A stretch of DNA of 64,000 nt from Lentisphaerales bacterium (lineage in GTDB: Bacteria; Verrucomicrobiota; Lentisphaeria; Lentisphaerales; Lentisphaeraceae), in assembly GCA_022446985.1 (NCBI GenBank), contig JAKVBD010000017.1, positions 1 to 64,000 on the forward strand, written 5' to 3'. Position 1 is the stretch's first letter. Every line of letters begins with the position of its first letter. This document shows positions 1 to 64,000 of this stretch, piece after piece. The notes beneath the pieces are model-generated. The model was not told where the DNA came from. It searched no databases and worked only from the letters and a program-made list of their open reading frames with translations. A program made the translations under genes and the position numbers.

Positions 1-71
1 AATACTAAAATTCAAGCGGCTAAAAGAAAGGCATATGGGTATCGATCTTTTAGATCATATTCCACCATTAT

Positions 72-652
72 TTATATGCTTACTGCAAAGCTAGACTTTA
101 CTAAAATCAATCCATGCCTCAAATAATTACCCCATGCAGATACGAAAGCGGCATTATTTGTTAGTCTAAAATTGCTGCTTTGGTTCTGACGAATAGTGTC
201 TGCGAGAACTATAAAATTCGCAGGGTCATCTTTTTCCAACATCTTAATTGTTCCTGGAATCTGTCTCGTATAGCGTGCTCCAAAGGCTCCCCAACCTGTT
301 ACTTTAAAATCGACACAAGAGTTCGCTTTATATCCATGTCATAGTTGTGATGTAGATGCTCAGGCCAGATTTTCCCTTGAATGCGTTGCGACCAAGGGCA
401 CTGAAAGTGACCATTTTGATCTTTAAGAGATATTTGAATGACAGTATTTGTCTGCTTTGTATTTGAGAGGCAAACAGCACTGCGAACCGCTTTCTTTGCA
501 TGACTCATAGTTGGCAATAAAAAACTTGATAAAATACCGATGAATGCGATGACAATCAACAATTCTATGAGAGTAATATTTTCATAAACACACCAAAATA
601 AAAAATGTACTATTAATATATATGTTGTATTTTTGGTAAGAATTGTATGCAA
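72..652 (-). pseudogene. Decayed pseudopilin (type II secretion/DUF1559-like) gene
   Basis: The reading frame from 652 down to 299 encodes a prepilin N-terminal methylation segment (core TLIELLIVIAFIGILSSFLLP is 21 long, so key residues are the TLIEL box and the hydrophobic helix near residues 27-47), followed by the CLSNTKQ-type motif common in these PVC pseudopilins. The frame stops at 299. The neighbouring frame, read on the minus strand, continues without a break as VDFKVTGWGAFGARYTRQ and onward to a TAA at 72-74. One frameshift near position 305 therefore splits the gene. The normal glycine/lysine before the cleavage site is also missing and is replaced by a hydrophobic leader. Such pseudopilins are abundant paralogues in Lentisphaerae; this copy looks non-functional. 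Confidence 0.6.
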
Positions 653-753
653 TAAAAGGCGAATAGAGAGGCTAAAAAGAAAGAATCAGTAAAAAAAATG
701 TTTGCGCCTTCTTAAGGAATTCAAGTTGCTCTAAACGGGAAAGGTAATGACAG

Positions 754-1346
754 GTGAAGAAGTTTACTTTGATTGAGCTGTTAGTGGTGATCGCAATTAT
801 CGGCATTTTGACCAGCATGCTTTTAGCTTGCCTTAGCAAAAGCCCGTCTGAAAGTTCAGTTTAAGGTTTGCCTCTCAAATCAACATCAAATTTCATTGGC
901 AAGAATCTCTTACAGTCATGATAATAATGATTTAGGTCCTCTGGATGACATAAATGATTACGATGTTAGATGGTACGATATGCTTATGTCAACATATTTG
1001 CCCAAATGGTATCAAGCACAATGCTGATTGGAATAGCACAATTGCCTTAAATAGCAGAATCAGTGGTAAATACCAATCTGGTAGTAGTGCTAAGATAAAA
1101 TCAATGCGTCTGGCAAGTCCTACTGAGACTTGTATGCTTATGGATTCATATGACCTTTGGAGAAGTACTAGCAATGATAGTATGAGCTTAGAAAGGCTTA
1201 TCACGGATGAAGAATCACAGGTAATTGCCCGGCATTTTGAAAAGGCAAAAGTTACTATGGTTGATGGTAGCGGTAAGGGTTGGGATTATAAAGTATTGCT
1301 TAGTAGGAACATCTGGAGTGACACTTTTTGGGATCCAGAGAAGTGA
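754..1346 (+). pseudogene. Frameshifted pseudopilin gene (prepilin-type N-terminal domain)
   Basis: A GTG at 754 opens VKKFTLIELLVVIAIIGIL, a textbook type IV prepilin N-terminus with K-K-F before the TLIEL helix. The frame breaks after the helix near 830. The next frame reads AKARLKVQFKVCLSNQHQIS and onward to a TGA near 1026. The third piece, up to 1346, contains DWNSTIALNSRISGK and the late HFEKAKVTMVDGSG segment, which matches the HG..A..F.DGH tail typical of this family. At least two frameshifts are therefore needed to rebuild the protein. The adjacent decayed paralogue on the other strand suggests a local pseudopilin graveyard. Confidence 0.65.
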
Positions 1347-1410
1347 TACGTTCCGTCTGGATTGCTGAGTTTAAGGTGAATAGCGAAGCCAGAGAGAAAG
1401 TCCCAGGGGG

Positions 1411-1424
1411 CCAGCTCGGCAAAA
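1411..1424. repeat. Fragment of the intergenic TTTTGCCGAGCTGG repeat
   Basis: Read on the minus strand this stretch is TTTTGCCGAGCTGG, identical to the start of the repeat unit near 34270, 34438 and 34608. The rest of the gap between the pseudopilin remnant and the peroxiredoxin terminator holds no convincing gene; the short minus-strand frame across it has no recognisable features. I read it as a relic of the same palindromic repeat family. Confidence 0.35.
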
Positions 1425-1532
1425 CTACCGATAAGTTGCAATGTAATCTCTGACCACTGGCGCGAAGCGCTCTGAATACTGATTACTCTAACTTCCATCG
1501 GCGACTCACTGGTAATACCAGCAGTTTAAAAC

Positions 1533-1563
1533 AAAAAAGCGCCCTCGGGACAGAGGACGCTTT
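1533..1563 (-). terminator. Intrinsic terminator of the peroxiredoxin gene
   Basis: An 11-bp stem (AAAGCGTCCTC / GAGGGCGCTTT in minus-strand reading, one internal mismatch) is followed on the minus strand by a run of T residues. It sits 27 bases downstream of the peroxiredoxin stop codon. Confidence 0.85.
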
Positions 1564-1589
1564 AATTGAATCAAAGTGACGCGTAGATC

Positions 1590-2168
1590 TTAGTTGAAGT
1601 ACTCAACAAGACCATCAGCGTTAGGCTTCATTGCTTTGTCGCCTTTGTTCCAGTTAGCTGGACAAACTTCACCGTTTTCCTCGAAGTACTGAAGAGCATC
1701 AACCATACGAAGAGCTTCATCAACGTTACGACCAAGAGGAAGGTTGTTAACTACCTGGTGCTGCACGATACCTTCCTTGTCGATAAGGAATAGACCGCGA
1801 AGAGCCATACCACCGTCAAGAAGGACGTCGTAATCAGCAGAAATTGTTTTGTTGAAGTCAGAAACGATTGGATACTGAACACCTTCGATTCCGCCTTTTG
1901 ACTTAGGAGTCTCTAACCATGCCAGGTGAGAGAACCAAGAGTCAGTTGAAACTGCAACAACTTCAGCGCCTTTAGCGTTGAACTCTGCAACTTTTTCACT
2001 GAAAGCGTGAAGCTCAGTAGGACATACGAATGTGAAGTCAAGAGGGTAAAAGAAAAGTACAACGTACTTACCTTTGAACTGAGATAGAGTGAAACCGTCG
2101 ATAACTTCGCTACCTTTTACAGCCTTCTCAGAGAAGTCTGGAGCTGGTTTTCCAACTAGTACTGACAT
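1590..2168 (-). CDS. ahpC: 2-Cys peroxiredoxin (AhpC/Prx1 type)
   Basis: This is a thiol peroxidase of 192 residues that reduces hydrogen peroxide and alkyl hydroperoxides in the cytoplasm. The peroxidatic cysteine is Cys49 in FYPLDFTFVCPTE, with the conserved Pro and Thr of the active site. The resolving cysteine is Cys169 in the GEVCPANW motif, so it is a typical 2-Cys enzyme. Length is normal for the family. The gene is monocistronic with its own terminator. A TATCTCAA half-site lies 43 bases upstream of the start, matching the operator-like dyads found before iron genes later in the window, so peroxide or iron control is plausible. No ahpF-type reductase is adjacent. Confidence 0.95.
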   Translation of the reverse strand: MSVLVGKPAPDFSEKAVKGSEVIDGFTLSQFKGKYVVLFFYPLDFTFVCPTELHAFSEKVAEFNAKGAEVVAVSTDSWFSHLAWLETPKSKGGIEGVQYPIVSDFNKTISADYDVLLDGGMALRGLFLIDKEGIVQHQVVNNLPLGRNVDEALRMVDALQYFEENGEVCPANWNKGDKAMKPNADGLVEYFN

Positions 2169-2210
2169 AGTGCAATCCCTTTGGATTTAGTTTTTGTTTA
2201 CATATAAAGT

Positions 2211-2218
2211 TATCTCAA
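2211..2218. promoter_or_regulatory. TATCTCAA half-site upstream of peroxiredoxin
   Basis: This is an exact copy of the right arm of the TTGAGA-N5-TCTCAA dyad seen upstream of heme and siderophore genes. The left arm here (ATATAA) is degenerate, so binding is uncertain. Confidence 0.35.
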
Positions 2219-2326
2219 TATTAGTGGAGTTTCCGGGTATGTCACTACATAAAGATGTTAAGAATTCATTTTTTTAGAAAGATTATAAATTATGGTCTTT
2301 TTCAGGAAAAATGAGTCGTTGTGATT

Positions 2327-4429
2327 TTATTCGTAAATCACAGTTTTGCAGTGCTTTTTTATAGCTTGTAGCTCTTTACTTTTACTGCCTCTTTGGTTCT
2401 GTTTCAGGATAAGTTTATCAATCTTTATATTTTGTGGAACCTTTACCGAACGAATTATGGAGTTACTGAGGTTGAGTTCATTAATATTGCGTAATTTTCT
2501 GAGGTCGAGTGTATCTATTTTACTGTTGTTTAATTCCAGTTTTTCACAGTGACTTTGAATGAACGAAAAAGAATCGAGATTAACATTTTGTGCAATGATA
2601 GTTTTAGAGTTGATGGGGCGGAAGGTTTTGATCCGGGTATCTGATATATCTAAATACGAAAACTGATTGAGGGAAAAATGCAGGACTGTTTCTATACTTG
2701 AATTTCTTAGATTCAGTTTTTTTATGGAAAGGCCACTTACAAAATCCAGAAGCTCAACCTTTTTGTGATTTTCAAAATCCAGATTGAGCGAGTATTTATC
2801 AATTTCAACACGGAAGTTATCTAAAGAACCAAAGTTGTATCTCACGCAAAATTTAATAAACTCAGCAGTTTCTTGTAGGTTCCTAAAATATTGTTGTTGA
2901 AGTATCCGGCAAAGGTAGGCTCTTATTTGCACGTAAGGCATTCTTACATAAAGCTGTTGATAGTCGTTCATTGTCAGAGAGCGCTCTTTGACAATTTGAT
3001 TAAAGTCTCGCGCAACGTTCAGAAAATTCTGATTGTATTTATAATCGCCATAGCCTAAATCTACGGTTTTCTCAAAACACTCTACAGCTTTGTCAAAATC
3101 CAGACGCGATATTTTTAAGCGACCCAGTTCGTACCAGAATTCATAATTGTCAATTTCCAGTTGTGTGAGGTTTTCCAAGGAACGTTCAGCTTGTTCAAAA
3201 TCTTGATTCAGTTGTTCATCGCGCTGGACCTTAACAAGATATTCAGACGCTTTTATGACTATTTCGTAGCGCTTTTTCTCAGATTCTTTTAGCTCAGTTA
3301 AAACAGCTTCAACTTCATTTTTACCTTTGATTGCAAGGCGTTCGTTTTCTTTAAGTTGATTGATGAACATGAATACTGAAATGATGACGACTGCCAAAGC
3401 AGTTATAGCCGTGAGGCAAAGAGCCGTTTGACGTTTGTAGAAGAGTTTTGCCAGAGTCAGAAATGAAGCTTCTTGTGCACTGGTTGCGAAACCATTTTGG
3501 TAATCGGTAATTTCTTTGATTAATTCACCTACACTCTGGTATCTGGCAGACATTTCTAATGACATGGCTTTAGTTACCACGGCTTTTAAGGCAGGTGGAA
3601 TATTTGAAGTATTATCAGTTTCAAACTGGGGTAATTCACCAAGCAATACATTTTGCAGCTGCTTTTTACTTTCATTGCCTATCGTTGGTCTTTTTAAGGT
3701 CAAAATGGAGTAGAGTAGAGCACCTAGAGCATAGATGTCAGTTACCGGTGAAAATGAATCTGTTTCACTGCGAATTTGTTCAGGGGCCATATAGCCAGGA
3801 GTACCTGTAATTAACCCGTCGTCCCAAATATTTTCTTCATTCAGGTCCCAGGCGAGTCCCCAGTCGATCAGAATCACTTCGCCATAGTCGTTGATCTGAA
3901 TATTTTCCGGTTTTATATCGAGGTGCAAAATGCCCTGAGCATGAGCATAGGCTACGGCATTACAGGTTTTTAAAAAGATGTCCAGAAGGACGCTTAAGGG
4001 AAATTTTTGAATAGAAGCAGAATCATCTTTATGCAGCTTATTTAGGATGGAGCCAAGGTTTTCGCCTGCCAGCATTTTCATAGTGAAGTAGGGGAGATTC
4101 TCAGAGTCCAGACCTATATCGTACACCGGTACGATATTTGGATGATCGAGTTTTGCAGTAATTAAAGCTTCGCGAATAAAATGGTACTTACTGCGTTTAT
4201 CGGCAGAATCGTCTTTAAGAAAGGCCTGTGCGATTGTTCTTTGGGCATACTTTTGCTCAACAGAAAAGATCTTTTTGGCGCCGCCTTCATCGTGGAATTT
4301 TGCTTGGCCATTGTGCTTTTCTTGGAGATTTTTTAGCAGTGTTTCAAACTGCTGCTCAAAGTAGGCTTCCTCATCGATTATCTCTTGGCCATAATCCTTG
4401 AGGAAATCAAAACTATTGGAGTTCGACAT
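2327..4429 (-). CDS. Membrane Ser/Thr protein kinase with WNK-like lysine placement
   Basis: A 700-residue protein. The kinase domain spans about residues 40-310: catalytic loop HLDIKPEN at 169-176, DWG at 189-191 in place of DFG, and APE at 215-217. The usual beta-3 lysine is absent (the position is Ala69 in RTIAQAFL). A lysine, Lys52, sits at the third-glycine position of the glycine loop (EGGAKKIF), exactly 17 residues earlier, as in WNK kinases. One transmembrane helix lies near 335-357, then a coiled-coil stretch, a TPR-like stretch near 410-460 and a C-terminal leucine-rich, LRR-like ladder (about 560-690) that is probably extracytoplasmic. The first 17 bases overlap the end of the sigma-factor gene, so the two are co-translated. 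The kinase may control that sigma factor; this is inferred from context. Confidence 0.85.
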   Translation of the reverse strand: MSNSNSFDFLKDYGQEIIDEEAYFEQQFETLLKNLQEKHNGQAKFHDEGGAKKIFSVEQKYAQRTIAQAFLKDDSADKRSKYHFIREALITAKLDHPNIVPVYDIGLDSENLPYFTMKMLAGENLGSILNKLHKDDSASIQKFPLSVLLDIFLKTCNAVAYAHAQGILHLDIKPENIQINDYGEVILIDWGLAWDLNEENIWDDGLITGTPGYMAPEQIRSETDSFSPVTDIYALGALLYSILTLKRPTIGNESKKQLQNVLLGELPQFETDNTSNIPPALKAVVTKAMSLEMSARYQSVGELIKEITDYQNGFATSAQEASFLTLAKLFYKRQTALCLTAITALAVVIISVFMFINQLKENERLAIKGKNEVEAVLTELKESEKKRYEIVIKASEYLVKVQRDEQLNQDFEQAERSLENLTQLEIDNYEFWYELGRLKISRLDFDKAVECFEKTVDLGYGDYKYNQNFLNVARDFNQIVKERSLTMNDYQQLYVRMPYVQIRAYLCRILQQQYFRNLQETAEFIKFCVRYNFGSLDNFRVEIDKYSLNLDFENHKKVELLDFVSGLSIKKLNLRNSSIETVLHFSLNQFSYLDISDTRIKTFRPINSKTIIAQNVNLDSFSFIQSHCEKLELNNSKIDTLDLRKLRNINELNLSNSIIRSVKVPQNIKIDKLILKQNQRGSKSKELQAIKKHCKTVIYE

Positions 4430-5024
4430 GCAAGCGCCGTATTTCTTGTTTGAGCTTGTTTTTAACTCTGCCTTTATAGACGTAGACGATCGCTTCAGTG
4501 ATGTCCAACTGCTTGGCTATTTCACTGGCTGAAACCCCTTGCGAAGCGAGTATAAAACACTGCTTAGTAACATCCTCAAACTGACCCTCTATTTGTTCCC
4601 AGGCTTTTTCGGAAATATAAGCAATCCATTCTTCCTCAGCAAGACGATCAATATCTGAATTTTTAGAGCCATCTAAGTAAGGTTTTAGTTGTTCCAGATT
4701 TTTATCTGTCAGTTTTCCTTCGCGGCGTTTTTCTTTTGTCATAAAATTGATGATTTCATTTTTAATGACGCGGGTCAACCAAGAGCGAAAAGTACCTTTT
4801 TCAGGATCAATTTTTGTTTCTGGGAGCTTCTCCCAAAGTTTGAGCAGAATATTCTGGCTAAAGTCTTCAGCAAAGTCATGGCTGATGTTCATACGGCGAA
4901 TAACTTTGTAGATGTAGGGTTTGTAGTGAAGCGTGAAATCCTCCCAGGAATTAGAATCGTGTTTATCTCTTAACCTTTCGAGAAGAGTATAACGTGTTTT
5001 CCAGGGGTCGACGTTTTTAGACAT
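4413..5024 (-). CDS. RNA polymerase sigma factor, ECF type, partner of the kinase
   Basis: About 203 residues from the ATG at 5024; the frame could start at a GTG at 5036. Sigma region 2 is seen in the segment with AEDFSQNILLKLWEKLP and FRSWLTRVIKNEI, and region 4 as a helix-turn-helix around SASEIAKQLDITEAIVYVYK. The opening NVDPWKTRYTLLERLRDK is typical of the sigma factors that PVC bacteria pair with Ser/Thr kinases. The kinase gene starts inside the last codons. No anti-sigma gene is adjacent, so the kinase is the likely regulatory partner. Confidence 0.88.
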   Translation of the reverse strand: MSKNVDPWKTRYTLLERLRDKHDSNSWEDFTLHYKPYIYKVIRRMNISHDFAEDFSQNILLKLWEKLPETKIDPEKGTFRSWLTRVIKNEIINFMTKEKRREGKLTDKNLEQLKPYLDGSKNSDIDRLAEEEWIAYISEKAWEQIEGQFEDVTKQCFILASQGVSASEIAKQLDITEAIVYVYKGRVKNKLKQEIRRLHVELQ

Positions 5025-5409
5025 TCCATACTTCACAATTAATTCACTTACGGTTTCATTATAATCCAGACTTCAGAGAAAGTCGAATATATGAAACGTC
5101 AGCTTCATTCTTTTAACTACATTTAAATATATTTACAGAGAAGAATTCTAGTATTGGCTATTTTTGTTAAGTTCTGGTCATTGCCGAAACAGTCAAAAGT
5201 ATTCAATTTTCAATTTCTGGAAATAGATGCGTAGTGTCGGGAATTATCCACAAAAGTGTGGATTGTAATCATCTCACTCAAGTAGTTTTTTAATTTTAAA
5301 TAGCTTTGTTTATCAGGTTGTACCAAAAAATATTTTGTGTTTACGGCCTCTTATCGTTGTTTGAAAAATTTAACATTTCGTGGTTTTTATGGCTCAAGTT
5401 ATTCAAGAC
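5025..5409. other. Divergent intergenic region with one perfect hairpin
   Basis: This is an AT-rich gap between the sigma-factor gene and the secreted-protein gene. The only structure I see is ATCCACA-AAAG-TGTGGAT at 5246-5263, a 7-bp perfect stem. Its left arm includes TTATCCACA (5244-5252), which equals a consensus DnaA box. A single box without dnaA, dnaN or an AT-rich unwinding element does not make an origin. Promoters for both flanking genes presumably lie here, but no strong -35/-10 pair stands out. Confidence 0.5.
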
Positions 5410-6594
5410 TCTCAAAAGATGAAATTTCTTCTCACTGTTGGAGTCCTTTTGTTAGTTCAATACACCGCTGTGGCCTGCAGTGTTCCCGTATTTCGTTATG
5501 CGTTAGAGCGTTGGGAAAGAGACTTTTATCAGGTACTTGTCGTAAAGAATGGAGAACTGACTGAAGAAGAAGCTGACCTGGCTCTAAAACTACAGAGTTT
5601 GACGGTTAACAATGGCGGCAGCATGAATATGTCGCTTAGCATTATTAATTTGAAAGATAATGAAAAGCTCTCGGAGGTATCCTCTGCGGATTCAGCTTTA
5701 AAAACTTTGGACACAGAGGTCCCGCAGCTGGTACTTCTGTCGCCAAAGGCGATGAAGATGAATAAGGTTCTTTGGTCAGATATTTACTCTCAAAAATCCG
5801 TTAGCCAACTTGTTAAATCTGCCTCAAATATGGATGCCATAAATAAAGTTTTAAAAGGTGTATCAACAGTTTTTTTCTTCCTTGATTCAGGAAATGTAGC
5901 TAAAGATAATGCCGCCTTTTCTCTATTGCAGGAGTGTAAAGATAAACTCAAAAATACTCTGACAATACCAGCAGGAATCATTGATGTTACAGGGGAAGTT
6001 TCAGGAAGTGAAGATGCGGCAGAACTGAAAGATCTCGACCCGTCTAATCAATTAGAATCGGGAATCCCTTTGACTATTGCTTTTGAAACTATTCGCATTT
6101 CAAAAGAGTATGATGATCCTGTCTTACGTTCAATACTGATGGGAATAGAAAATGATCTGTATGAGTATAAAAATGAACCAATGATCTTTTGTTTTTTTGG
6201 ACGTGGTCGCATTTTACCGCCTTTGATCGGAGAAGGTATAAATAAAGCAAATATTACAGAGGCTGCCCAATACTTATGTGGAGCGTGTTCCTGTGAAATT
6301 AAGGCTCAAAACCCGGGAATGGATTATTTAACAAATTTTGACTGGCAAAGTTTCATTGAAGGTAACTCTGTAACGGATGACAAGGCACTTCCTGCTCTAA
6401 CCGGGATCGGTGACATTATCATATCTGGAGGAGGAAGTAATTCAGTGTTGCCAGAATCCTCAGAAGAGCGGCTTGAGGCTCAAAACAAAGTTAGTGAAAA
6501 AGAGTACTCAAATACCAACAAGCTCCCCATTTTTCTAATTAGTTCCGTTATTGGCTTACTGTTAATTTCGAGCTTCGTGATCATAAAAAGATAA
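5410..6594 (+). CDS. Exported protein of unknown function with C-terminal anchor
   Basis: About 394 residues from the ATG at 5410, chosen because it places a signal peptide (MKFLLTVGVLLLVQYTAVA) at the N-terminus; an in-frame ATG lies 30 bases upstream. The mature part opens CSVPVFRYALERWERD, a block I associate with uncharacterised verrucomicrobial and lentisphaeral proteins. A C-terminal hydrophobic helix (IFLISSVIGLLLISSFVII) ends in a short basic tail, as in a membrane anchor. A Cys cluster (LCGACSC) lies near residue 295. The middle contains two stretches that look like thioredoxin-fold strands, but I cannot name a domain. The PQQ-type propeller gene follows 114 bases downstream on the same strand and may be linked in function. 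Confidence 0.75.
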   Translation, partial: SQKMKFLLTVGVLLLVQYTAVACSVPVFRYALERWERDFYQVLVVKNGELTEEEADLALKLQSLTVNNGGSMNMSLSIINLKDNEKLSEVSSADSALKTLDTEVPQLVLLSPKAMKMNKVLWSDIYSQKSVSQLVKSASNMDAINKVLKGVSTVFFFLDSGNVAKDNAAFSLLQECKDKLKNTLTIPAGIIDVTGEVSGSEDAAELKDLDPSNQLESGIPLTIAFETIRISKEYDDPVLRSILMGIENDLYEYKNEPMIFCFFGRGRILPPLIGEGINKANITEAAQYLCGACSCEIKAQNPGMDYLTNFDWQSFIEGNSVTDDKALPALTGIGDIIISGGGSNSVLPESSEERLEAQNKVSEKEYSNTNKLPIFLISSVIGLLLISSFVIIKR

Positions 6595-6708
6595 AACTTT
6601 ACGTCAGTGCATTTCAAGACTATTCCACCCCCCCCTTAGCTCCGGGTAAGTGCGCCAGAAATATACAGAAGAACTTTAAATCAGATGACCGTAAAAAAGG
6701 ACATGAGA

Positions 6709-9700
6709 ATGCATTTTAGATTATGTACGTTACTTTTCAGCATATTAATTTGGATAGGCTTCAATGCTTTCGCCAGCGATTATCGAGGCGGTCCGCAAAG
6801 AAGTGGGCATGTCGATGTCAGCTTACCTGAAACTCTGAATTTAACCTGGCAGTATAAATTATTAACACCACCTTCGCCTGCCTTGACTGGTCATAACCAA
6901 AGGATGAAGTGGGACTATGCATTTCAGCCCATTGTAGTTGATGATAAAGCGATCTTTGCAACTTCTACTGACTGTTCCCTATATTGCCTTTCGTTATCTA
7001 CTGGCAAGCTGTTATGGAGAACAACGGTTGGTGGTGCTGTCAGGTTCGCCCCTTCACACTACAAAGGTAGACTTTACTTCAATAGCGATGACGGGCATTT
7101 ATACTCTGTATCACTCAATACTGGCAAGCTGTTGTGGAAGTTCAGAGGCGGTCCGCAAAAGAGTTTTATTCTGGGGCAGGAACGAGTGCGTTCCAGATGG
7201 CCCGGAAGAGGTGGTGTCTGTATAAAGGATGATATTCTCTATACTGGTTTTGGCATTTGGCCTACTGAAGGAATTTATATATATGCCTTTGATCTTAAAA
7301 AGCATAAAGTCCTTTGGTGTAACGATATGTCTGGTAGTATATACATGCAGCAGCCTCACGGTGGGTCTCATGCCAATAGTGGAATTTCCAGTCAGGGCTA
7401 TTTAGTTGTCTGTAACAATTCTCTGTTAGTACCTACAGGAAGAGCGGGTCCGGCCATTTTAAACATCGCTGACGGTAAATTACTTCACTTTAAGTTTGAA
7501 GGTAAGTATGGCGGCGGCGATGTTTCTGCCATGTCGGGCAAGGATATTTTTGCCAATAATGGCGTTTTATTTGAAACGCCTTATGAGAGAATTTCCAAAT
7601 CGACATTCAGTGCTGTTGGCTTTCATAAAGAGACAGTTGTCGGAGTAGATGGTAATGGCAGTATAGCTTTATATGTCATCAAAGAGGTCGAGAAAAAAGA
7701 TAGGAAAGGCAAACCTTATAAGGTAAAAGATCTCTTTAAAGCACAGACCGTTAACAGCAGCTTAAAGCTTTCGCCTGAATCGTTTTTGATGACAAAGACC
7801 CACTACGTAATCGGAGCGGAAAACACTATTGTTTTTATAGATAAGAGCAATAAAAGCATTAAAAGGTTTTCTGTAGAGGGCACTGTCTATGGCCTGAATG
7901 CCGGCAAAGGCAGTGTCATAGCTTCAACGGATACGGGTATCATGTACTGCTTTAGTCAAAGGTCATCCAGCATTAAACACAGCCAGACAATGAAACAGTT
8001 AAGGGCTCATCCTTTTGTTAAAAAATGGCAGTCGTTGAGTGAATTAGGTGAATCCAGAGGCAATGTCGTGGTGTTTGGAGATCCTGCGGCACATGTCTTG
8101 TCGAGTATTACTCAAGAGGGAAAGTATAAGGTTTTTGGAATTTATGGGAATGCCCAAAAGCACAAAGTAGCCCAAAAGGCTTTGGTTCAGGCCGGACTCT
8201 ATGGCACCAACATTCAGACCCTGCCAAATACGAAAAAAATAGATCTACCTAATTATAGCGCAGATTATGTTTTAGATCTTAAATCGCAACTGAATAAGTC
8301 CGAGTTGGATAGAATTTTAAAACCATATGGCGGCGTTTACCTACACCAGAATTTAACTAAACACGTTATCCGCAAGGGCATAGAGGGTGATTCTTCCTGG
8401 ACTCATCTATACTCCGACCCGGGAAATTCTTTGGTGTCAAAAACTAAGTTAACAGGTCCTTTTTCAATTAAGTGGTTTTCGAATTTTGATAGAATTGTTT
8501 TAGATAGAGAAGTGCAAATGCCCGGGCCTCTTTATGCGGAAGGAAAAGTATTTCTAATGGGTTTGAATGAAGTTATTTGTTCTGATGTTTTCACCGGTCA
8601 GCAGATTTGGCGTTATGAGATTGAGGGCTTGCTTAAATTTATCGAAGGCGATGGTCATTATGCCGGCTCCTCGACAACAACAGGTCGAATATGCCTATCA
8701 GAAGAGAATATCTTCATACTGCATAAAGACAGGTGTTTTGTCTTGGAGAAAAGATCTGGAAAGTTGGTCAAGGAATTAAAAACTCCTAATAAAAAATACT
8801 GGGGTTATGCCGCCATTCATAATGGCTACTTGATCGGCAGTGAAGCGAATCTAGAGCATAAGATTTCCTGGCAATACAGTAGAGGTGACACCAGTCAAAT
8901 CCCTTCTGAATCAACGACGATTTTTGCGGTAAACACTAAAACCTTTAAAACGCTGTGGTCGTTTAAGCCTGTTAAATCAATCAGAAACAATGCAATCGCA
9001 ATTTCGGAAAATAAAGTGTTTCTCATCGACAGAGAATTGTCGAAAATGGACTCTAAAACAACAAGGGCAGCCAAGTGGCGGAAAGCAGTCAGGGAAGGTA
9101 AAGAAAAGATCGACCATCCATTTGGAACTTTAGTGGCCCTCGATATCAAAAGGGGCAAGGTTTTGTGGCAGAACAAAAAGGAAATTTTCGGTACTTTACT
9201 CCTGTCTAAAAATAATTTCTTATTAATGACTTATACTCCAACTAATTGGACTCAAGCATCTGAGATAGGTGGCCGAGTTGCCATGTTAGATGCGACGACG
9301 GGAAAGAGGTTTTGGGATAAAAGTTTGGGGAAAGATTGGGGTGGAAAATCCCGGCCGCTTATTTTTGATGATGAATTCTTTCTTGAGCCTTACTTCTTTG
9401 ACCTAAAAACCGGAGAAAAGGGCAGAAGGTTTAAAAGGAAGTACGGCTGTGGTTTAATCTCGGCTGCCGAAAATATGTTCATTATGAGGTCAGGAACGTT
9501 ATCTTATGCAGATACAGAGACCTGTAAAGTAGAAAACTTTGGAGGTGTCCGACCAGGTTGTTGGATTAACAGTATACCGGCAGCATCGATGATTGTTTCT
9601 ATAGAAGCTCAGCAGGGCTGTGACTGTAAGTACATCAATAAAAGTTCTGTTGGTTTAGAACGGCGTTCACCGAATCCGGAATATACCGAAAGTAGTGGAA

Positions 9701-9873
9701 ATGTTAAGATAAAGGATGTTGATGGTTTTGACGTTCGTTATACAAGCGATGGCATGCCTCCGACAATTGAGTCTCCTGTTTTTCCAGCTTCAGGAGTAAA
9801 AAACAACGGGCAGCTGAAGGTGAAAACCTTTTCGGCGAATTACCCGCCAAGCGATACTGTATTAGTCAAATAA
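6709..9873 (+). CDS. Large PQQ-like beta-propeller protein with chitobiase-like C-terminus
   Basis: About 1054 residues from the ATG at 6709, which has AAAAGGA seven bases upstream; in-frame ATGs at 6685 and 6703 are alternatives. A signal peptide (MHFRLCTLLFSILIWIGFNAFA) is followed by DYRGGPQRSG, the usual opening of PQQ propellers. Blades are seen as TGKLLWR, TGKLLWKF, TGQQIWRY, TFKTLWSF, GKVLWQNK and TGKRFWDK, so there are probably two propellers in tandem. The last 50 residues (VRYTSDGMPPTIESPVFPA) match the chitobiase/hexosaminidase C-terminal beta-sandwich. A Cys pair (GCDCK) lies near residue 970. Substrate and cofactor binding cannot be told from sequence; it may be a structural propeller rather than a true quinoprotein dehydrogenase. 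Confidence 0.82.
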   Translation: MHFRLCTLLFSILIWIGFNAFASDYRGGPQRSGHVDVSLPETLNLTWQYKLLTPPSPALTGHNQRMKWDYAFQPIVVDDKAIFATSTDCSLYCLSLSTGKLLWRTTVGGAVRFAPSHYKGRLYFNSDDGHLYSVSLNTGKLLWKFRGGPQKSFILGQERVRSRWPGRGGVCIKDDILYTGFGIWPTEGIYIYAFDLKKHKVLWCNDMSGSIYMQQPHGGSHANSGISSQGYLVVCNNSLLVPTGRAGPAILNIADGKLLHFKFEGKYGGGDVSAMSGKDIFANNGVLFETPYERISKSTFSAVGFHKETVVGVDGNGSIALYVIKEVEKKDRKGKPYKVKDLFKAQTVNSSLKLSPESFLMTKTHYVIGAENTIVFIDKSNKSIKRFSVEGTVYGLNAGKGSVIASTDTGIMYCFSQRSSSIKHSQTMKQLRAHPFVKKWQSLSELGESRGNVVVFGDPAAHVLSSITQEGKYKVFGIYGNAQKHKVAQKALVQAGLYGTNIQTLPNTKKIDLPNYSADYVLDLKSQLNKSELDRILKPYGGVYLHQNLTKHVIRKGIEGDSSWTHLYSDPGNSLVSKTKLTGPFSIKWFSNFDRIVLDREVQMPGPLYAEGKVFLMGLNEVICSDVFTGQQIWRYEIEGLLKFIEGDGHYAGSSTTTGRICLSEENIFILHKDRCFVLEKRSGKLVKELKTPNKKYWGYAAIHNGYLIGSEANLEHKISWQYSRGDTSQIPSESTTIFAVNTKTFKTLWSFKPVKSIRNNAIAISENKVFLIDRELSKMDSKTTRAAKWRKAVREGKEKIDHPFGTLVALDIKRGKVLWQNKKEIFGTLLLSKNNFLLMTYTPTNWTQASEIGGRVAMLDATTGKRFWDKSLGKDWGGKSRPLIFDDEFFLEPYFFDLKTGEKGRRFKRKYGCGLISAAENMFIMRSGTLSYADTETCKVENFGGVRPGCWINSIPAASMIVSIEAQQGCDCKYINKSSVGLERRSPNPEYTESSGNVKIKDVDGFDVRYTSDGMPPTIESPVFPASGVKNNGQLKVKTFSANYPPSDTVLVK

Positions 9874-9889
9874 AATGACCTTAGTAAGA

Positions 9890-9913
9890 AACTGCGGGCA
9901 GCAACCCGCAGTT
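9890..9913. terminator. Hairpin between convergent genes
   Basis: AACTGCGGG-CAGCAA-CCCGCAGTT is a perfect 9-bp stem in the 51-base gap between the PQQ propeller gene and the ThuA gene. It is probably a shared bidirectional terminator, although neither side has a long T run. Confidence 0.7.
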
Positions 9914-9924
9914 AAAGCGAGAGT

Positions 9925-10695
9925 TTACTTCTGACTTAACCAGTTCACTGAGTTGATAAGGATCTGCGTTATGTTGTCATCCAGAAAGTCTTTCTTATGA
10001 CCGAAAGTAGTCCCAACAGTTTTACCACCGAATTTGTTATTCCAGGTCCACAGCGTTGGAGCGAACTCTTCTGCTTTGATGATATGCTCACCAAAGATAT
10101 TATTGTGAACTCGTGGTTTTGTTTTCGTATAACCTTCGGTAATGACTTTGGCTGATTTCGGAATATCGACTCGGTAGAGTGTTCCGTAAGACTTAAATTT
10201 ATCTTTAGAATCAGCAACAATCGGATGCTCTTTAAGCTTTAATGTATTATCAGCAGTGCCTTTCATGTGCAGAAAGAACTTGGTTCCCATGATATCTAAA
10301 CCGAAGCCGTGATTCAGCTTTTCTTGCTCATGTCCTTCTGGATAGTAAAAGGCATGCGATGTAGTGCGCATAGCGAGGACTGGCTTTCCTGATTTTACGT
10401 AGTCCATAAGAGGCTTCAGCTGCAGATCATCTATTTTTAAAAATCTCAAAAATAGAATGGCGACGTCAGCCTTTTTAAGAGCCTCCAATCCTGGTAAACC
10501 ACGTTCATCTTTTTCCGGATCCCACTCAGTGCTGATGACTTCGGTGGAGTAACCGGCTAGCTCGAGTTTTTTACTGAATTCCAGCAGTGTTGTTTGGGGC
10601 GTATAGTGGTGGGTTCCAGCAACGAGCACAACATGTTTCTTTTCGGCATTTATAGAACCGATAAGAATAAAGAAAAGCACACACAAAATTCTCAT
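9925..10695 (-). CDS. ThuA-like domain protein, exported
   Basis: A 256-residue protein with a signal peptide (MRILCVLFFILIGSINA). The mature part matches the ThuA (trehalose-utilisation-like) glutamine-amidotransferase fold: KKHVVLVAGTHHYTP at the start, LFLRFLKIDD, KPVLAMRTTSHAF in the position of the amidotransferase nucleophile elbow, then GTLYRVDIP and GKTVGTTFGHKKDF. A catalytic Cys is absent, as is usual in ThuA proteins of PVC bacteria. The gene follows the large SGNH/propeller/blue-copper gene on the same strand, with a hairpin between them. In PVC bacteria ThuA and sorbosone-dehydrogenase-like domains often occur together in one protein or operon, so a joint role in polysaccharide or glycoside oxidation is likely but unproven. 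Confidence 0.88.
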   Translation of the reverse strand: MRILCVLFFILIGSINAEKKHVVLVAGTHHYTPQTTLLEFSKKLELAGYSTEVISTEWDPEKDERGLPGLEALKKADVAILFLRFLKIDDLQLKPLMDYVKSGKPVLAMRTTSHAFYYPEGHEQEKLNHGFGLDIMGTKFFLHMKGTADNTLKLKEHPIVADSKDKFKSYGTLYRVDIPKSAKVITEGYTKTKPRVHNNIFGEHIIKAEEFAPTLWTWNNKFGGKTVGTTFGHKKDFLDDNITQILINSVNWLSQK

Positions 10696-10712
10696 AGTAA
10701 GTCCTCATGTAA

Positions 10713-10730
10713 GAGAGGCCGCAGCCTCTC
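10713..10730. terminator. Hairpin between the blue-copper gene and ThuA gene
   Basis: GAGAGGC-CGCA-GCCTCTC forms a perfect 7-bp stem in the 42-base gap. There is no T run on the minus strand, so it may act as an attenuator or mRNA-end stabiliser rather than a full terminator. Confidence 0.5.
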
Positions 10731-10737
10731 GTTTGAT

Positions 10738-13700
10738 TTATTTAACGATCAGTACACCTTTCATGATGATCCAGTGGCCAGGGAAAGTACAGATGTAAGG
10801 GTATCTGCCAGGCTCTTTAGGAGCTTGCATGCGTAAGGCAAAACTTGAGTTGGGTTTGACCAGTGGAGTACTGAAAAGAACTTCCGGAACTTTTGGAACG
10901 AAGTGCTTTTTGTAACCATCCATACTTCTGGCCATTTCATTAGCTGCTGCACCGACTTTTTGCTCTGCACCCGGTTTAACAATGACCAGATTGTGCGCCG
11001 TTGCAGATGTATTCAATAAGCTGATTTTTAGAGGCTGACCAGCTTTGACGGTAATTTCATTGACTGTGAAAGTCATTTGTTCTGTACAGTCAATTTCTAC
11101 ATTTTTTAGCTTTGGATCAGCATCAAACTGTGCTTGTGTCGAGTTGCGGGCTCTGAGGTTTTGTTTGAGATTCGATTCTTTGATAGTTGTGTGAATAAAT
11201 TCTGCTAAATCAGCATCTGTTTCTGCTGACCAGTGGCGGCCAAGAGCTTCAGAACCCAGAGCAGTAATAGTCGCATAGCTTAGGTGAGCATCTAAAGGTT
11301 TCTTAATGATGTTGCGAATAGCAGTCAAAGAATCTTTTGTACCGACATAGCTGGTTGCCACTGCCGTTTCCATTCTGACCAGGCCATTTTCGTCATTGCT
11401 GGCTTTCAGAAGGAGTTCGTTGGCATTTTCGAAATGCGGGAACCAGTAGCGGAATTGGCGAATCGCCGCTGCACGGGCATAGTGAACTTCACAGTTAAGA
11501 AGTTCTACCAGCAGAGGCTTATTGACTTTGTCAATAGCTCTGGAAAGCCACATGACTTCAGTTTGGTGGTGACGGTAACGCGGATCATTTTTATCTAAAC
11601 CGGCTAGCCATTTTTGCATTGCAGCTTCGACTTTATCGGCATCGCGCTCCATGATCTCACTTTTCGCCCAGTAACGTACGCGGTACTCTTTTCTTTTAAG
11701 TAACTCAAGAAGGTTTTCTAGTGACTCACCGGCAATTTTAGGTGCGTCTTGCAGTTTTTTGCCTTTAGTTGTGACACGCCAGATACGGCCAGCAGTACGG
11801 TCACGACGTTCATCACGTAAAGAGTACTGAGCATGACCTTTAACCGGGTTGTACCAGTCACAGATGTATAAAGCGCCACGAGGGCCAAAACGAATGTCGA
11901 CTGGAATGAAACTCAGGTTCTTGGCGAACAGAAGGTTTGTTTCAAGCTTCTCTTTATAGTGAGCTGTTTTTTCTTCCCACTTGTGAATCTCAATTCTGTT
12001 AGTTGGTTTGTAGCGAACCTTGATGACGCCTCCCTGTAGTTCTTCAGGGAAAGTATCGAAGTCAACAACTTCCTGGCCGCAAGTACCTGAGTAGGCATCG
12101 ATGCCTGCAGGTTTCGGGTGCTGCTGAGGGTATGGAGGGTTGGTTGCGTGGAAGCTACTGGCAAAGTTCGGGTGACTGGCGATGTGGAAACCCCAATCAT
12201 CAAATGTCGCTCCCCATGGATTGGTATTATGGTAGTTACCAAAGCTGGTCAACTTGTGAGTTGAAGGGTGGTACTGGAACCAGGCGCTGTTTTTAGCTCT
12301 TACAGGTCCATAAGCAGTTTCAACTTGTGAGTTGTGGAAAACAGATTCACGGAAAAGCAGGTCGCCATCTGGAGTTCTGACAAAGTCGTGAAGTGAGTGG
12401 TGTGAGTCCTCTGTACCGAATCCACTGAAAATAACGCGGCGGAAATCAGCTTTGCCATCGCCATCTGTATCTTTAATGAAAAGCAGGTTTGGCTGATCAG
12501 AAACGTAGACACCGCCATCGCCGAATTCAAAGGCCAGTGGTATGTGCAGGTCATCGGCAAAAGTTGTGCATTTATCAGCTTTGCCATCGCCATCTGTATC
12601 TTCCAGGATGATGAGCTTATCGCTGTGTTCCTGGCCAGGGTAAATGTGTGGATAAGTTGTTGAAGTACTCACCCAAAGACGGCCTTTGTTGTCCCACTTC
12701 ATATGGATAGGGCAGGCAAGCTCCGGGAACTCTTCTTCAGATGCAAAAAGGTTGACTTCAAAGCGTGGATCTATATCGAAGCTCTTATACTCATTTTCAG
12801 GACTCATGAATTTATTTGCACCGCGACTTTGGTCGGCCTCTGGCATGTGCGGAACATTTGAGTCATCAATTTTAGAGTTTTTACCCTGACTGAGATTCCA
12901 CATATGCTGATCGCGATTGGCAGACATCATGTCAAAGCTTTGCATCGCCGGCAGGAAGTCCAGGTAACCATATCTTGAGCTGCGGCCACCTGTATAGTAG
13001 AAAGTATTTAAAGGGCGGTAACGACGGAAGAACTGACGGTTTTTATTTAGGGCAGCTAAGCGAACCTCTTCACTGATCTTTGGTGCTGGAGTTTTAAAGG
13101 TCTGTTCAAAAAGGCTTTTAGCAAAAACTTTGTAGCCATCTTCAAGTAAGTGTACACCATTCGATGTCAGGTCGCCTTCGGCAGCCATAGCTTTTAAAGT
13201 GTCATCGTAAACATTTACGAAACCTACTTGCTGTTGTTGAGCAATTTCAGCCATAGCGTCGGCATACATTTTGATATTTTTATTATTTAAATCAGCCGCC
13301 TTAACTCCAGAAACATTCTCGTTGGCAATGGGTGAAAGTAAAACAATTTTTGGAGAAGTCTTAGCATTAAAGGCAGTCGATTTGAGCTCTGTTAAATAAG
13401 CTTTCAAATCTTCTTTAAATTTATCTAAACCTTCAGTTCCCTTGAACGATTCATTGAAACCAAAAGCTGCAAATATGACGTCAGCTTTAACAAAGGCGAG
13501 GTGCTGTTCAAGATCGGCAAAATTACCAGGTCGCGGTTGAATAGTGATTTCATCAGCGGCCCAGGAAAGGTTGCGAATACTCAATTCTAAATCTTTGAAT
13601 TGGCTGTGTAGCATGGCTTCAAAGTAGGCGTAATCCCCAGCGCGCTCAAGTAGAGTATTGCCGATGTAAGCGATGCGGTCGCCTTTATTTAATTTTAAAG

Positions 13701-13887
13701 GAAGAGTAGTTGCCAGTGGCGCAGTTTTAGGTGCTTTGGGAGCTGATTTTTCGTAGAGGGCAAACTCATTAAGCTTACCATCATTTTTTGGCGTCTGAGA
13801 GTTTCTATTCTTTTTAGGTGCAGCCGTTGCAGAGACCAGACATCCAGCCAGAGCTGCGGCACCAATATACCTTAATGCTTTGTTCAT
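10738..13887 (-). CDS. Multidomain SGNH hydrolase / sorbosone-dehydrogenase propeller / HEAT / blue-copper protein
   Basis: 1049 residues with a signal peptide and four modules. (1) About 60-285: an SGNH/GDSL-hydrolase-like domain (GDRIAYIGNTLLERAG, then FAAFGFNESFKG, ending at SNGVHLLEDGYK; GNT stands where GDS is usual). (2) About 370-690: PVC-type membrane-bound dehydrogenase/sorbosone-dehydrogenase propeller with repeated DTDGDGKAD calcium-type loops and RFGPRGALYICDWYNP. (3) About 720-870: HEAT-like helices. (4) About 935-1049: a cupredoxin with azurin-spaced type 1 copper ligands His965, Cys1033, His1038 and Met1042 (CTFPGHWIIM). PVC relatives often end in a CXXCH cytochrome c domain; here copper seems to take that electron-acceptor place. 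Substrate is unknown. Confidence 0.88.
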   Translation of the reverse strand: MNKALRYIGAAALAGCLVSATAAPKKNRNSQTPKNDGKLNEFALYEKSAPKAPKTAPLATTLPLKLNKGDRIAYIGNTLLERAGDYAYFEAMLHSQFKDLELSIRNLSWAADEITIQPRPGNFADLEQHLAFVKADVIFAAFGFNESFKGTEGLDKFKEDLKAYLTELKSTAFNAKTSPKIVLLSPIANENVSGVKAADLNNKNIKMYADAMAEIAQQQQVGFVNVYDDTLKAMAAEGDLTSNGVHLLEDGYKVFAKSLFEQTFKTPAPKISEEVRLAALNKNRQFFRRYRPLNTFYYTGGRSSRYGYLDFLPAMQSFDMMSANRDQHMWNLSQGKNSKIDDSNVPHMPEADQSRGANKFMSPENEYKSFDIDPRFEVNLFASEEEFPELACPIHMKWDNKGRLWVSTSTTYPHIYPGQEHSDKLIILEDTDGDGKADKCTTFADDLHIPLAFEFGDGGVYVSDQPNLLFIKDTDGDGKADFRRVIFSGFGTEDSHHSLHDFVRTPDGDLLFRESVFHNSQVETAYGPVRAKNSAWFQYHPSTHKLTSFGNYHNTNPWGATFDDWGFHIASHPNFASSFHATNPPYPQQHPKPAGIDAYSGTCGQEVVDFDTFPEELQGGVIKVRYKPTNRIEIHKWEEKTAHYKEKLETNLLFAKNLSFIPVDIRFGPRGALYICDWYNPVKGHAQYSLRDERRDRTAGRIWRVTTKGKKLQDAPKIAGESLENLLELLKRKEYRVRYWAKSEIMERDADKVEAAMQKWLAGLDKNDPRYRHHQTEVMWLSRAIDKVNKPLLVELLNCEVHYARAAAIRQFRYWFPHFENANELLLKASNDENGLVRMETAVATSYVGTKDSLTAIRNIIKKPLDAHLSYATITALGSEALGRHWSAETDADLAEFIHTTIKESNLKQNLRARNSTQAQFDADPKLKNVEIDCTEQMTFTVNEITVKAGQPLKISLLNTSATAHNLVIVKPGAEQKVGAAANEMARSMDGYKKHFVPKVPEVLFSTPLVKPNSSFALRMQAPKEPGRYPYICTFPGHWIIMKGVLIVK

Positions 13888-14147
13888 TTACAATTCCTTG
13901 AGCTTATTTTTAAGGTTATACAAGATGAGAGGAAGCGTTCTAACTTCAAAAATATATTTTTTTGTAAAAAGTTGGGAAGGTGGGCATATGTGACAATTTT
14001 TAGAATAGTTTTACGGGAAAAATAAAAAATTTTCAATAAAAATAAAAAAAAGTTCTAAAGTTCTAAAAAGGACTGCCGATAAGCTATATTTAGAAAAGAT
14101 TTTTAATGAAAATAAATTCGGCGGGAAACTGCCGTTTGGAGAAAAAA

Positions 14148-14825
14148 ATGTTAGAAAAGATCAGCATAAGTTTGGATTTAAGCGATGCCGCTTTTAAATC
14201 CTCATTGCTGCCTCTAATAGAAGAGGTGGATATGCTGAACTTGTCTGTTGAAGGTACTCCTTATCCTGAAGAAATAATTGTTACTGATGATGCGGAATAT
14301 TCAGTTAAGACCGGCGAGATCATCATAGCAGTTGATTGTAATCACCCTTCTGCATATGCCAGTGTTGCTGCAAAGCATTTAGAAATAGTGAATGCCCTAA
14401 AGAAAGCGGTTTGTTATTGGGAAACTGCCAGAATGAACCGGACTTCGGTAAATTCAATGAAGAATCATGGCGGCTTGCTTGAGGAATTGGCTTCAAAAAT
14501 TCTAAAATCAGCCCAAGATAAGAAATTATCGGCAGCTGTCTGTCAGTCGATTGTTCAAGATATGCCTATTGCTATGGTAGTAATTGATTCAAAGGGTTCA
14601 GTGGTATTAATGAATGAAAAGGCACAGGACTTTTTCAAAGGGAGCGATGTAAACCCGCAGGGTAAACTTGCAGAGATTGCTTTGCCTTATGAGTTTAATG
14701 AATTGCTGACAGATAAAGTTCAAGAACCTTATGAAGCTGTTGTAAACGGCTCCAGAATAACCCTCAAAAAATTTACTGTACCAGTTGGTAACCACAACTC
14801 AGCTACAGTTCTTCTCTTTTATTAA
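14148..14825 (+). CDS. PAS-domain protein without output domain
   Basis: About 225 residues from the ATG at 14148, preceded by GGAG; an upstream in-frame ATG at 14106 has no such site. The N-terminal half is a small alpha/beta region with no named family, followed by a helical linker. The C-terminal 90 residues resemble a PAS sensor: SIVQDMPIAMVVIDSKG, VVLMNEKAQDFF, then the beta strands up to the end. No kinase, cyclase or DNA-binding domain follows. It stands alone between a divergent gene and gdhA. It may act as a stand-alone sensor or adaptor; the ligand is unknown. Confidence 0.75.
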   Translation: MLEKISISLDLSDAAFKSSLLPLIEEVDMLNLSVEGTPYPEEIIVTDDAEYSVKTGEIIIAVDCNHPSAYASVAAKHLEIVNALKKAVCYWETARMNRTSVNSMKNHGGLLEELASKILKSAQDKKLSAAVCQSIVQDMPIAMVVIDSKGSVVLMNEKAQDFFKGSDVNPQGKLAEIALPYEFNELLTDKVQEPYEAVVNGSRITLKKFTVPVGNHNSATVLLFY

Positions 14826-14846
14826 CAATTGACGCTGCGATACCGT

Positions 14847-14862
14847 CCCGGTTTTAGCCGGG
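14847..14862 (+). terminator. Weak terminator-like hairpin after the PAS gene
   Basis: CCCGG-TTTTAG-CCGGG lies 22 bases after the stop codon and is followed by a short ATTTT stretch. Confidence 0.45.
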
Positions 14863-15011
14863 CGGCTATTTTGCATTTATTCCTCTCTAAGGCCTTAGTA
14901 TTTTGCCCTTGTTTAATAGAAATAACTTTATAAAGCTTTTTATTAAAAAATTTACATTCCGTTCATTTTTGTGTTAATTTAAGTAGTATGAACTAATCGG
15001 GAGCACAGATT

Positions 15012-16361
15012 GTGGATACAGTGAATAAAGACCTTGGTAAATTTATGAATGGTCTCGTTAAAAGAAATCCCGGGGAAGTAGAGTTTCATCAGGCCGTTGA
15101 AGAGGTCGCCTCTACCTTGATGCCTTTCATAAATGAAAATACCAAATATAAAGATGCACAGATTCTAGAGCGTCTAACAGAGCCGGATCGCATAATTATC
15201 TTCCGTGTTTGTTGGGAAGATGACAATGGCCAGGTCAGAACCAATCGCGGTTACCGGGTTCAGTTTAACAATTCTATTGGTCCTTATAAAGGCGGTCTGC
15301 GCTTTCACCCAACAGTTAGTTTAAGTGTTTTAAAGTTTCTTGGTTTTGAGCAGATTTTCAAAAATAGTCTGACAACTCTTCCTCTTGGTGGAGCTAAAGG
15401 CGGAGCCAACTTCAATCCGAAAGGCAAGTCAGATGCAGAAGTGATGCGCTTCTGTCAGTCTTTTATGACTGAACTAACTCGTCATATTGGTGCGGATATC
15501 GATGTCCCTGCTGGAGATATTGGTGTCGGTGCCCGTGAGATCGGTTACCTTTATGGACAGTTTAAACGTCTCAATAATCGTCTAACGGGTGCTATTACCG
15601 GTAAAGGTTATGATTATGGTGGCAGTCTTATGAGACCCGAAGCTACTGGTTACGGGTGTGTTTACATGGCTAGAGAAGCTTTGGATAAAGCAGGTGATGA
15701 TTTAGCCGGTAAGAAATGTTTGGTTTCAGGTTCAGGTAATGTTGCGCAACATGCAACTGAAAAGCTACTTGAGTTGGGTGCGACGGTTCTGACTTTATCA
15801 GATTCAGGTGGCAGTATATATGATCCAGATGGTATTGATGAGGAAAAGTTGGCTTTTGTCAAAGAACTAAAAAATGTTCGACGTGAGCGTATTTCTGAAT
15901 ACTGTGAGAAATACCCTAAAGCTGAATTCCTTGAGGGGAAAAGGCCTTGGGGTGTTGCTGCCGACTTGGCTTTCCCTTGTGCAACTCAAAATGAAATTGG
16001 CATTGTCGATGCCAAAGAGCTGGTAATTAACAATTGTAGACTTGTTTGTGAAGGGGCTAATATGCCGACAGATAATGAGAGTATCGGTTACTTTCAGGCA
16101 AATGGCGTGAGCTTTGTTCCTGGTAAGGCTGCCAATGCTGGTGGTGTTGCCGTTTCAGGACTGGAGATGACTCAGAACTCTATGCGCATTCAGTGGAGTG
16201 CAGAAGAAGTAGATGCCAAGTTGTTGAGTATCATGCAAAATATTCACAGTAAGTGCGTTGATTACGGTACTGAAAATGGCAAGGTCAATTACGTCAAAGG
16301 AGCTAATATTTCGGCTTTTAAAAAGGTGGCGGATACTATCCTTGCGTATGGGATAATCTAG
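15012..16361 (+). CDS. gdhA: NADP-type glutamate dehydrogenase
   Basis: 449 residues, the usual length of hexameric bacterial GDH. It makes glutamate from 2-oxoglutarate and ammonia. Visible landmarks are the substrate loop GPYKGGLRFHP at 90-100, the catalytic lysine Lys129 in PLGGAKGG, the DVPAGDIGVGAREIGY segment, the YGGSLMRPEATGYG block and the Rossmann motif SGSGNVAQ. The start is a GTG with GGGAG upstream. The 3' end overlaps the convergent RAYT gene by four bases, so there is no room for a conventional terminator between them. Confidence 0.96.
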   Translation: MDTVNKDLGKFMNGLVKRNPGEVEFHQAVEEVASTLMPFINENTKYKDAQILERLTEPDRIIIFRVCWEDDNGQVRTNRGYRVQFNNSIGPYKGGLRFHPTVSLSVLKFLGFEQIFKNSLTTLPLGGAKGGANFNPKGKSDAEVMRFCQSFMTELTRHIGADIDVPAGDIGVGAREIGYLYGQFKRLNNRLTGAITGKGYDYGGSLMRPEATGYGCVYMAREALDKAGDDLAGKKCLVSGSGNVAQHATEKLLELGATVLTLSDSGGSIYDPDGIDEEKLAFVKELKNVRRERISEYCEKYPKAEFLEGKRPWGVAADLAFPCATQNEIGIVDAKELVINNCRLVCEGANMPTDNESIGYFQANGVSFVPGKAANAGGVAVSGLEMTQNSMRIQWSAEEVDAKLLSIMQNIHSKCVDYGTENGKVNYVKGANISAFKKVADTILAYGII

Positions 16362-17266
16362 GGTTTAAAATAACAATCCGACCATGGCCAATCTTTTTTA
16401 GAATCAGTTAGTTTAGCTTTAACTGGATTATGATGAATATACTGGATCGTTTGATTGAAGTGATTTTGGTCACGGATAAAGCGATCCCAGTATTCTCTTT
16501 GCCAAATTGAAAACTTCTTTTTTAAGTTGGGAGTGCCATTCTTCGCTGTGGCAGACTTTATCGAGCTGGGAGCGCCGCTCTCCGATGCTGCCGACTCTAT
16601 CGAGCTGGGAGCGCCGCTCTCCGATGCTGCCGACTCTATCGAGCTGGGAGCGCCGCTCTCCGATGCTGCATGTCGTATTGAATCGTCTTTCTCTGTAGTG
16701 AGAGTGCCGCTCTCCGATGCGGCACTTAAGTACGCTTCTAAAAAAACATCATTGTTGAGGACAAAATTTGTCGTAAACAATTTCCATGACCTTACAAGGT
16801 TGCCAATTTTTTGATTGGGGTAGACTTTGATTAGCAAGTGAACATGGTTTGGCATAACGGTGTAAGCAATTAGATCATACTTTTCTTGATCAAAATATTT
16901 CCAGGAAGAGATAACTTGTTCCGCAACTTCTGGAATTTTTAGAAGGCAGCTTCCATAGCTTTTGTCTAATATGTTCTCTATGAATAATCTGCGATGTCGT
17001 GCTTTTGCCGCATCGGAGAGCGGCGCTTCTGAGTAGTTTGACTTACTATTAGTGCCAATTCCTTTTGCCGCATCGGAGAGCGGCGCTCCTAAGGTAGTGT
17101 TTAGACCTTGTTCTGTATCGAATTGTGACACTTTTGCCATTAGGTAATTTGGGAGTGAGTCTGCTAGCCTATACGTAATGAATTGATATTTATGATCTGC
17201 CTCATAGTGAGGAATGTAACCACGAGAGTGCCAATTTTGAGAATTGTTGAATTCGTGACGCATCAC
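16358..17266 (-). CDS. REP-associated tyrosine transposase (RAYT) carrying REP sequence in frame
   Basis: 302 residues. The Y1/TnpA_REP core is clear: HSRGYIPHYEADHKYQFITYRL at the start, the HUH-type motif MPNHVHLLI near residues 138-146, and the C-terminal WQREYWDRFIRDQNHF and YIHHNPVKAKL blocks. Two insertions are unusual. Residues near 60-88 read GAPLSDAAK twice, and residues near 185-260 read AASESGAPSSIES in 13-residue repeats. Both are translations of the REP-like palindrome GAGCGCCGCTCTCCGATGC in opposite orientations. The reading frame stays open. RAYTs mobilise or spread REP elements, and the same palindrome occurs near 34.4 and 34.6 kb. Activity with about 100 added residues is uncertain. 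Confidence 0.9.
   Translation of the reverse strand: MMRHEFNNSQNWHSRGYIPHYEADHKYQFITYRLADSLPNYLMAKVSQFDTEQGLNTTLGAPLSDAAKGIGTNSKSNYSEAPLSDAAKARHRRLFIENILDKSYGSCLLKIPEVAEQVISSWKYFDQEKYDLIAYTVMPNHVHLLIKVYPNQKIGNLVRSWKLFTTNFVLNNDVFLEAYLSAASESGTLTTEKDDSIRHAASESGAPSSIESAASESGAPSSIESAASESGAPSSIKSATAKNGTPNLKKKFSIWQREYWDRFIRDQNHFNQTIQYIHHNPVKAKLTDSKKDWPWSDCYFKP
16524..16734. repeat. 39-bp tandem REP-derived repeats inside the RAYT gene
   Basis: Three near-perfect 39-bp units start at 16563, 16602 and 16641, each holding GAGCTGGGAGCGCCGCTCTC and a GATGCTGC end. A degenerate unit precedes them (from about 16524) and another follows (to about 16734, ending GATGCGGCA). Because 39 is a multiple of three the RAYT frame is kept. 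GAGC-GCC-GCTC is a self-complementary core. Confidence 0.9.
17003..17090. repeat. Two inverted-orientation REP copies in the 5' part of the RAYT gene
   Basis: TTTTGCCGCATCGGAGAGCG occurs at 17003 and again at 17063, each followed by GCGCT(T/C)CT. These are the reverse complement of the palindrome near 16.6 and 34.4 kb. The two copies are 60 bases apart and also keep the reading frame. Confidence 0.88.
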
Positions 17267-17287
17267 TTGCCCTTTTGATCGACCAAT

Positions 17288-17320
17288 AAAAAAGCCACCA
17301 AGTTAATTTTTGGTGGCTTT
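17288..17320 (-). terminator. Intrinsic terminator of the small lipoprotein gene
   Basis: AAAGCCACCAA / TTGGTGGCTTT is an 11-bp perfect stem with an eight-base loop. A T run follows on the minus strand. It sits just after the lipoprotein stop and upstream of the RAYT gene. Confidence 0.9.
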
Positions 17321-17330
17321 AGAAAGTTAG

Positions 17331-17654
17331 TTATTCCGCAGAATTTTTAATGAAGATTAATTGACCTCTTTGGCCTTTAAACTTTAGGGTTCGATCATTT
17401 TCAATATTGGCCGTAGCTTTTGAGTTGACACCATCCAGTGTGATTGAACCATCATCATTTTTTTGCCAGGTACCCTCTTTGACTTTAGGCTGGCCATCCG
17501 CTCCAATCCACGAGGCAGAAACTGTTCCGTCATCTTTAATATTCAGGTCGTAGGTTTTGTTGTTGGTTTTAGCTTGCCACTGACCAGCATATGGTGAGCT
17601 GCTACAACTTGTGAGAAAGAGTAAAAGCAAAGATAGAAGGCTGAATTTTTTCAT
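17331..17654 (-). CDS. Small lipoprotein, beta-rich
   Basis: 107 residues. The N-terminus MKKFSLLSLLLLFLTSCSSS is a lipoprotein signal with the lipobox LTSC (Cys17). The mature part has short strands with conserved-looking GQWQ, DLNIKDDGTVSASW and GTWQKNDDGSITLDG patterns, resembling small lipocalin-like or META-like envelope lipoproteins. No enzyme motif is visible. It has its own terminator and is monocistronic. Confidence 0.8.
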   Translation of the reverse strand: MKKFSLLSLLLLFLTSCSSSPYAGQWQAKTNNKTYDLNIKDDGTVSASWIGADGQPKVKEGTWQKNDDGSITLDGVNSKATANIENDRTLKFKGQRGQLIFIKNSAE

Positions 17655-17726
17655 GGAGAGATTCCCTGTTTACGTATATTTTTCTTGATAAAGCTTAACT
17701 GAATTGGGAGCTTGCTTCAAGGTAAT

Positions 17727-18869
17727 TTAAAAAGCATTTAGGCTTTTTAGGCCTTTCTTCAGGGTTTTATCTTTTTTTGCGAAGCAGATACGAATAAGTT
17801 TCGGGGCTTCATATTTTTGATAGAAAGGCTCAAGGGGAATGAGTGAAAGGCTTTTTTCTTTCACTAAATAGTTGGTGATTTCAATACCGTTTTCAAAGTT
17901 TGTGTGACTATAGTCGACCAGTTGAAAGTAGGTGCCACTAGTGTGAAGTGGTTTTAATGAACTTTTTTTTAGAAGCTTTAGGGTGAGGTTACGCTTTTCT
18001 TCATAAAATGAGCTGACTCTTTCATATGCAGTAGAGTCTTGCAAGTAATCTGCTATAGCATATTGCATTGGCGTATTGACTGAATAAACGATAAATTGAT
18101 GTGCTTTACGGAATTCATTTGTCAATACTTCTGGAGCCAGGCAGTAGCCTACCTTCCAGCCAGTTGTATGTAGAGTTTTACCAAATGATGAAATAACAAA
18201 GCTGCGCTTTCTGAGTTCTCTATTTGAACTGATGCTTACGTGAGGTTTCTCATCAAAAACGATGTGTTCGTAAACTTCATCACTGATTATAAGAACTTTT
18301 GTATTTTTGAGTATATTTGCCAGTTCTTGAAGATCACTGCTGTCTAGTACTGATCCACAAGGGTTATGCGGAGAATTAATGATAATGGCTTTTGTCTTTG
18401 GCGAAATGGCATTCTTAACATCTGCCCAATCGGGTTTAAAATCTGGAGCTTTCAATTCAATAGGAACAGAAATGCCTCCCTGTAATTCGATAAGTGGGAC
18501 ATAGGCATCATAAGTTGGCTCGAAAACTATGACTTCATCTCCAGGGCATACTGTTGCGGCTATGGCAGTTGCAATGGCTTGAGTAGCTCCGGCAGTCACG
18601 GTTATTTCCGTGTTTACATCATATTCTACATCTTGGTGTGCCTGGTGCTTTTTGACAATAGCCTGTCTCAAAGCGGGGACACCCGGCATGGGAGCGTATT
18701 GGTTACAACCTTTCTTCATATAGTATGTGACAAGATCGATTAACTTTGGATCTGCGTCAAAGTCAGGAAATCCCTGGGAGAGATTCACGGCGCCAAATTC
18801 ATTTGCTTTCTGGCTCATAACAGCAAAGATACTGTTTTTGACATTCGGCAATTTCAATTGAAATTTCAT
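17727..18869 (-). CDS. Class I PLP aminotransferase, methionine/kynurenine type
   Basis: 380 residues, fold type I. The N-terminus FGAVNLSQGFPDFD and MPGVPALRQAI match the YbdL/kynurenine-oxoglutarate transaminase branch. The PLP lysine is Lys231 in SSFGKTLHTTGWKVG. NSPHNPCGSVL (Asn and Pro contacts to PLP) and ISDEVYEH (Asp, Tyr) are intact. It probably transfers the amino group of methionine or an aromatic amino acid to a 2-oxo acid. The start codon overlaps the stop of the upstream gene (TAATG), so it is translationally coupled to the zinc-finger protein gene. Confidence 0.9.
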   Translation of the reverse strand: MKFQLKLPNVKNSIFAVMSQKANEFGAVNLSQGFPDFDADPKLIDLVTYYMKKGCNQYAPMPGVPALRQAIVKKHQAHQDVEYDVNTEITVTAGATQAIATAIAATVCPGDEVIVFEPTYDAYVPLIELQGGISVPIELKAPDFKPDWADVKNAISPKTKAIIINSPHNPCGSVLDSSDLQELANILKNTKVLIISDEVYEHIVFDEKPHVSISSNRELRKRSFVISSFGKTLHTTGWKVGYCLAPEVLTNEFRKAHQFIVYSVNTPMQYAIADYLQDSTAYERVSSFYEEKRNLTLKLLKKSSLKPLHTSGTYFQLVDYSHTNFENGIEITNYLVKEKSLSLIPLEPFYQKYEAPKLIRICFAKKDKTLKKGLKSLNAF

Positions 18870-19501
18870 TAGAGGCTTTTGATAGCTTCTTTATATTTTG
18901 CGATGGCTGTTGCCTGTGTGTTTTTAAAGCCGCTGCCTTTACAGCTTTTACATGGGAGAGCAGAAAGGCCACTGCCAATGCAGGTACTGCACTCATCTTT
19001 GCCGCGGCAAACGGGGCACTGATTATTTACCGTTTGGTCATTGAAGCCTTTGTAGATGATACGGCCCTCGGTACATTTTTGATTCATGCACTTTGCCGTG
19101 CCTTTGCACTTAGTACATTTTCCAGAGCCTTCACCAGCACAGCTGTTGCAGGTGTCGGGAAATTCGCTTGATACAAAATCGAGGTAACCTTGTTCGGGAT
19201 AGTCGTTATTTATCTTCTGCTTGAATTTAGAGAAAGCTCCAGGGTTTGTTGCCAAGAGGGCATAAGTCAGTAGTTTGATGGTGTCCTGACGGGCTTCATT
19301 ATTTTTTGCTTTATAGAAAGCGTCGCCAAGCTTTCTGACGTCATCTTTGGTGATTTTTCGGGTGTCTATACGCTCTTTTAGCGCTTTAACTGAAGTAGGA
19401 AGGTTGGCAGAATTAATTTTTTTAGAAGCTCCAGGATTCATCTGTGTTGTGTAATAGTAATAACCTCCGGCAAGAAGTAGTAGAAACAGAATGAATTTCA
19501 T
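18869..19501 (-). CDS. Membrane-anchored protein with DnaJ-type zinc-finger repeats
   Basis: 210 residues. An N-terminal hydrophobic segment (MKFILFLLLLAGGYYYYTT) acts as anchor or signal. Residues 35-110 are helical. The C-terminal half carries CXXC pairs in the DnaJ cysteine-rich style: CNSCAGEG, CTKCKG, CMNQKC, CPVCRGKDECSTCIGSG and CKSCKGSG. There is no J domain, so it is not a DnaJ. Such proteins are thought to bind unfolded or thiol-containing partners through zinc sites. It is coupled to the downstream aminotransferase by a TAATG overlap. Confidence 0.82.
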   Translation of the reverse strand: MKFILFLLLLAGGYYYYTTQMNPGASKKINSANLPTSVKALKERIDTRKITKDDVRKLGDAFYKAKNNEARQDTIKLLTYALLATNPGAFSKFKQKINNDYPEQGYLDFVSSEFPDTCNSCAGEGSGKCTKCKGTAKCMNQKCTEGRIIYKGFNDQTVNNQCPVCRGKDECSTCIGSGLSALPCKSCKGSGFKNTQATAIAKYKEAIKSL

Positions 19502-19529
19502 CGAACAGCTCCGTTTTTAAATCTTATAA

Positions 19530-20651
19530 CTAGCCTGTCATGCAGGGTTCCCAGTCCTTCCAGACCGGTTCGTAATCTTTTTGTTTGAGTACATCAAAGA
19601 TCTCATCGACTTTTCTTTCATCGGTGATGTCAAACTGTTTTAGGGCAGTCTGCGGGTTACAGTATCCACCAGGTTCAGTTGAAGACTCTGCACTCATGTG
19701 AGTGACTCCCAAGCCAATCAAACCGTCTCTCAAGTAAGATGGCTCTCTAGTAGAAATATTAATTCCCGCGTCGGGGAATGCCAGTCGCCAGGCAAGAATG
19801 AGTTGAGTAATATCGCGATCCGAGACATTTGCTGCTGGAGTGTAATCAGTTTCACTTTCACAAAGCCTTGGGAGACTCACAGAGTATTGCACGCGCCAAT
19901 GGTACTTCATCATATAATCTAAATGAATGGCACACATAGCGGAATCAAAACGCCAATCTGGAGCGAGTCCTAAAAGAACGCCCATATTGATACGTCGCAT
20001 TTTTGCATGAGCTCCTCTTTCAGTAGCGGCTAAGCGCCAGTCATAATCTTTTTTCTTCCCACGTAAGTGTACGCTTTTGTAAGTCTCGCGATCATAAGTT
20101 TCCTGGTAAAGAGTCAGACCATCAACACCTTTACTGACAAGTTTTTCATAAGCTTCCTGAGTAAATGGAGCGACTTCGATACTGATAGAAGGAAAGTCGG
20201 TACATTGATCGACCATAGCTCCTATGTATTCCGGAGTGACAATTTTCTGGTGCTCGCCAGAAACAAGAAGAACATGACGGAAACCGCGCTTGATCAAGTA
20301 GTCGGCTTCTTTTTTACACTCCTCGGTATCGAGACTTTTACGGCGGATTTTGTTTTCCATAGTAAAACCGCAGTAAGTGCAGGTATTTGTGCACTCATTT
20401 GAGATGTATAAAGGAGCGTAAAAACGGATGACTTTGCCGTGCCTTTGAGCTGTAAGCGCACTGGCTTTTAAAGCCATAGCTTCGAGATAGTTTATGGCAG
20501 CCGGGCTGGAAAGCAAAGCAAAAGTCTCAGGTCCTTGCTGCGGAAAAGGGTCCCGCAAAAGGTTTTCGATATTTTGCGGGTTTTCGCAATGACTCAGTTC
20601 GTGAAATTTTTGAAGAGACTGCGTTTCGAGATATTCGGCGAAAGTCTTCAT
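19530..20651 (-). CDS. thiH: 2-iminoacetate synthase ThiH (radical SAM)
   Basis: 373 residues. It cleaves tyrosine to dehydroglycine and p-cresol for thiazole formation in anaerobic-type thiamine synthesis. The radical SAM cluster ligands are Cys87, Cys91 and Cys94 ([12 protein letters not shown]). Further family blocks are [38 protein letters not shown] and the C-terminal [19 protein letters not shown]. The start codon overlaps the thiG stop by four bases (ATGA). Confidence 0.95.
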
Positions 20652-21421
20652 TTCAAGAATGATGTAAGTGGGCTACTGGCTTCAGCTTGAGTTGTTTTGG
20701 GAGCTAGACCACACATATAAGCAGTTCTACCAGCTTCAGTTGCCTGAGCAAAGGCTTTACCCATAGCAGCCGGATCGCCTGCTGCTGCAAGAGCTGTGTT
20801 TACTAATACTGCATCGGCTCCCATTTCCATGGCTTCAGCCGCATGAGACGGAGCTCCAAGACCTGCATCGACAACAACCGGAACAGTGGCCTGTTCGATG
20901 ATTATGCGAATCATATCTTTAGTTTTTATTCCCTGATTACAGCCTATAGGAGCACCGAGTGGCATAACTGTTGCCGTACCGACTTCTTCCAGTCTTTTTG
21001 CAAGAACCGGATCGGCGTTGATGTAGGGCATGACAACGAAGCCTTCTTTGACGAGGACTTCAGCAGCCTTCAAAGTTTCAATTGGATCTGGTAGTAAGTA
21101 GCGTGGATCCGGGTGAATTTCCAGTTTTACCCACTTAGGCATGCCGGCAGCATGAGCTAATTTAGCGATAGTAACAGCTTCTTCTGCTGTTGCAGCACCG
21201 CTGGTATTGGGCAAAATCAAGTACTTATCAGGATCGAGGGCATCGGTGATATTCTCGCCATGCTCTGTGCCGAGGTCAAGTCTTCTAAGAGCTACTGTGA
21301 CCAGCTCTGAGCCACTAGCTTCAATGGCTGAAAGCATACTTTGATTGCTGGAGAATTTACCAGTCCCGACAAAGAATCGGGACTTAAAGTTTCTACCTGC
21401 TATTACCAGATCGTCGTTCAT
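20648..21421 (-). CDS. thiG: Thiazole synthase ThiG
   Basis: 257 residues, a TIM-barrel enzyme that builds the thiazole phosphate from DXP, dehydroglycine and ThiS thiocarboxylate. Seen are [23 protein letters not shown], the Schiff-base lysine Lys99 in [24 protein letters not shown] and [24 protein letters not shown] in parts. The gene is immediately downstream of secDF (two bases) and overlaps thiH. No thiS, thiF or thiE is adjacent, and there is no space for a TPP riboswitch directly in front of thiG. Confidence 0.95.
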
Positions 21422-21423
21422 TC

Positions 21424-24123
21424 TTACTCTTCGACCATTACTGTTTGGTCGTTTTGTCTTTGAAGCTCACGCTCTTCTTTTTCAGTGTGAATACGCTCTA
21501 GTTGAGTACCAAGTTTGCTGTTACAAACGATTGGTGAAGCAACGAAGATTGATGAGTATGTACCGATCATTACACCGATTAGTAAGATAAGTGCGAAACC
21601 AGAGATAGCACCACCACCGAATAGAGTAAGGATAAGAACGACAAGTAGAGTTGTTACGGAAGTAAGAATAGTACGGTTTAGAGTACTGTTGATACTTTCG
21701 TTCATGATTTCAATGATTGTTTTCTTCTTGATTTGACCAGAGTTTTCACGGATACGGTCGAAAACAACAATTGTGTCATTCAGTGAGTAACCAATGATTG
21801 TCAGAAGGGCTGCAATAACCGGTAGTGAAATCTGGTTACCCAGTAGAGTGTAAATACCGATAGCAATCAATGTATCGTGAGCAAGGGCTGCAATTGCACC
21901 GACAGCGAAGATACTTTCGAAACGAAGTGTGATGTAGAAGAAAATTGCTACTAGTGAAAGGAATACTGCCAGGAAGGCCTGTTTTGTGAATTCTTCACCA
22001 ACACCACCACCAACTGAAAGCTGTGCGACTCTTGGAGCATCTGCTTCAGTCGCTCTTACAAGACCGTCGAGTTTATTGAAGAGTCCGGCATTATCACTAA
22101 CGTCGTCGAATTTCTCGTGACCTTCTTTAACAGTGATCTCAAGTTGCTTTGAAGCACCTGCAAGACCGCTTTTGAAAACGACTTTAGGGTTATTGAATCC
22201 AGCACCTGCAAGAGCCTTTTCAACAGAGTCTTGAGTGATTGCATCGCTCTTAACATTATAGATTAGAGAGTTACCACCGGTAAAGTCTACACTCAGTATA
22301 TCTGAACCTTTACTGAAAATGACGCCCAGTGAAAGTACAACAAGTACAGCAGAAACGACAACAGCATTCTTACGAAGTCTCCAGAAGTCAAGGCTACGAG
22401 CAGGCTTAGCAGCAAATCCACCCAACTCTTTGACTGTGTGATCTTGAGTCATCATATCGAAGAAGATACGGCTCATGAAAATACCGGTGAACATTGAAGC
22501 AACGATACCGATTGCAAGTGTGTAAGCAAAACCCTGAATTGGACCAGAACCGAATTTCATTAGTATTAATGCAGTGATCAATGTCGTTACGTTGGCATCG
22601 AAAATCGTGATGAATGCTTTGCCATAACCTTCGCGTGTAGCATTAAAAAGAGTTCTGCCTGTTGCAAGCTCTTCACGGATTCTTTCGAAGATTAGAACGT
22701 TGGTGTCGACTGCCATACCGATTGTCAGGATGATACCAGCGATACCAGGTAGGGTGAATGTTGCACCCAGGATAGCCATAGAACCAACGACAAGCAGAAT
22801 GTTGGCGACCAGTGCAAGGACAGCAATCAAACCACCTTTCTTATAGTAAACAGCCATAAAGATGAGAACAAGTACAAGACCGACAAGACAAGAAAGAATA
22901 CCGGATTTTACAGATTCAGCACCGAGTGTTGGATCAGTTCTTGATTCACCAGCAAACTGTAGCTCAACCGGCATAGAACCAGATTGAAGAACGATTGCTA
23001 ATTCTTGAGCATCTTCTTTGGAGAAGTCACCTGAAATTCTTGCAGAACCACCACCGATTCTTTCGTTGATACGCGGCGCGCTATAGCAAACATCATCTAG
23101 AACGATTGCCAGTCTCTGGCCGATGAATTTACCTGAAACATTTGCGAACTCTTTAGCACCAGCACTGTTGAAAACTTTACTGATTTCCCATGAACCGTGT
23201 TGATCCTGAGTCGGGAAAGCGCGATCAATGTTTTCGCCACCCATTTCAACATCGCGAAGCCAGATGAAGCCACCAGGTTCACCTGGTGCTTCGATTGTCT
23301 CATCGCCAGGTTGATTTGGACTTAGAACACCGCGGAACTCAAGTTTTGCCTGTCTTAGGAGTAGGCTACGGATTGCTGCAACTTCTTCGTCGTTAACAGC
23401 AGGAACGCGAATCATGATTGAATTTTCAGAGAATGGGCGAAGCTCAACTTCTGCTAGACCTTTACTGTCGATACGGCTACGAAGAATCTCGATGATGCTG
23501 TCACGAGTTTTTTCGGCTTCGAGATCTTCGCCATCAGGGCCTCTGCCAGCAAGGTCTTCAAGTTTGAATTGCATGGTGAATTCGACACCACCACGAAGAT
23601 CGATACCGGCTTTGATTTTACCAGCTGTCATTTTTTCGACGTATTTAACAGCTTTTTTGTTACTTGGTCTTGTGCCAGGGACATCCAGAAATTTGTAAAG
23701 TTTAACTCTACCACCACAAGCATTTAGAAGAGCACCAGAACGAGTCATGGCGACTGGATCGTCTGGACGTCTTTTGCGCTTGTTATTGTAGTCATCTTTA
23801 GCTTTGGCAAGAGCTTTTTCGAAAGCTTCTTTTTCGTCTTTAGAGATAACATCGTCAAGGTCTTCTCTGGCATCGATGACTGCTTCACGCGTCGCTTTAG
23901 TATTGTTTTTGATGTTTGCCTGTGAGGCTTCGTTTAAAGCTTCCTCAAGTTTTTTAACTTCTGCTTCTCCTACTAGCTTCGAAGAAATGCTTTTAGCAGA
24001 CTGTTTGTCGATGTAAGTAAAGTAATCTTTATTTGAAATTGGGAATATCTCAATACACCATGCTGCGATGATCGCAACAGCAAAGATTAGGCGGTAGCGG
24101 ATTGATTGTTTCGTGTTGTCCAT
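21424..24123 (-). CDS. secDF: Protein translocase SecD-SecF fusion
   Basis: 899 residues, SecD and SecF in one chain, twelve predicted membrane helices. It uses the proton gradient to assist late export through SecYEG. The SecD signature [12 protein letters not shown] lies near residue 175, the P1 periplasmic domain follows, then the first six-helix block ([18 protein letters not shown]). The SecF half starts with [12 protein letters not shown] near residue 615 and has [15 protein letters not shown]. The N-terminus carries an extra Ala/Lys/Glu-rich helical stretch of about 80 residues after the first helix. It is ten bases downstream of yajC. Confidence 0.96.
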
Positions 24124-24133
24124 TGTGTCTCCC

Positions 24134-24487
24134 TTACTTCACTTCTTCTTTAGTTGGTTCAGCGGAATCACTTTTAATGATCATACGAATACCGCGAGGA
24201 TGAACCTTAATATTTGTTTTTTCCGCAATCTTAACGAACATAGCGTCGTTTTCAGCAGCAAAAATTTCACCGTAAATACCGCTTTCCAGCAGTACCTGGT
24301 CACCTTTCTTTAGTTTCGCGACTTCCTCTTGATGTTTCTTTTCTTTCTGTTTTTGAGGTCTGATTGTGAAGAAGTACATGAAGGCAAACATAAAAATCAT
24401 CATGCCGATCATAGTGAATGGACCGAGGCCCGGAGGTTGTCCACCGGCATTGGCGATAACTGTCGATATATTTGTTAAAGAAAGCAT
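24134..24487 (-). CDS. yajC: Preprotein translocase subunit YajC
   Basis: About 117 residues from the ATG at 24487, which has AGGA just upstream; the open frame extends to 24535. A single membrane helix (MIGMMIFMFAFMYFFTIRP) is followed by QKQKEKKHQEEVAKLKKGD and a small beta domain ending NIKVHPRGIRMI, as in YajC. The gene heads the yajC-secDF unit, whose order is conserved in most bacteria, and thiGH follow on the same strand. Confidence 0.93.
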   Translation of the reverse strand: MLSLTNISTVIANAGGQPPGLGPFTMIGMMIFMFAFMYFFTIRPQKQKEKKHQEEVAKLKKGDQVLLESGIYGEIFAAENDAMFVKIAEKTNIKVHPRGIRMIIKSDSAEPTKEEVK

Positions 24488-24899
24488 ATAAAAGTCCTGT
24501 TTAAATATGTTTAAAATCTTGCTACTGGATATCAAAATCCTAAATTTCGAGCGTGTACATTAGTGCAAATTTTTGAAATCGCCATATGGCAAATGCGTAA
24601 ATTGAAGTTAAATCCTGCTAATGGTTTTCAGGGCTCAATTATGTCAGTAAAAAACATTGGATGACAGTCACAATGCAGCTGGTAGAGACGAGGCGTTGTT
24701 TGTTTTCATTCAGGTGTCATTTTTGGAGGTTTTTAACACCTTATACAAATAACATCTACAAATGAATGATCAGCTTAATCAAAAGGACAAAAAAACAAGC
24801 TTGACTTTCTCTTATGACAACGTTAAGTCTTTCGAGAAAATTTATTGCTTTAGCAGTTGCTGAGTTTGGGACAAATTACATTAGGACTAGGATTAACAA
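24488..24899. other. Divergent promoter region between yajC and ndk
   Basis: About 410 bases with no convincing coding frame or strong palindrome. It must hold the promoters of the yajC operon (minus) and of ndk (plus), but I can define neither with confidence. Confidence 0.4.
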
Positions 24900-25388
24900 A
24901 TGTACGAAAAATCTCTAATCATTATTAAGCCAGATGGCGTACAGCGCTCACTTGTTGGCACGGTAATAAACCGTTTTGAAAATGCCGGTTTGAAAATTCA
25001 CGCTATGAAGCTTCAAAACGTAGCTGCAGAGCAGTCTAAGAAGCACTACTCTGAGCATGTTGGTAAAGCATTCTATCCTACAGTTGAAGAGTACATCACT
25101 TCTGGCCCGGTAATGGTTTTTGTACTCGGTGGTGTGAGTGCTATTAAAAAGATTAGAGCTATGGTTGGTGCTACAGAACCTGCGTCAGCTCTTCCTGGAA
25201 CCATTCGCGGTGATTTTGCTCACCAATCTTATCCAGCTCCGGGTGAGCCTGATGATAAACCAATTCGCAACTTGATTCACGCTTCAGCTACACCGGATGA
25301 AGCTGCGGCAGAAATAGCAATCTGGTTCTCAGAAGATGAACTTGTTGACTACGACAAAGTGACAGATCAACAAGTATCATTTAAATAA
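24900..25388 (+). CDS. ndk: Nucleoside diphosphate kinase
   Basis: 162 residues; transfers phosphate from ATP to other nucleoside diphosphates through a phospho-histidine. The N-terminus SLIIIKPDGVQRSLVG, the ATEPASALPGTIRGDF block and the active-site His127 in NLIHASATPDEA are clear. Compared with the compact enterobacterial form it carries a short insert before the active site (HQSYPAPGEPDDKPIR), a feature of the longer NDK group, and a C-terminal extension. It has its own terminator. Confidence 0.95.
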   Translation: MYEKSLIIIKPDGVQRSLVGTVINRFENAGLKIHAMKLQNVAAEQSKKHYSEHVGKAFYPTVEEYITSGPVMVFVLGGVSAIKKIRAMVGATEPASALPGTIRGDFAHQSYPAPGEPDDKPIRNLIHASATPDEAAAEIAIWFSEDELVDYDKVTDQQVSFK

Positions 25389-25395
25389 TTTTTCT

Positions 25396-25423
25396 AGGGC
25401 CTCACTTGAGGCCCTCTTTCTTT
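25396..25423 (+). terminator. Intrinsic terminator of ndk
   Basis: AGGGCCTC-ACTT-GAGGCCCT is a perfect 8-bp stem followed by CTTTCTTT. It ends right at the lpxK ATG, so lpxK expression may depend on read-through. Confidence 0.85.
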
Positions 25424-26596
25424 ATGAACATTCAGGAACTAATAGAAAAGCTGGAAGCGTTTATCCTTGATATCATCAATGGTAATCGCAATGACAGGCC
25501 TGCGCGCTGCTTTGCCGGTTTTCTCTTTGGTGTTTCCCGTTTGTTCAGAGCAATCGTTCAACTTCGTCACAGCCTTTACCGAAAAAGAATATTTCGCCAC
25601 AAAACTCTTGGCTGTCTTGTTGTCAGTATTGGTAATATTACTGCTGGTGGTACCGGTAAAACTCCGGTAACAGAAGTCTTTGCCAGAACTCTTTCAGCCA
25701 AGGGGCGCAAAGTTGCTATTCTTAGTCGTGGTTATCGAAGTAAGAGTAAATCGCTGAAAGAAAAGATTCTTGACCTTTTTAGAAGTAAGAAGTTTGAAAC
25801 TCCGCCACGTGTGGTTTCAGAAGGTAAAGGCGAAGTTCTGCTCGATTCATATATGGCAGGAGATGAACCTTTCATGTTGGCTAAAAACCTTCCGGATGTT
25901 TTAGTTCTAACAGATAAGGACAGGGTGAAAAGTGGCCGTTATGCCATTCGTAAATATGGTGTTGATACACTTATTATGGATGATGGTTTTCAGCATCTTC
26001 ATTTAAAGCCGAAGATTAATATAATGCTGGTGGATTCAACAAATCCATTTAGTAACCATGAACTTCTGCCTCGTGGTCTGTTGCGTGAACCTATTAAAAA
26101 TATGCGTCGTGCCGATTTTATTTTCCTGACCAAATCAAATGGCGGTAAACATTTACGTCATTTGAAACAATTCATAAATAAGCACAATCCCCGTGCTGAA
26201 ATTATTGAGTGTACCCACAAACCTCAGTATCTTAGAAATCTTCTAACTGGAGAAGACTTACCTTTGAGTGAACTGAAAGATAAGAAGATAACATCGATAA
26301 GTGGCATAGCTGTTCCGGAAAGCTTCGAAAATTTCCTGACTGGTTTTGGTGCCGAACTTATACATAAAGAAAGATATGCAGACCACCATAAATACAGCCG
26401 TAGTGAAATCGTAGACTTCTTAGACAAGTCGAAAGAACTCGGTGCCGAAATGGTTTTGACGACCGAAAAAGATGCCGTTCGTTTCCCTGATCTTGAGTCT
26501 CATCCTGTCCCAACTCTCTATTTACGCGTTGAAATCGACATTTTAAGTGGCGAAGAGTCATTTAAAGATGCGATCAGCCGTATCTGCTTTTCTTAG
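25424..26596 (+). CDS. lpxK: Tetraacyldisaccharide 4'-kinase (lipid A)
   Basis: 390 residues from the ATG at 25424; the frame also opens at a TTG at 25406, but that TTG lies in the ndk terminator stem. LpxK phosphorylates the 4' position of the lipid A disaccharide at the inner membrane. The P-loop is in [18 protein letters not shown], followed by [37 protein letters not shown] and TEKDAVRFP near the end. Its presence indicates an LPS-bearing Gram-negative envelope. Confidence 0.95.
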
Positions 26597-26727
26597 ATTT
26601 AATTTTTTGTTGTATTTGAGCTTATATTTATAGGCTTTCTGTTTCTATAATTTTCTTTCATTTGTTTGTTTTTTGAGCGCTTACTCTTTTGTGAGTGTTT
26701 ATTAACTATGTGTTCACTTACTTTTTA

Positions 26728-26744
26728 TTAAGATTTTATCTCAA
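26728..26744. promoter_or_regulatory. 17-bp operator-like dyad, distal site of the heme operon
   Basis: TTAAGATTTTATCTCAA, one mismatch from TTGAGA-N5-TCTCAA. It lies 53 bases upstream of a second, perfect copy and 66 bases before the receptor start codon. Two sites in one promoter are common for Fur-type repression. Confidence 0.6.
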
Positions 26745-26780
26745 CTTGTATTGTTTAAATAACTTGTTCGTGTAATTTTT

Positions 26781-26797
26781 TTGAGAACTTATCTCAA
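26781..26797. promoter_or_regulatory. 17-bp operator-like dyad, proximal site of the heme operon
   Basis: TTGAGAACTTATCTCAA is a perfect TTGAGA / TCTCAA inverted repeat with a five-base spacer, 13 bases before the receptor ATG. Its place over the 5' leader would fit a repressor that blocks transcription. Confidence 0.65.
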
Positions 26798-26810
26798 GAC
26801 GGAAACATAA

Positions 26811-28823
26811 ATGAAAAAATTTACTTGTGTGCTTTGTATGCTGACTGCTATGGCAACTGCAGAGGAGCAAAAGGCTGTAGGGCCAAAAGCAAAAGACAAG
26901 ATTGTTATCTCTGCTACAAAGACTGACAACTCACTCGAAGAAGAGTCAATCGTAATTGGTGTAGTCACACGTGAACAAATGGATAAACATCAAGTTCGTG
27001 ATCTTGGCGAAGCAGTTAAAAGAATGCCAGGGGTTACAATTTATAATGGACCTAGATCACAATCCATGCGCCCGATTATTCGTGGCTTAAGCGATGCAAG
27101 AGTTTTAACTGTGATAGATGGTGTACGTCAAAATTTTGATTCCTCTTATCGCGGTAAAATGTATGTCGATTTTGATCTTCTAAAGCAAGTTGAAGTCGTC
27201 AGAGGCCCGGCGTCAGCTCTTTGGGGAAGTGGTGCCTTAGGAGGTGTTCTTTCTTTAGAAACAGTTGATCCATCAGATTTACTTGATGATGATAAAGAAT
27301 GGGGATTAAAGCTTTCTTCAGGTTTTGATTCTGTAAATGATGGTATTCGTTTCGGTTCAACAGTTTTTGGTAGAGCCGATCAGTTTGAATATTTATTCAA
27401 TGTTGGACAAAGAGACAGTAATGATGTGACTCTTGGTAGCGGAGACAGGCTTAAATATTCAGAGCAGGATAATTATAGTTCGCTCTCAAAATTAATTTGG
27501 CATGCTTCAAAAAATGATAAATTAACATTACAATACCAAACTCATTATGCTGATGAGCTGAAGCCACTTGATGAGCAAAGAAGTACAGAAGCCTTATCAG
27601 GTATAACTGATCAAGAGGCGAAAAGAGATCAAGTAAAATTTGGTTATGAACATGATGATGTAAATGATAATTTTGATTTTACTTTTAATGCATACTATAC
27701 AAGCCTTGAGCTTGATGACGAAAACCAAGATCCAGCAACTGCAGGTTGGACTAACTCAAATACTCAATATGATACATATGGGGTTGAATTAAGAAACTCA
27801 ACTATTTGGGCACAAAGTGACAATATAGTTCATACTTTTACTTATGGGATTGAGTTGTTTCGTGATGAGCAGGAAGCATCAAGAGATGGAGGCGAATACT
27901 TTGTATTCCCAGATGCAGAGCAGGACAGTCTTGGTATATATATTCAGGATGAGATCGCAATTGGTGAAAAGTTAGTAGTAATTCCAGGGATACGTTATGA
28001 TGAATTTGATTCAGAATCAGATGCTGGAGAGTCATTGAACGCTGATTCTGTTAATCCAAAATTAGGTATTATTTATCATCTAAATGATGATATAGACCTC
28101 TTTGCTAACTATTCTCATGGTATGCGTGGTCCCACTCTAAGAGAACTTTACATTCAGGGTGGTGGTTTTCCTGAGTTCTTGTCTAATCCGGATCTTGAAG
28201 AAGAAAAAAGCAAAAACTGGGATGTAGGTTTCCGTTTAGATAAGTCGAATGCTTTCACAAACAACGACAACTTAAAATTGCGCTACGCTTTCTTCCATAA
28301 TGAAATTGAAGATTACATTAATCTTGAATCTGATATTACATATCATCCAATATTCGGTTTTCCTACAGCTATCGACCTTCAGTATCAAAATGTATCAGAT
28401 GCGACAATTCATGGTCACGAGTTAGAAGCTGAGTGGAGCAATGAAAAACTTCTTCTATGGGCCAATTATACATATACTCACGGTGAGAATGACACGGATA
28501 ATGAACCATTAAGCGGTATCCCATCTCAGACTGTTAATTTTGGTGTTGATTATCAAGTTGTTAATGATATCTCTGTCGGTTATGCAGGGCAGTTTGTCGA
28601 TCATCAAGACCGACTAGGTTCTGTAGATATTAAAGGTACAGATAATTATAGCACACATGATGTCTATGTACGTTGGGCGCCAAGTAGTGATCTACTTAAC
28701 GGTCTTGCTCTAACTGTTGGTATTGATAATATTCTAGACGAAGAATATCAATCTCATATGGACGTTGTAGAAGGAGAGGGTCAAAATGTTAAAGCGTCTC
28801 TCAGTTATACTGTTCAATTCTAA
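26811..28823 (+). CDS. TonB-dependent receptor, heme/hemoglobin type
   Basis: 670 residues with a signal peptide (MKKFTCVLCMLTAMATA). The plug domain runs about 30-150 (VISATKTDNSLEE, MPGVTIYNGPRS, PIIRGLSDARVLTVIDGVR, VEVVRGPASALWGSGALGG). The barrel contains the heme-receptor landmarks in slightly changed form: MRGPTLRELY in the FRAP-box position and NPDLEEEKS for NPNL. The end ASLSYTVQF has the terminal aromatic needed for outer-membrane insertion. It heads the operon with hmuTUV, an exporter and hugZ, which supports heme as the substrate. Two operator-like dyads precede it. Confidence 0.93.
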   Translation: MKKFTCVLCMLTAMATAEEQKAVGPKAKDKIVISATKTDNSLEEESIVIGVVTREQMDKHQVRDLGEAVKRMPGVTIYNGPRSQSMRPIIRGLSDARVLTVIDGVRQNFDSSYRGKMYVDFDLLKQVEVVRGPASALWGSGALGGVLSLETVDPSDLLDDDKEWGLKLSSGFDSVNDGIRFGSTVFGRADQFEYLFNVGQRDSNDVTLGSGDRLKYSEQDNYSSLSKLIWHASKNDKLTLQYQTHYADELKPLDEQRSTEALSGITDQEAKRDQVKFGYEHDDVNDNFDFTFNAYYTSLELDDENQDPATAGWTNSNTQYDTYGVELRNSTIWAQSDNIVHTFTYGIELFRDEQEASRDGGEYFVFPDAEQDSLGIYIQDEIAIGEKLVVIPGIRYDEFDSESDAGESLNADSVNPKLGIIYHLNDDIDLFANYSHGMRGPTLRELYIQGGGFPEFLSNPDLEEEKSKNWDVGFRLDKSNAFTNNDNLKLRYAFFHNEIEDYINLESDITYHPIFGFPTAIDLQYQNVSDATIHGHELEAEWSNEKLLLWANYTYTHGENDTDNEPLSGIPSQTVNFGVDYQVVNDISVGYAGQFVDHQDRLGSVDIKGTDNYSTHDVYVRWAPSSDLLNGLALTVGIDNILDEEYQSHMDVVEGEGQNVKASLSYTVQF

Positions 28824-28851
28824 TTAAAACTCACATAAAAGTTTAATCGCC

Positions 28852-28879
28852 GGCGTCAAAGGCTAAGCCTTTTGACGCC
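28852..28879 (+). terminator. Long hairpin between the receptor and hmuT
   Basis: GGCGTCAAAGGC-TAA-GCCTTTTGACGCC forms a 12-bp stem with one bulged base, 44 bases before the hmuT ATG. It probably lowers transcription of the ABC genes relative to the receptor (partial terminator) or protects the receptor mRNA 3' end. Confidence 0.65.
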
Positions 28880-28922
28880 TTTCGAGGTAATAGAAAAACA
28901 AAAAATAATAAGGAAATTTAGA

Positions 28923-29786
28923 ATGCTCACCCCTAAATTTATCCTCTCCATACTGCTTATACTTTTAAGCTCTACAACATTTGCTGAATACAGACTCATC
29001 ACTCTTGGCAGCAATGCAACAGAAACAGTTTTTGCACTTGGTCTTGGTGACAAGGTGGTTGCCCGTGATTATGGCAGCACTTTTCCAAAAGCAGTTAATG
29101 ACCTGCCTTCTCTGGGGCAGGGTCACAAAATCAAAGCTGAAGAAATTCTAAAGCACAATCCAACACACATCGTTGTCTGGGATAAGCGCGCTTCTAACAC
29201 AGGTGTAATTGAAAAGCTTAAAAAGGCTTTTGTACAGATTGTTGAACTTGGTATTAAAGACTCAACTCAGCAGACAGAAGAAAATATCAAAGCAGTAGCT
29301 AAAGCCTTCGGTAAAGAGGCAGAAGGCGAAAAACTTATCGCTAAAGTTCAAAGCGACATTCAAAAAGTTTCTGAATATAACAAAACGAAAAAGAACAGTC
29401 CGAACGCCATTTTTATTTATGCCAGAGGCATCGGTACTTTATTTCTTGCCGGTCAAGGCAGCAGTGCCCAGACTTTACTTGAATTGGCTGGAGCTCAGCC
29501 GGCAGTCAAAGGTTTCCACGGTTTTAAGCCGGTAAATGCAGAGACTATCATCGAAGCAGACCCTGAAGTTGTGATGCTTTTTCACAGTGGTCTTGAAAGC
29601 CTTGGTGGTCAGGAGAAACTTGCAGAAGTACCTGGTCTGAAACTGACTAAAGCTCTTAAAAATGGCAAGATCGTTGCCATCGACGACAGAGCCCTGAATT
29701 TCGGTCCACGCATTGGTTTATTTGCTATGGAACTCGCTCAGAAACTACAAGGTGATTTGGAGCCGACAGCGAAAGTCAATGAGTGA
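28923..29786 (+). CDS. hmuT: Periplasmic heme-binding protein HmuT
   Basis: About 287 residues from the ATG at 28923 (AAGGA upstream). A signal peptide (ILSILLILLSSTTFA) is followed by a cluster-A substrate-binding fold: RLITLGSNATETVFALG, VVARDYGSTFP, LPSLGQGHKIKAEEILKHNP and FGPRIGLFAMELA. The Tyr in ARDYGSTFP stands where HmuT proteins carry a heme-ligating residue. It delivers heme to HmuU. The last eight bases overlap hmuU. Confidence 0.93.
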   Translation: MLTPKFILSILLILLSSTTFAEYRLITLGSNATETVFALGLGDKVVARDYGSTFPKAVNDLPSLGQGHKIKAEEILKHNPTHIVVWDKRASNTGVIEKLKKAFVQIVELGIKDSTQQTEENIKAVAKAFGKEAEGEKLIAKVQSDIQKVSEYNKTKKNSPNAIFIYARGIGTLFLAGQGSSAQTLLELAGAQPAVKGFHGFKPVNAETIIEADPEVVMLFHSGLESLGGQEKLAEVPGLKLTKALKNGKIVAIDDRALNFGPRIGLFAMELAQKLQGDLEPTAKVNE

Positions 29787-30885
29787 AGCCTGTTCAACTA
29801 CTGAATATGGTGATGCATTAAACTCTGTACAAACCCGTAAACGCAAGACTAAACTTATCCATCTTGGTCTGGCCGCAGCTTTAATCTGTTGCTTTGCATT
29901 TGCCCTGATTTTTGGTTCTTCTTCGACCGGTTTAAAAGAACTGATCGGCACCTTCATTGGTTACGTCGGTCTTGAAAGTCCCTGGGCTCTTCAGGACAAT
30001 CAGAGATTTATTATCACCGAATTGCGCCTGCCGCGTGCCCTTCTGTCAATTTTTATTGGCGGCTGTTTGGCAATTGGTGGTGTGGCCATGCAGGGATTAT
30101 TTCGAAATCCGCTAGCTGCTCCAGGAATACTTGGTGTTAACAGTGGAGCCGCTCTTGGAGCTGCCTTAATGATCGTTCTTGGAAATACCTTGTTGCCAGA
30201 GTCATTAAGCGAATATGCTTTTTACTCAGTTCCGGCCGGTGCCTTTATTTCGGCTTTAGCCATAACCGGCTTAATAGTTAAAGTGGGTACGGTTGGCGGT
30301 CGAACAAACATTTTTATTCTTCTACTGACAGGTGTTGCCCTGCAGGCGATTATTGGTGCAGTCATGGGTCTTTTGACTTACATAAGTGACGACCAGCAAT
30401 TGCGTTCTTTGACATTTTGGACCATGGGAGACCTTGGTGTAGCAGGCTGGAAAGAATTGGCATTTATCATTCCTATTCTCAGCTTTTGCTGCTTTATGAT
30501 CATGCGTAAAGCCGGAGCGTTAAATCTGTTCCTGCTAGGTGAAGCAGAAGCACACCACCTGGGGATTGATGTTCAGAAGCTTAAGAAGAGTTTGATCATT
30601 TGGACAGCATTGGCTATTTCTTTAGCCGTTTCTTTTACCGGAAGTATTGGTTTTATCGGCCTGGCTGCACCTCACCTGGTACGTTTGATGACCGGCCCGA
30701 ATCACAAGACTCTGTTTCCAGGAGCCTGCCTCATGGGGGCTCTTATTCTTTGTCTTTCAGATATACTGTCGCGTTCAGTAGCCACAGCGGAAATCCCGGT
30801 GGGAATCATCACATCCTTCATAGGTGCCCCGGTCTTCTTATGGTTGTTGATCATGCAGCGCAAAGGAGGCGGTTCTTTTGCTTAA
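29779..30885 (+). CDS. hmuU: Heme ABC transporter permease HmuU (FecCD family)
   Basis: About 368 residues from the ATG at 29779 inside the end of hmuT. FecCD/BtuC-type permease with about ten helices: ELRLPRALLSIFIGGCLAIGG, FRNPLAAPGILGVNSGAALGA, GSIGFIGLAAPHLVRLM and the EIPVGIITSFIGAPVFLWLL end. The Gly-rich coupling loop lies at the usual place before APHLVR. A 30-residue cytoplasmic N-terminal extension precedes the first helix. It overlaps hmuV by eight bases. Confidence 0.94.
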   Translation: MSEACSTTEYGDALNSVQTRKRKTKLIHLGLAAALICCFAFALIFGSSSTGLKELIGTFIGYVGLESPWALQDNQRFIITELRLPRALLSIFIGGCLAIGGVAMQGLFRNPLAAPGILGVNSGAALGAALMIVLGNTLLPESLSEYAFYSVPAGAFISALAITGLIVKVGTVGGRTNIFILLLTGVALQAIIGAVMGLLTYISDDQQLRSLTFWTMGDLGVAGWKELAFIIPILSFCCFMIMRKAGALNLFLLGEAEAHHLGIDVQKLKKSLIIWTALAISLAVSFTGSIGFIGLAAPHLVRLMTGPNHKTLFPGACLMGALILCLSDILSRSVATAEIPVGIITSFIGAPVFLWLLIMQRKGGGSFA

Positions 30886-31663
30886 GACTGAAAATATTAA
30901 ATTTGCCCGTGGTACTCGTGAGATTCTCAAGGGGATTGACCTGGAAGTGGCCAATTGTGAAGTCACGGCTTTACTTGGCCCAAATGGTGCCGGTAAAAGT
31001 ACACTCATTAAAATTATGTCTGGTGAACTGACTCCGGATTCAGGCAGTGTACCAGTCAATGACAAAAAATTGGCGGACTGGGACCCGATGAATCTGGCAA
31101 AGCATCGTGCTGTCATGCCGCAGAAGAGTGCTTTGAGTTTTGACTTTAAAGTCATCGATGTTGTCCTTATGGGAAGAACGCCTTTTAATCAGGGGTGGGA
31201 TAGTAAAGAAGATCTTGAACTGGCGATTAACTGTCTTAAAGAAGTTGAGTGTTTACACCTTAAAGACCGCAGTTTTCCAACGCTTTCCGGTGGAGACCAA
31301 CAGCGCGTCAGTTTTGCTCGTGTTTTGGCCCAGCTTCAAAGTGAAGACAAGCCAAAGAACCTTTTGCTGGATGAACCGGTTTCAAGTCTTGATCCTGAAC
31401 ACCAGTTAAAGACTCTTGAGCTGGCTCGTCGGCGTGCCGATGCAGGTGTGGCAGTTTTTGTCATTCTTCACGATCTCAATATGGCGGCAGCGTTCGCAGA
31501 TAAAGTAGCTTTTTTACACAATGGTCACTTAAAGGCGTTTAATACTCCTGAGAAAGTATTGACTCAGCCAATTATCCGAGAAGTATTTAACATAGACGTA
31601 GATGTGCAGACTCATGCACAAAACGGCAAATTGTTAATTACCAATGCGAGGGTAGCGGTTTGA
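30878..31663 (+). CDS. hmuV: Heme ABC transporter ATPase HmuV
   Basis: 261 residues starting at a TTG (30878). The TTG is backed by a strong AAAGGAGG eight bases upstream and no better start is near. Walker A GPNGAGKST, Q-loop VMPQKSAL, signature LSGGDQQRVS, Walker B NLLLDEPVSSLD and switch His in ILHDLN are all present. It powers HmuU. The stop overlaps the start of the next ABC gene. Confidence 0.94.
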   Translation: MLKTENIKFARGTREILKGIDLEVANCEVTALLGPNGAGKSTLIKIMSGELTPDSGSVPVNDKKLADWDPMNLAKHRAVMPQKSALSFDFKVIDVVLMGRTPFNQGWDSKEDLELAINCLKEVECLHLKDRSFPTLSGGDQQRVSFARVLAQLQSEDKPKNLLLDEPVSSLDPEHQLKTLELARRRADAGVAVFVILHDLNMAAAFADKVAFLHNGHLKAFNTPEKVLTQPIIREVFNIDVDVQTHAQNGKLLITNARVAV

Positions 31664-33483
31664 GCTCCATGACTAAAATTTTTGACTTTACCTATTTAAA
31701 AAAGCAGTTATTACAACACAAGTCGACGCTTGTTAAGGCTCACATAGTAGCAGTTTTCGCGGCGATTACTGTTGTCTTGCAACCGCTGTTTATTCCACTC
31801 TTAATCGACGACCTCTTGCTTGAGGGAAATGGTCGGTTAACCAGTAAGCTTGATTACATCTTGCCGGCCGGTTGGAGCGAGCCGATGCACTATATCGGCA
31901 TCACCCTAGCTATTACTTTATTTTTGAGGTTTTCAGGTTTTGCATTGAATATCCTGCAGACAAAGGTTTTTACCGGGATTTCACAGGAGATTTGCTATAA
32001 TATTCGCCTCAGAGTTTTGGGCCGCTTGCAGAATATCGCGGTAAAATATTTTGAGCAGAATGGTACCGGTAAAACGGCTTCTTTGTTTACCACAGATATC
32101 GATACCGTAGAGTCCTTTATTTCAAAGAGCATCAGTAAGCTGATTCTTTCAGTCTTGCAACTGATTGCTACAGCTGCCATTTTGTTGTGGATCAACGTTA
32201 AGATTGGCCTGTTTATTTTATTGTTGTACCCGGCAGTCATCTTTCTGACAGTTAAGCTTGGTAAATCAGTTAAGAAACTAAAAGGTTCAGAGAACAAGGC
32301 GATCGCTGGTTTTCAGGAGAAGATTACTGACTTCCTGGAAGCTGTTCATGAACTTCGTGTCAGTCGACGTGATAAACATTTTTTGACTCATATAAAAAGT
32401 TCAGCCGGTACTATGCGCGATGCCATTATTTCATCGCAATGGAAGACGGATGCAGCCTCGCGTGGCAGCTTTGTTCTTTTCCTGGCCGGATTCGATTTGT
32501 TCAGGGTTGCGGCTGTTTATGTTGCTCTCACCAGCCCGGATCTGAGCGTTGGTGAAATGATTGCCATCTTCAGTTACCTGTGGGTACTTATGGGGCCGGT
32601 GCAAGAGTTAATAGGTATTCAATATTCCTGGTTTGGCGCATCTGCCGCTATGGACCGAGTAAATACATTTATTAACCAAGATGAGGAAATGAAAGGGAAT
32701 CTTTCAGGTGAGTTTTCTGTAGGTGAAAAAACTGGCGTTGAAATAGCTTTTGATAAAGTTTCTTTTAGTTACACAGAAGGCGTTTCTGTTTTGGATGAGG
32801 TAAGCCTTAAGATTCCAGCAGGTCAGCATGTTGCCATAGTCGGTGCTACCGGTGGGGGTAAGAGTACTCTGGTGCAGGTTCTTACTGGACTTTATAAACC
32901 TTTAAATGGAACAGTTTCACTAAATAATCAAGATATCTATGCCATTGGGCTGGATACCGTCAGGGAAATGACGGGAGTAGTTTTGCAGGCTCCAGGCCTC
33001 TTTCAATCGACAGTCCGCGAGAATATTCTCATGGGTGAGCATGCTGACGATGAAGAGGTCTGGAGATCCTTGCAAGTTGCTTGTCTCGATGAATTTATTC
33101 GCGAACAAGCGGATGGTCTGGATACACAGGTCGGTAGCAGAGGCCTTAAACTTTCCGGTGGCCAAAGGCAGCGTCTTGCCATTGCTCGAATGGTTTTAAG
33201 AAAACCTCAGATAGTTATTCTCGATGAAGCGACATCGGCACTTGATCCGCAGACGGAAAATGAAGTACACAAACGCTTAAAAGCTTTCCTCGAAAACAGG
33301 ACAACAATTACTGTTGCGCATAGACTCAGTGCAGTAAAACAGGCGGAAAAAATATACGTTTTTGAGAATGGCAAAATCATTCAGGATGGTAGTCATGATG
33401 ATCTTGTTTCTCAGGACGGACTTTACTCAAAACTTTACAATGACAAGGAGAAAACACATGAGCGAAGCGAAATTCACGCTTAA
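31660..33483 (+). CDS. ABC exporter (fused membrane and ATPase domains) in the heme operon
   Basis: 607 residues (TTG at 31660; an ATG at 31669 is possible). Residues 1-330 form a six-helix type IV ABC membrane domain. The ATPase domain has VGATGGGKSTL, LSGGQRQRLAIARM and IVILDEATSALDPQ. It is a half-transporter likely to work as a homodimer. Placement between hmuV and hugZ with overlaps at both ends shows it is part of the heme operon. Candidate cargoes are heme, porphyrin breakdown products or a siderophore; the sequence does not decide. Mycobacterial IrtAB shows that such folds can also import. Confidence 0.9.
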   Translation: MSSMTKIFDFTYLKKQLLQHKSTLVKAHIVAVFAAITVVLQPLFIPLLIDDLLLEGNGRLTSKLDYILPAGWSEPMHYIGITLAITLFLRFSGFALNILQTKVFTGISQEICYNIRLRVLGRLQNIAVKYFEQNGTGKTASLFTTDIDTVESFISKSISKLILSVLQLIATAAILLWINVKIGLFILLLYPAVIFLTVKLGKSVKKLKGSENKAIAGFQEKITDFLEAVHELRVSRRDKHFLTHIKSSAGTMRDAIISSQWKTDAASRGSFVLFLAGFDLFRVAAVYVALTSPDLSVGEMIAIFSYLWVLMGPVQELIGIQYSWFGASAAMDRVNTFINQDEEMKGNLSGEFSVGEKTGVEIAFDKVSFSYTEGVSVLDEVSLKIPAGQHVAIVGATGGGKSTLVQVLTGLYKPLNGTVSLNNQDIYAIGLDTVREMTGVVLQAPGLFQSTVRENILMGEHADDEEVWRSLQVACLDEFIREQADGLDTQVGSRGLKLSGGQRQRLAIARMVLRKPQIVILDEATSALDPQTENEVHKRLKAFLENRTTITVAHRLSAVKQAEKIYVFENGKIIQDGSHDDLVSQDGLYSKLYNDKEKTHERSEIHA

Positions 33484-34180
33484 AGCTAAGAATGCAAGAG
33501 CCCTGCTAAAAGCAGAAAAAGATGGCGTTCTTTCAACACATTCACTGGATGTCCCGGGTTACCCGTTCGGTTCAGTTACACCTTATGCCCTGGATAAGCT
33601 TGGTCGCCCGATCATTCTTATTTCTAACCTGGCACAGCACACACAAAATATTAATGAAAACGGCAAAGTTTCTCTGACTATCGTTGCTTCTACATTAGCT
33701 CGCGATGTTCAGGCAAATGCTCGTCTAACTTTCCTTGGCGATGCCAGAAAAATAACTGAAGACGAAGCAGATGCTAAAGAGCGTTACTTGAGAAAATTCC
33801 CTCACGCTAAGCGCTACTTCGAAGCTCATGATTTTTTCTTCTATGTAGTCGAGCTTAAGAGAGCCCGTTACATCGAAGGTTTCGGTAAGATCTGGTGGGT
33901 AGAGCCGGAAGAAATGGAGCTTGAAAATGTTTTCGATGCTGCGTCTGAAGCTCGTGTTGTTGATCACATGAATGATGATCACCGTGAGTCATTGGTGAAG
34001 TACTGTAGAGAGTACAACTTTAAGAACCCGACTGAAGAGTACAGCATGACTGGTATCGACACAGAAGGTATCGACATAGTGGTTGGAACTCAGAATGTTC
34101 GCATTCGCTTTGAGAAGCCACTCGATGACGCTTCTCAGGCTCGTGAAGTTCTAGTTGCTTTGGCGAGGAAGGAAGACTAA
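33458..34180 (+). CDS. hugZ: HugZ/HutZ-like heme utilisation protein
   Basis: About 240 residues from the ATG at 33458, which has AAGGAG upstream; it overlaps the exporter end by 26 bases. The N-terminal split-barrel flavin/heme-binding fold (ARALLKAEKDGVLSTHSL, PYALDKLGRPIILIS, ARLTFLGDARK, FPHAKRYFEAHDFFFYVVEL) is followed by a DUF2470-like domain (VVDHMNDDHRESLVKYC). Heme-degrading HutZ/HugZ proteins have exactly this two-part build. It probably frees iron from imported heme in the cytoplasm and closes the operon. Confidence 0.92.
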   Translation: MSEAKFTLKAKNARALLKAEKDGVLSTHSLDVPGYPFGSVTPYALDKLGRPIILISNLAQHTQNINENGKVSLTIVASTLARDVQANARLTFLGDARKITEDEADAKERYLRKFPHAKRYFEAHDFFFYVVELKRARYIEGFGKIWWVEPEEMELENVFDAASEARVVDHMNDDHRESLVKYCREYNFKNPTEEYSMTGIDTEGIDIVVGTQNVRIRFEKPLDDASQAREVLVALARKED

Positions 34181-34228
34181 AAGGTTTGAGGGTGTCTTCG
34201 GCTTAGAGGTTTGAGGCGCTTCGCTTAA

Positions 34229-34693
34229 AGGCCCTGGGAACGCCGCTTTTTAATTGGCATCCCCCATGATTTTGCCGAGCTGGTGCTCGGAGTTCCATAA
34301 GGAGCACCGGCGCCCTCGCCGGTAGTTAAGCTTAGGACTCATAAACAATCTCATGCAGAGGCGCGGAGGCGCAGGGTAACTCTGGGGGCGCCGGTAATAA
34401 ACTGGGAGCGCCGCTCTCCGATGCGGCAATGTTGGGACTTTGCCGAGCTGGAGCTCAGCGATCCATAAGGAGCACCGGCACCTTTGCCGGTAGTTAAGAC
34501 TAGGACTTTTTAAAGAATCTCACGCAGAGGCGCGGAGACGCAGAGTAACTCTGGGTTCGTCGGTAATTAAGCTGGGAGCGCCGCTCTCCGATGCGGCAAT
34601 GTTGGGACTTTGCCGAGCTGGAGCTCAGAGTTCCATAAGGAGCACCTGCACCTTTGCCGGTAATATTCTCGGAATAGCCGCTTTTTAAGCGGC
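34229..34693. repeat. Composite palindromic repeat array, about 170-bp units
   Basis: The TTTGCCGAGCTGG segment occurs at 34271, 34439 and 34609, and GGGAGCGCCGCTCTCCGATG at 34403 and 34573, so the period is 168-170 bases with about 2.5 copies. Each unit joins several small palindromes: CCGAG/CTCGG, CCGGCxCCTxxGCCGG, the REP GAGCGCCGCTC, and a CGCAGAGGCGCGGAG block. A related hairpin, GCCGCTT-TTT-AAGCGGC, closes it at 34677-34693. The REP is identical to the one in the RAYT gene. No credible gene lies inside. It separates hugZ from tonB. Confidence 0.9.
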
Positions 34694-34723
34694 AATCGAC
34701 ATTTTAAAGTAAGGAATAAATAA

Positions 34724-35521
34724 GTGAATAATGAAATAGAACATGACAAGCTCGTCTATGATTCGGGCAAGGATTGTGTCGATCCCAGACTGCTGCTGAC
34801 AGCAGTAGGTTTATCGACTGCTTTGCTACTTGTTTTTCCTTATCTTGGCAGTACAGAAGTTGTCGCTGAACAACAGGTCAGCTTGACCCAAATAACGACT
34901 TCTTTTTTCGATTATGAAGATGAGTCTCAAAATCATCAGGAGTTGGCAGAGCCAGAGCCAGTAGAAGAAGAGTTTATCATAGAGCCTGTTCCGGAAGTTG
35001 TTCAGTTCAGCATTGAAGCTTTAGATACCCCTGAAATAACAGTAGAGATCCCGGATGTTGCAGTTTCAAAAATAGATCTAAAGTCAGTTACAGATTTGAA
35101 AATGGATCTGGACTTTGAGGTCGAGTCTGTGCCTACTGTTCCCCAAAGACATGCGAAACCAGCAGCTGCATCAAAGTCTTCATCTTCCGTATCAAAAAAA
35201 CGATCAGTAAAAGCTGTTGATTACAATGCTATTTTTAATGAGTTTAACGTCGATAAAGCAGCAGTAAGAACATCAAATAAAGCTCCAAAATATCCACTTC
35301 TGGCCCGTCGTCGTGGCATTTCTGGAAAAGTGGTTATTGATTGTATAGTCACCAGAGATGGGACCATTGCAAAATTTAAAGTGGTTGAGTCACGGCCTGA
35401 GGGTTTGTTTGATAAAAGTTGCCTGGCAGTTCTGGATGATATACGTTATCGACCAGCCCAAAAGGATGGTCGAAATGTCTCTCAGAGAACTCTTCTGACC
35501 TTTGAGTTCGGGATTCAATAA
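34724..35521 (+). CDS. tonB: TonB energy transducer
   Basis: 265 residues from a GTG with AAGGAA upstream. One N-terminal membrane helix (LLLTAVGLSTALLLVFPYL), then an acidic and proline-containing periplasmic spacer (about 60-150, many E-P pairs), and a C-terminal TonB domain: YPLLARRRGISGKVVIDCIV and DDIRYRPAQKDGRNV. It links the proton-driven ExbBD motor to the TonB receptors of this region. exbB and exbD are not in the window. The palindromic repeat array sits directly upstream. Confidence 0.93.
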   Translation: MNNEIEHDKLVYDSGKDCVDPRLLLTAVGLSTALLLVFPYLGSTEVVAEQQVSLTQITTSFFDYEDESQNHQELAEPEPVEEEFIIEPVPEVVQFSIEALDTPEITVEIPDVAVSKIDLKSVTDLKMDLDFEVESVPTVPQRHAKPAAASKSSSSVSKKRSVKAVDYNAIFNEFNVDKAAVRTSNKAPKYPLLARRRGISGKVVIDCIVTRDGTIAKFKVVESRPEGLFDKSCLAVLDDIRYRPAQKDGRNVSQRTLLTFEFGIQ

Positions 35522-35637
35522 TACTGCAGTTTCAAAGAGAATTTGTCGCGCCAAAATACTACATTGATATTGAATCTCAAGTAATATTCATTAAAGTAAG
35601 CGAAATAATTTATAACCTTACTAAAGATGAAATAATT

Positions 35638-36153
35638 ATGAGTGATATTCCTCTATTTTTCGGTAGTTCTACCGGTAATACAGAAACATCAGCGCAAATC
35701 ATAGCGGATGAATTTTCAAGTAACCACGATCTTATGGTGAGAATGGTCAACGTCGCCGACATTGAAGTGGATGATCTAGTTGCTGAGAGCGATAAGATTA
35801 TTGTAGGAGTTCCAACCTGGGATGATGGAGAGTTGCAACAGGATTGGGATTACCTTTTTGAAGATATTGATGACCTCGATCTGTCAGGCAAGAAGATTGC
35901 TCTTTTTGGTCATGGCGATGCGATGGGCTATCCTGACACATATCAGGATGCGATTGGAATTCTAGCAGAGAAATTCCGTGAGCTTGGTGCCAGCATTGTT
36001 GGTTTGACTTCAGTAGCGGGTTATGACTTTGAAGAGTCTAAGGCAGTTGAAGATGGCAAATTTTTGGGTCTTTGCTTAGATAATGATAATGAAGAAGACT
36101 TAACTGAGCCAAGAATTAAGTCATGGGTTGCCCAATTGGCTACTGAATTTTAA
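35638..36153 (+). CDS. fldA: Flavodoxin (long-chain)
   Basis: 171 residues. The FMN phosphate loop GSSTGNTETSA is at residues 9-19. IIVGVPTWDDGELQQDWD carries the first aromatic FMN shield (Trp), and FGHGDAMGYPDTYQDA the second (Tyr). Length and the extra C-terminal loop fit the long-chain class. Flavodoxin replaces ferredoxin when iron is scarce, which fits its place among iron-uptake genes. It ends in a strong terminator. Confidence 0.95.
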   Translation: MSDIPLFFGSSTGNTETSAQIIADEFSSNHDLMVRMVNVADIEVDDLVAESDKIIVGVPTWDDGELQQDWDYLFEDIDDLDLSGKKIALFGHGDAMGYPDTYQDAIGILAEKFRELGASIVGLTSVAGYDFEESKAVEDGKFLGLCLDNDNEEDLTEPRIKSWVAQLATEF

Positions 36154-36175
36154 TTTATTGCATTAGCATTACATG

Positions 36176-36207
36176 AAGGCCTTCCAATTCTGGGAGGCCT
36201 TTTTTCT
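36176..36207 (+). terminator. Intrinsic terminator of the flavodoxin gene
   Basis: AAGGCCTTCC-AATTCT-GGGAGGCCTT, a 10-bp stem with one wobble, followed by TTTTTCTT. Confidence 0.9.
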
Positions 36208-36254
36208 TCAAACACAGCATATAGTTCTTTCACAGCCTTTCGTAAAAGGTATAT

Positions 36255-36314
36255 TTCCGGTTCCGGTTCCGGTTCCGGTTCCGGTTCCCGTTCCGGTTCC
36301 CGTTCCGGTTCCCA
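36255..36314. repeat. Hexanucleotide tandem repeat (TTCCGG/TTCCCG)n
   Basis: Ten 6-bp units: five TTCCGG, then TTCCCG and TTCCGG in alternation, ending TTCCCA. It lies about 250 bases before the second TonB receptor gene and right after the flavodoxin terminator. Copy number could vary by slippage. Confidence 0.9.
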
Positions 36315-36381
36315 TTTTATACTTCATTTTATCCTCAGTATTTTCATAATTATATCAATTGTCATTGTAGATCTTGTTTTA

Positions 36382-36389
36382 TTGAGATA
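36382..36389. promoter_or_regulatory. TTGAGATA half-site upstream of the second TonB receptor
   Basis: This exact half of the dyad is followed by a poor second arm (GACATA). The rest of the gap 36315-36565 is AT-rich and shows nothing else. Confidence 0.3.
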
Positions 36390-36565
36390 TAAGACATATA
36401 TAACAAAAATGACACATCTTTAATAGAGGTTCTTGCCAGGTATTAAAGTTAGTGTTTACCTACAATTGCTATGATATTCAATTTGTGTGTTGAATTGAAT
36501 CAAAAGTGACATAAGTGACTAAATTGTTATTCATGATGTATTCTAATATGCGAAGAGGATAAAAT

Positions 36566-38629
36566 ATGAAATTCTGGTCAATATTGACTGCAGTCAGCAT
36601 GACGTTGTCTGCATTAATGGGTGCGGAAGGGCAAACTGCGGAACCTAAAGAGGAATTCCGTATAATTGCTTCTCCTTATGAGAGGGAGAAGTCAGATGTT
36701 CCATCGAGAGTATTTCGGTTGAACAGTGAAGAAGTTACTATGAAATTGCAGTCACCGAGTTTTCCGGATGCTCTGCATGAGCTTCCAGGAGTCTATGTTC
36801 AAAAAACGGCTCCCGATCGTGGAACACCAATCATCAGAGGTTTCACAACCTCCCGGAATGTTCTGGTAGCAGATGGTGTGCGAGTCAATAACCCGGTTTT
36901 ACGAGAAGGTCCAAATGAGTACTGGAGTTTGCTTGATCCATTTGCATACTCAAATGCCGAAGTTATTCTTGGTCCGGGATCAGTTATTTACGGGTCAGAT
37001 GCTATCGGTGGAGTTGTACTCGTAAGTACTAAAGCACTGCCACGTGGAGAAAAAGATGCCGGTCTACACTTTCTTGGAGGTGATGCTTACTTCCGTTACG
37101 GTTCGGCTCAGGACTCATTTCAGGAACATCTTCAATTTAGATTAGGCCATTCAGATGATCTGGCATTTTCTTTTGGAGTAACCAAGAGTGAGTACAATGA
37201 CCTGGAGATGGGAGATTCCAAAGAACTGCCCAACAGTGATTATGAAAACTGGGGGGGATTCATCCGTATGGAGTATGACGTCGATGCCAATGGAACGTTT
37301 ATTTTAGGCTATGATCACTTTGACATAGACGATACAAACCGTGTTCACAAAACACCATCGTCAGTTGAGTACCACGGAACGTCTATAGAGTCCGGCTCTT
37401 CAAATAAGTACCGAATCAGTGATTTTGATCGCCGTGCATTATTTGGACGTTACCTCTACAGAGATGGAACGGGCTTCATAAAAGAAGCAGATTTTGGTCT
37501 TTCTTATCAATACATGACAGATAAGTATCATCGTTTTAATGATGATGATTCAACTAAAGACAGAAAAGAATGGCAAGATGAAACATGGGGTGTGAACCTC
37601 AAGTTGGTCAGTGATACAGCTATCGGTGAATTAACTTATGGATTTGACTACTACTACGATGAGGTTGATTCCAAAGACCTTGACACTCCAAGTGCAGTTC
37701 AAGGTGTAGTGGCTGATGATGCCTTCTATCATCAATTTGGCCTTTACGTTCAGAATAAATATGGCATAAATGAAGACCTTGATATCATTGGTGGCCTGCG
37801 TTACAGCTATGTTAAAATAGATGCAAATAAAGTCAGTACTGTTGGTGCTATTGATGAGGACTGGAATGCCGTAACCGGCAATTTACATCTGGTTAAGCGT
37901 TTCTCGGATCATATAAATGGCTTTATAGGCGTCTCTCAGGGTTTTAGAGCCCCAAATCTCTCTGACTCCACCAGAGATGGAGAATTTGCATCTTCCGGTA
38001 CTGAAGTGCCAAATGGTGATCTTGATCCAGAATACTTCACGACTCTTGAAGCTGGATTGAATGTAACAAAGCAGGATTATAATCTACAGCTTTCTGTTTT
38101 CCATACAGACATCAAAGATATGATTGTTCGTGAAAAGCGACCTGATGCAACTAAGAGAAATCTTGATGGCTGGGGCAATGGTATAGAGCTGTCTGGTGAA
38201 TATTGGCTAACTGATCAATTGAGTATTTTTGGTAATCTGAGTTACCTCGACACACATATAAGAGATCATATCGATCGAAATACAGATAATGGTCTAAGAG
38301 ATGATCATCTCAGTAAGGTACCCCCTCTGAACGGTATTGTCGGTATTCAGTGGAGGCCGAATGATGTACTTTTTGCAGAATTCTTTACCCGTTATGCTCA
38401 AGATCAGGATAATCTGTCACTGGCAGATAAGTCAGACACCCAGCGTATCCCTCCAGATGGAACTCCAGGATACGCCACTTATAACATACGAATAGGATAT
38501 CAGATAACAGAAGCTCTTGATTTTGGCGTGTCACTCGAAAACTTATCTGATGAATATTATAGAGTTCATGGTTCTGGCCAGAATGCAGCCGGTAGAAGTA
38601 TTTATGCTACTTTGCACTATAATTTCTAA
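36566..38629 (+). CDS. TonB-dependent outer-membrane receptor
   Basis: 687 residues with a signal peptide. Plug domain: FPDALHELPGVYVQKTA, TPIIRGFTTSRNVLVADGVR, AEVILGPGSVIYGSDAIGG. The barrel includes QGFRAPNLSDSTRDGEF, an intact FRAP box typical of heme and iron-complex receptors, and an NGDLDPEYF stretch. The chain ends IYATLHYNF with a terminal Phe. It is monocistronic and has no transporter beside it. The ligand is unknown; heme or a ferric complex is likely from the family and the neighbours. Confidence 0.92.
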   Translation: MKFWSILTAVSMTLSALMGAEGQTAEPKEEFRIIASPYEREKSDVPSRVFRLNSEEVTMKLQSPSFPDALHELPGVYVQKTAPDRGTPIIRGFTTSRNVLVADGVRVNNPVLREGPNEYWSLLDPFAYSNAEVILGPGSVIYGSDAIGGVVLVSTKALPRGEKDAGLHFLGGDAYFRYGSAQDSFQEHLQFRLGHSDDLAFSFGVTKSEYNDLEMGDSKELPNSDYENWGGFIRMEYDVDANGTFILGYDHFDIDDTNRVHKTPSSVEYHGTSIESGSSNKYRISDFDRRALFGRYLYRDGTGFIKEADFGLSYQYMTDKYHRFNDDDSTKDRKEWQDETWGVNLKLVSDTAIGELTYGFDYYYDEVDSKDLDTPSAVQGVVADDAFYHQFGLYVQNKYGINEDLDIIGGLRYSYVKIDANKVSTVGAIDEDWNAVTGNLHLVKRFSDHINGFIGVSQGFRAPNLSDSTRDGEFASSGTEVPNGDLDPEYFTTLEAGLNVTKQDYNLQLSVFHTDIKDMIVREKRPDATKRNLDGWGNGIELSGEYWLTDQLSIFGNLSYLDTHIRDHIDRNTDNGLRDDHLSKVPPLNGIVGIQWRPNDVLFAEFFTRYAQDQDNLSLADKSDTQRIPPDGTPGYATYNIRIGYQITEALDFGVSLENLSDEYYRVHGSGQNAAGRSIYATLHYNF

Positions 38630-38726
38630 TTTTCCTTATACAGATATTTTAGGCCAATTTGCAATGAAGTGGTCTTTACTGAGTAGTAGGTAATTAAAAA
38701 CAGCTTCATAAAACAATAATAAAAAT

Positions 38727-38746
38727 GTCGGACATAATGTGTCGAC
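38727..38746. promoter_or_regulatory. Imperfect dyad upstream of the TetR gene
   Basis: GTCGGACATAATGTGTCGAC has GTCG/CGAC outer arms and GACA-N5-TGTC inner arms. It lies 108 bases before the TetR gene and could be an autoregulatory operator. Confidence 0.4.
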
Positions 38747-38853
38747 TTTTTGTCTTTAGAGAAACACTTCTCTCAAATTTTGAAGTTGACAGAAAGGGCT
38801 TTTCAGACAAAGTTGACGGAACATTTCACAATTTAAAAAAATAGAACAGGGTT

Positions 38854-39507
38854 ATGGAAGCTAAGACTCGTACACGAATGAGCGCCGAAGAGCGCAAAAC
38901 TGCGATCATTAAATCCTGCTTACCTCTTTTTGTTGAGAAAGGCTTTAAATCGACGACGACTAAAGAACTTGCAGCAGCAGCCCAGGTTTCAGAAGCTCTA
39001 CTCTATAAGCATTTCCCATCGAAAAAGAAGATCTATAAAGCTATCCAGGACTATTGTTGTTCGAACATGGACAACCACAAGCAGTGGCTTGAAAGTTTAC
39101 CGAATTCTACAGAATCCTTGGTGACATGTGTCGAAATGTTTATGGATGTTGCTTTTAAGGCAAGTGCTGCCAAGTCATCGGACAAAGACTTTTCCAGACT
39201 TATGTTTAACAGTTTATTAGACGATGGCGAGTTTGCCAGGATCTTTCATGAGTCTGGCTGTAATCCCTGGCGGGCTAAAGTTAAACTTTGTCTTGAGGCG
39301 GCTATTGCCAAAGGCGATGTTACTCTTGAAGAAGAGCCTGCTAACTTGAGCTCCTGGTTTGTTCAGCACCTGCACGTTGGGGCGATCATACTAAACATGC
39401 CCTCCCAAAAAGTAGTCAATTACGAAGCTGATTTTGGCAAAATGGCCAAAGTGGCAGTGAGGTTTTGCCTGAGAGGATTGGGACTTAAAGAGGAACTGAT
39501 TCCTTAG
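38854..39507 (+). CDS. TetR-family transcriptional regulator
   Basis: 217 residues. The N-terminal helix-turn-helix is seen as FVEKGFKSTTTKELAAAAQVSEALLYKHFPSKKKIYKAI. The C-terminal ligand domain is not assignable. The 3' end overlaps the convergent sodX gene by 23 bases. Neighbouring genes suggest metal or stress control; the effector is unknown. Confidence 0.92.
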   Translation: MEAKTRTRMSAEERKTAIIKSCLPLFVEKGFKSTTTKELAAAAQVSEALLYKHFPSKKKIYKAIQDYCCSNMDNHKQWLESLPNSTESLVTCVEMFMDVAFKASAAKSSDKDFSRLMFNSLLDDGEFARIFHESGCNPWRAKVKLCLEAAIAKGDVTLEEEPANLSSWFVQHLHVGAIILNMPSQKVVNYEADFGKMAKVAVRFCLRGLGLKEELIP

Positions 39508-39793
39508 TCTTAGACACCGGAAAATTCATGATGACTTTGCCGATGACTTTGTTAAGTGGTATGAGGCCAAGTGAGTTGCTGTCCATACTACACCTGTGTG
39601 TTCCCTCTACAAAGAAGCCTTTTTTTTCTTTGCGGGTTATCTGTTTGATAATGCAGCCGTAGACGTCGTCCCGAAAGACGATGCAATCACCAATATCGGG
39701 ACGAAACAGCTTTTTGCTGATGGCAAGTACATAGTCGCCCTCATTGAAGACGGGCGACATACTAAGACCTTTAACTTTGCAAAGTTTCAGCAT
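39485..39793 (-). CDS. sodX: Nickel-SOD maturation peptidase SodX
   Basis: 102 residues, S24/S26 peptidase fold. Ser11 in GLSMSPVF and Lys50 in CIIKQITR form the Ser/Lys dyad. VEGTHRCSMDSNSLGLIP matches the G(D/T)N..S.DS..G box. It starts on the sodN stop (TAATG overlap), as in most sodN-sodX pairs. It removes the SodN leader so that His becomes the first residue and nickel can bind. Confidence 0.92.
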   Translation of the reverse strand: MLKLCKVKGLSMSPVFNEGDYVLAISKKLFRPDIGDCIVFRDDVYGCIIKQITRKEKKGFFVEGTHRCSMDSNSLGLIPLNKVIGKVIMNFPVSKTKESVPL

Positions 39794-40287
39794 TATAGCT
39801 CCGGGTAAACTACCTCTTGTGCCGGTGGATAAGGACAGACAGCTTTCTTAGTCTTGATGCCTTTAAGATCCCAGAAAATTTCGGCAAAGCGGTTTACTTT
39901 AGTAAGCAGGTCAAGAGCAGCTTGTTTGTCGACTTCCTGCTTAGACTTTGAAGCAAGCATCATAATGCTGTGGCTAAGCTCGTGAAGTTCAGGGTACTTT
40001 TCAAACTGTGGAGCTTTGAAGAAATCACCCCAAATTATGCGGATTTCTTCTTTAACGATGAAACCTTGACGCTCTTTTTCTGAGATGAAACGGTTCATCT
40101 TGTTCTGCCAGCCGATAGTTTTTTCTTTGTCTTGAAACTCTTCAATTAAGTCAACCATGCGAATTAGACTGAGTGTAGCCAACTGAGCTGGTGCTGGATC
40201 GTAAATTTTGCAAGGAATATCGCAGTGAGCCTGAGTCTCTTCGACAGGAAGGATGCTCTCGAAAGTATTGATTATTTGATTGATCAT
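39793..40287 (-). CDS. sodN: Nickel superoxide dismutase SodN
   Basis: 164 residues with a 20-residue leader (MINQIINTFESILPVEETQA). The nickel hook follows: His21-Cys22-Asp-Ile-Pro-Cys26, then Lys27-Ile-Tyr29-Asp-Pro, i.e. mature H1, C2, C6 ligands. Position 7 of the hook is Lys where Gly is most common. The remaining four-helix bundle matches the family to the PYPPAQEVVYP tail. It removes superoxide without iron and fits the iron-saving gene set. SodX follows directly. Confidence 0.96.
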   Translation of the reverse strand: MINQIINTFESILPVEETQAHCDIPCKIYDPAPAQLATLSLIRMVDLIEEFQDKEKTIGWQNKMNRFISEKERQGFIVKEEIRIIWGDFFKAPQFEKYPELHELSHSIMMLASKSKQEVDKQAALDLLTKVNRFAEIFWDLKGIKTKKAVCPYPPAQEVVYPEL

Positions 40288-40297
40288 AGTAAACCTC

Positions 40298-40483
40298 TTA
40301 AACGTTAGCTTTTTTGCTTCTCAAAAGCATTGCTGTACCGGCAATAAGAGCTACAGCTACAATGCTGGCCAGAACGTCAATGCTAATGGATTCAGTTACG
40401 TGAACGTGCTGTGAATGGCCAGGATGGGCCATGGCAGTCATGCTCATAAATGTTGTTGCCGCAGTGGCAATTAGTTTTTTCAT
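40298..40483 (-). CDS. Small His-rich membrane protein of the Ni-SOD operon
   Basis: 61 residues. A signal peptide ends AMA at residue 19, giving a mature N-terminus HPGHSQHVHV with four histidines. A single membrane helix (IDVLASIVAVALIAGTAMLL) and a basic tail follow. Mature HupE/UreJ nickel permeases also begin with an HPGH-like metal site, so a nickel-related role is a reasonable guess. It lies ten bases upstream of sodN. Too short for a transporter alone. Confidence 0.75.
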   Translation of the reverse strand: MKKLIATAATTFMSMTAMAHPGHSQHVHVTESISIDVLASIVAVALIAGTAMLLRSKKANV

Positions 40484-40495
40484 TTCCGCATATTC

Positions 40496-40942
40496 CTATT
40501 TTTGATGGGCATTTATTTTGATCATCACATCGGTGATTTCTTTCAAGCTATCAGCACTATCCTCAATAATTTCGTGATGTTTTTGACAGTATTCAGATAT
40601 GCTGTGGTAAAGACTGTAAATTTCTTTTTTACAAGAGTTCCTTACTTCACAAGGAAATTCAGATGACTTCAAAATCCCTGTGAGTGCGTAAGTCGCTCTT
40701 CTTATGTATGATCTCAACTGAGTTATATTTTGAACTTCTTCACAAAGGGCAAATAAGTTGCAGTAAGAGATGATGAGAATTTGGATAACAGGGATGTCTT
40801 CGCTTATATCATATGAATTTGTAAGCAGCTTTTCTGCTTCAGATAAAGCATTCTGGTAATTTGTACAAGCGCAACAATACTCCTGTTCATCGAAGAAGTA
40901 ATTACCGGCAACTGTGTAATCCTGCCATTGACTGTCATTCAT
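40496..40942 (-). CDS. Small helical TPR-like protein, first gene of the Ni-SOD unit
   Basis: 148 residues, all-helical, no signal peptide. A TPR-like pair is seen in YFFDEQEYCCACTNYQNALS and the following helices. Cysteines are frequent (CCAC near residue 23). It loosely resembles the DUF2753 family known from Vibrio and related marine bacteria, but I am not sure. It is 12 bases upstream of the small His-rich gene and has an operator-like dyad 19 bases before its start. Confidence 0.65.
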   Translation of the reverse strand: MNDSQWQDYTVAGNYFFDEQEYCCACTNYQNALSEAEKLLTNSYDISEDIPVIQILIISYCNLFALCEEVQNITQLRSYIRRATYALTGILKSSEFPCEVRNSCKKEIYSLYHSISEYCQKHHEIIEDSADSLKEITDVMIKINAHQK

Positions 40943-40961
40943 AGATTGACTATCTCCCTAA

Positions 40962-40978
40962 TTAAGATTTAATCTCAA
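40962..40978. promoter_or_regulatory. 17-bp operator-like dyad before the Ni-SOD unit
   Basis: TTAAGATTTAATCTCAA, one mismatch from TTGAGA-N5-TCTCAA, 19 bases before the start of the 148-residue gene on the minus strand. Confidence 0.6.
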
Positions 40979-41187
40979 TATTATTCAATAATTTTATTTT
41001 GAAAGCTAAAAATCAAGAAAAATTTCATTTAGAAATTCAGTAAAGAAAATGGCAATGTACTATTTGAAATGTGTCTACCTTTACGAGTCGCCATTAATTT
41101 GAAGGGTAAATTTATTTTTTTACCTTTTAAAATATTTGAATGGAGGGTTTATAGATGTTGTGCGTTTTCCTTGATGATATTTAAAAT

Positions 41188-41195
41188 TATCTCAA
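41188..41195. promoter_or_regulatory. TATCTCAA half-site before the third TonB receptor
   Basis: Exact right arm of the dyad, 15 bases before the receptor start codon; the left arm is degenerate. Confidence 0.35.
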
Positions 41196-41210
41196 AATTA
41201 GGAGCGGGTA

Positions 41211-43469
41211 ATGACCTTATCAAATAGTTGGAGTAAGAGGCGCTTGAGTTTTATAGCGTCGATCGCTTTAGGCTTATGCTCCTCTGCAGTTTCGCAGGAA
41301 AAAGCACTTGGAAAAGAAAATGTCGCAGAAGAAGAGTTTGTCATCATCGGTGAAAAACTGGGCAGAAGTCTTCAGGAAACCACCTCCAGTGTGAAAATTT
41401 TTTCCGCGGAAGATCTTAAAAGAAGTGCAGCTGAAACGGGCTATGACCTATATGACAGAACAGCGAATGTCAGTGGCTTTAGTCAGAATAATATTACTAT
41501 ACGTGGCTATAGAGAGCAAGGAGAAAACGGGGCTTCTAAGGCCATTAATACTTACATAGATGGAGTTGTAGTCAACGGGCAAGCTACTCATCGTGGTTTT
41601 CTCAGTAGTCTTTGGGATGTAAAGCAGGTAGAAATTTACCGTGGAGCACAATCTACGACCCAGGGGCGTGACTCAATTGCCGGTGCAGTTGTCATAGAAA
41701 CTAACGATCCAACATATGAATGGGAAGGCGCCATGCGCTTGGGAATCGCAGAGTACGATACGATGCAACAGGCGATTGCTTTTGGAGGACCGATTATAGA
41801 TGATACTTTGGCATTTCGAGTGTCATATGATGATCAAAGCACAGACGGATTTATAACCAATACTGCACTTAATAGAGATGATATAGATAAGTCTTTGAGC
41901 CGTAACCTGCGTATAAAATTAAGGTGGGACCCCGTAGAAGATCTTTCATTTATACTTAGTTACAATAAGATTCAGGCTGAAACAGGGACTCCACAAGTAG
42001 ATTTGGATGACCCTTTTGCCAGGAAAAGGAATGACCCTTCAAGAGCATTTGGTAGTGATAGGGATGCTGATTTAGACGTTTTTAGTTTAAAGAGTACTTT
42101 GAATATAAATGACGATTGGTTTTTCACTTCTATCAGTTCTTACAGTGAACAGTCATATGAGACAGTTTTCCCAGCCTCAACACTCTTACTCTCACAGCTA
42201 CAAGGTCCTCCTGCCGGCATTCGTAATCCAGTTCTTCAGGATTCGACTGCTTATACTCAGGAGTTTCGTTTGAACTATGACAATGGTGAAGACCTTAGAG
42301 CCATTGCAGGCTTGTACATGTATAAATCAGACGAGAATACCAAGCGCTACTATGAAGAGCAATTAGTCCCTGCGACAATTCCAATACCACCTATGTTTGG
42401 TGGACCAATAACTATTCCTCCTGATGGAGCCAATGGCCGAAGAAGAGAAAGTCGTGATGTTGAGAGTATCGCCTTATTTGGAGAATTGGATTACGATGTG
42501 AATGACTTGTGGACAGTGAATATCGGTGGTCGGGTCGTCTATGAAAAAGTAGATGCAAGTTTCGAAGATCGTTCACTTGAGTCTGTCGAAACTTATCTGA
42601 GGACCTTGCATAATCTATCTACTGTTACAGCGCCATTCCTATTTCCAGGAGGGCCTGTAGGTATAGCACCAAGTGAAGATTTTGCATCTAGAAGTGATTC
42701 TACTGATGAAGTTGTCTTCTTGCCAAAATTAGGTGTAACACTGCATGCTGCGGATAATGTTGATATAAGTGCAACTGTTCAAAGAGCCTATCGTTCTGGA
42801 GGATTATCTGGTCAGACAAATGAATACGGAGTTGCAACATCTGTTGTTGAGTATGACCCAGAGTACAGTTGGAACTATGAATTGGCCTTGCGTTCTCACT
42901 GGTTCGACCAGCAACTGTTCTTCAATGCGAATGTATTTTATGTTGATTACGATGATCAGCAGGTTTCCGAGCGGGTAGAAATAGATCCCACAACAACTTT
43001 AGCACATGTTACTAATGCCGGTAAGTCGCACAAATATGGTGCAGAGGTAGAATTGACTTACCGCCCTTTAGATCTACCAGGCTTTGAAATTTATGCAAAT
43101 TTTGGCTGGTTAGAAACACACTATGACGATTATGTGGATGGAGAAGATGATTATTCTGGAAATGATTTTATAAGAGCTCCTAACTTTACCGGTGCTTTAG
43201 GAGTTTCTTACTTCCATAACAGTGGAGTCTTTGGAAGTATTGAAGGAAGTTATAGAGATAATACATATAGCGATACAGAAAATACACGTGGCACGGATTC
43301 GCATATTGTCGTCGATGCTAAATTGGGCTACACCTATGATGAAAAATACACAGTCTATGTATTCGGCCGCAATCTTTTTGACGAAGAGTATTTCGAAAAT
43401 GTAAGTTCAAGTAATGCGATCGTTGGTGCACCTCAGACCTTCGGTGTCATGCTGGACGTTAAATTTTAA
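41211..43469 (+). CDS. TonB-dependent outer-membrane receptor, siderophore-like
   Basis: 752 residues with a signal peptide. Plug: EEFVIIGEKLGRSLQETTSS, NNITIRGYREQGENG, NTYIDGVVVNGQA, QVEIYRGAQSTTQGRDSIAGA. The barrel ends FGVMLDVKF with the terminal Phe. The long loops and the plug wording are of the general siderophore-type branch (FecA/FhuA-like Pfam plug and barrel) rather than heme type. A GAGCGGGT ribosome-binding region and a half-site precede it. No binding protein is adjacent. It may take up the siderophore made at the end of the window. Confidence 0.92.
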   Translation: MTLSNSWSKRRLSFIASIALGLCSSAVSQEKALGKENVAEEEFVIIGEKLGRSLQETTSSVKIFSAEDLKRSAAETGYDLYDRTANVSGFSQNNITIRGYREQGENGASKAINTYIDGVVVNGQATHRGFLSSLWDVKQVEIYRGAQSTTQGRDSIAGAVVIETNDPTYEWEGAMRLGIAEYDTMQQAIAFGGPIIDDTLAFRVSYDDQSTDGFITNTALNRDDIDKSLSRNLRIKLRWDPVEDLSFILSYNKIQAETGTPQVDLDDPFARKRNDPSRAFGSDRDADLDVFSLKSTLNINDDWFFTSISSYSEQSYETVFPASTLLLSQLQGPPAGIRNPVLQDSTAYTQEFRLNYDNGEDLRAIAGLYMYKSDENTKRYYEEQLVPATIPIPPMFGGPITIPPDGANGRRRESRDVESIALFGELDYDVNDLWTVNIGGRVVYEKVDASFEDRSLESVETYLRTLHNLSTVTAPFLFPGGPVGIAPSEDFASRSDSTDEVVFLPKLGVTLHAADNVDISATVQRAYRSGGLSGQTNEYGVATSVVEYDPEYSWNYELALRSHWFDQQLFFNANVFYVDYDDQQVSERVEIDPTTTLAHVTNAGKSHKYGAEVELTYRPLDLPGFEIYANFGWLETHYDDYVDGEDDYSGNDFIRAPNFTGALGVSYFHNSGVFGSIEGSYRDNTYSDTENTRGTDSHIVVDAKLGYTYDEKYTVYVFGRNLFDEEYFENVSSSNAIVGAPQTFGVMLDVKF

Positions 43470-43486
43470 TAAAGTCTTCCGAGTAA

Positions 43487-43518
43487 GCGGTGGAGAATTA
43501 TTTCTCTGCCGCATTTTT
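43487..43518 (+). terminator. Intrinsic terminator of the third TonB receptor
   Basis: GCGGTGGAGA-ATTATT-TCTCTGCCGC, a 10-bp stem with two G-T pairs, followed by ATTTTT. Confidence 0.85.
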
Positions 43519-43866
43519 AATCAGGGGTGAAATATGAAGTTTGGCATGATGTTACTTGCTTCTTAACAGTAAGTTAGCATGAATATTTTTGGTTAATTTT
43601 CATATAAAAGATTGACTAAGCTTGCGAAATAATCTTGTTATGTTAAGACTTGCTGAACCTTTTTGATGTAACAGAAAACCTGAATTGATTGTATGGATGG
43701 AGCCGGAACTATACATGGGGGTCTTTCCCTAACTGGTAAATATCGATCGAATAGCAATGGTTTAAATAGATTTGAAGTTATCTAATTGAGATATAGTATA
43801 AAAAACAACTTTAATCTGCTATTAACTTAGTTAACAGCAGGCTGAAGTACAAAGTATTGGAATGAT
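43519..43866. other. Intergenic region with a 10-codon frame
   Basis: No gene of normal size. A ten-codon frame with GGGG upstream, 43534-43566 (MKFGMMLLAS), resembles a truncated signal peptide and may be a relic. TTGAGATA at 43786-43793 is a half of the recurring dyad, about 73 bases before the PadR gene. Confidence 0.35.
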
Positions 43867-44205
43867 ATGATTAATCGAGATTTAGTAGCAGCCTCTTCCG
43901 AGCCCATTATCCTATCGATACTATGCTCTGAGGAAAGTTATGGCTATGCGATTATTCAAAAAGTAAAAGAAAAATCCGATGGTCAGATGAATTGGACTGA
44001 TGGGATGATATATCCGGTTCTGCATAAACTTGCGGATAAAGGTTTTATATCTTCTTACTGGGGCAAGTCCGAGACTGGTCGGAAAAGAAAGTACTACGCT
44101 ATTACAGACGATGGTCGCAAAGCTCTGATAGATAGAGTTGAGCAGTGGCAGAAGGTGACCAGCACTTTAGAGCGTTTAGGAGCAATGGATGGCTTTCGAT
44201 GTTGA
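43867..44205 (+). CDS. PadR-family transcriptional regulator
   Basis: 112 residues, winged helix: PIILSILCSEESYGYAIIQ, GMIYPVLHKLADKGFISSYW, GRKRKYYAITDDGRKAL. PadR proteins of this size usually repress a neighbouring membrane or transport gene. The next gene starts inside its last codons (17-base overlap), the usual PadR plus membrane-partner pair. Confidence 0.93.
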   Translation: MINRDLVAASSEPIILSILCSEESYGYAIIQKVKEKSDGQMNWTDGMIYPVLHKLADKGFISSYWGKSETGRKRKYYAITDDGRKALIDRVEQWQKVTSTLERLGAMDGFRC

Positions 44206-45004
44206 GCAGGAGCTCATCAAATGGAAAAAAAATAATCTGTCCTTGTCTCTGAATGAGGAAAGTACCGAAGAATTAGGTGACCACCTTTACGAAGCATGGG
44301 TATTTCGCTGTGATCAAGGGCAGGATGAAAACCTTGCCTGGCAGGAAGCGTTAACAGAACTTAACTACTCTAAAGATCTTGAAAGGGAGTTACTTCAGGT
44401 TCAGGAGCTTCAGCCAATCGACAAGTGGGCCTTAAAAATTGGCTACATACTATTAGCTTTTTGTGTAGTTTTAGCTGGAATTAGAGTCGTTAAATTTTTA
44501 GAAAACTTTAATGGAATTGAGTGGTTCGTAAGGGTCTTTTGTAGTTCTCTGGCGATCTACACATCTCTTGTTGTAGGGCTCTTGTGTTTTTATGCAGTTG
44601 TGCGACAATGTTTTGGAGATCAGGGAGAAAAGTTTAGCAAAGCCTTTTGCACCTATCTTCGAAAAGGGATCTTATTTATTACTATCAGTCTGACGTCCGC
44701 TTATTTCAGCTATGCTTTAATTCTATTTGCAGATGGTGGCATTAAAGCTTTTTTGAATGTCTTACCGCATGTTTACTGGCTGCTTTTTTGTATTTGTTTT
44801 TCTATGATCTCCTACCGAAAAGACTTATCGTTTTCAGTTTATTGTTCAGGCGCAGCACTTTGTGCTATTTTAAGTATAACCTGCTGGTTCCTGCGCATAT
44901 CAAATGGAACTGCGGCACAGGCCTTATTTATAGTTATAGGATGTTTAAGTACACTGCCTTTACTGAGTCCTTGCTTAAAATTTAAGAAGCAATTAAGTCA
45001 CTAG
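44189..45004 (+). CDS. PadR-partner membrane protein with permease prefix domain
   Basis: 271 residues. The N-terminal 75 residues (DVEQELIKWKKNN, EELGDHLYEAWV, LAWQEALTEL) match the permease prefix / DUF1700-like domain that accompanies PadR regulators. Six or seven hydrophobic helices follow from residue 85. TAGGAG precedes the ATG. The family is thought to respond to envelope conditions; direct function is unknown. Confidence 0.82.
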   Translation: MAFDVEQELIKWKKNNLSLSLNEESTEELGDHLYEAWVFRCDQGQDENLAWQEALTELNYSKDLERELLQVQELQPIDKWALKIGYILLAFCVVLAGIRVVKFLENFNGIEWFVRVFCSSLAIYTSLVVGLLCFYAVVRQCFGDQGEKFSKAFCTYLRKGILFITISLTSAYFSYALILFADGGIKAFLNVLPHVYWLLFCICFSMISYRKDLSFSVYCSGAALCAILSITCWFLRISNGTAAQALFIVIGCLSTLPLLSPCLKFKKQLSH

Positions 45005-45027
45005 ATAACATCCTTTATTTCTATTAG

Positions 45028-45044
45028 GTGATACTTAATCTCAT
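45028..45044. promoter_or_regulatory. Operator-like dyad before the FecI-like sigma gene
   Basis: TGATA-CTTAA-TCTCA is a variant of the TGAGA-N5-TCTCA core (one mismatch), about 130 bases before the sigma-factor start. Confidence 0.45.
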
Positions 45045-45174
45045 TTATTCTTGTAAATAGTCTAACTCTATGTATAATCTATGCATTGAAGTTCTATGTA
45101 TGGATTTTTCTGCTTTGTATACATAGAACTTCTATGTTATTGAGCCGAGAATTTAAGGCTAGCCAGGAAGAAGA

Positions 45175-45687
45175 ATGAGTCAGTTACAAGTAAATAAGTT
45201 TGATCAGGTTTTCGAAGCCTGTTACACAGAGTTGACTAACTATGCATACAGTCATGTGAAAAATCGTCAAAATGCTCAGGACATAGTTCATGATGCTTAC
45301 TTGAAAGCAATGAAGGCAGATAGTCGAAAACCTATTTCAAATATCAGGGCATTCTTGTATAGGGTTATAGGTAATTTAGTTATTGATCAAGCTCGAAAAA
45401 CTAAACGCCGACAATCTAAGGAAGATGCTATAAAAATAAATGAGTATCTGACTAAAGAGGCCCAAACACCTTACCAACTTAGTCTCGGTAAAGAGCGAAA
45501 AAGCATATTAAGGAATGCTATTGATGAGCTGCCGCTAAAGTGCCGTGAGGTATTTACACTTCAGAAAATTTCACAATTGTCTCAAAAAGAGATTTCTCAG
45601 CAGCTGGGGATTTCAACCAGTACTATTGAGAAGCACATCATAAAGGCCATGCGCCACTGCCGTTCATACGTTAAAAGCAGAGTCTAA
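45175..45687 (+). CDS. ECF sigma factor, FecI-like
   Basis: 170 residues. Region 2: DIVHDAYLKAMK and NIRAFLYRVIGNLVIDQARK. Region 4: LPLKCREVFTLQKISQLSQKEI in parts, with the helix-turn-helix SQKEISQQLGISTSTIEKH, as in iron-starvation sigma factors. AGGAAGAAG precedes the ATG. FecI partners normally include FecR and a transducing TonB receptor; no fecR is seen here and the receptor genes of the window do not show an obvious N-terminal signalling domain. Confidence 0.92.
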   Translation: MSQLQVNKFDQVFEACYTELTNYAYSHVKNRQNAQDIVHDAYLKAMKADSRKPISNIRAFLYRVIGNLVIDQARKTKRRQSKEDAIKINEYLTKEAQTPYQLSLGKERKSILRNAIDELPLKCREVFTLQKISQLSQKEISQQLGISTSTIEKHIIKAMRHCRSYVKSRV

Positions 45688-45695
45688 TTGACTCT
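45679..45695. terminator. Short hairpin across convergent stop codons
   Basis: AGAGTC-TAATT-GACTCT spans the last codons of both the sigma gene and the TolC-like gene, whose frames are only six bases apart. A 6-bp stem is weak; it may act on both strands. Confidence 0.4.
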
Positions 45696-47247
45696 ACCAC
45701 TCGATGCGGCTTTTACCCAATATGGTGCCACTGGCAAAAGCAAGATTGATCTTTGCCTTTTCATAATCACGTAGTGCAAGGGTGTAGCGGATTTGCGAAG
45801 AAGCGAGCCTATCCTGCGATTGGCGTATGTCATTACTACTACTTGTACCGTTCTTAAAGCCATTAACTTCAGTTAAATAAACCCGGTTATTCAACTGACT
45901 TTCACGTTTGGCGAGCAGCAGTTTTTGCCAGGCATTGTTCAACTGGTCGACGACATTGTGAACTTCTTCGTGAATCTGCAGTTTAAGCTTATCTTTCTCA
46001 TTGGCGATGATCAACTTTTCCAGCTGTGACTGCTTGAGCCTCTCTTTGGCAGCAGTATTATGCCATGGCATCTCAAACTTTAAGCCGGCAATCCATTGGC
46101 GTTGATCATGGGCATTGAAATGAGTCAGACCATGATCAAATTTATTGCTGTGACTGTTGAGTTGATAGTCGAAGTTAACTGAGAAAAGAGGCAGAGTCTG
46201 ATTGTCGAGATAGTCGATCGTCAGTGCCTGAATGCTAAGGTCCATCTCAAGCTGCAGCATGTCCAGTCTATTGCTGACTGCCAACTCAGAAAGTTCTTGA
46301 GGGTCGAGTTTAAGACTGTAGGGTGCTGGTTTTTCATTTGCCAGAATTTTAATTGAAGAAGACATATCGGCAGTATTCATATTCAACAAAGCTTTTAATC
46401 TTCTTTCAAAGATACGGCGATTAGTTTCAGCATTGAAAATGCTTTCGAGAGTTCTCGTTGTGTTTGATTCGGCATTCAACTCATCCAGCTTAGTCGTCAC
46501 ACCTTGTTTCACCATGAGTTTTGCCAATTCGTGCTGATCTTTGGCTAATTCGTGAAGCTTGTAGTAAATCCCCAGAATCTGTTCAGCAGCATAGTAGTCC
46601 CAATACGCTTTTTCGACGACGGCCAGAAGGCGAATGACATTAAGTTTTGTCCCGGCCCTTTGGCGCTTTTCCTGAACTTTAGCAACCGCAATAGAGGCGT
46701 CGTTTACAGAGACGCCGGCATTTCGTAAAAGCGGTTGGGAGATCGCCATGTTCAGCCCGCCGAGATGATCCCAATAATCGTTTTTCAGGTAGGGAATGCT
46801 GGTCTTCAGGTACCCGCCGGTTTCCAGAGGAATAGTCAGTGCTACTTCGGAATCGGTTTCATACTCTTTGAAGTCATTTATTCTTGTGGATCTGTGTTGT
46901 GCCTCGAAGGAAAAAACAGCGTCGAATTTGGCTTGTTCTTCGAGAACCTGACTGGCCGCTATTTGCGGTGTTACATAAGAGATTTTCAGGTCGAGGTTAT
47001 TCTCTAAAGTCAGCTCACGGAGTTTGGCTATATCTAAAGAAATTTGCTTGCTTTTAACCTCTTCAAGCATCTTCATGCTTTCACTTGCTTCTTCTGCCGA
47101 TTGTGGCTTTTCTTTGGAGTGCTGATCAAATGATATTCCATCAACTTTAGCAAAATCCTGCAGGTAGTTTTGCGGGACCTCATATTTTTGATTTTGACAA
47201 CTGCAAAGAGCAAACATCAGTAGGAAAATTAGGGTTTTATTTGTCAT
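45694..47247 (-). CDS. TolC-family outer-membrane efflux lipoprotein
   Basis: 517 residues. The N-terminus MTNKTLIFLLMFALCSCQNQ ends in a lipobox (LCSC). Long helices with TolC-type heptads follow, e.g. ISQPLLRNAGVSVNDASIAV, VEKAYWDYYAAEQILGIYY and DRLASSQIRYTLALRDYEKA. It forms the outer-membrane exit of the RND pump whose start overlaps by four bases. It is the last gene of the three-gene unit. Confidence 0.9.
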   Translation of the reverse strand: MTNKTLIFLLMFALCSCQNQKYEVPQNYLQDFAKVDGISFDQHSKEKPQSAEEASESMKMLEEVKSKQISLDIAKLRELTLENNLDLKISYVTPQIAASQVLEEQAKFDAVFSFEAQHRSTRINDFKEYETDSEVALTIPLETGGYLKTSIPYLKNDYWDHLGGLNMAISQPLLRNAGVSVNDASIAVAKVQEKRQRAGTKLNVIRLLAVVEKAYWDYYAAEQILGIYYKLHELAKDQHELAKLMVKQGVTTKLDELNAESNTTRTLESIFNAETNRRIFERRLKALLNMNTADMSSSIKILANEKPAPYSLKLDPQELSELAVSNRLDMLQLEMDLSIQALTIDYLDNQTLPLFSVNFDYQLNSHSNKFDHGLTHFNAHDQRQWIAGLKFEMPWHNTAAKERLKQSQLEKLIIANEKDKLKLQIHEEVHNVVDQLNNAWQKLLLAKRESQLNNRVYLTEVNGFKNGTSSSNDIRQSQDRLASSQIRYTLALRDYEKAKINLAFASGTILGKSRIEW

Positions 47248-50200
47248 GCTTCAGCTCCTTCCAGAATGATCTCCTCTTGTGGAATATCCGGCAATTTTGG
47301 TGAAGCAGGTTCGACCTCTTCTGCACTTGGGAAACGGCCGCTTACAAGAAATCTGCAAAAACGCCGCAAGTCATTTAAAATGAAAAATAAACAGGGGACA
47401 ATAAACAGCGTGAGAACGGTCGCAAAAATGAGTCCGCCAGTCAATGACACTGACATGGGGACCAGCCCTTTGGCCATGATGACTTTTTCACGAATCAGGG
47501 GTACCAAAGCCAGTACGGTCGTTAAGGTAGTGAGAACAATAGCCTGAAAACGACCAGGTCCGGCTTCGATCAAAGAGTCTTTGACACTCATCCCCTTTTG
47601 TAGACGTTTATTGACCGAGTCTATGAGGACTATGGCGTCATTTACAACGACACCGGATAAGGCGACTATACCTATGAGACTGAAGAGTTCGAAAGACACT
47701 CTCAGAAAATAATGACCGGCAACAGCCCCTATAAAACCCAGTGGTACGGTAAAGAGGATAATCAGCGGTTGCAGGTAAGAGTGAAAGGTAAAAACAATGA
47801 TGAAATAGATGGCGAGAATAGCAGCAGCTGCTGAGATGTAAATCGAAGTCATACTCTCTTCGACTGAGGAATGCAGGCCTTTAAAGTGCAGTTCGACATC
47901 TGGAAAAGGTTTGATCATATCTTTGAATTCTTGTTCAATACTGGCAATTAACTGCTGGCGGGTAATGCTGCTCTCATCGAGATCTGCTTTAATTAAAATG
48001 AAACGCCGGCCATCTATGCGCTGAATTTTGTCAATGGCGTAACTTTCCTCAAACTTGATCAGTTCGCCAAGTTCGTATTCGGCATTGCTCTTCGGTGAGA
48101 TAACTTTATAGGCCAAAATTTTCTGGAAATTTGCCTGGGACATAGTGGTGCGCAGATTAACGGGGACATCCTGTTGTTGAATTTGCAGGTATTGAATATT
48201 GCTGCCGTAGAGGGCAGATTTTATTTTTTCAGCAAGGTACTCTTCAGTAAATCCGGCCAACCTGGCTTGAGGTGTGAGTGTGAGGATCAGGCTTTTTTTA
48301 CCAGCATCAACATCTCTGACGCTTTCCAGAACTCCGGGAATATTCGATAACTTATGATTCATCTTCAGTGAGAGATCTTCCATAGCTTCGAGGTTTTCAC
48401 CGGTCAGGTGCATTTTAAATGAAGAACTGCTGGAGCCGCCAAAGCCGGCAGTCATGAAATCCAGCTTTTGTGCTTGCAGTACAGTACCGACTTTTTGCCG
48501 CCAAAGTTGCAGGAATTTGTTGGAGTGAACACGTCTGACTTTGGTGTTGTAAAGTATGGCCACCATTTGAGATACATGCTCTCCACCTTCGCCATAACCA
48601 CAATGGGTAAATACTCCCTTTAGTACCGGAGCCCCGGAGCTGTTAGCCAGCTCCTCTGCAGCTTCTCTGGCTTTTTCTTCCAGAAAAGTACACACAGCTT
48701 TATTGGCTTTATGGGTGCTGCTTTGGTGCAATTTTAAATCGACGAAGAGCAGTATTTCGTCTTTTTCAGTTTCAGAGTTGCCGCTCAGCCATTCACGCTC
48801 GTGAGCAATAATCGCCAGTGCAAATAACAGTAAGGCCGTGGCAACAGAAATATAACGGCATCTTAAGCTGAGTACATAAAGAGGTTGATAGATGTTACTA
48901 ATTATGAATTTTAGAGCTTTTTGAATGAGGTCCTGAATTTTCTTTAATGGAGCAAATTCTTTCTCGCGAACATTGGATAAATGTGAGGGGAGGATAAACA
49001 GACCTTCAAAAAGAGAAGCTGCCAGGGTAGATATCACTGCCAGAGGTATGAAGTAGGCCAGTTGTCCGACGTCACCATCGACATAAAATAATGGTAAAAA
49101 AGCAATGATTGTAGTGATCACAGCCGACGTTACTGCAGTACCGACTTCACAGGTGCCATCTATGGCAGCACGTAAAGGAGACTTACCCAACATTCGGTGT
49201 TTGTGGATGTTTTCACCAATGACTATGGCATCGTCAACCACTATACCCAATACAAGAACTATTCCAAAGAGTGAAATCATATTCAGACTGGCACCGAAGT
49301 ACCACATGGTTATAGCGCAGACTGCACAGGAAAATGGTAGACCTATGGCAACCCAGAAGGCTAACTTGGTATTTAGGAAAAGGCAGAGAACTATGAAGAC
49401 TAACAGGAAACCCTGCAGAGCGTTGTTGCGCAAAACTTCCAGACCTTCAGAAACCATCTGGTTCGTACTGTACAAAAGTTGCAGTTTTAAGTTATGCGGG
49501 GCATCCTGCATATGAGCAAAATTTTCATTGACGATGGCAATATCTGTCATTCTCAAAGGAGTATTATTTTGCTTGCCGACTATCATCTCAGAAAAAGGAA
49601 TACCACTGTAGAGTGGCAGGCTGGCAGTTATAGTTTTTTCGTTGCTGCTGTAGTTTATATCAGAATATTTCTCGTCCAGGGTTTTGAGTATTTTCTCTTT
49701 CGCTTTTGGATCATTTGGAGTGATACTGACCTGATAATTACCGAGCATTTTTTGCAAGCGTTTATTCAGGCTCTTGTCCAGTTCTTTATCCGGCAGGCGA
49801 ATGTGAACTTCAAGAGCCGGCTTGCCTTTAAAAATGCCTTCTTCTTTGCCTAACTTGAAACCATCGGAAATACTTGCCAGTTCACTGAGCTTGATGATTT
49901 GTCCATTGTTGAGTTGAATAGGTAAATTTTGAAATTCCCGGCGAGTTTTACTGCGCCCTCTGACTTCCAGGCGCATGGATTGATCGCTATTCACTAAAGT
50001 TCCCAGGCTTTTTTGGGTGGAGAACTTTTCAATCTGGCTGCGAATATCCGCATAGCTGATGCTCCATTGGCGCATTTTAGCTTCATCTAGCTGAATAGAG
50101 AGTTCATACTTTTTGGCAGCTCTTAATTGGACGTCGGATATCCCGGCCATTTGCAAATCTTTGACAAGGTCATTGGCAAACCTGTGAAGGTTCATCTGGT

Positions 50201-50648
50201 CTATGTCTCCATAAAGCACAAAGATGAATACAGGATCTTTGACGCGATCTTGATAAATTCTCAGATTTTCTACTTCTTCGGGGAAGCGTGGTATTTGCTC
50301 AATCTTTTGGCGAATAATTTCATAGGAACGCCTTTTTTCGCCTTCATCCAGTTTCTTAAGCAGGTCGGCATGTATCTGGAATTTTCCCTCATAAACATAA
50401 GAACGAATTCTTTCTAAGTTATCGGTTCCCTGTAAAGCGTTTTCTATGACTATGGCAACAGTTTCTTCGATCTCTTTTGCCGAGGCTCCTGGATAATCTC
50501 CAGTGACGACAACATCTTCTTGAGTGAAGTTAGGAATGTACTCACGTTTAATATCCGGAATAACCATGACTCCGACAAAGAAAATGAGGATAGTGACTAT
50601 ATTTGAGAAGACCGGGTGCCTGGCAGCCCAGTTAATTAAGCCGCTCAT
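47244..50648 (-). CDS. RND-family efflux pump (AcrB/MexB-like)
   Basis: 1134 residues, twelve predicted membrane helices in two repeats. Helix 1 (AARHPVFSNIVTILIFFVGVMV), YPGASAKEIEETV, VLGIVVDDAIVIGENIHKH with the conserved Asp pair of the proton path, and ISLFGIVLVLG are typical of AcrB-type pumps; the second half repeats this with LIGIVALSGVVVNDAIVLID. Overlaps both partners by ATGA junctions. Substrate is unknown. Confidence 0.95.
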   Translation of the reverse strand: MSGLINWAARHPVFSNIVTILIFFVGVMVIPDIKREYIPNFTQEDVVVTGDYPGASAKEIEETVAIVIENALQGTDNLERIRSYVYEGKFQIHADLLKKLDEGEKRRSYEIIRQKIEQIPRFPEEVENLRIYQDRVKDPVFIFVLYGDIDQMNLHRFANDLVKDLQMAGISDVQLRAAKKYELSIQLDEAKMRQWSISYADIRSQIEKFSTQKSLGTLVNSDQSMRLEVRGRSKTRREFQNLPIQLNNGQIIKLSELASISDGFKLGKEEGIFKGKPALEVHIRLPDKELDKSLNKRLQKMLGNYQVSITPNDPKAKEKILKTLDEKYSDINYSSNEKTITASLPLYSGIPFSEMIVGKQNNTPLRMTDIAIVNENFAHMQDAPHNLKLQLLYSTNQMVSEGLEVLRNNALQGFLLVFIVLCLFLNTKLAFWVAIGLPFSCAVCAITMWYFGASLNMISLFGIVLVLGIVVDDAIVIGENIHKHRMLGKSPLRAAIDGTCEVGTAVTSAVITTIIAFLPLFYVDGDVGQLAYFIPLAVISTLAASLFEGLFILPSHLSNVREKEFAPLKKIQDLIQKALKFIISNIYQPLYVLSLRCRYISVATALLLFALAIIAHEREWLSGNSETEKDEILLFVDLKLHQSSTHKANKAVCTFLEEKAREAAEELANSSGAPVLKGVFTHCGYGEGGEHVSQMVAILYNTKVRRVHSNKFLQLWRQKVGTVLQAQKLDFMTAGFGGSSSSSFKMHLTGENLEAMEDLSLKMNHKLSNIPGVLESVRDVDAGKKSLILTLTPQARLAGFTEEYLAEKIKSALYGSNIQYLQIQQQDVPVNLRTTMSQANFQKILAYKVISPKSNAEYELGELIKFEESYAIDKIQRIDGRRFILIKADLDESSITRQQLIASIEQEFKDMIKPFPDVELHFKGLHSSVEESMTSIYISAAAAILAIYFIIVFTFHSYLQPLIILFTVPLGFIGAVAGHYFLRVSFELFSLIGIVALSGVVVNDAIVLIDSVNKRLQKGMSVKDSLIEAGPGRFQAIVLTTLTTVLALVPLIREKVIMAKGLVPMSVSLTGGLIFATVLTLFIVPCLFFILNDLRRFCRFLVSGRFPSAEEVEPASPKLPDIPQEEIILEGAEA

Positions 50649-51952
50649 TTACTTTCTTGCTCCAGTTGCATACCATTTACGGCGTATTGCAGTGGTGAGG
50701 TGATGAGCATGTCGCCTTTTTGGAATGAGTTTAGGCCAGACTCTTTAATCTTTACTGGTTCAATGATGATTGAACTGTTCTGACGCCCAAGGATATTGAC
50801 CGAAGCAAGGTTGAGTTTACCTTCGCGAAGCAGGTAGATTTTATTTTGATTGTGGACATCGACGTCACGTACCAGGAAGCGTCCAGTTGTGGGAAGATTG
50901 AAGGTGACATTGCAAAAGCTACCACTCTTGAGGAATAGTGAACCTGGATCTTTTATAGAGAGCACAACCGGAAAATATGAGTTTTCAGGTGATGCCGGTT
51001 CAATTCTGCTAATGTCTGCTGTAAAGCTTTTCTCTCCCTCTGAGAAACGGGCCGGCGTGACTGAGATCTTTAAAGCTTTAGGAAAGCTTTCTGTCTCGGG
51101 ATTGATGTCTAAGCGGTTAAGGTCTTGAGGGTTTATCTCGACACTAAGTTCACGTACTTTCTCTTCGGCTAAGTAAGTAAATAATAATGCATTTTTAGTT
51201 AGCGCCTGACCTTGTTCTATAGCCACAGAAAGTATTTGTCCTCTTTCCGGCATACGCACTATACAGTTGGCGAGTTCATACTCTGCTTTCTTAATTTTCA
51301 GTTCAGTTTGCTTGAGTTGCAGAGAAACTTTTTTTTCGCGGGAATCTGCGAGAGCCAGTTGCTTTTGAAGGTTAACGATATTCTCAGAGAAGCGCTTTAA
51401 TTCTCCTTTAGCCCGGTCGAGCCGCAAGGGTAAACCTGCATCGGTCCCTTCCAGCTTCTGGTATCTTTCCTTTTCTGTTTCGGCTAATTTGAGTCTCTCT
51501 TGAGCCAGTTTAATCAGCCTTTTATTGAAAGATTTTTCTGTTAGTATTTCTTGAAGATTATTTTGAGAATTGGCTAAAGTGAGTTGGTGCATTGCCAGTT
51601 CATACTCATACTCTGTTTGATCAAAGTTGATTAATACTTCGCCTTGCTTAAACCTTTGACCCACTTTCAGATTTTTTGCTATAGTAGAAATAGCAGCATT
51701 GACCCTACTGCTTTGTGTTTTAGAGCGCGATGGCAGGATGCGGCCAAAGTTTTTTATCTGCCACTCAAATGGGCTTTTAGTGAGTTCTCTTACGTCAACT
51801 TTTGGAATGGCTTTTTCGGAAAAAGATTCGATATCTCTAACTGGTGTTTGAGCGTAATTTTTGACTATAAATACGGCTAATACTAAAATTCCCAAAGCCG
51901 ATGCGTTGAGTAAAAGTAGGCGGGTTTTTGAAGTTGGTTTTGTGGTTGTCAT
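50645..51952 (-). CDS. Membrane-fusion (periplasmic adaptor) protein of the RND pump
   Basis: 435 residues. One N-terminal membrane helix (LLLLNASALGILVLAVFIV), a lipoyl half (VNAAISTIAKNLKVGQRFKQG), a long helical hairpin (about 115-225), the second lipoyl half (GQILSVAIEQGQAL) and beta-barrel strands. It is the first gene of the pump unit. TATCTCAA at 51964-51971 lies 11 bases before the start. Confidence 0.92.
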   Translation of the reverse strand: MTTTKPTSKTRLLLLNASALGILVLAVFIVKNYAQTPVRDIESFSEKAIPKVDVRELTKSPFEWQIKNFGRILPSRSKTQSSRVNAAISTIAKNLKVGQRFKQGEVLINFDQTEYEYELAMHQLTLANSQNNLQEILTEKSFNKRLIKLAQERLKLAETEKERYQKLEGTDAGLPLRLDRAKGELKRFSENIVNLQKQLALADSREKKVSLQLKQTELKIKKAEYELANCIVRMPERGQILSVAIEQGQALTKNALLFTYLAEEKVRELSVEINPQDLNRLDINPETESFPKALKISVTPARFSEGEKSFTADISRIEPASPENSYFPVVLSIKDPGSLFLKSGSFCNVTFNLPTTGRFLVRDVDVHNQNKIYLLREGKLNLASVNILGRQNSSIIIEPVKIKESGLNSFQKGDMLITSPLQYAVNGMQLEQESK

Positions 51953-51963
51953 AATTTATACTT

Positions 51964-51971
51964 TATCTCAA
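51964..51971. promoter_or_regulatory. TATCTCAA half-site before the RND operon
   Basis: Exact right arm of the dyad with a poor left arm (TTTATA). It would place the RND pump under the same control as the iron genes if functional. Confidence 0.35.
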
Positions 51972-52099
51972 CTGGTTTTTCAGGTATTCTTTTAACGAAT
52001 GAGAAGAGGATTTCCTCTATTGTTAGAACGTTAAAATTTGAAACTTTTATAATTGAATCGCATTTTAGTAAATTCTTATATAGTGGCAATCCCAGTGAA

Positions 52100-53221
52100 T
52101 CAGGCCCCTATATTGTTTTTTGACTTTCTATTTTTCCAAATGATGAACCCTGTAATAGGCAGGCTGGCGGCTAAAAGTGACATGATGCACCAGATGAATT
52201 TTCCAGTTAAGCCAAAAATAGCTCCTATGTGTATCAAGTAGTACCCATTGCGAATTTTATTAACCAAAGATTTTTCAGCCCAGGTATCGGCCAACAATAC
52301 TTCGCCGGTTTCTGGTTTGATCCAGTACATGTCACGTGCTTGCAGACCGGTTTCAGAGTAATTTTTAGTGAAGGTATAAGTGACTTTTTCTCCAGCCGGG
52401 TAGCGGATTTCGTAACTGTGGTATTTTCCTTCAGCCAGTTTTTTAAAGGTTGCGTCGAGGCTTTCATAGTTGATTTCGCCGAGCTCTTTTCCAGCAAACT
52501 CTTTTTCTTTTTCATGTTTGGTGTACTCACCTCCAACGAGACCTAAGACGGTGTCATCGAACCAATGGTAAGACCAGGAGAGGCCGGTAAAAATCATGAA
52601 GATGACTACGGTGCTGGAGTAAATAGCTGCTGCCCTATGGATGTCGTAGTTTTTTCTTTTGAAAGGGGCACCCCATTTAACAGTCAGTCGAGATTTCCAA
52701 CCCTTTAATTTGGGTGGCAGCCAAAGGAAAAAACCGGTAAAAATCATAATTGCAAAAATGACCGTGGATATGGCTACTATATCGTGACCTATTTCCGGAA
52801 TCATCAGGGATGTATGCAGTTCGAGGATGACCGCCCAGAAGTTGACAGCCCACTCATAGCGGTCGATAACTTCTCCGCTGTAAGGATTCATGATGAAAGC
52901 GGTCCATTGTCGTTCTTTATTCATGACCCAACAGATGATGCCTTCATCTCCAGCCGGATAAACAGTAAGACTCATACGGGCAATGTCTTTTTCGTATTTT
53001 TGCCGGACTACTTTTTCGACTTCCAGAGCTGAAATAATCGCTTTGTTTTCAACGGCGACTTTTCGGTGGCCCCCTGAGTCCAACCAGACATTTATCTCAT
53101 GCTCAAAAGCGTAAATTGCTCCTGTTAATGCGACGATGAAAACGACTATTCCAGATAAAAGTCCAAGCCATCTGTGGAGCCTGCGTAAGAAATTTTTATG
53201 TTTGTTAATAAATCGAAGCAT
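52100..53221 (-). CDS. PepSY-associated membrane protein (PiuB/FoxB-like)
   Basis: 373 residues, four membrane helices. The first (LHRWLGLLSGIVVFIVALTGAIYAFE in parts) is the hallmark of the PepSY_TM family, with His residues at helix ends that could bind heme. PepSY stretches lie in the loops. Members such as FoxB and PiuB are iron-regulated and linked to release of iron from siderophores at the inner membrane. The gene stands alone, with a 10-bp hairpin in its leader. Confidence 0.9.
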   Translation of the reverse strand: MLRFINKHKNFLRRLHRWLGLLSGIVVFIVALTGAIYAFEHEINVWLDSGGHRKVAVENKAIISALEVEKVVRQKYEKDIARMSLTVYPAGDEGIICWVMNKERQWTAFIMNPYSGEVIDRYEWAVNFWAVILELHTSLMIPEIGHDIVAISTVIFAIMIFTGFFLWLPPKLKGWKSRLTVKWGAPFKRKNYDIHRAAAIYSSTVVIFMIFTGLSWSYHWFDDTVLGLVGGEYTKHEKEKEFAGKELGEINYESLDATFKKLAEGKYHSYEIRYPAGEKVTYTFTKNYSETGLQARDMYWIKPETGEVLLADTWAEKSLVNKIRNGYYLIHIGAIFGLTGKFIWCIMSLLAASLPITGFIIWKNRKSKNNIGA

Positions 53222-53229
53222 TATCTTAT

Positions 53230-53256
53230 TAAGCTTTATTCTAAAAATAAAGCTTA
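53230..53256 (-). promoter_or_regulatory. Hairpin in the leader of the PepSY gene
   Basis: TAAGCTTTAT-TCTAAAA-ATAAAGCTTA is a perfect 10-bp stem, eight bases before the start codon on the minus strand. It could block the ribosome-binding site or be an operator. Confidence 0.5.
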
Positions 53257-53321
53257 CAGACTACTTCACGCTTTTTATAAATCAAGTAAGTAAGTGTTTA
53301 CTTATATTTGATTTGGAGATA

Positions 53322-53353
53322 TAAAAAATGGTCAGAGGAAAAGTTCTGACCAT
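53322..53353 (-). terminator. Intrinsic terminator of the EF-hand operon
   Basis: ATGGTCAGA-GGAAAAGT-TCTGACCAT, a 9-bp perfect stem, followed on the minus strand by TTTTTTAT. It is 22 bases after the last gene of the 53.4-56.8 kb unit. Confidence 0.9.
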
Positions 53354-53375
53354 AATTCTTATTAAGAGGGATAAT

Positions 53376-54212
53376 TCAGCTTTTCGCTATAGCGGCAGCC
53401 AACTCGTGGATTATTTCGTGATCCAGAAGACGAATATTATGGATAAATTCACTCATAGGAAAGCTTTCTGGTAGTTTTTTGCTATGCTCAGGCAGAAAAA
53501 CCATTAATTCAGATTTTGAAATTTTTCCGTCTGAGTTTTTATCCATTTTGCCTGCATACATGACAATTAACAATTCTTCTGCATGTTCATCAATACTGTG
53601 CATGAGTTCTGGACCAAGCCACTCAAGACTGGAGATAAAGCCGTCTTTGTCTAAATCCTGTGATTGGAAAATTTTCTTTTGTTTTTCGGTATAACCTTCA
53701 GCATCTGTCGTTTCGCCTTTCCGTATAGGTATACCGGTAGCAAACTCCTTAAGAGTCAGTTTGAAATCCTTATTTGTGTCTAAAGAAGCATTTCTGCCGA
53801 TACCAAATTCCAGAATAGCGTTTTTGAATAAGTTCACCAGTTCTTGTTGACCAAACATGCCTTCAGCATCGGCTTTAAAGCGGCTGGCTACAAATTTATC
53901 TTCTTTGGCTCTGTTTTCATAATATTTTTCGGCATAGTCGCCATCTATGGCATATTGTGGTACCGGGCCACTTCCAACCTTAGCGAAACCGCGACTCATC
54001 ATCGTACGCAGTAGAGTTTTTAGAGGAACTTTGCCTTTTTCATCAATTGTTTTCAAGCCTATGATGAGTTTTTCGCCAAGTCGCTTGCTGTATTTGTCTA
54101 ATTTCTGTTTGAGTTCTTTAGGAAGCGCAATAGGAGTCTGTTGCTTTTCTGCATAGAGCTGTGAGCTCATTAGAACTGTTAACAGGGAGATGATTGATAA
54201 ATATTTTTTCAT
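53376..54212 (-). CDS. Exported EF-hand protein
   Basis: 278 residues with a signal peptide (MKKYLSIISLLTVLMSSQLYA). Three or four EF-hand loops: DTNKDFKLTLKE, DLDKDGFISSLE and DKNSDGKISKSE, so it binds calcium. It shares layout and wording with the first gene of the operon (MSRGFAKVGSGPVPQYA matches MKRGFARPGGPVPEMY there), which points to a duplication; this copy lacks the DsbD-like C-terminus. One base separates it from the upstream gene. Confidence 0.85.
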   Translation of the reverse strand: MKKYLSIISLLTVLMSSQLYAEKQQTPIALPKELKQKLDKYSKRLGEKLIIGLKTIDEKGKVPLKTLLRTMMSRGFAKVGSGPVPQYAIDGDYAEKYYENRAKEDKFVASRFKADAEGMFGQQELVNLFKNAILEFGIGRNASLDTNKDFKLTLKEFATGIPIRKGETTDAEGYTEKQKKIFQSQDLDKDGFISSLEWLGPELMHSIDEHAEELLIVMYAGKMDKNSDGKISKSELMVFLPEHSKKLPESFPMSEFIHNIRLLDHEIIHELAAAIAKS

Positions 54213-54213
54213 T

Positions 54214-55461
54214 TTACTTTCTGTATTGTTGTTGTTTAGTTTTCAGAGTCATTTCTTGTAACTTGCCGGATCTTATAACACCAAGTGAAGTACTGCTTCC
54301 AGCACGATTATGCAGTTTTATATGAGTGATTAAATCCTGCGTCACGGCGTCTTTTTGAACCTTGTTTACAGATACAACAATGTCGCCTTCTTCCAGGTCA
54401 TGGGCACCTTCTAGCATGGCATTTATATCTACCTCTGTGATTTTTGAAGCAAAGCCATCCAGAGGCAGGTTGAGTTTTTGCTTTTCTTCATCGCTAAGTT
54501 TTTGAGCTTTGAAGAATACCAAAGGGTCAATACTCCAGTATCTGTGAGTCAGATCGGTAAGCCACCATTGGTCAGGAAGAGTCAGTTTCAGAGGAACAGT
54601 TTTTCCTTTTCTCTGTACTGAGATTTGAATTTTTTTTGCCTGTCGATCTACTGTGTTCAGGAGGTGTTGAATATCTGCAAAAGTAAATACTTTTTTATTA
54701 TTTAATTCTGTTACAAGGTCACCTGGGAGCATGCCGGATACTTTTGCAGAAGCAGTGACTTTAGCAACTTTTAAACCTTTAGGAATATCCAGCTCAAAAC
54801 CAAGGTTACGTATGTCAGGATATACGAACATGTCTTTTAGCTTATCCAGAGAACCTTCAGTTTCTTTTTGCGTCGCGCGGTGATCGCCTACGAGGTGGCA
54901 CTCCACACAACGCTTTTTATCGATTACATCTCTCTTCAAAGTTGGAATGTCACGAGGGTAGAATGGATCTTTTCTGATTTGTTTTGGGAGCTTACCTTGT
55001 TCATAGAGCTCGTGCTGCTCCAGGCCTTGGGTCAGTGCCAGGTTTAAGCTGTCAAAGTTCAGGTAAGTCGTCGCCGAGCGTTCGTCACGACCACCAAAGC
55101 GCATATAGATATGCTCGTCGGCATTCATGACAAAAAAGAACAGGGCATTATGTCGATCGAATTCAAAAAGATTTAGATCTATACCAGTTAAAGTTGTTAT
55201 GCGCAGCAAGACGTACTGCGACATGAGTTTTCCTCTCGTGGAATTTAGTTTAGTATGCACCAACTGTGCATCAAATTGACGTCCGTTGCGGCAAGGGGCA
55301 CACCGGAACTCAAGAAGTATCGGCTTAGCAGTTTCTTTGGCTTGCTGAATAGCTTGATCGTAGTTGTGTAGCCACTTTACTTTTTCGGCATCTGTATTTG
55401 TCTCAGCGAAGAGAGAAGCACTTACAGCAAAAAAGCTCATTAAAAATATACGCATTTTCAT
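54214..55461 (-). CDS. Exported thioredoxin-like / CXXCH / PDZ protein
   Basis: 415 residues with a signal peptide. Residues 30-145 look like a thioredoxin fold with a CAPC site (Cys54, Cys57) in LLEFRCAPCRNG. Cys185-Val-Glu-Cys188-His189 is a c-type heme motif. Two PDZ-like domains follow (about 215-290 with GMLPGDLVTELNNK, and 320-400 with LEEGDIVVSVNKVQ). A single chain with a thiol site, a heme site and PDZ domains suggests periplasmic redox work on a protein or metal partner; this is inference. Confidence 0.82.
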   Translation of the reverse strand: MKMRIFLMSFFAVSASLFAETNTDAEKVKWLHNYDQAIQQAKETAKPILLEFRCAPCRNGRQFDAQLVHTKLNSTRGKLMSQYVLLRITTLTGIDLNLFEFDRHNALFFFVMNADEHIYMRFGGRDERSATTYLNFDSLNLALTQGLEQHELYEQGKLPKQIRKDPFYPRDIPTLKRDVIDKKRCVECHLVGDHRATQKETEGSLDKLKDMFVYPDIRNLGFELDIPKGLKVAKVTASAKVSGMLPGDLVTELNNKKVFTFADIQHLLNTVDRQAKKIQISVQRKGKTVPLKLTLPDQWWLTDLTHRYWSIDPLVFFKAQKLSDEEKQKLNLPLDGFASKITEVDINAMLEGAHDLEEGDIVVSVNKVQKDAVTQDLITHIKLHNRAGSSTSLGVIRSGKLQEMTLKTKQQQYRK

Positions 55462-55494
55462 ATTATCTTACTCAATGTTGTAGTTCTAAATTTT

Positions 55495-56814
55495 CTACTT
55501 AGCCTGCATTATTGCTATGGTATTTTCTACTGAAGCAGGTGAAGTCTCATTATTTACTTTTGAAGGTATTTTTAAAACAAGGTCATTCGCCATCGCACAA
55601 GAACCTTCATTGCATACCTGGGCGTTTATGGTAATTGAAAAATCATTTTTGGGTAATTCAGAAAGTTCCCTTATAAAATAAGTCTTGCCTTCAAAGCCCC
55701 AGGTATTCCAGTTCATCTTTGGCTTTGACATATCCTTTGGTTTAGTTTGGCGCCAATCGCCGGCAGTTTTAACACTGTCTTCCAGCCTAAGCCTCGTAGG
55801 CAGTTCACTCATGGCATCTGGTCCATTTTTGGCTTGTGCACGAATAGTGTTGTCCATGGAGTAGCTGTGCCAGCCTTTGCCATGATTGGCCTCAATTACC
55901 AGCGTTTTGCCAAAAATAGCGCCACGGTACCATATGGCAATTTCCTGTCCATTATAAGCGGCCTTACTTTTTGACCATTGAGAGGTGCTTGCAATGTTTG
56001 ATTTTTTTGGCAGAAAGACTTTTACTAATGCCTTGCGATTTTCTTTGCTTAATTCACGTACCCAATAACGGGACTCGTTCATGGGTACGTTTTCCGGTAG
56101 TGACTTCGCCTTCGGCAAAATACTTTTTAGCTCTGAATGAGATAGAATACTATCGCCATCTTTATCGGCTTGGTGAATGACGATCGTCAGGCTGACTGCA
56201 TCTATCCAGTTTTGTATGTGGGGAGTATAATTAATGAGCCATTCATGGCCCTCAAGAAAACCATTCTCATCTAGGTCATGCCTCTTAAAGCCTTTGCGTT
56301 GAATTTCAGTGAAACCTTCTTTGTCCACTTTATGTTCGGGAGTTATGGGGGAACCGACAGCATATTCTTTGAGGTTGATTTTACCGTCACCATCAACATC
56401 AAGTGAGAGCATTCTTTCAATTGGTTTGTCGAATGCTTTTTTTATAGCAACAGAAATCTCACTTTCTCCAATCATACCGGCTTCATCTTTAGGAATCCTC
56501 TTAATAAAGTCTTTATCAGCATCGGCATGACTACGGCGATAGCGATCACTATGACCACGCTTTTTATACATTTCTGGGACAGGGCCTCCTGGGCGGGCAA
56601 AGCCACGTTTCATAAGATCGACTAAAACAGATCGTAGTTGAACACGACCATCATTATCTCTATCGTGGGTTAAAATGGCAGACAAAAGGTTAGCACTAAA
56701 GTCTCTGGTTAGTTTGTTGAGCTCTACATCAATAGCAACAGGTAAATTATTTTTTTCATTAGCTATTGCTGTGTTCATATATATAAAAATTAATATGAGT
56801 GATTTTAGTTTCAT
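55495..56814 (-). CDS. Exported EF-hand protein with DsbD N-terminal-like domain
   Basis: 439 residues, signal peptide, then EF-hand loops in the first 250 residues (DRDNDGRVQLRS, DVDGDGKINLKE, DLDENGFLEGHE, DKDGDSILSHSE). Residues 285-425 match the DsbD N-terminal (DsbC-like) immunoglobulin fold: KGWHSYSMDN, LPTRLRLED and NAQVCNEGSCAMANDLVLKI, with the two Cys that exchange disulfides in DsbD. No DsbD membrane part is present. First gene of the three-gene unit, divergent from the siderophore operon. Confidence 0.82.
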   Translation of the reverse strand: MKLKSLILIFIYMNTAIANEKNNLPVAIDVELNKLTRDFSANLLSAILTHDRDNDGRVQLRSVLVDLMKRGFARPGGPVPEMYKKRGHSDRYRRSHADADKDFIKRIPKDEAGMIGESEISVAIKKAFDKPIERMLSLDVDGDGKINLKEYAVGSPITPEHKVDKEGFTEIQRKGFKRHDLDENGFLEGHEWLINYTPHIQNWIDAVSLTIVIHQADKDGDSILSHSELKSILPKAKSLPENVPMNESRYWVRELSKENRKALVKVFLPKKSNIASTSQWSKSKAAYNGQEIAIWYRGAIFGKTLVIEANHGKGWHSYSMDNTIRAQAKNGPDAMSELPTRLRLEDSVKTAGDWRQTKPKDMSKPKMNWNTWGFEGKTYFIRELSELPKNDFSITINAQVCNEGSCAMANDLVLKIPSKVNNETSPASVENTIAIMQAK

Positions 56815-56881
56815 GAACTACATTCCGGTTTCGGTACGGTCGTTTAATATTTTATATCGCGTTTAACTTTTATTGTTATAT

Positions 56882-56898
56882 ATGAGACTTTATCTCAT
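56882..56898. promoter_or_regulatory. 17-bp operator-like dyad before the EF-hand operon
   Basis: ATGAGACTTTATCTCAT is a perfect inverted repeat (TGAGA-N5-TCTCA), 67 bases before the EF-hand/DsbD-like gene start, in the divergent region. Confidence 0.6.
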
Positions 56899-57117
56899 AT
56901 ATTTCTATATCTGTGAATTAAAAATGAGTCGCCTTTTAAGAGAGGCCCAGTTAAGGGATATTTGTCTTATCAGTTAGCTCTATTTTTTGATCAGGTGGTG
57001 TTTTTTCTCATTTTTACTCTCATCAAGTATGTGACGTAGTTTGAGTTAAATTCCTCTATTTATTTCCTTATTTTTATATGAATTTGGATAATTAGCTTTT
57101 TATGTATATTGAATAAA

Positions 57118-57134
57118 TTGAGATTTACTCTCAA
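57118..57134. promoter_or_regulatory. 17-bp operator-like dyad before the siderophore operon
   Basis: TTGAGATTTACTCTCAA is a perfect TTGAGA / TCTCAA repeat, 61 bases before the first siderophore gene. The remainder of the 56.8-57.2 kb gap is AT-rich without other clear structure. Confidence 0.65.
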
Positions 57135-57195
57135 TAATTATGGAGGTGTTGATTGTTTCATTCGTCCTTGTGGTAAATCACAAAGGAATATTGTC

Positions 57196-58623
57196 ATGAA
57201 AGCGACACTGGAATATGGAACTAATAGCCTGAAGGATCAGGCTTTTGATCAAATCGCAAAGGGCTGTGACTACAGTTTTACTGGTAGTCGCGCTCTGGAG
57301 TATCAGGAACGAATAGAATCAAATGCCCGCAGTTATCCACGGCGGATACCCCTTGTACTTGATCAGGCGGAAGGCATTTATGTGAAAGATGAAGAAGGAC
57401 GTTTCTTCATTGATTGCCTTGGAGGTGCCGGGACTTTGGCTCTTGGACACAATCACTCTTCACTTAAGCAAGCTGTCTCTGAAGTTATGGATTCAAATTT
57501 GCCGCTTCATACGCTCGATATTACAACAAAAGTAAAAGTCGAATTCAAATCGGAGTTATTTAAGACCCTGCCGAAAAACTTTGCAGAAAATGCTCGTATA
57601 CAATTTTGTGGTCCGGCGGGAACTGATGCCGTAGAAGCCGTGATCAAACTGATGAAAATTGCCACAGGTCGCAGTAACGTATTTGCTTTTCACGGTGCGT
57701 ACCACGGCATGACTCATGGGTCTCTCAGTTTGACTGGAAACCTTGGAGCAAAGAGCGATGTCGACCATTTGATGGGAGGGGTTCATTTTTTCCCATATCC
57801 GTACGAATATCGCTGCCCATTTGGCAAAGGTGGCGCTGAAGGAGCTTTACTAAGTCTCAGTTACCTACGATCTGTCCTCGAAGACCCTGAGAGTGGCATT
57901 TGTAAGCCGGCTGCGATAATTCTTGAAGCTGTCCAGGGGGAAGGCGGAGTTATCCCGGCGCCGATCAGTTGGTTGCGAGAATTGCGTGAGATCACCAAGG
58001 ATCACGATGTGCCTTTGATCATTGATGAAGTCCAGACAGGTATGGGGCGTACAGGTTTTTACTATGCATTCGAGCGAGCTGGAATTGAACCGGATGCAGT
58101 TGTTCTCTCCAAAGCCATAGGGGGAAGCCTGCCACTTGCAGTAGTTATTTATAATAAGAACTACGACAAGTGGCAGAGCGGAGCCCATGCCGGAACATTT
58201 CGAGGAAATCAGATGGCCATGGCTGCGGGTACAGCGACGATTAAGATTATACGCGAAACCGGACTTTTGGGAAATGTTCAGGAACAGGGCGAGTATCTTA
58301 TGGGGCGTTTGAAAGCTCTGGAGCGCCGTTTTGAATTTATTGGTCAGGCGCGTGGTGTCGGTTTAATGCTGGGAATGGAATTTGTAAAGGATTCTAAATC
58401 TAAAGAGCACAATCCTCAGTTGGCTCGCGAGTTCCAGCAGAAGTGTCTCAAGCGTGGTTTAATTCTCGAGTTGGGCGGGCGTCACTCATCTGTAGTAAGA
58501 TTACTTCCACCACTCATCATAAACAAAGATGAAGTAAAGCTTGTTGCTGAGATTCTCGAAGAAGTTTGTACAGAATTATACGCTGACTTCCTTATGCCTG
58601 AACGAGAGGAGAGTATTGCATGA
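57196..58623 (+). CDS. rhbA: Diaminobutyrate-2-oxoglutarate aminotransferase
   Basis: About 475 residues from the ATG at 57196, preceded by AAAGGA; the longer open frame to 57109 would put the operator dyad inside the gene. Class III PLP aminotransferase: DCLGGAGTLALGHNH, FCGPAGTDAVEAVIKL, FHGAYHGMTHG, LIIDEVQTGMGRTG and the PLP lysine in LSKAIGGSLPLAV. It makes 2,4-diaminobutyrate from aspartate semialdehyde, the first step toward 1,3-diaminopropane for a citrate-hydroxamate siderophore. It overlaps the next gene by ATGA. Confidence 0.93.
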   Translation: MKATLEYGTNSLKDQAFDQIAKGCDYSFTGSRALEYQERIESNARSYPRRIPLVLDQAEGIYVKDEEGRFFIDCLGGAGTLALGHNHSSLKQAVSEVMDSNLPLHTLDITTKVKVEFKSELFKTLPKNFAENARIQFCGPAGTDAVEAVIKLMKIATGRSNVFAFHGAYHGMTHGSLSLTGNLGAKSDVDHLMGGVHFFPYPYEYRCPFGKGGAEGALLSLSYLRSVLEDPESGICKPAAIILEAVQGEGGVIPAPISWLRELREITKDHDVPLIIDEVQTGMGRTGFYYAFERAGIEPDAVVLSKAIGGSLPLAVVIYNKNYDKWQSGAHAGTFRGNQMAMAAGTATIKIIRETGLLGNVQEQGEYLMGRLKALERRFEFIGQARGVGLMLGMEFVKDSKSKEHNPQLAREFQQKCLKRGLILELGGRHSSVVRLLPPLIINKDEVKLVAEILEEVCTELYADFLMPEREESIA

Positions 58624-60095
58624 TTATGGTCGAAGAAAGTTTAGAGAATTACTTTCTGACATCTTCTGGAGATAGTTTCACCAGACTTGAGGATTTGACC
58701 AGAGAAGCCTTGAATTGTATTCGTGACAACATCGTCAATTGCGATCAACCTTTTTCAGGAATTCGCGGCGATGAATTCCGCGATGAGCTTAAGAACTGGA
58801 TTTCAAAGGCTGGAGAGACTTCTACTTTTGGAGGCTTAACAGAGAAAGTATTTCAGCATGGCATTCAAGTGAATCATCCAGCTTGTGCGGCTCACTTGCA
58901 CTGCCCGGTTTTAGCTCCGGCAGTTGCTGCTGAACTGTTGATCGCTGCCAGTAATTACTCTATGGATTCCTGGGACCAGACAGGTGCAGCGACGATTATT
59001 GAAGATGAGATTGTAAAGTGGCTTGGTCAAAAAATCGGCTATGAAGAATGCAGCTCAGGAGTCTTTACGAGTGGTGGGACTCAGTCAAATTTAATGGGAA
59101 TGCTGCTGGCCCGGAATCACTTTTTTACTCAGCGCGGAGAAGATGTCGGGAGCCAGGGCCTGAGCGGAGAAAAAGCCTATGTTGTTTGCAATGAACATGC
59201 GCATTTCAGCATATCTCAAAGTCTGGCGTTGTTGGGACTTGGCAGAGATGCTGCCGTAAAGGTGAAGTCAAACAGCGACTTCCAGATGGATTTGACCGAG
59301 TTACAAAATACTTATGCAAAGCTTAAAGCTGAGGGTTGTCCTGTCATTGCAGTGGTTGCCACTGCCGGTACCACAGATTTTGGCAGTATTGACCCACTTC
59401 TTGGGATTGCAGAGTTTTGTCGAGATGAAGATTTATGGTTGCATGTCGATGCTGCATATGGTGGTGGCTTATTACTTAGTCAGAGTAAGCACCTACTGTC
59501 CGGTCTGCAATTGGCAGATTCCATAACCATTGACTTTCACAAGCTTTTCTTTTTACCCATTAGTTGCAGTACTCTCATGGTGAAAAACAGCAACTTACTT
59601 GAGAGTATTCACTTTTTTTCTAATTATCTAAACCGCCAGGAAGACCAGGAGGAAGGAGTCCTGAATCTTGTCGGGAGGTCGATTCAGACAACGCGCCGTT
59701 TTGATGCTTTCAAAGTCTGGGTCTGTTTACAGACTCCCGGCGAGAAACTGTGGGGAGAGGCGATAGATAAAGTACTAAAAATAGGAGAGCATGCTGCAGA
59801 GACAATTAAGAGTTACTACTCATTTGAACTGGTGAATCGACCGGTGATGAACTCTGTCGTCTTCTATTTAAAAGACAAAGCACTTTCCCTCGAGGAAGCC
59901 AATTTGCTGCACAACAAAGTCCGCAAAGCTCTTTTAGCAGAAGGCAAAGTTGTTTTAGGCCAAACCGAAATTGCCGGGAGGGTCTGTTTCAAGCTGACTT
60001 TAATGAATCCTTTATGCACAGAAGAGGATCTTGAGAATATCCTCGAAGAAGTTTACCAGGCCTGCCTGATTCAAAGATTTCAAAGTAGAGATTAA
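58620..60095 (+). CDS. rhbB: L-2,4-diaminobutyrate decarboxylase
   Basis: 491 residues, group II PLP decarboxylase. HPACAAHLHCPVLAPAVAAE, FTSGGTQSNLMGM, LWLHVDAAYGGG and the PLP lysine in TIDFHKLFFLPISC are clear. It converts 2,4-diaminobutyrate to 1,3-diaminopropane. The start overlaps the aminotransferase stop. The order aminotransferase then decarboxylase equals rhbA-rhbB of Sinorhizobium rhizobactin 1021. Confidence 0.93.
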   Translation: MIMVEESLENYFLTSSGDSFTRLEDLTREALNCIRDNIVNCDQPFSGIRGDEFRDELKNWISKAGETSTFGGLTEKVFQHGIQVNHPACAAHLHCPVLAPAVAAELLIAASNYSMDSWDQTGAATIIEDEIVKWLGQKIGYEECSSGVFTSGGTQSNLMGMLLARNHFFTQRGEDVGSQGLSGEKAYVVCNEHAHFSISQSLALLGLGRDAAVKVKSNSDFQMDLTELQNTYAKLKAEGCPVIAVVATAGTTDFGSIDPLLGIAEFCRDEDLWLHVDAAYGGGLLLSQSKHLLSGLQLADSITIDFHKLFFLPISCSTLMVKNSNLLESIHFFSNYLNRQEDQEEGVLNLVGRSIQTTRRFDAFKVWVCLQTPGEKLWGEAIDKVLKIGEHAAETIKSYYSFELVNRPVMNSVVFYLKDKALSLEEANLLHNKVRKALLAEGKVVLGQTEIAGRVCFKLTLMNPLCTEEDLENILEEVYQACLIQRFQSRD

Positions 60096-60098
60096 TCC

Positions 60099-61895
60099 AT
60101 GTCGAATTTATCTATAGCAGACAAAATTTGTCTGCAGTCATTTTTTAATTGTTTCGTACGCGAATGGCCTCATGCTAAACGCTTGTTAATTTCAGATATT
60201 GCCCCTGATCCGCAGTTTCTGAAAACTTTAGATGCTGAGGATTGTTTTTTATTAACACATGAAGAATACGGAGACATTCTTCTGCCTTTAAAATACCACT
60301 CTCAGACGGGAAGGCATCGCTTTGAATTTCCGATCTTTTCAAGAAAGCCTGGAGGTAATTTTGAAGAAGGGCTTGTTCAAGAAATCATTGAAAAGGCTTT
60401 AAGCTTTCTGAGTACGGAAAAAGCCTCAGAAGAATTTAAAAAGCGCATTCTCGAAAGTCACTCCAAACTCGAACAGATCATCTACAAACGAAAATTTGAT
60501 TTCTCTTGTCGGGATCTGGTGAATTCTTTGTCTTTCAAAGAGACGGAACAGGGACTTTATGCCGGGCATCTCATGCATCCTGTTCCCAAAAGTCTGGATG
60601 GTTTTAGCCGAGAGGATTTTGATAAATATTCTCCCGATATGCAGGAAGTCTTTCAAATTCACTACTTTAGAACACTAAGAGACAATGTAGAACAAGCTTC
60701 TGCGACAGGGCTTCTTCCTGAAAAAATGATCAAGGTTCTACTTGGTCAGGATGATCAAGTCAGTGAGGACTTTAAAGAAAAATATTTAGGAGATGATGAC
60801 CACGTACTTTTACCGGTGCATCCCTGGCAAGCAGCTTATTTACTGAAGCAACCGCGTTTTCAAAAGTTGCTGAATAAAGGCGTACTGGAATACCTTGGAG
60901 GTGTGGGAGAGGGTTTTTCTGCGACTTCTTCGGTACGTTGTGTCTACAGTGACTTGTACCCCTTCATGTATAAATTTTCTCTGAATGTAAAAATTACCAA
61001 TTCTCTGCGTGTTAATAAAACAAGAGAGCTCAAAAGAGGTAAAGAAATGTACAGTTTACTGCTGAGTGAATTTGGTGGTGAGCTTGCCAAAAAATATCCA
61101 CAGTTTCATTTTATCGCTGATCCAGCTTACATATCTTTAAAAATAGATGGGGAGATTCAGGAAGAGTTCTCGGTTGTTTTAAGGGAGAACCCTTTTTCAT
61201 ACCTACGATCGAATGATGTTTCTAACCTATCCGCACTATGTCAGGATGACTTAAGTCAGGGGCGTAGTCGATTAGCGATGATGATTGACTCACTCAGTCA
61301 GTTACACGGGCAGGAAAAAGAAGCGGTTTGTCAGTCCTGGTTTGCCAAGTATCTGAAGGTTGCGATAGAACCGATTCTCTGGTTGTACCATGAGTATGGG
61401 CTGGTCTTTGAGGCTCATCAGCAGAATTGTTTACTGGAATTGCAGGACTGCTGGCCGGACCAGTTCTACTACAGGGACAATCAGGGTTATTTTCACGTCG
61501 AAGAAGCCCACGAAAATCTTTGTCAACTTGTTGCTAAGATGGGCGAGGATAGCGAGTCATGTGCACCAGAGGCACTGGTCAATAAATACCTGACTTACTA
61601 CCTGGTAGTTAATCATCTTGGAGGATTGATCAACAGCATCGGTTCCGCCGGAATTATATCAGAAAAAATCCTTTGGCAGCAAGCTAGAGAATTTCTTCAG
61701 GGAATTAAACCGGGTCCTTATGGTCAGCAATTTCTCAAGGGAATTTTATGGGAGCCAACACTTAGTTGTAAGGCAAATATGTTGACTCGTATTCGTGAAA
61801 TCGATGAGCTCGAAGCAGATGTCGCCAATCAGTCGGTTTACATCGAACTGCCTAACCCGCTGTTCTCAGATGTGAAGGAGACTGCTCATGTATAA
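60099..61895 (+). CDS. rhbC: IucA/IucC-family siderophore synthetase
   Basis: 598 residues, NRPS-independent siderophore (NIS) synthetase, which joins citrate carboxylates to amines with ATP. Family landmarks are GHLMHPVPKSLDGF, LLPVHPWQAAYLL, EGFSATSSVRCVY, SLRVNKTRELKRG and HQQNCLLELQ. By order it is RhbC-like. A complete rhizobactin or schizokinen path needs a second synthetase (RhbF-like); none is in the window. The end overlaps the acetyltransferase by eight bases. Confidence 0.94.
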   Translation: MSNLSIADKICLQSFFNCFVREWPHAKRLLISDIAPDPQFLKTLDAEDCFLLTHEEYGDILLPLKYHSQTGRHRFEFPIFSRKPGGNFEEGLVQEIIEKALSFLSTEKASEEFKKRILESHSKLEQIIYKRKFDFSCRDLVNSLSFKETEQGLYAGHLMHPVPKSLDGFSREDFDKYSPDMQEVFQIHYFRTLRDNVEQASATGLLPEKMIKVLLGQDDQVSEDFKEKYLGDDDHVLLPVHPWQAAYLLKQPRFQKLLNKGVLEYLGGVGEGFSATSSVRCVYSDLYPFMYKFSLNVKITNSLRVNKTRELKRGKEMYSLLLSEFGGELAKKYPQFHFIADPAYISLKIDGEIQEEFSVVLRENPFSYLRSNDVSNLSALCQDDLSQGRSRLAMMIDSLSQLHGQEKEAVCQSWFAKYLKVAIEPILWLYHEYGLVFEAHQQNCLLELQDCWPDQFYYRDNQGYFHVEEAHENLCQLVAKMGEDSESCAPEALVNKYLTYYLVVNHLGGLINSIGSAGIISEKILWQQAREFLQGIKPGPYGQQFLKGILWEPTLSCKANMLTRIREIDELEADVANQSVYIELPNPLFSDVKETAHV

Positions 61896-62478
61896 ATTTA
61901 CGCCAAAAGAAACCTCAGGGCAGTACGATGTTCTCTGCCATGGCAATGCATATGAAGTTAGAGAGGTTGATTTAGATAGAGACTTAGAAACTCTGCATAC
62001 CTGGATGAATCATCGCCATGTGGCAAAATTCTGGAAGCTGGATAAGCCGGTAGATGAATTGCGGAAGCACTTTGTAAAGCATCAGGCAGACACACACCAA
62101 AAGCTCTATATGCTGGCCAAAGATGGCGTCGATTTTGCCTACTTTGAAAAATATTCTCTCGAGGGAGATCCATTTGGAAAATACATCGATTATACCGACA
62201 AAGATTTTGGTTACCATATTCTTATAGGCAATCCCCGCATGGTTGGTCGCGGTGTTTTGCACGACACCTTGTCAATCATCACTTTAACTCTTTTTGAAAC
62301 TGAAGATTGTCAAAGAGTTTTTGGGGAGCCGGATGTCCGGGTTAAGCCTTTCATCATGATTTGCAATGAGCTTGGTTATAAGTGGCGGACGATGTTTGAG
62401 ATGCCGGATAAACGAGCCAATATTTTTGAAATAACCCGTGAGACCTTTTATAGGAAAAATGAGGTTCTCGCATGTTAA
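61888..62478 (+). CDS. rhbD: Siderophore GNAT acyltransferase (IucB/RhbD-like)
   Basis: 196 residues, GNAT fold of the siderophore acetyltransferase branch. LHTWMNHRHVAKFWKLD, FAYFEKYSLEGDPFG and YHILIGNPRMVGRG carry the typical blocks. It adds an acetyl group to the hydroxylamine to form the hydroxamate. It overlaps both neighbours. Confidence 0.92.
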   Translation: MYKFTPKETSGQYDVLCHGNAYEVREVDLDRDLETLHTWMNHRHVAKFWKLDKPVDELRKHFVKHQADTHQKLYMLAKDGVDFAYFEKYSLEGDPFGKYIDYTDKDFGYHILIGNPRMVGRGVLHDTLSIITLTLFETEDCQRVFGEPDVRVKPFIMICNELGYKWRTMFEMPDKRANIFEITRETFYRKNEVLAC

Positions 62479-63782
62479 CGGAACAGATTTACGACGTGGT
62501 TGCAGTGGGTCTGGGGCCATTTAATCTTGGGCTGGCTGCATTACTTGAGGAAAATACCGACAAGCAGGCTTTGTTTCTTGAGAAGAAAGAGGAGTTTCAC
62601 TGGCATCCGGGAATGTTAATTGAGGGTACAATTCTGCAGGTGCCATTTTTAGCAGACCTTGTGAGTCTGGTTGATCCTTGTAGCGAGTATTCATTTTTAT
62701 CTTACCTGAAGAATCGCCGCAGATTGTATAAGTTTTACTTTTTTGAAGATTATCACATACCTCGCCAGGAATACAGTTCGTACTGTCGCTGGGTTTCAGA
62801 AAAGCTGGAGAACTGTCAATTTGGGGCAGATGTTCATACGGTAGTTCTCAGAGATGATGAATTGTTTGAAGTGACTTATATGGCGAATGGCGAAAGCCGC
62901 CGGATTCTAGCTGAAAATGTCGTTATGGGAACGGGAACCAGTCCGGTTATTCCAGAGTGTGTTCAACAGTATCGAGAAGATGAGTCTATCCTGCATAGTT
63001 CGACTTACCTCCAAAGTAAAGAAAACTTACAAAATGGCAGCAAAATCGCGGTTATTGGTTCCGGGCAAAGTGCCGGTGAGATATTCCTGGATCTCTTGCA
63101 GGGCGATGCTAACTCTGAGTACTGCTGGTTAACCCGTTCAGACGGATTTTTTCCGATGGAATACTCTAAGCTTGGCCTGGAGTACTTTTCACCTGAGTAT
63201 ATCGATTTTTTCCATAAACTTTCGAGAGAAGAAAGAGTTAAAACTGTGAAGTCGCAGGATCTTCTTTATAAGGGAATCAGTGCCGATACCATTGCTGAAA
63301 TTTACAATCTTCTTTATCATCGCAGTGTCGAAAATAATCCTACTCATTCAAAACTTTTCAGTCATGCTGAAGTAGTGGGTGTTCAACGAAATGACGAGCG
63401 TTCTGGATATAAGTGGAAAGTTGATGTTCGCCATAAAAAGACCGGGACAAAGCATGTTATGGAGTGCGACAGTCTGGTGTTTGCAACTGGCTATAAATCG
63501 TTTTTACCAGACTTATTGGATGGCGTTTCGTGTTATTTGACATCGACTGATCTTGAAGAATTAAACATCGACCGTCAATACCGTTTAGAGTTATCCGGAA
63601 AGTCCAAAGGGTCGATGTTTATTCAAAATGGCGATCTCTTTACTCACGGAGTCGCAGCTCCGGACTTAGGGCTTGGTGTGCACCGCAACTCAGTCATCAT
63701 CAATGCTCTTTGTGGAGAGGACGTTTTACCGGTAGATGAAGTCAATGTCTTCCAGAGTTTTGAAATGCCGGAGAGGTTTTGA
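62472..63782 (+). CDS. rhbE: Diamine N-monooxygenase (IucD/RhbE-like)
   Basis: 436 residues, FAD/NADPH N-hydroxylating monooxygenase. FAD site VGLGPFNLGLAALL at residues 12-25, NADPH site GSGQSAGEIFLDLL near 197, and FATGYKSFLPDLL near 335. It hydroxylates the terminal amine of 1,3-diaminopropane. The TGATG junction couples it to the MFS gene. Confidence 0.94.
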   Translation: MLTEQIYDVVAVGLGPFNLGLAALLEENTDKQALFLEKKEEFHWHPGMLIEGTILQVPFLADLVSLVDPCSEYSFLSYLKNRRRLYKFYFFEDYHIPRQEYSSYCRWVSEKLENCQFGADVHTVVLRDDELFEVTYMANGESRRILAENVVMGTGTSPVIPECVQQYREDESILHSSTYLQSKENLQNGSKIAVIGSGQSAGEIFLDLLQGDANSEYCWLTRSDGFFPMEYSKLGLEYFSPEYIDFFHKLSREERVKTVKSQDLLYKGISADTIAEIYNLLYHRSVENNPTHSKLFSHAEVVGVQRNDERSGYKWKVDVRHKKTGTKHVMECDSLVFATGYKSFLPDLLDGVSCYLTSTDLEELNIDRQYRLELSGKSKGSMFIQNGDLFTHGVAAPDLGLGVHRNSVIINALCGEDVLPVDEVNVFQSFEMPERF

Positions 63783-64000
63783 TGTTCAAAGATAACCGCC
63801 GGGTGGTTTTGTTTACGCTGGCGTTTTTATACATTTTCGGAGAAAGTACTTTGGCACCGTTTTATCCGCAGTTTTTTGAGAAAGAGTTTGGCGTAAGTTC
63901 GCCGCATTTAACAGGTGCTTACTTAATGGTTTGTCGATTTGCCGTTGTTCTGTCAGCACCTTTGTGGGGGATAATGAGTCAAAAGTATAAGTTGACTCAT
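63782..64000 (+). CDS. MFS transporter, 5' part only (siderophore exporter)
   Basis: Seventy-three codons are visible, then the window ends. The first helices of a major facilitator protein are seen (VVLFTLAFLYIFGESTLAPF, then LTGAYLMVCRFAVVLSAPLWG, then MSQKYKLTH). Coupled by TGATG to the monooxygenase, it is probably the exporter of the finished siderophore. The full length and end are outside the window. Confidence 0.85.
   Translation, partial: MFKDNRRVVLFTLAFLYIFGESTLAPFYPQFFEKEFGVSSPHLTGAYLMVCRFAVVLSAPLWGIMSQKYKLTH

Follow-up and report, generated by a model that had tools for sequence, protein, structure and literature searches.

A probably active family of bacterial membrane Ser/Thr kinases with the catalytic lysine relocated to the glycine loop, encoded beside ECF sigma factors

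The window analysed here, a stretch of 64,000 nucleotides of contig JAKVBD010000017.1 from a Lentisphaerales bacterium (GenBank assembly GCA_022446985.1), carries near its beginning the gene for a 700-residue membrane Ser/Thr kinase. A preliminary description of this DNA had placed a kinase at 2327-4429, and this is borne out with a correction of strand: the gene (2327..4429) lies on the minus strand, with its ATG at 4429 and its stop at 2327, and the plus strand of the same interval is rich in stop codons. Its start overlaps by 17 bases the end of the gene of an ECF sigma factor (4413..5036, minus strand, as are all the features that follow) in which the acidic residues of region sigma-2.2 (DAED-type) are kept. 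The kinase domain (aligned residues 26-323; 3461..4354) is matched by the Pfam Pkinase model over residues 49-298 with E=1e-35, and the solved structures closest to it by sequence are those of PknB and PknA. AlphaFold2, run with 55 paralogues, gives this domain a canonical fold (pLDDT 92, pTM 0.91), for which Foldseek returns CaMKII, DAPK and PknA at the top. A hydropathy peak marks a single transmembrane helix at residues ~338-356 (3362..3418), and in 30 of the 30 full-length paralogues checked such a peak follows the kinase domain at the same place. For the remainder of the window protein AlphaFold2 models (pLDDT 83) a long helix followed by TPR-like helical repeats at residues ~411-533 (2831..3199), which are also indicated by a weak Pfam TPR match and by Foldseek matches of the C-terminal region to consensus TPR proteins, and by a strand-rich, LRR-like solenoid at residues ~540-655 (2465..2812), for which the paralogue at locus L037 shows a weak LRR match. 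As modelled, each kinase of the family would carry such a TPR and solenoid domain.

The kinase domain aligns with WNK1, whose sequence was verified residue by residue against PDB 4pwn, with no gaps, pairing K233 with K52, C250 with A69, E268 with E87, D349 with D171 and D368 with D189. Ala69 (codon at 4223..4225) thus stands in the column of WNK1 C250 and of the β3 lysine of canonical sister kinases, and Lys52 (4274..4276) takes the place of the third glycine of the glycine loop, both as the preliminary description had proposed. The same description had read the catalytic loop HLDIKPEN (residues 169-176; 3902..3925) and the metal-binding D189-W190-G191 (3857..3865) as intact, and the residues are as claimed, with Trp190 at the place of Leu369 of the WNK1 chloride pocket. 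Among the features of Hanks-type kinases, the α-C glutamate (Glu87; 4169..4171), the Asp, Lys and Asn of the catalytic loop, the metal Asp, APE, the α-F Asp and the α-I Arg are all present in the window kinase, and by the sequence criteria for pseudokinases the β3 lysine alone is missing, with Ala69 in its stead. A further point of the preliminary description, that the 17 residues separating the two positions equal the spacing in WNK1, is true as a measurement but says nothing for WNK likeness, canonical kinases of the same genome with Gly52 and Lys69 being spaced identically, and we have discarded it. It might be supposed that Ala69 sits in a misplaced column, through an alignment slip or a local accident, and that the genuine ATP lysine is Lys72 or Lys53, both of which are near neighbours of the two positions in this protein. 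This is hardly credible: the family columns match those of the canonical sisters without gaps, the alignment places no other lysine at the β3 position, and lysine is poorly conserved at positions 72 (just 21/55) and 53 (14/55), which rules out both residues, against 55/55 at position 52. Judged from the sequence, then, Ala69 is compensated by Lys52 in the window kinase.

The host genome (6.3 Mb in 271 contigs) yielded 134 Pkinase matches, and the kinase loci were fetched and all of their domains aligned. Fifty-nine paralogues (loci L031-L110 together with the window) combine Lys52 with the absence of lysine at position 69, which is Ala in 57, Thr in one and Val in one. In nearly all the remaining kinases position 52 is Gly, Ala or Ser and position 69 is Lys or Arg; six of the genome's kinases share the DWG motif and keep the normal lysine arrangement. 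No kinase with lysine at both positions occurs in the loci examined, and a DNA search of 129 genomes of the class with a double-lysine pattern gave no match, hence no double-lysine intermediate. Lys52, Glu87, His169, Asp171, Lys173, Asn176 and Asp231 are invariant in the 59 paralogues and Asp189 is kept in 58. The same residue pattern recurs in 55 more kinases from other genomes, and over both sets the catalytic Asp, Lys and Asn, the metal Asp, the α-C Glu, the APE Glu and the α-F Asp are all but invariant. The catalytic loop reads HLD in 51/59 paralogues and HRD in 4/59, while HLD is found also in one of the canonical sisters, whose lysine is in the usual place, so that this feature, which the preliminary description had read as a hint that activation-loop phosphorylation is not needed, is not strictly tied to the lysine swap. 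One paralogue that the tree places among the nearest to the window kinase (L046:1271-3331) has VWG in place of DWG, with loss of the metal Asp, and is probably the family's one true pseudokinase.

By standard criteria, kinases without a β3 lysine are pseudokinases (PMC12599244), and the 59 proteins could accordingly be pictured as ATP-blind or inactive, serving either as scaffolds or, by binding a sigma factor that they do not phosphorylate, as membrane anti-sigma factors, a role which synteny with ECF sigma genes would fit too. We consider this unlikely. Mean pairwise identity within the relocated-lysine family is only ~45%, a divergence at which idle sites are expected to drift, yet the other catalytic residues are kept in 59/59 with the one exception at D189, and the lysine has been gained exactly where WNK1 and POMK are rescued. 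Because the catalytic residues are invariant at this level of identity, the pattern speaks for an active site that still works with its lysine relocated, and not for decay, and the earlier remark that the protein need not be a pseudokinase is probably right. The window kinase is probably catalytically active with its lysine moved to the WNK place, and what it belongs to looks like a large, convergent and unstudied signalling family, not a single odd or dead enzyme.

A tree of 84 kinases unites the relocated-lysine kinases in one clade (100/93) nested among the canonical DWG kinases, and the clade persists (98/94) once the two trait columns are removed. The trait changes three times on this tree, counting WNK1 and a group from Chloroflexota. 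Members of the latter, with the motif GEGGKKRVYLAHD...VAFALIK, show the identical swap of Lys at the third glycine and Ala at the β3 position, but they have HRD and DFG motifs and form a clade separate from the window family. The two loci concerned (L263:1462-2253 and L265:1468-2292, with the swap in GEGGKKRV...VAFALIK) are unrelated in the tree to the window's clade, and a joint clade is rejected (AU p=1.3e-6), which rules out a common origin. A joint clade with WNK1 was not formally rejected (AU p=0.16), WNK1 being a partial sequence on a very long branch and the sole eukaryotic kinase in the set. The conserved residues, the nesting of the clade and the separate Chloroflexota swap together argue that evolution arrived convergently at an active site whose lysine is relocated.

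The distribution of the family was surveyed with the DNA pattern GGxKx[IV]xxxxDxxxxRx[IV]AxA at zero mismatch, which finds 42/59 members in the home genome and so gives counts that are lower bounds. Matches occur in at least 94/388 genomes of the phylum, mostly of the window's class, and a reversed-pattern control had zero matches in the phylum search. Genomes of the window's taxonomic family mostly hold 52 to 73 strong matches, among which a few canonical relatives may be counted. For at least one single match (G076, locus L221) no kinase with the swap was recovered, so that this match is probably false and single pattern matches outside the class are provisional. In Planctomycetota the pattern was found in at least 1/294 genomes, with 10 copies in one assembly (G445, L253-L262); the ten relocated-lysine kinases of this assembly nest within the window's clade, and either horizontal transfer or a mis-binned assembly would account for them. 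The zero-mismatch pattern matched 0/189 genomes of Myxococcota and 0/119 of Acidobacteriota, and in Chloroflexota at least 2/151, which constitute the second swap group.

Like the window family, WNK1-4 have no β3 lysine and carry a lysine at the third glycine while keeping the α-C Glu, the catalytic Asp and the metal Asp. They differ in having Cys and not Ala at the vacated place, HRD and not HLD, and DLG and not DWG; the window family moreover consists of bacterial membrane kinases adjoining ECF sigma genes, with a place in the tree among bacterial DWG kinases. The preliminary description had raised the question of chloride sensing, for which we find no support. The chloride pocket of WNK1 is formed by F283, L299, L369 and L371, and the L369F variant is insensitive to chloride (PMC7606576); in inactive WNK1 the Arg of HRD holds the α-C Glu268 (PMC1821047). 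At the four pocket places the window kinase has V102, F115, W190 and L192, a set that departs from the WNK1 pocket, and the HRD Arg which pairs with the α-C Glu is Leu in 51/59 paralogues. Trp190 occurs in 59/59 paralogues and also in the canonical DWG sisters, and therefore did not come with the lysine swap. Since the pocket residues differ, with Trp190 at the L369 place, and since the HRD Arg is replaced by Leu, a WNK-like chloride switch is unlikely, and WNK-type chloride sensing was rejected as a likely function on the pocket residues.

The broader proposition that these are bacterial members of the WNK family, sensing chloride through the vacated β3 pocket, draws on the identical place of the lysine in a gap-free alignment and on the AU test, which does not formally reject the joint WNK1 clade, WNK1 being a long branch. 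Against it stand the nesting of the clade in bacterial DWG kinases, the presence of V102, F115 and above all W190 for L369, a place at which Phe already suffices to abolish chloride sensing by WNK1 (PMC7606576), the Leu in the place of the Arg that acts in inactive WNK1 (PMC1821047), the absence of any WNK from the best 50 fold matches and the best 60 sequence matches, and an identity to WNK1 of 25% over 134 residues. It appears very improbable, and from its position in the tree the window family is probably not related to the WNKs by descent.

Other kinases and kinase-like proteins provide further points of comparison. Both WNK1 and POMK are active kinases with a β2 lysine (PMC10211241). POMK (SGK196) resembles the window family in that the lysine of its kinase fold has migrated to β2 with retention of activity (PMC10211241), but its substrate is a sugar and further canonical motifs are missing from it, whereas the window family keeps every other catalytic motif. 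For the bacterial kinase-like family CAK-chloro, a shift of positive charge from β3 to the third-glycine place was likewise proposed (Kannan 2007, PMC1821047); that family has Met72 and Arg55, with Phe at the place of the α-C Glu, and is a relative of small-molecule kinases and not of the Hanks type (PMC1821047). The bacterial pseudokinase families ActPs1-3, GLW, CP1, DYD and DLHK of a 42-family atlas also lack the β3 lysine, but according to the review that treats them they have lost further motifs or replaced the Lys by Arg or a bulky residue, and there none of these seven pseudokinase-rich families is credited with a lysine at the third glycine (PMC12599244). No report of a relocated lysine in bacterial Hanks-type kinases was found in the open literature, a search outside which the 42-family atlas itself (PMC12233097) lay. 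What was known before is therefore the two animal cases, WNK and POMK, together with the CAK-chloro proposal outside Hanks-type kinases (PMC1821047); the alignments and the tree add at least two bacterial origins of the swap among true Ser/Thr kinases.

The overlap with a sigma factor gene is not peculiar to the window. An ECF sigma gene of the same family lies within the fetched few kb at 50/59 loci, directly upstream and on the same strand in ~30, and at 9/59 kinases the fetched stretch holds none; 0/6 of the canonical DWG kinases have such a sigma gene nearby. Sigma-kinase modules are massively expanded in this bacterium, whose 6.3 Mb encode 59 relocated-lysine kinases and ~48 related ECF sigma factors. 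Distances among the sigma factors correlate with those among the kinases (Mantel r=0.48, p=2e-4), and the nearest neighbours of sigma factor and kinase agree in 21/48 pairs against 1 expected. Synteny and co-divergence lead us to infer a sensor kinase of the membrane that governs its cognate sigma factor. There is precedent in PknT/EcfP and PknS/EcfK, where the kinase phosphorylates the ECF sigma factor encoded with it (PMC8103513, PMC8999054, PMC13147305), and these ECF43 pairs, like groups ECF59, 61, 62, 217 and 283, likewise place a membrane Ser/Thr kinase beside an ECF sigma factor with no obvious anti-sigma factor. The window pair shares with the ECF43 type the adjoining kinase gene, here with the 17-base overlap, but its sigma-2.2 motif is not the uncharged one with a phosphorylatable Thr: window-family sigma factors keep the acidic motif, unlike ECF43, with Asp or Glu at position 58 in 48/48, at 57 in 42/48 and at 55 in 43/48. 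Because this motif is kept, the ECF43 mechanism, the one that is well proven, does not fit, and activation of the EcfP type, in which phosphate restores the missing charge, is ruled out. Other kinase-linked ECF groups also keep an acidic motif, and by the account in PMC8999054 the agreement of ECF59, 61, 62, 217 and 283 with the window pair extends to this kept motif and the kinase neighbour only. A relocated lysine is not described for the kinases of ECF43 or of the other ECF groups in the accessible parts of these accounts.

The intact acidic motif is also what favours a different arrangement, in which an active relocated-lysine kinase has a partner other than the sigma factor, and the latter merely transcribes the kinase and neighbouring genes such as sulfatases. 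Among the matches listed, sulfatase genes lie within 3 kb of 17/59 relocated-lysine kinases against 2/46 other kinases (p=0.0016), a comparison in which the 46 kinases were hand-chosen and p is uncorrected for other neighbours looked at. The host genome holds at least 150 sulfatase genes, and on the window's contig there is no sulfatase among the matches listed. The sulfatase association is thus a lead, not a result. The strong co-divergence of sigma factor and kinase suggests direct contact, though linked inheritance could give part of it, and known operons of such type act from kinase to sigma factor (PMC8999054). We give this arrangement a minor though appreciable chance.

The explanation that we favour, and judge likely as a whole, is that of a competent kinase with a glycine-loop lysine, from a clade of single origin amplified to 59 copies, which serves as a membrane sensor switching its cognate ECF sigma factor. 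Lys52 would supply from the glycine loop the grip on the ATP phosphates normally provided from β3, with the small Ala69 filling the vacated place; by analogy with WNK1 and POMK (PMC10211241), it would form a pair with Glu87 and reach the phosphates, in the manner of WNK1 Lys233. The swap would have arisen once, in an ancestor within the bacterial DWG-kinase clade, separately from the Chloroflexota group and probably from WNK also, and the gene would then have been amplified to its 59 copies in the host genome. Each copy is predicted to be a single-pass protein, its orientation following from topology rules, with a cytoplasmic kinase and an extracytoplasmic TPR/solenoid sensor, and the kinase most likely activates or silences the ECF sigma factor encoded with it, either by phosphorylating it or by binding to it, as synteny and co-divergence suggest. 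Counting against this explanation are the 9/59 kinases with no sigma gene nearby, the paralogue without a metal Asp and the acidic motif kept in the sigma factors. A more speculative extension, which we think doubtful, is that the lysine did not move by neutral convergence and that the vacated β3 pocket is a built-in site for a ligand or ion, or reflects an unusual nucleotide or conformational need, that gates the kinase and was selected together with the sigma-switch role, at ~60 copies per genome; such a gating pocket, if real, would parallel in bacteria the ion sensing of WNKs, with another ligand.

The host genome also encodes canonical sisters for direct comparison, and together with the bacterial origins of the swap they bring within reach of experiment the questions of why the lysine moves and whether its relocation needs or creates a regulatory pocket. 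An automatic rule that takes absence of the β3 lysine to mean a pseudokinase would throw out a family that is probably the largest group of active kinases in these bacteria. With their amplified modules of sigma factor and kinase, some of them by sulfatase genes, these bacteria could plausibly sort environmental signals, perhaps those of sulfated polysaccharides.

Elsewhere in the window, the intervals 26811-43469 and 57109-63782 encode three TonB-dependent receptors, an ABC exporter, an IucA/IucC siderophore synthetase and a class-III aminotransferase, and probably represent a region for siderophore production and uptake. An IS200-like (Y1) transposase gene adjoins a glutamate-type dehydrogenase gene at 16358-17266, and a 1049-residue protein encoded at 10738-13887 combines a GDSL-type lipase domain, DUF7133, HEAT repeats and a C-terminal cupredoxin domain.
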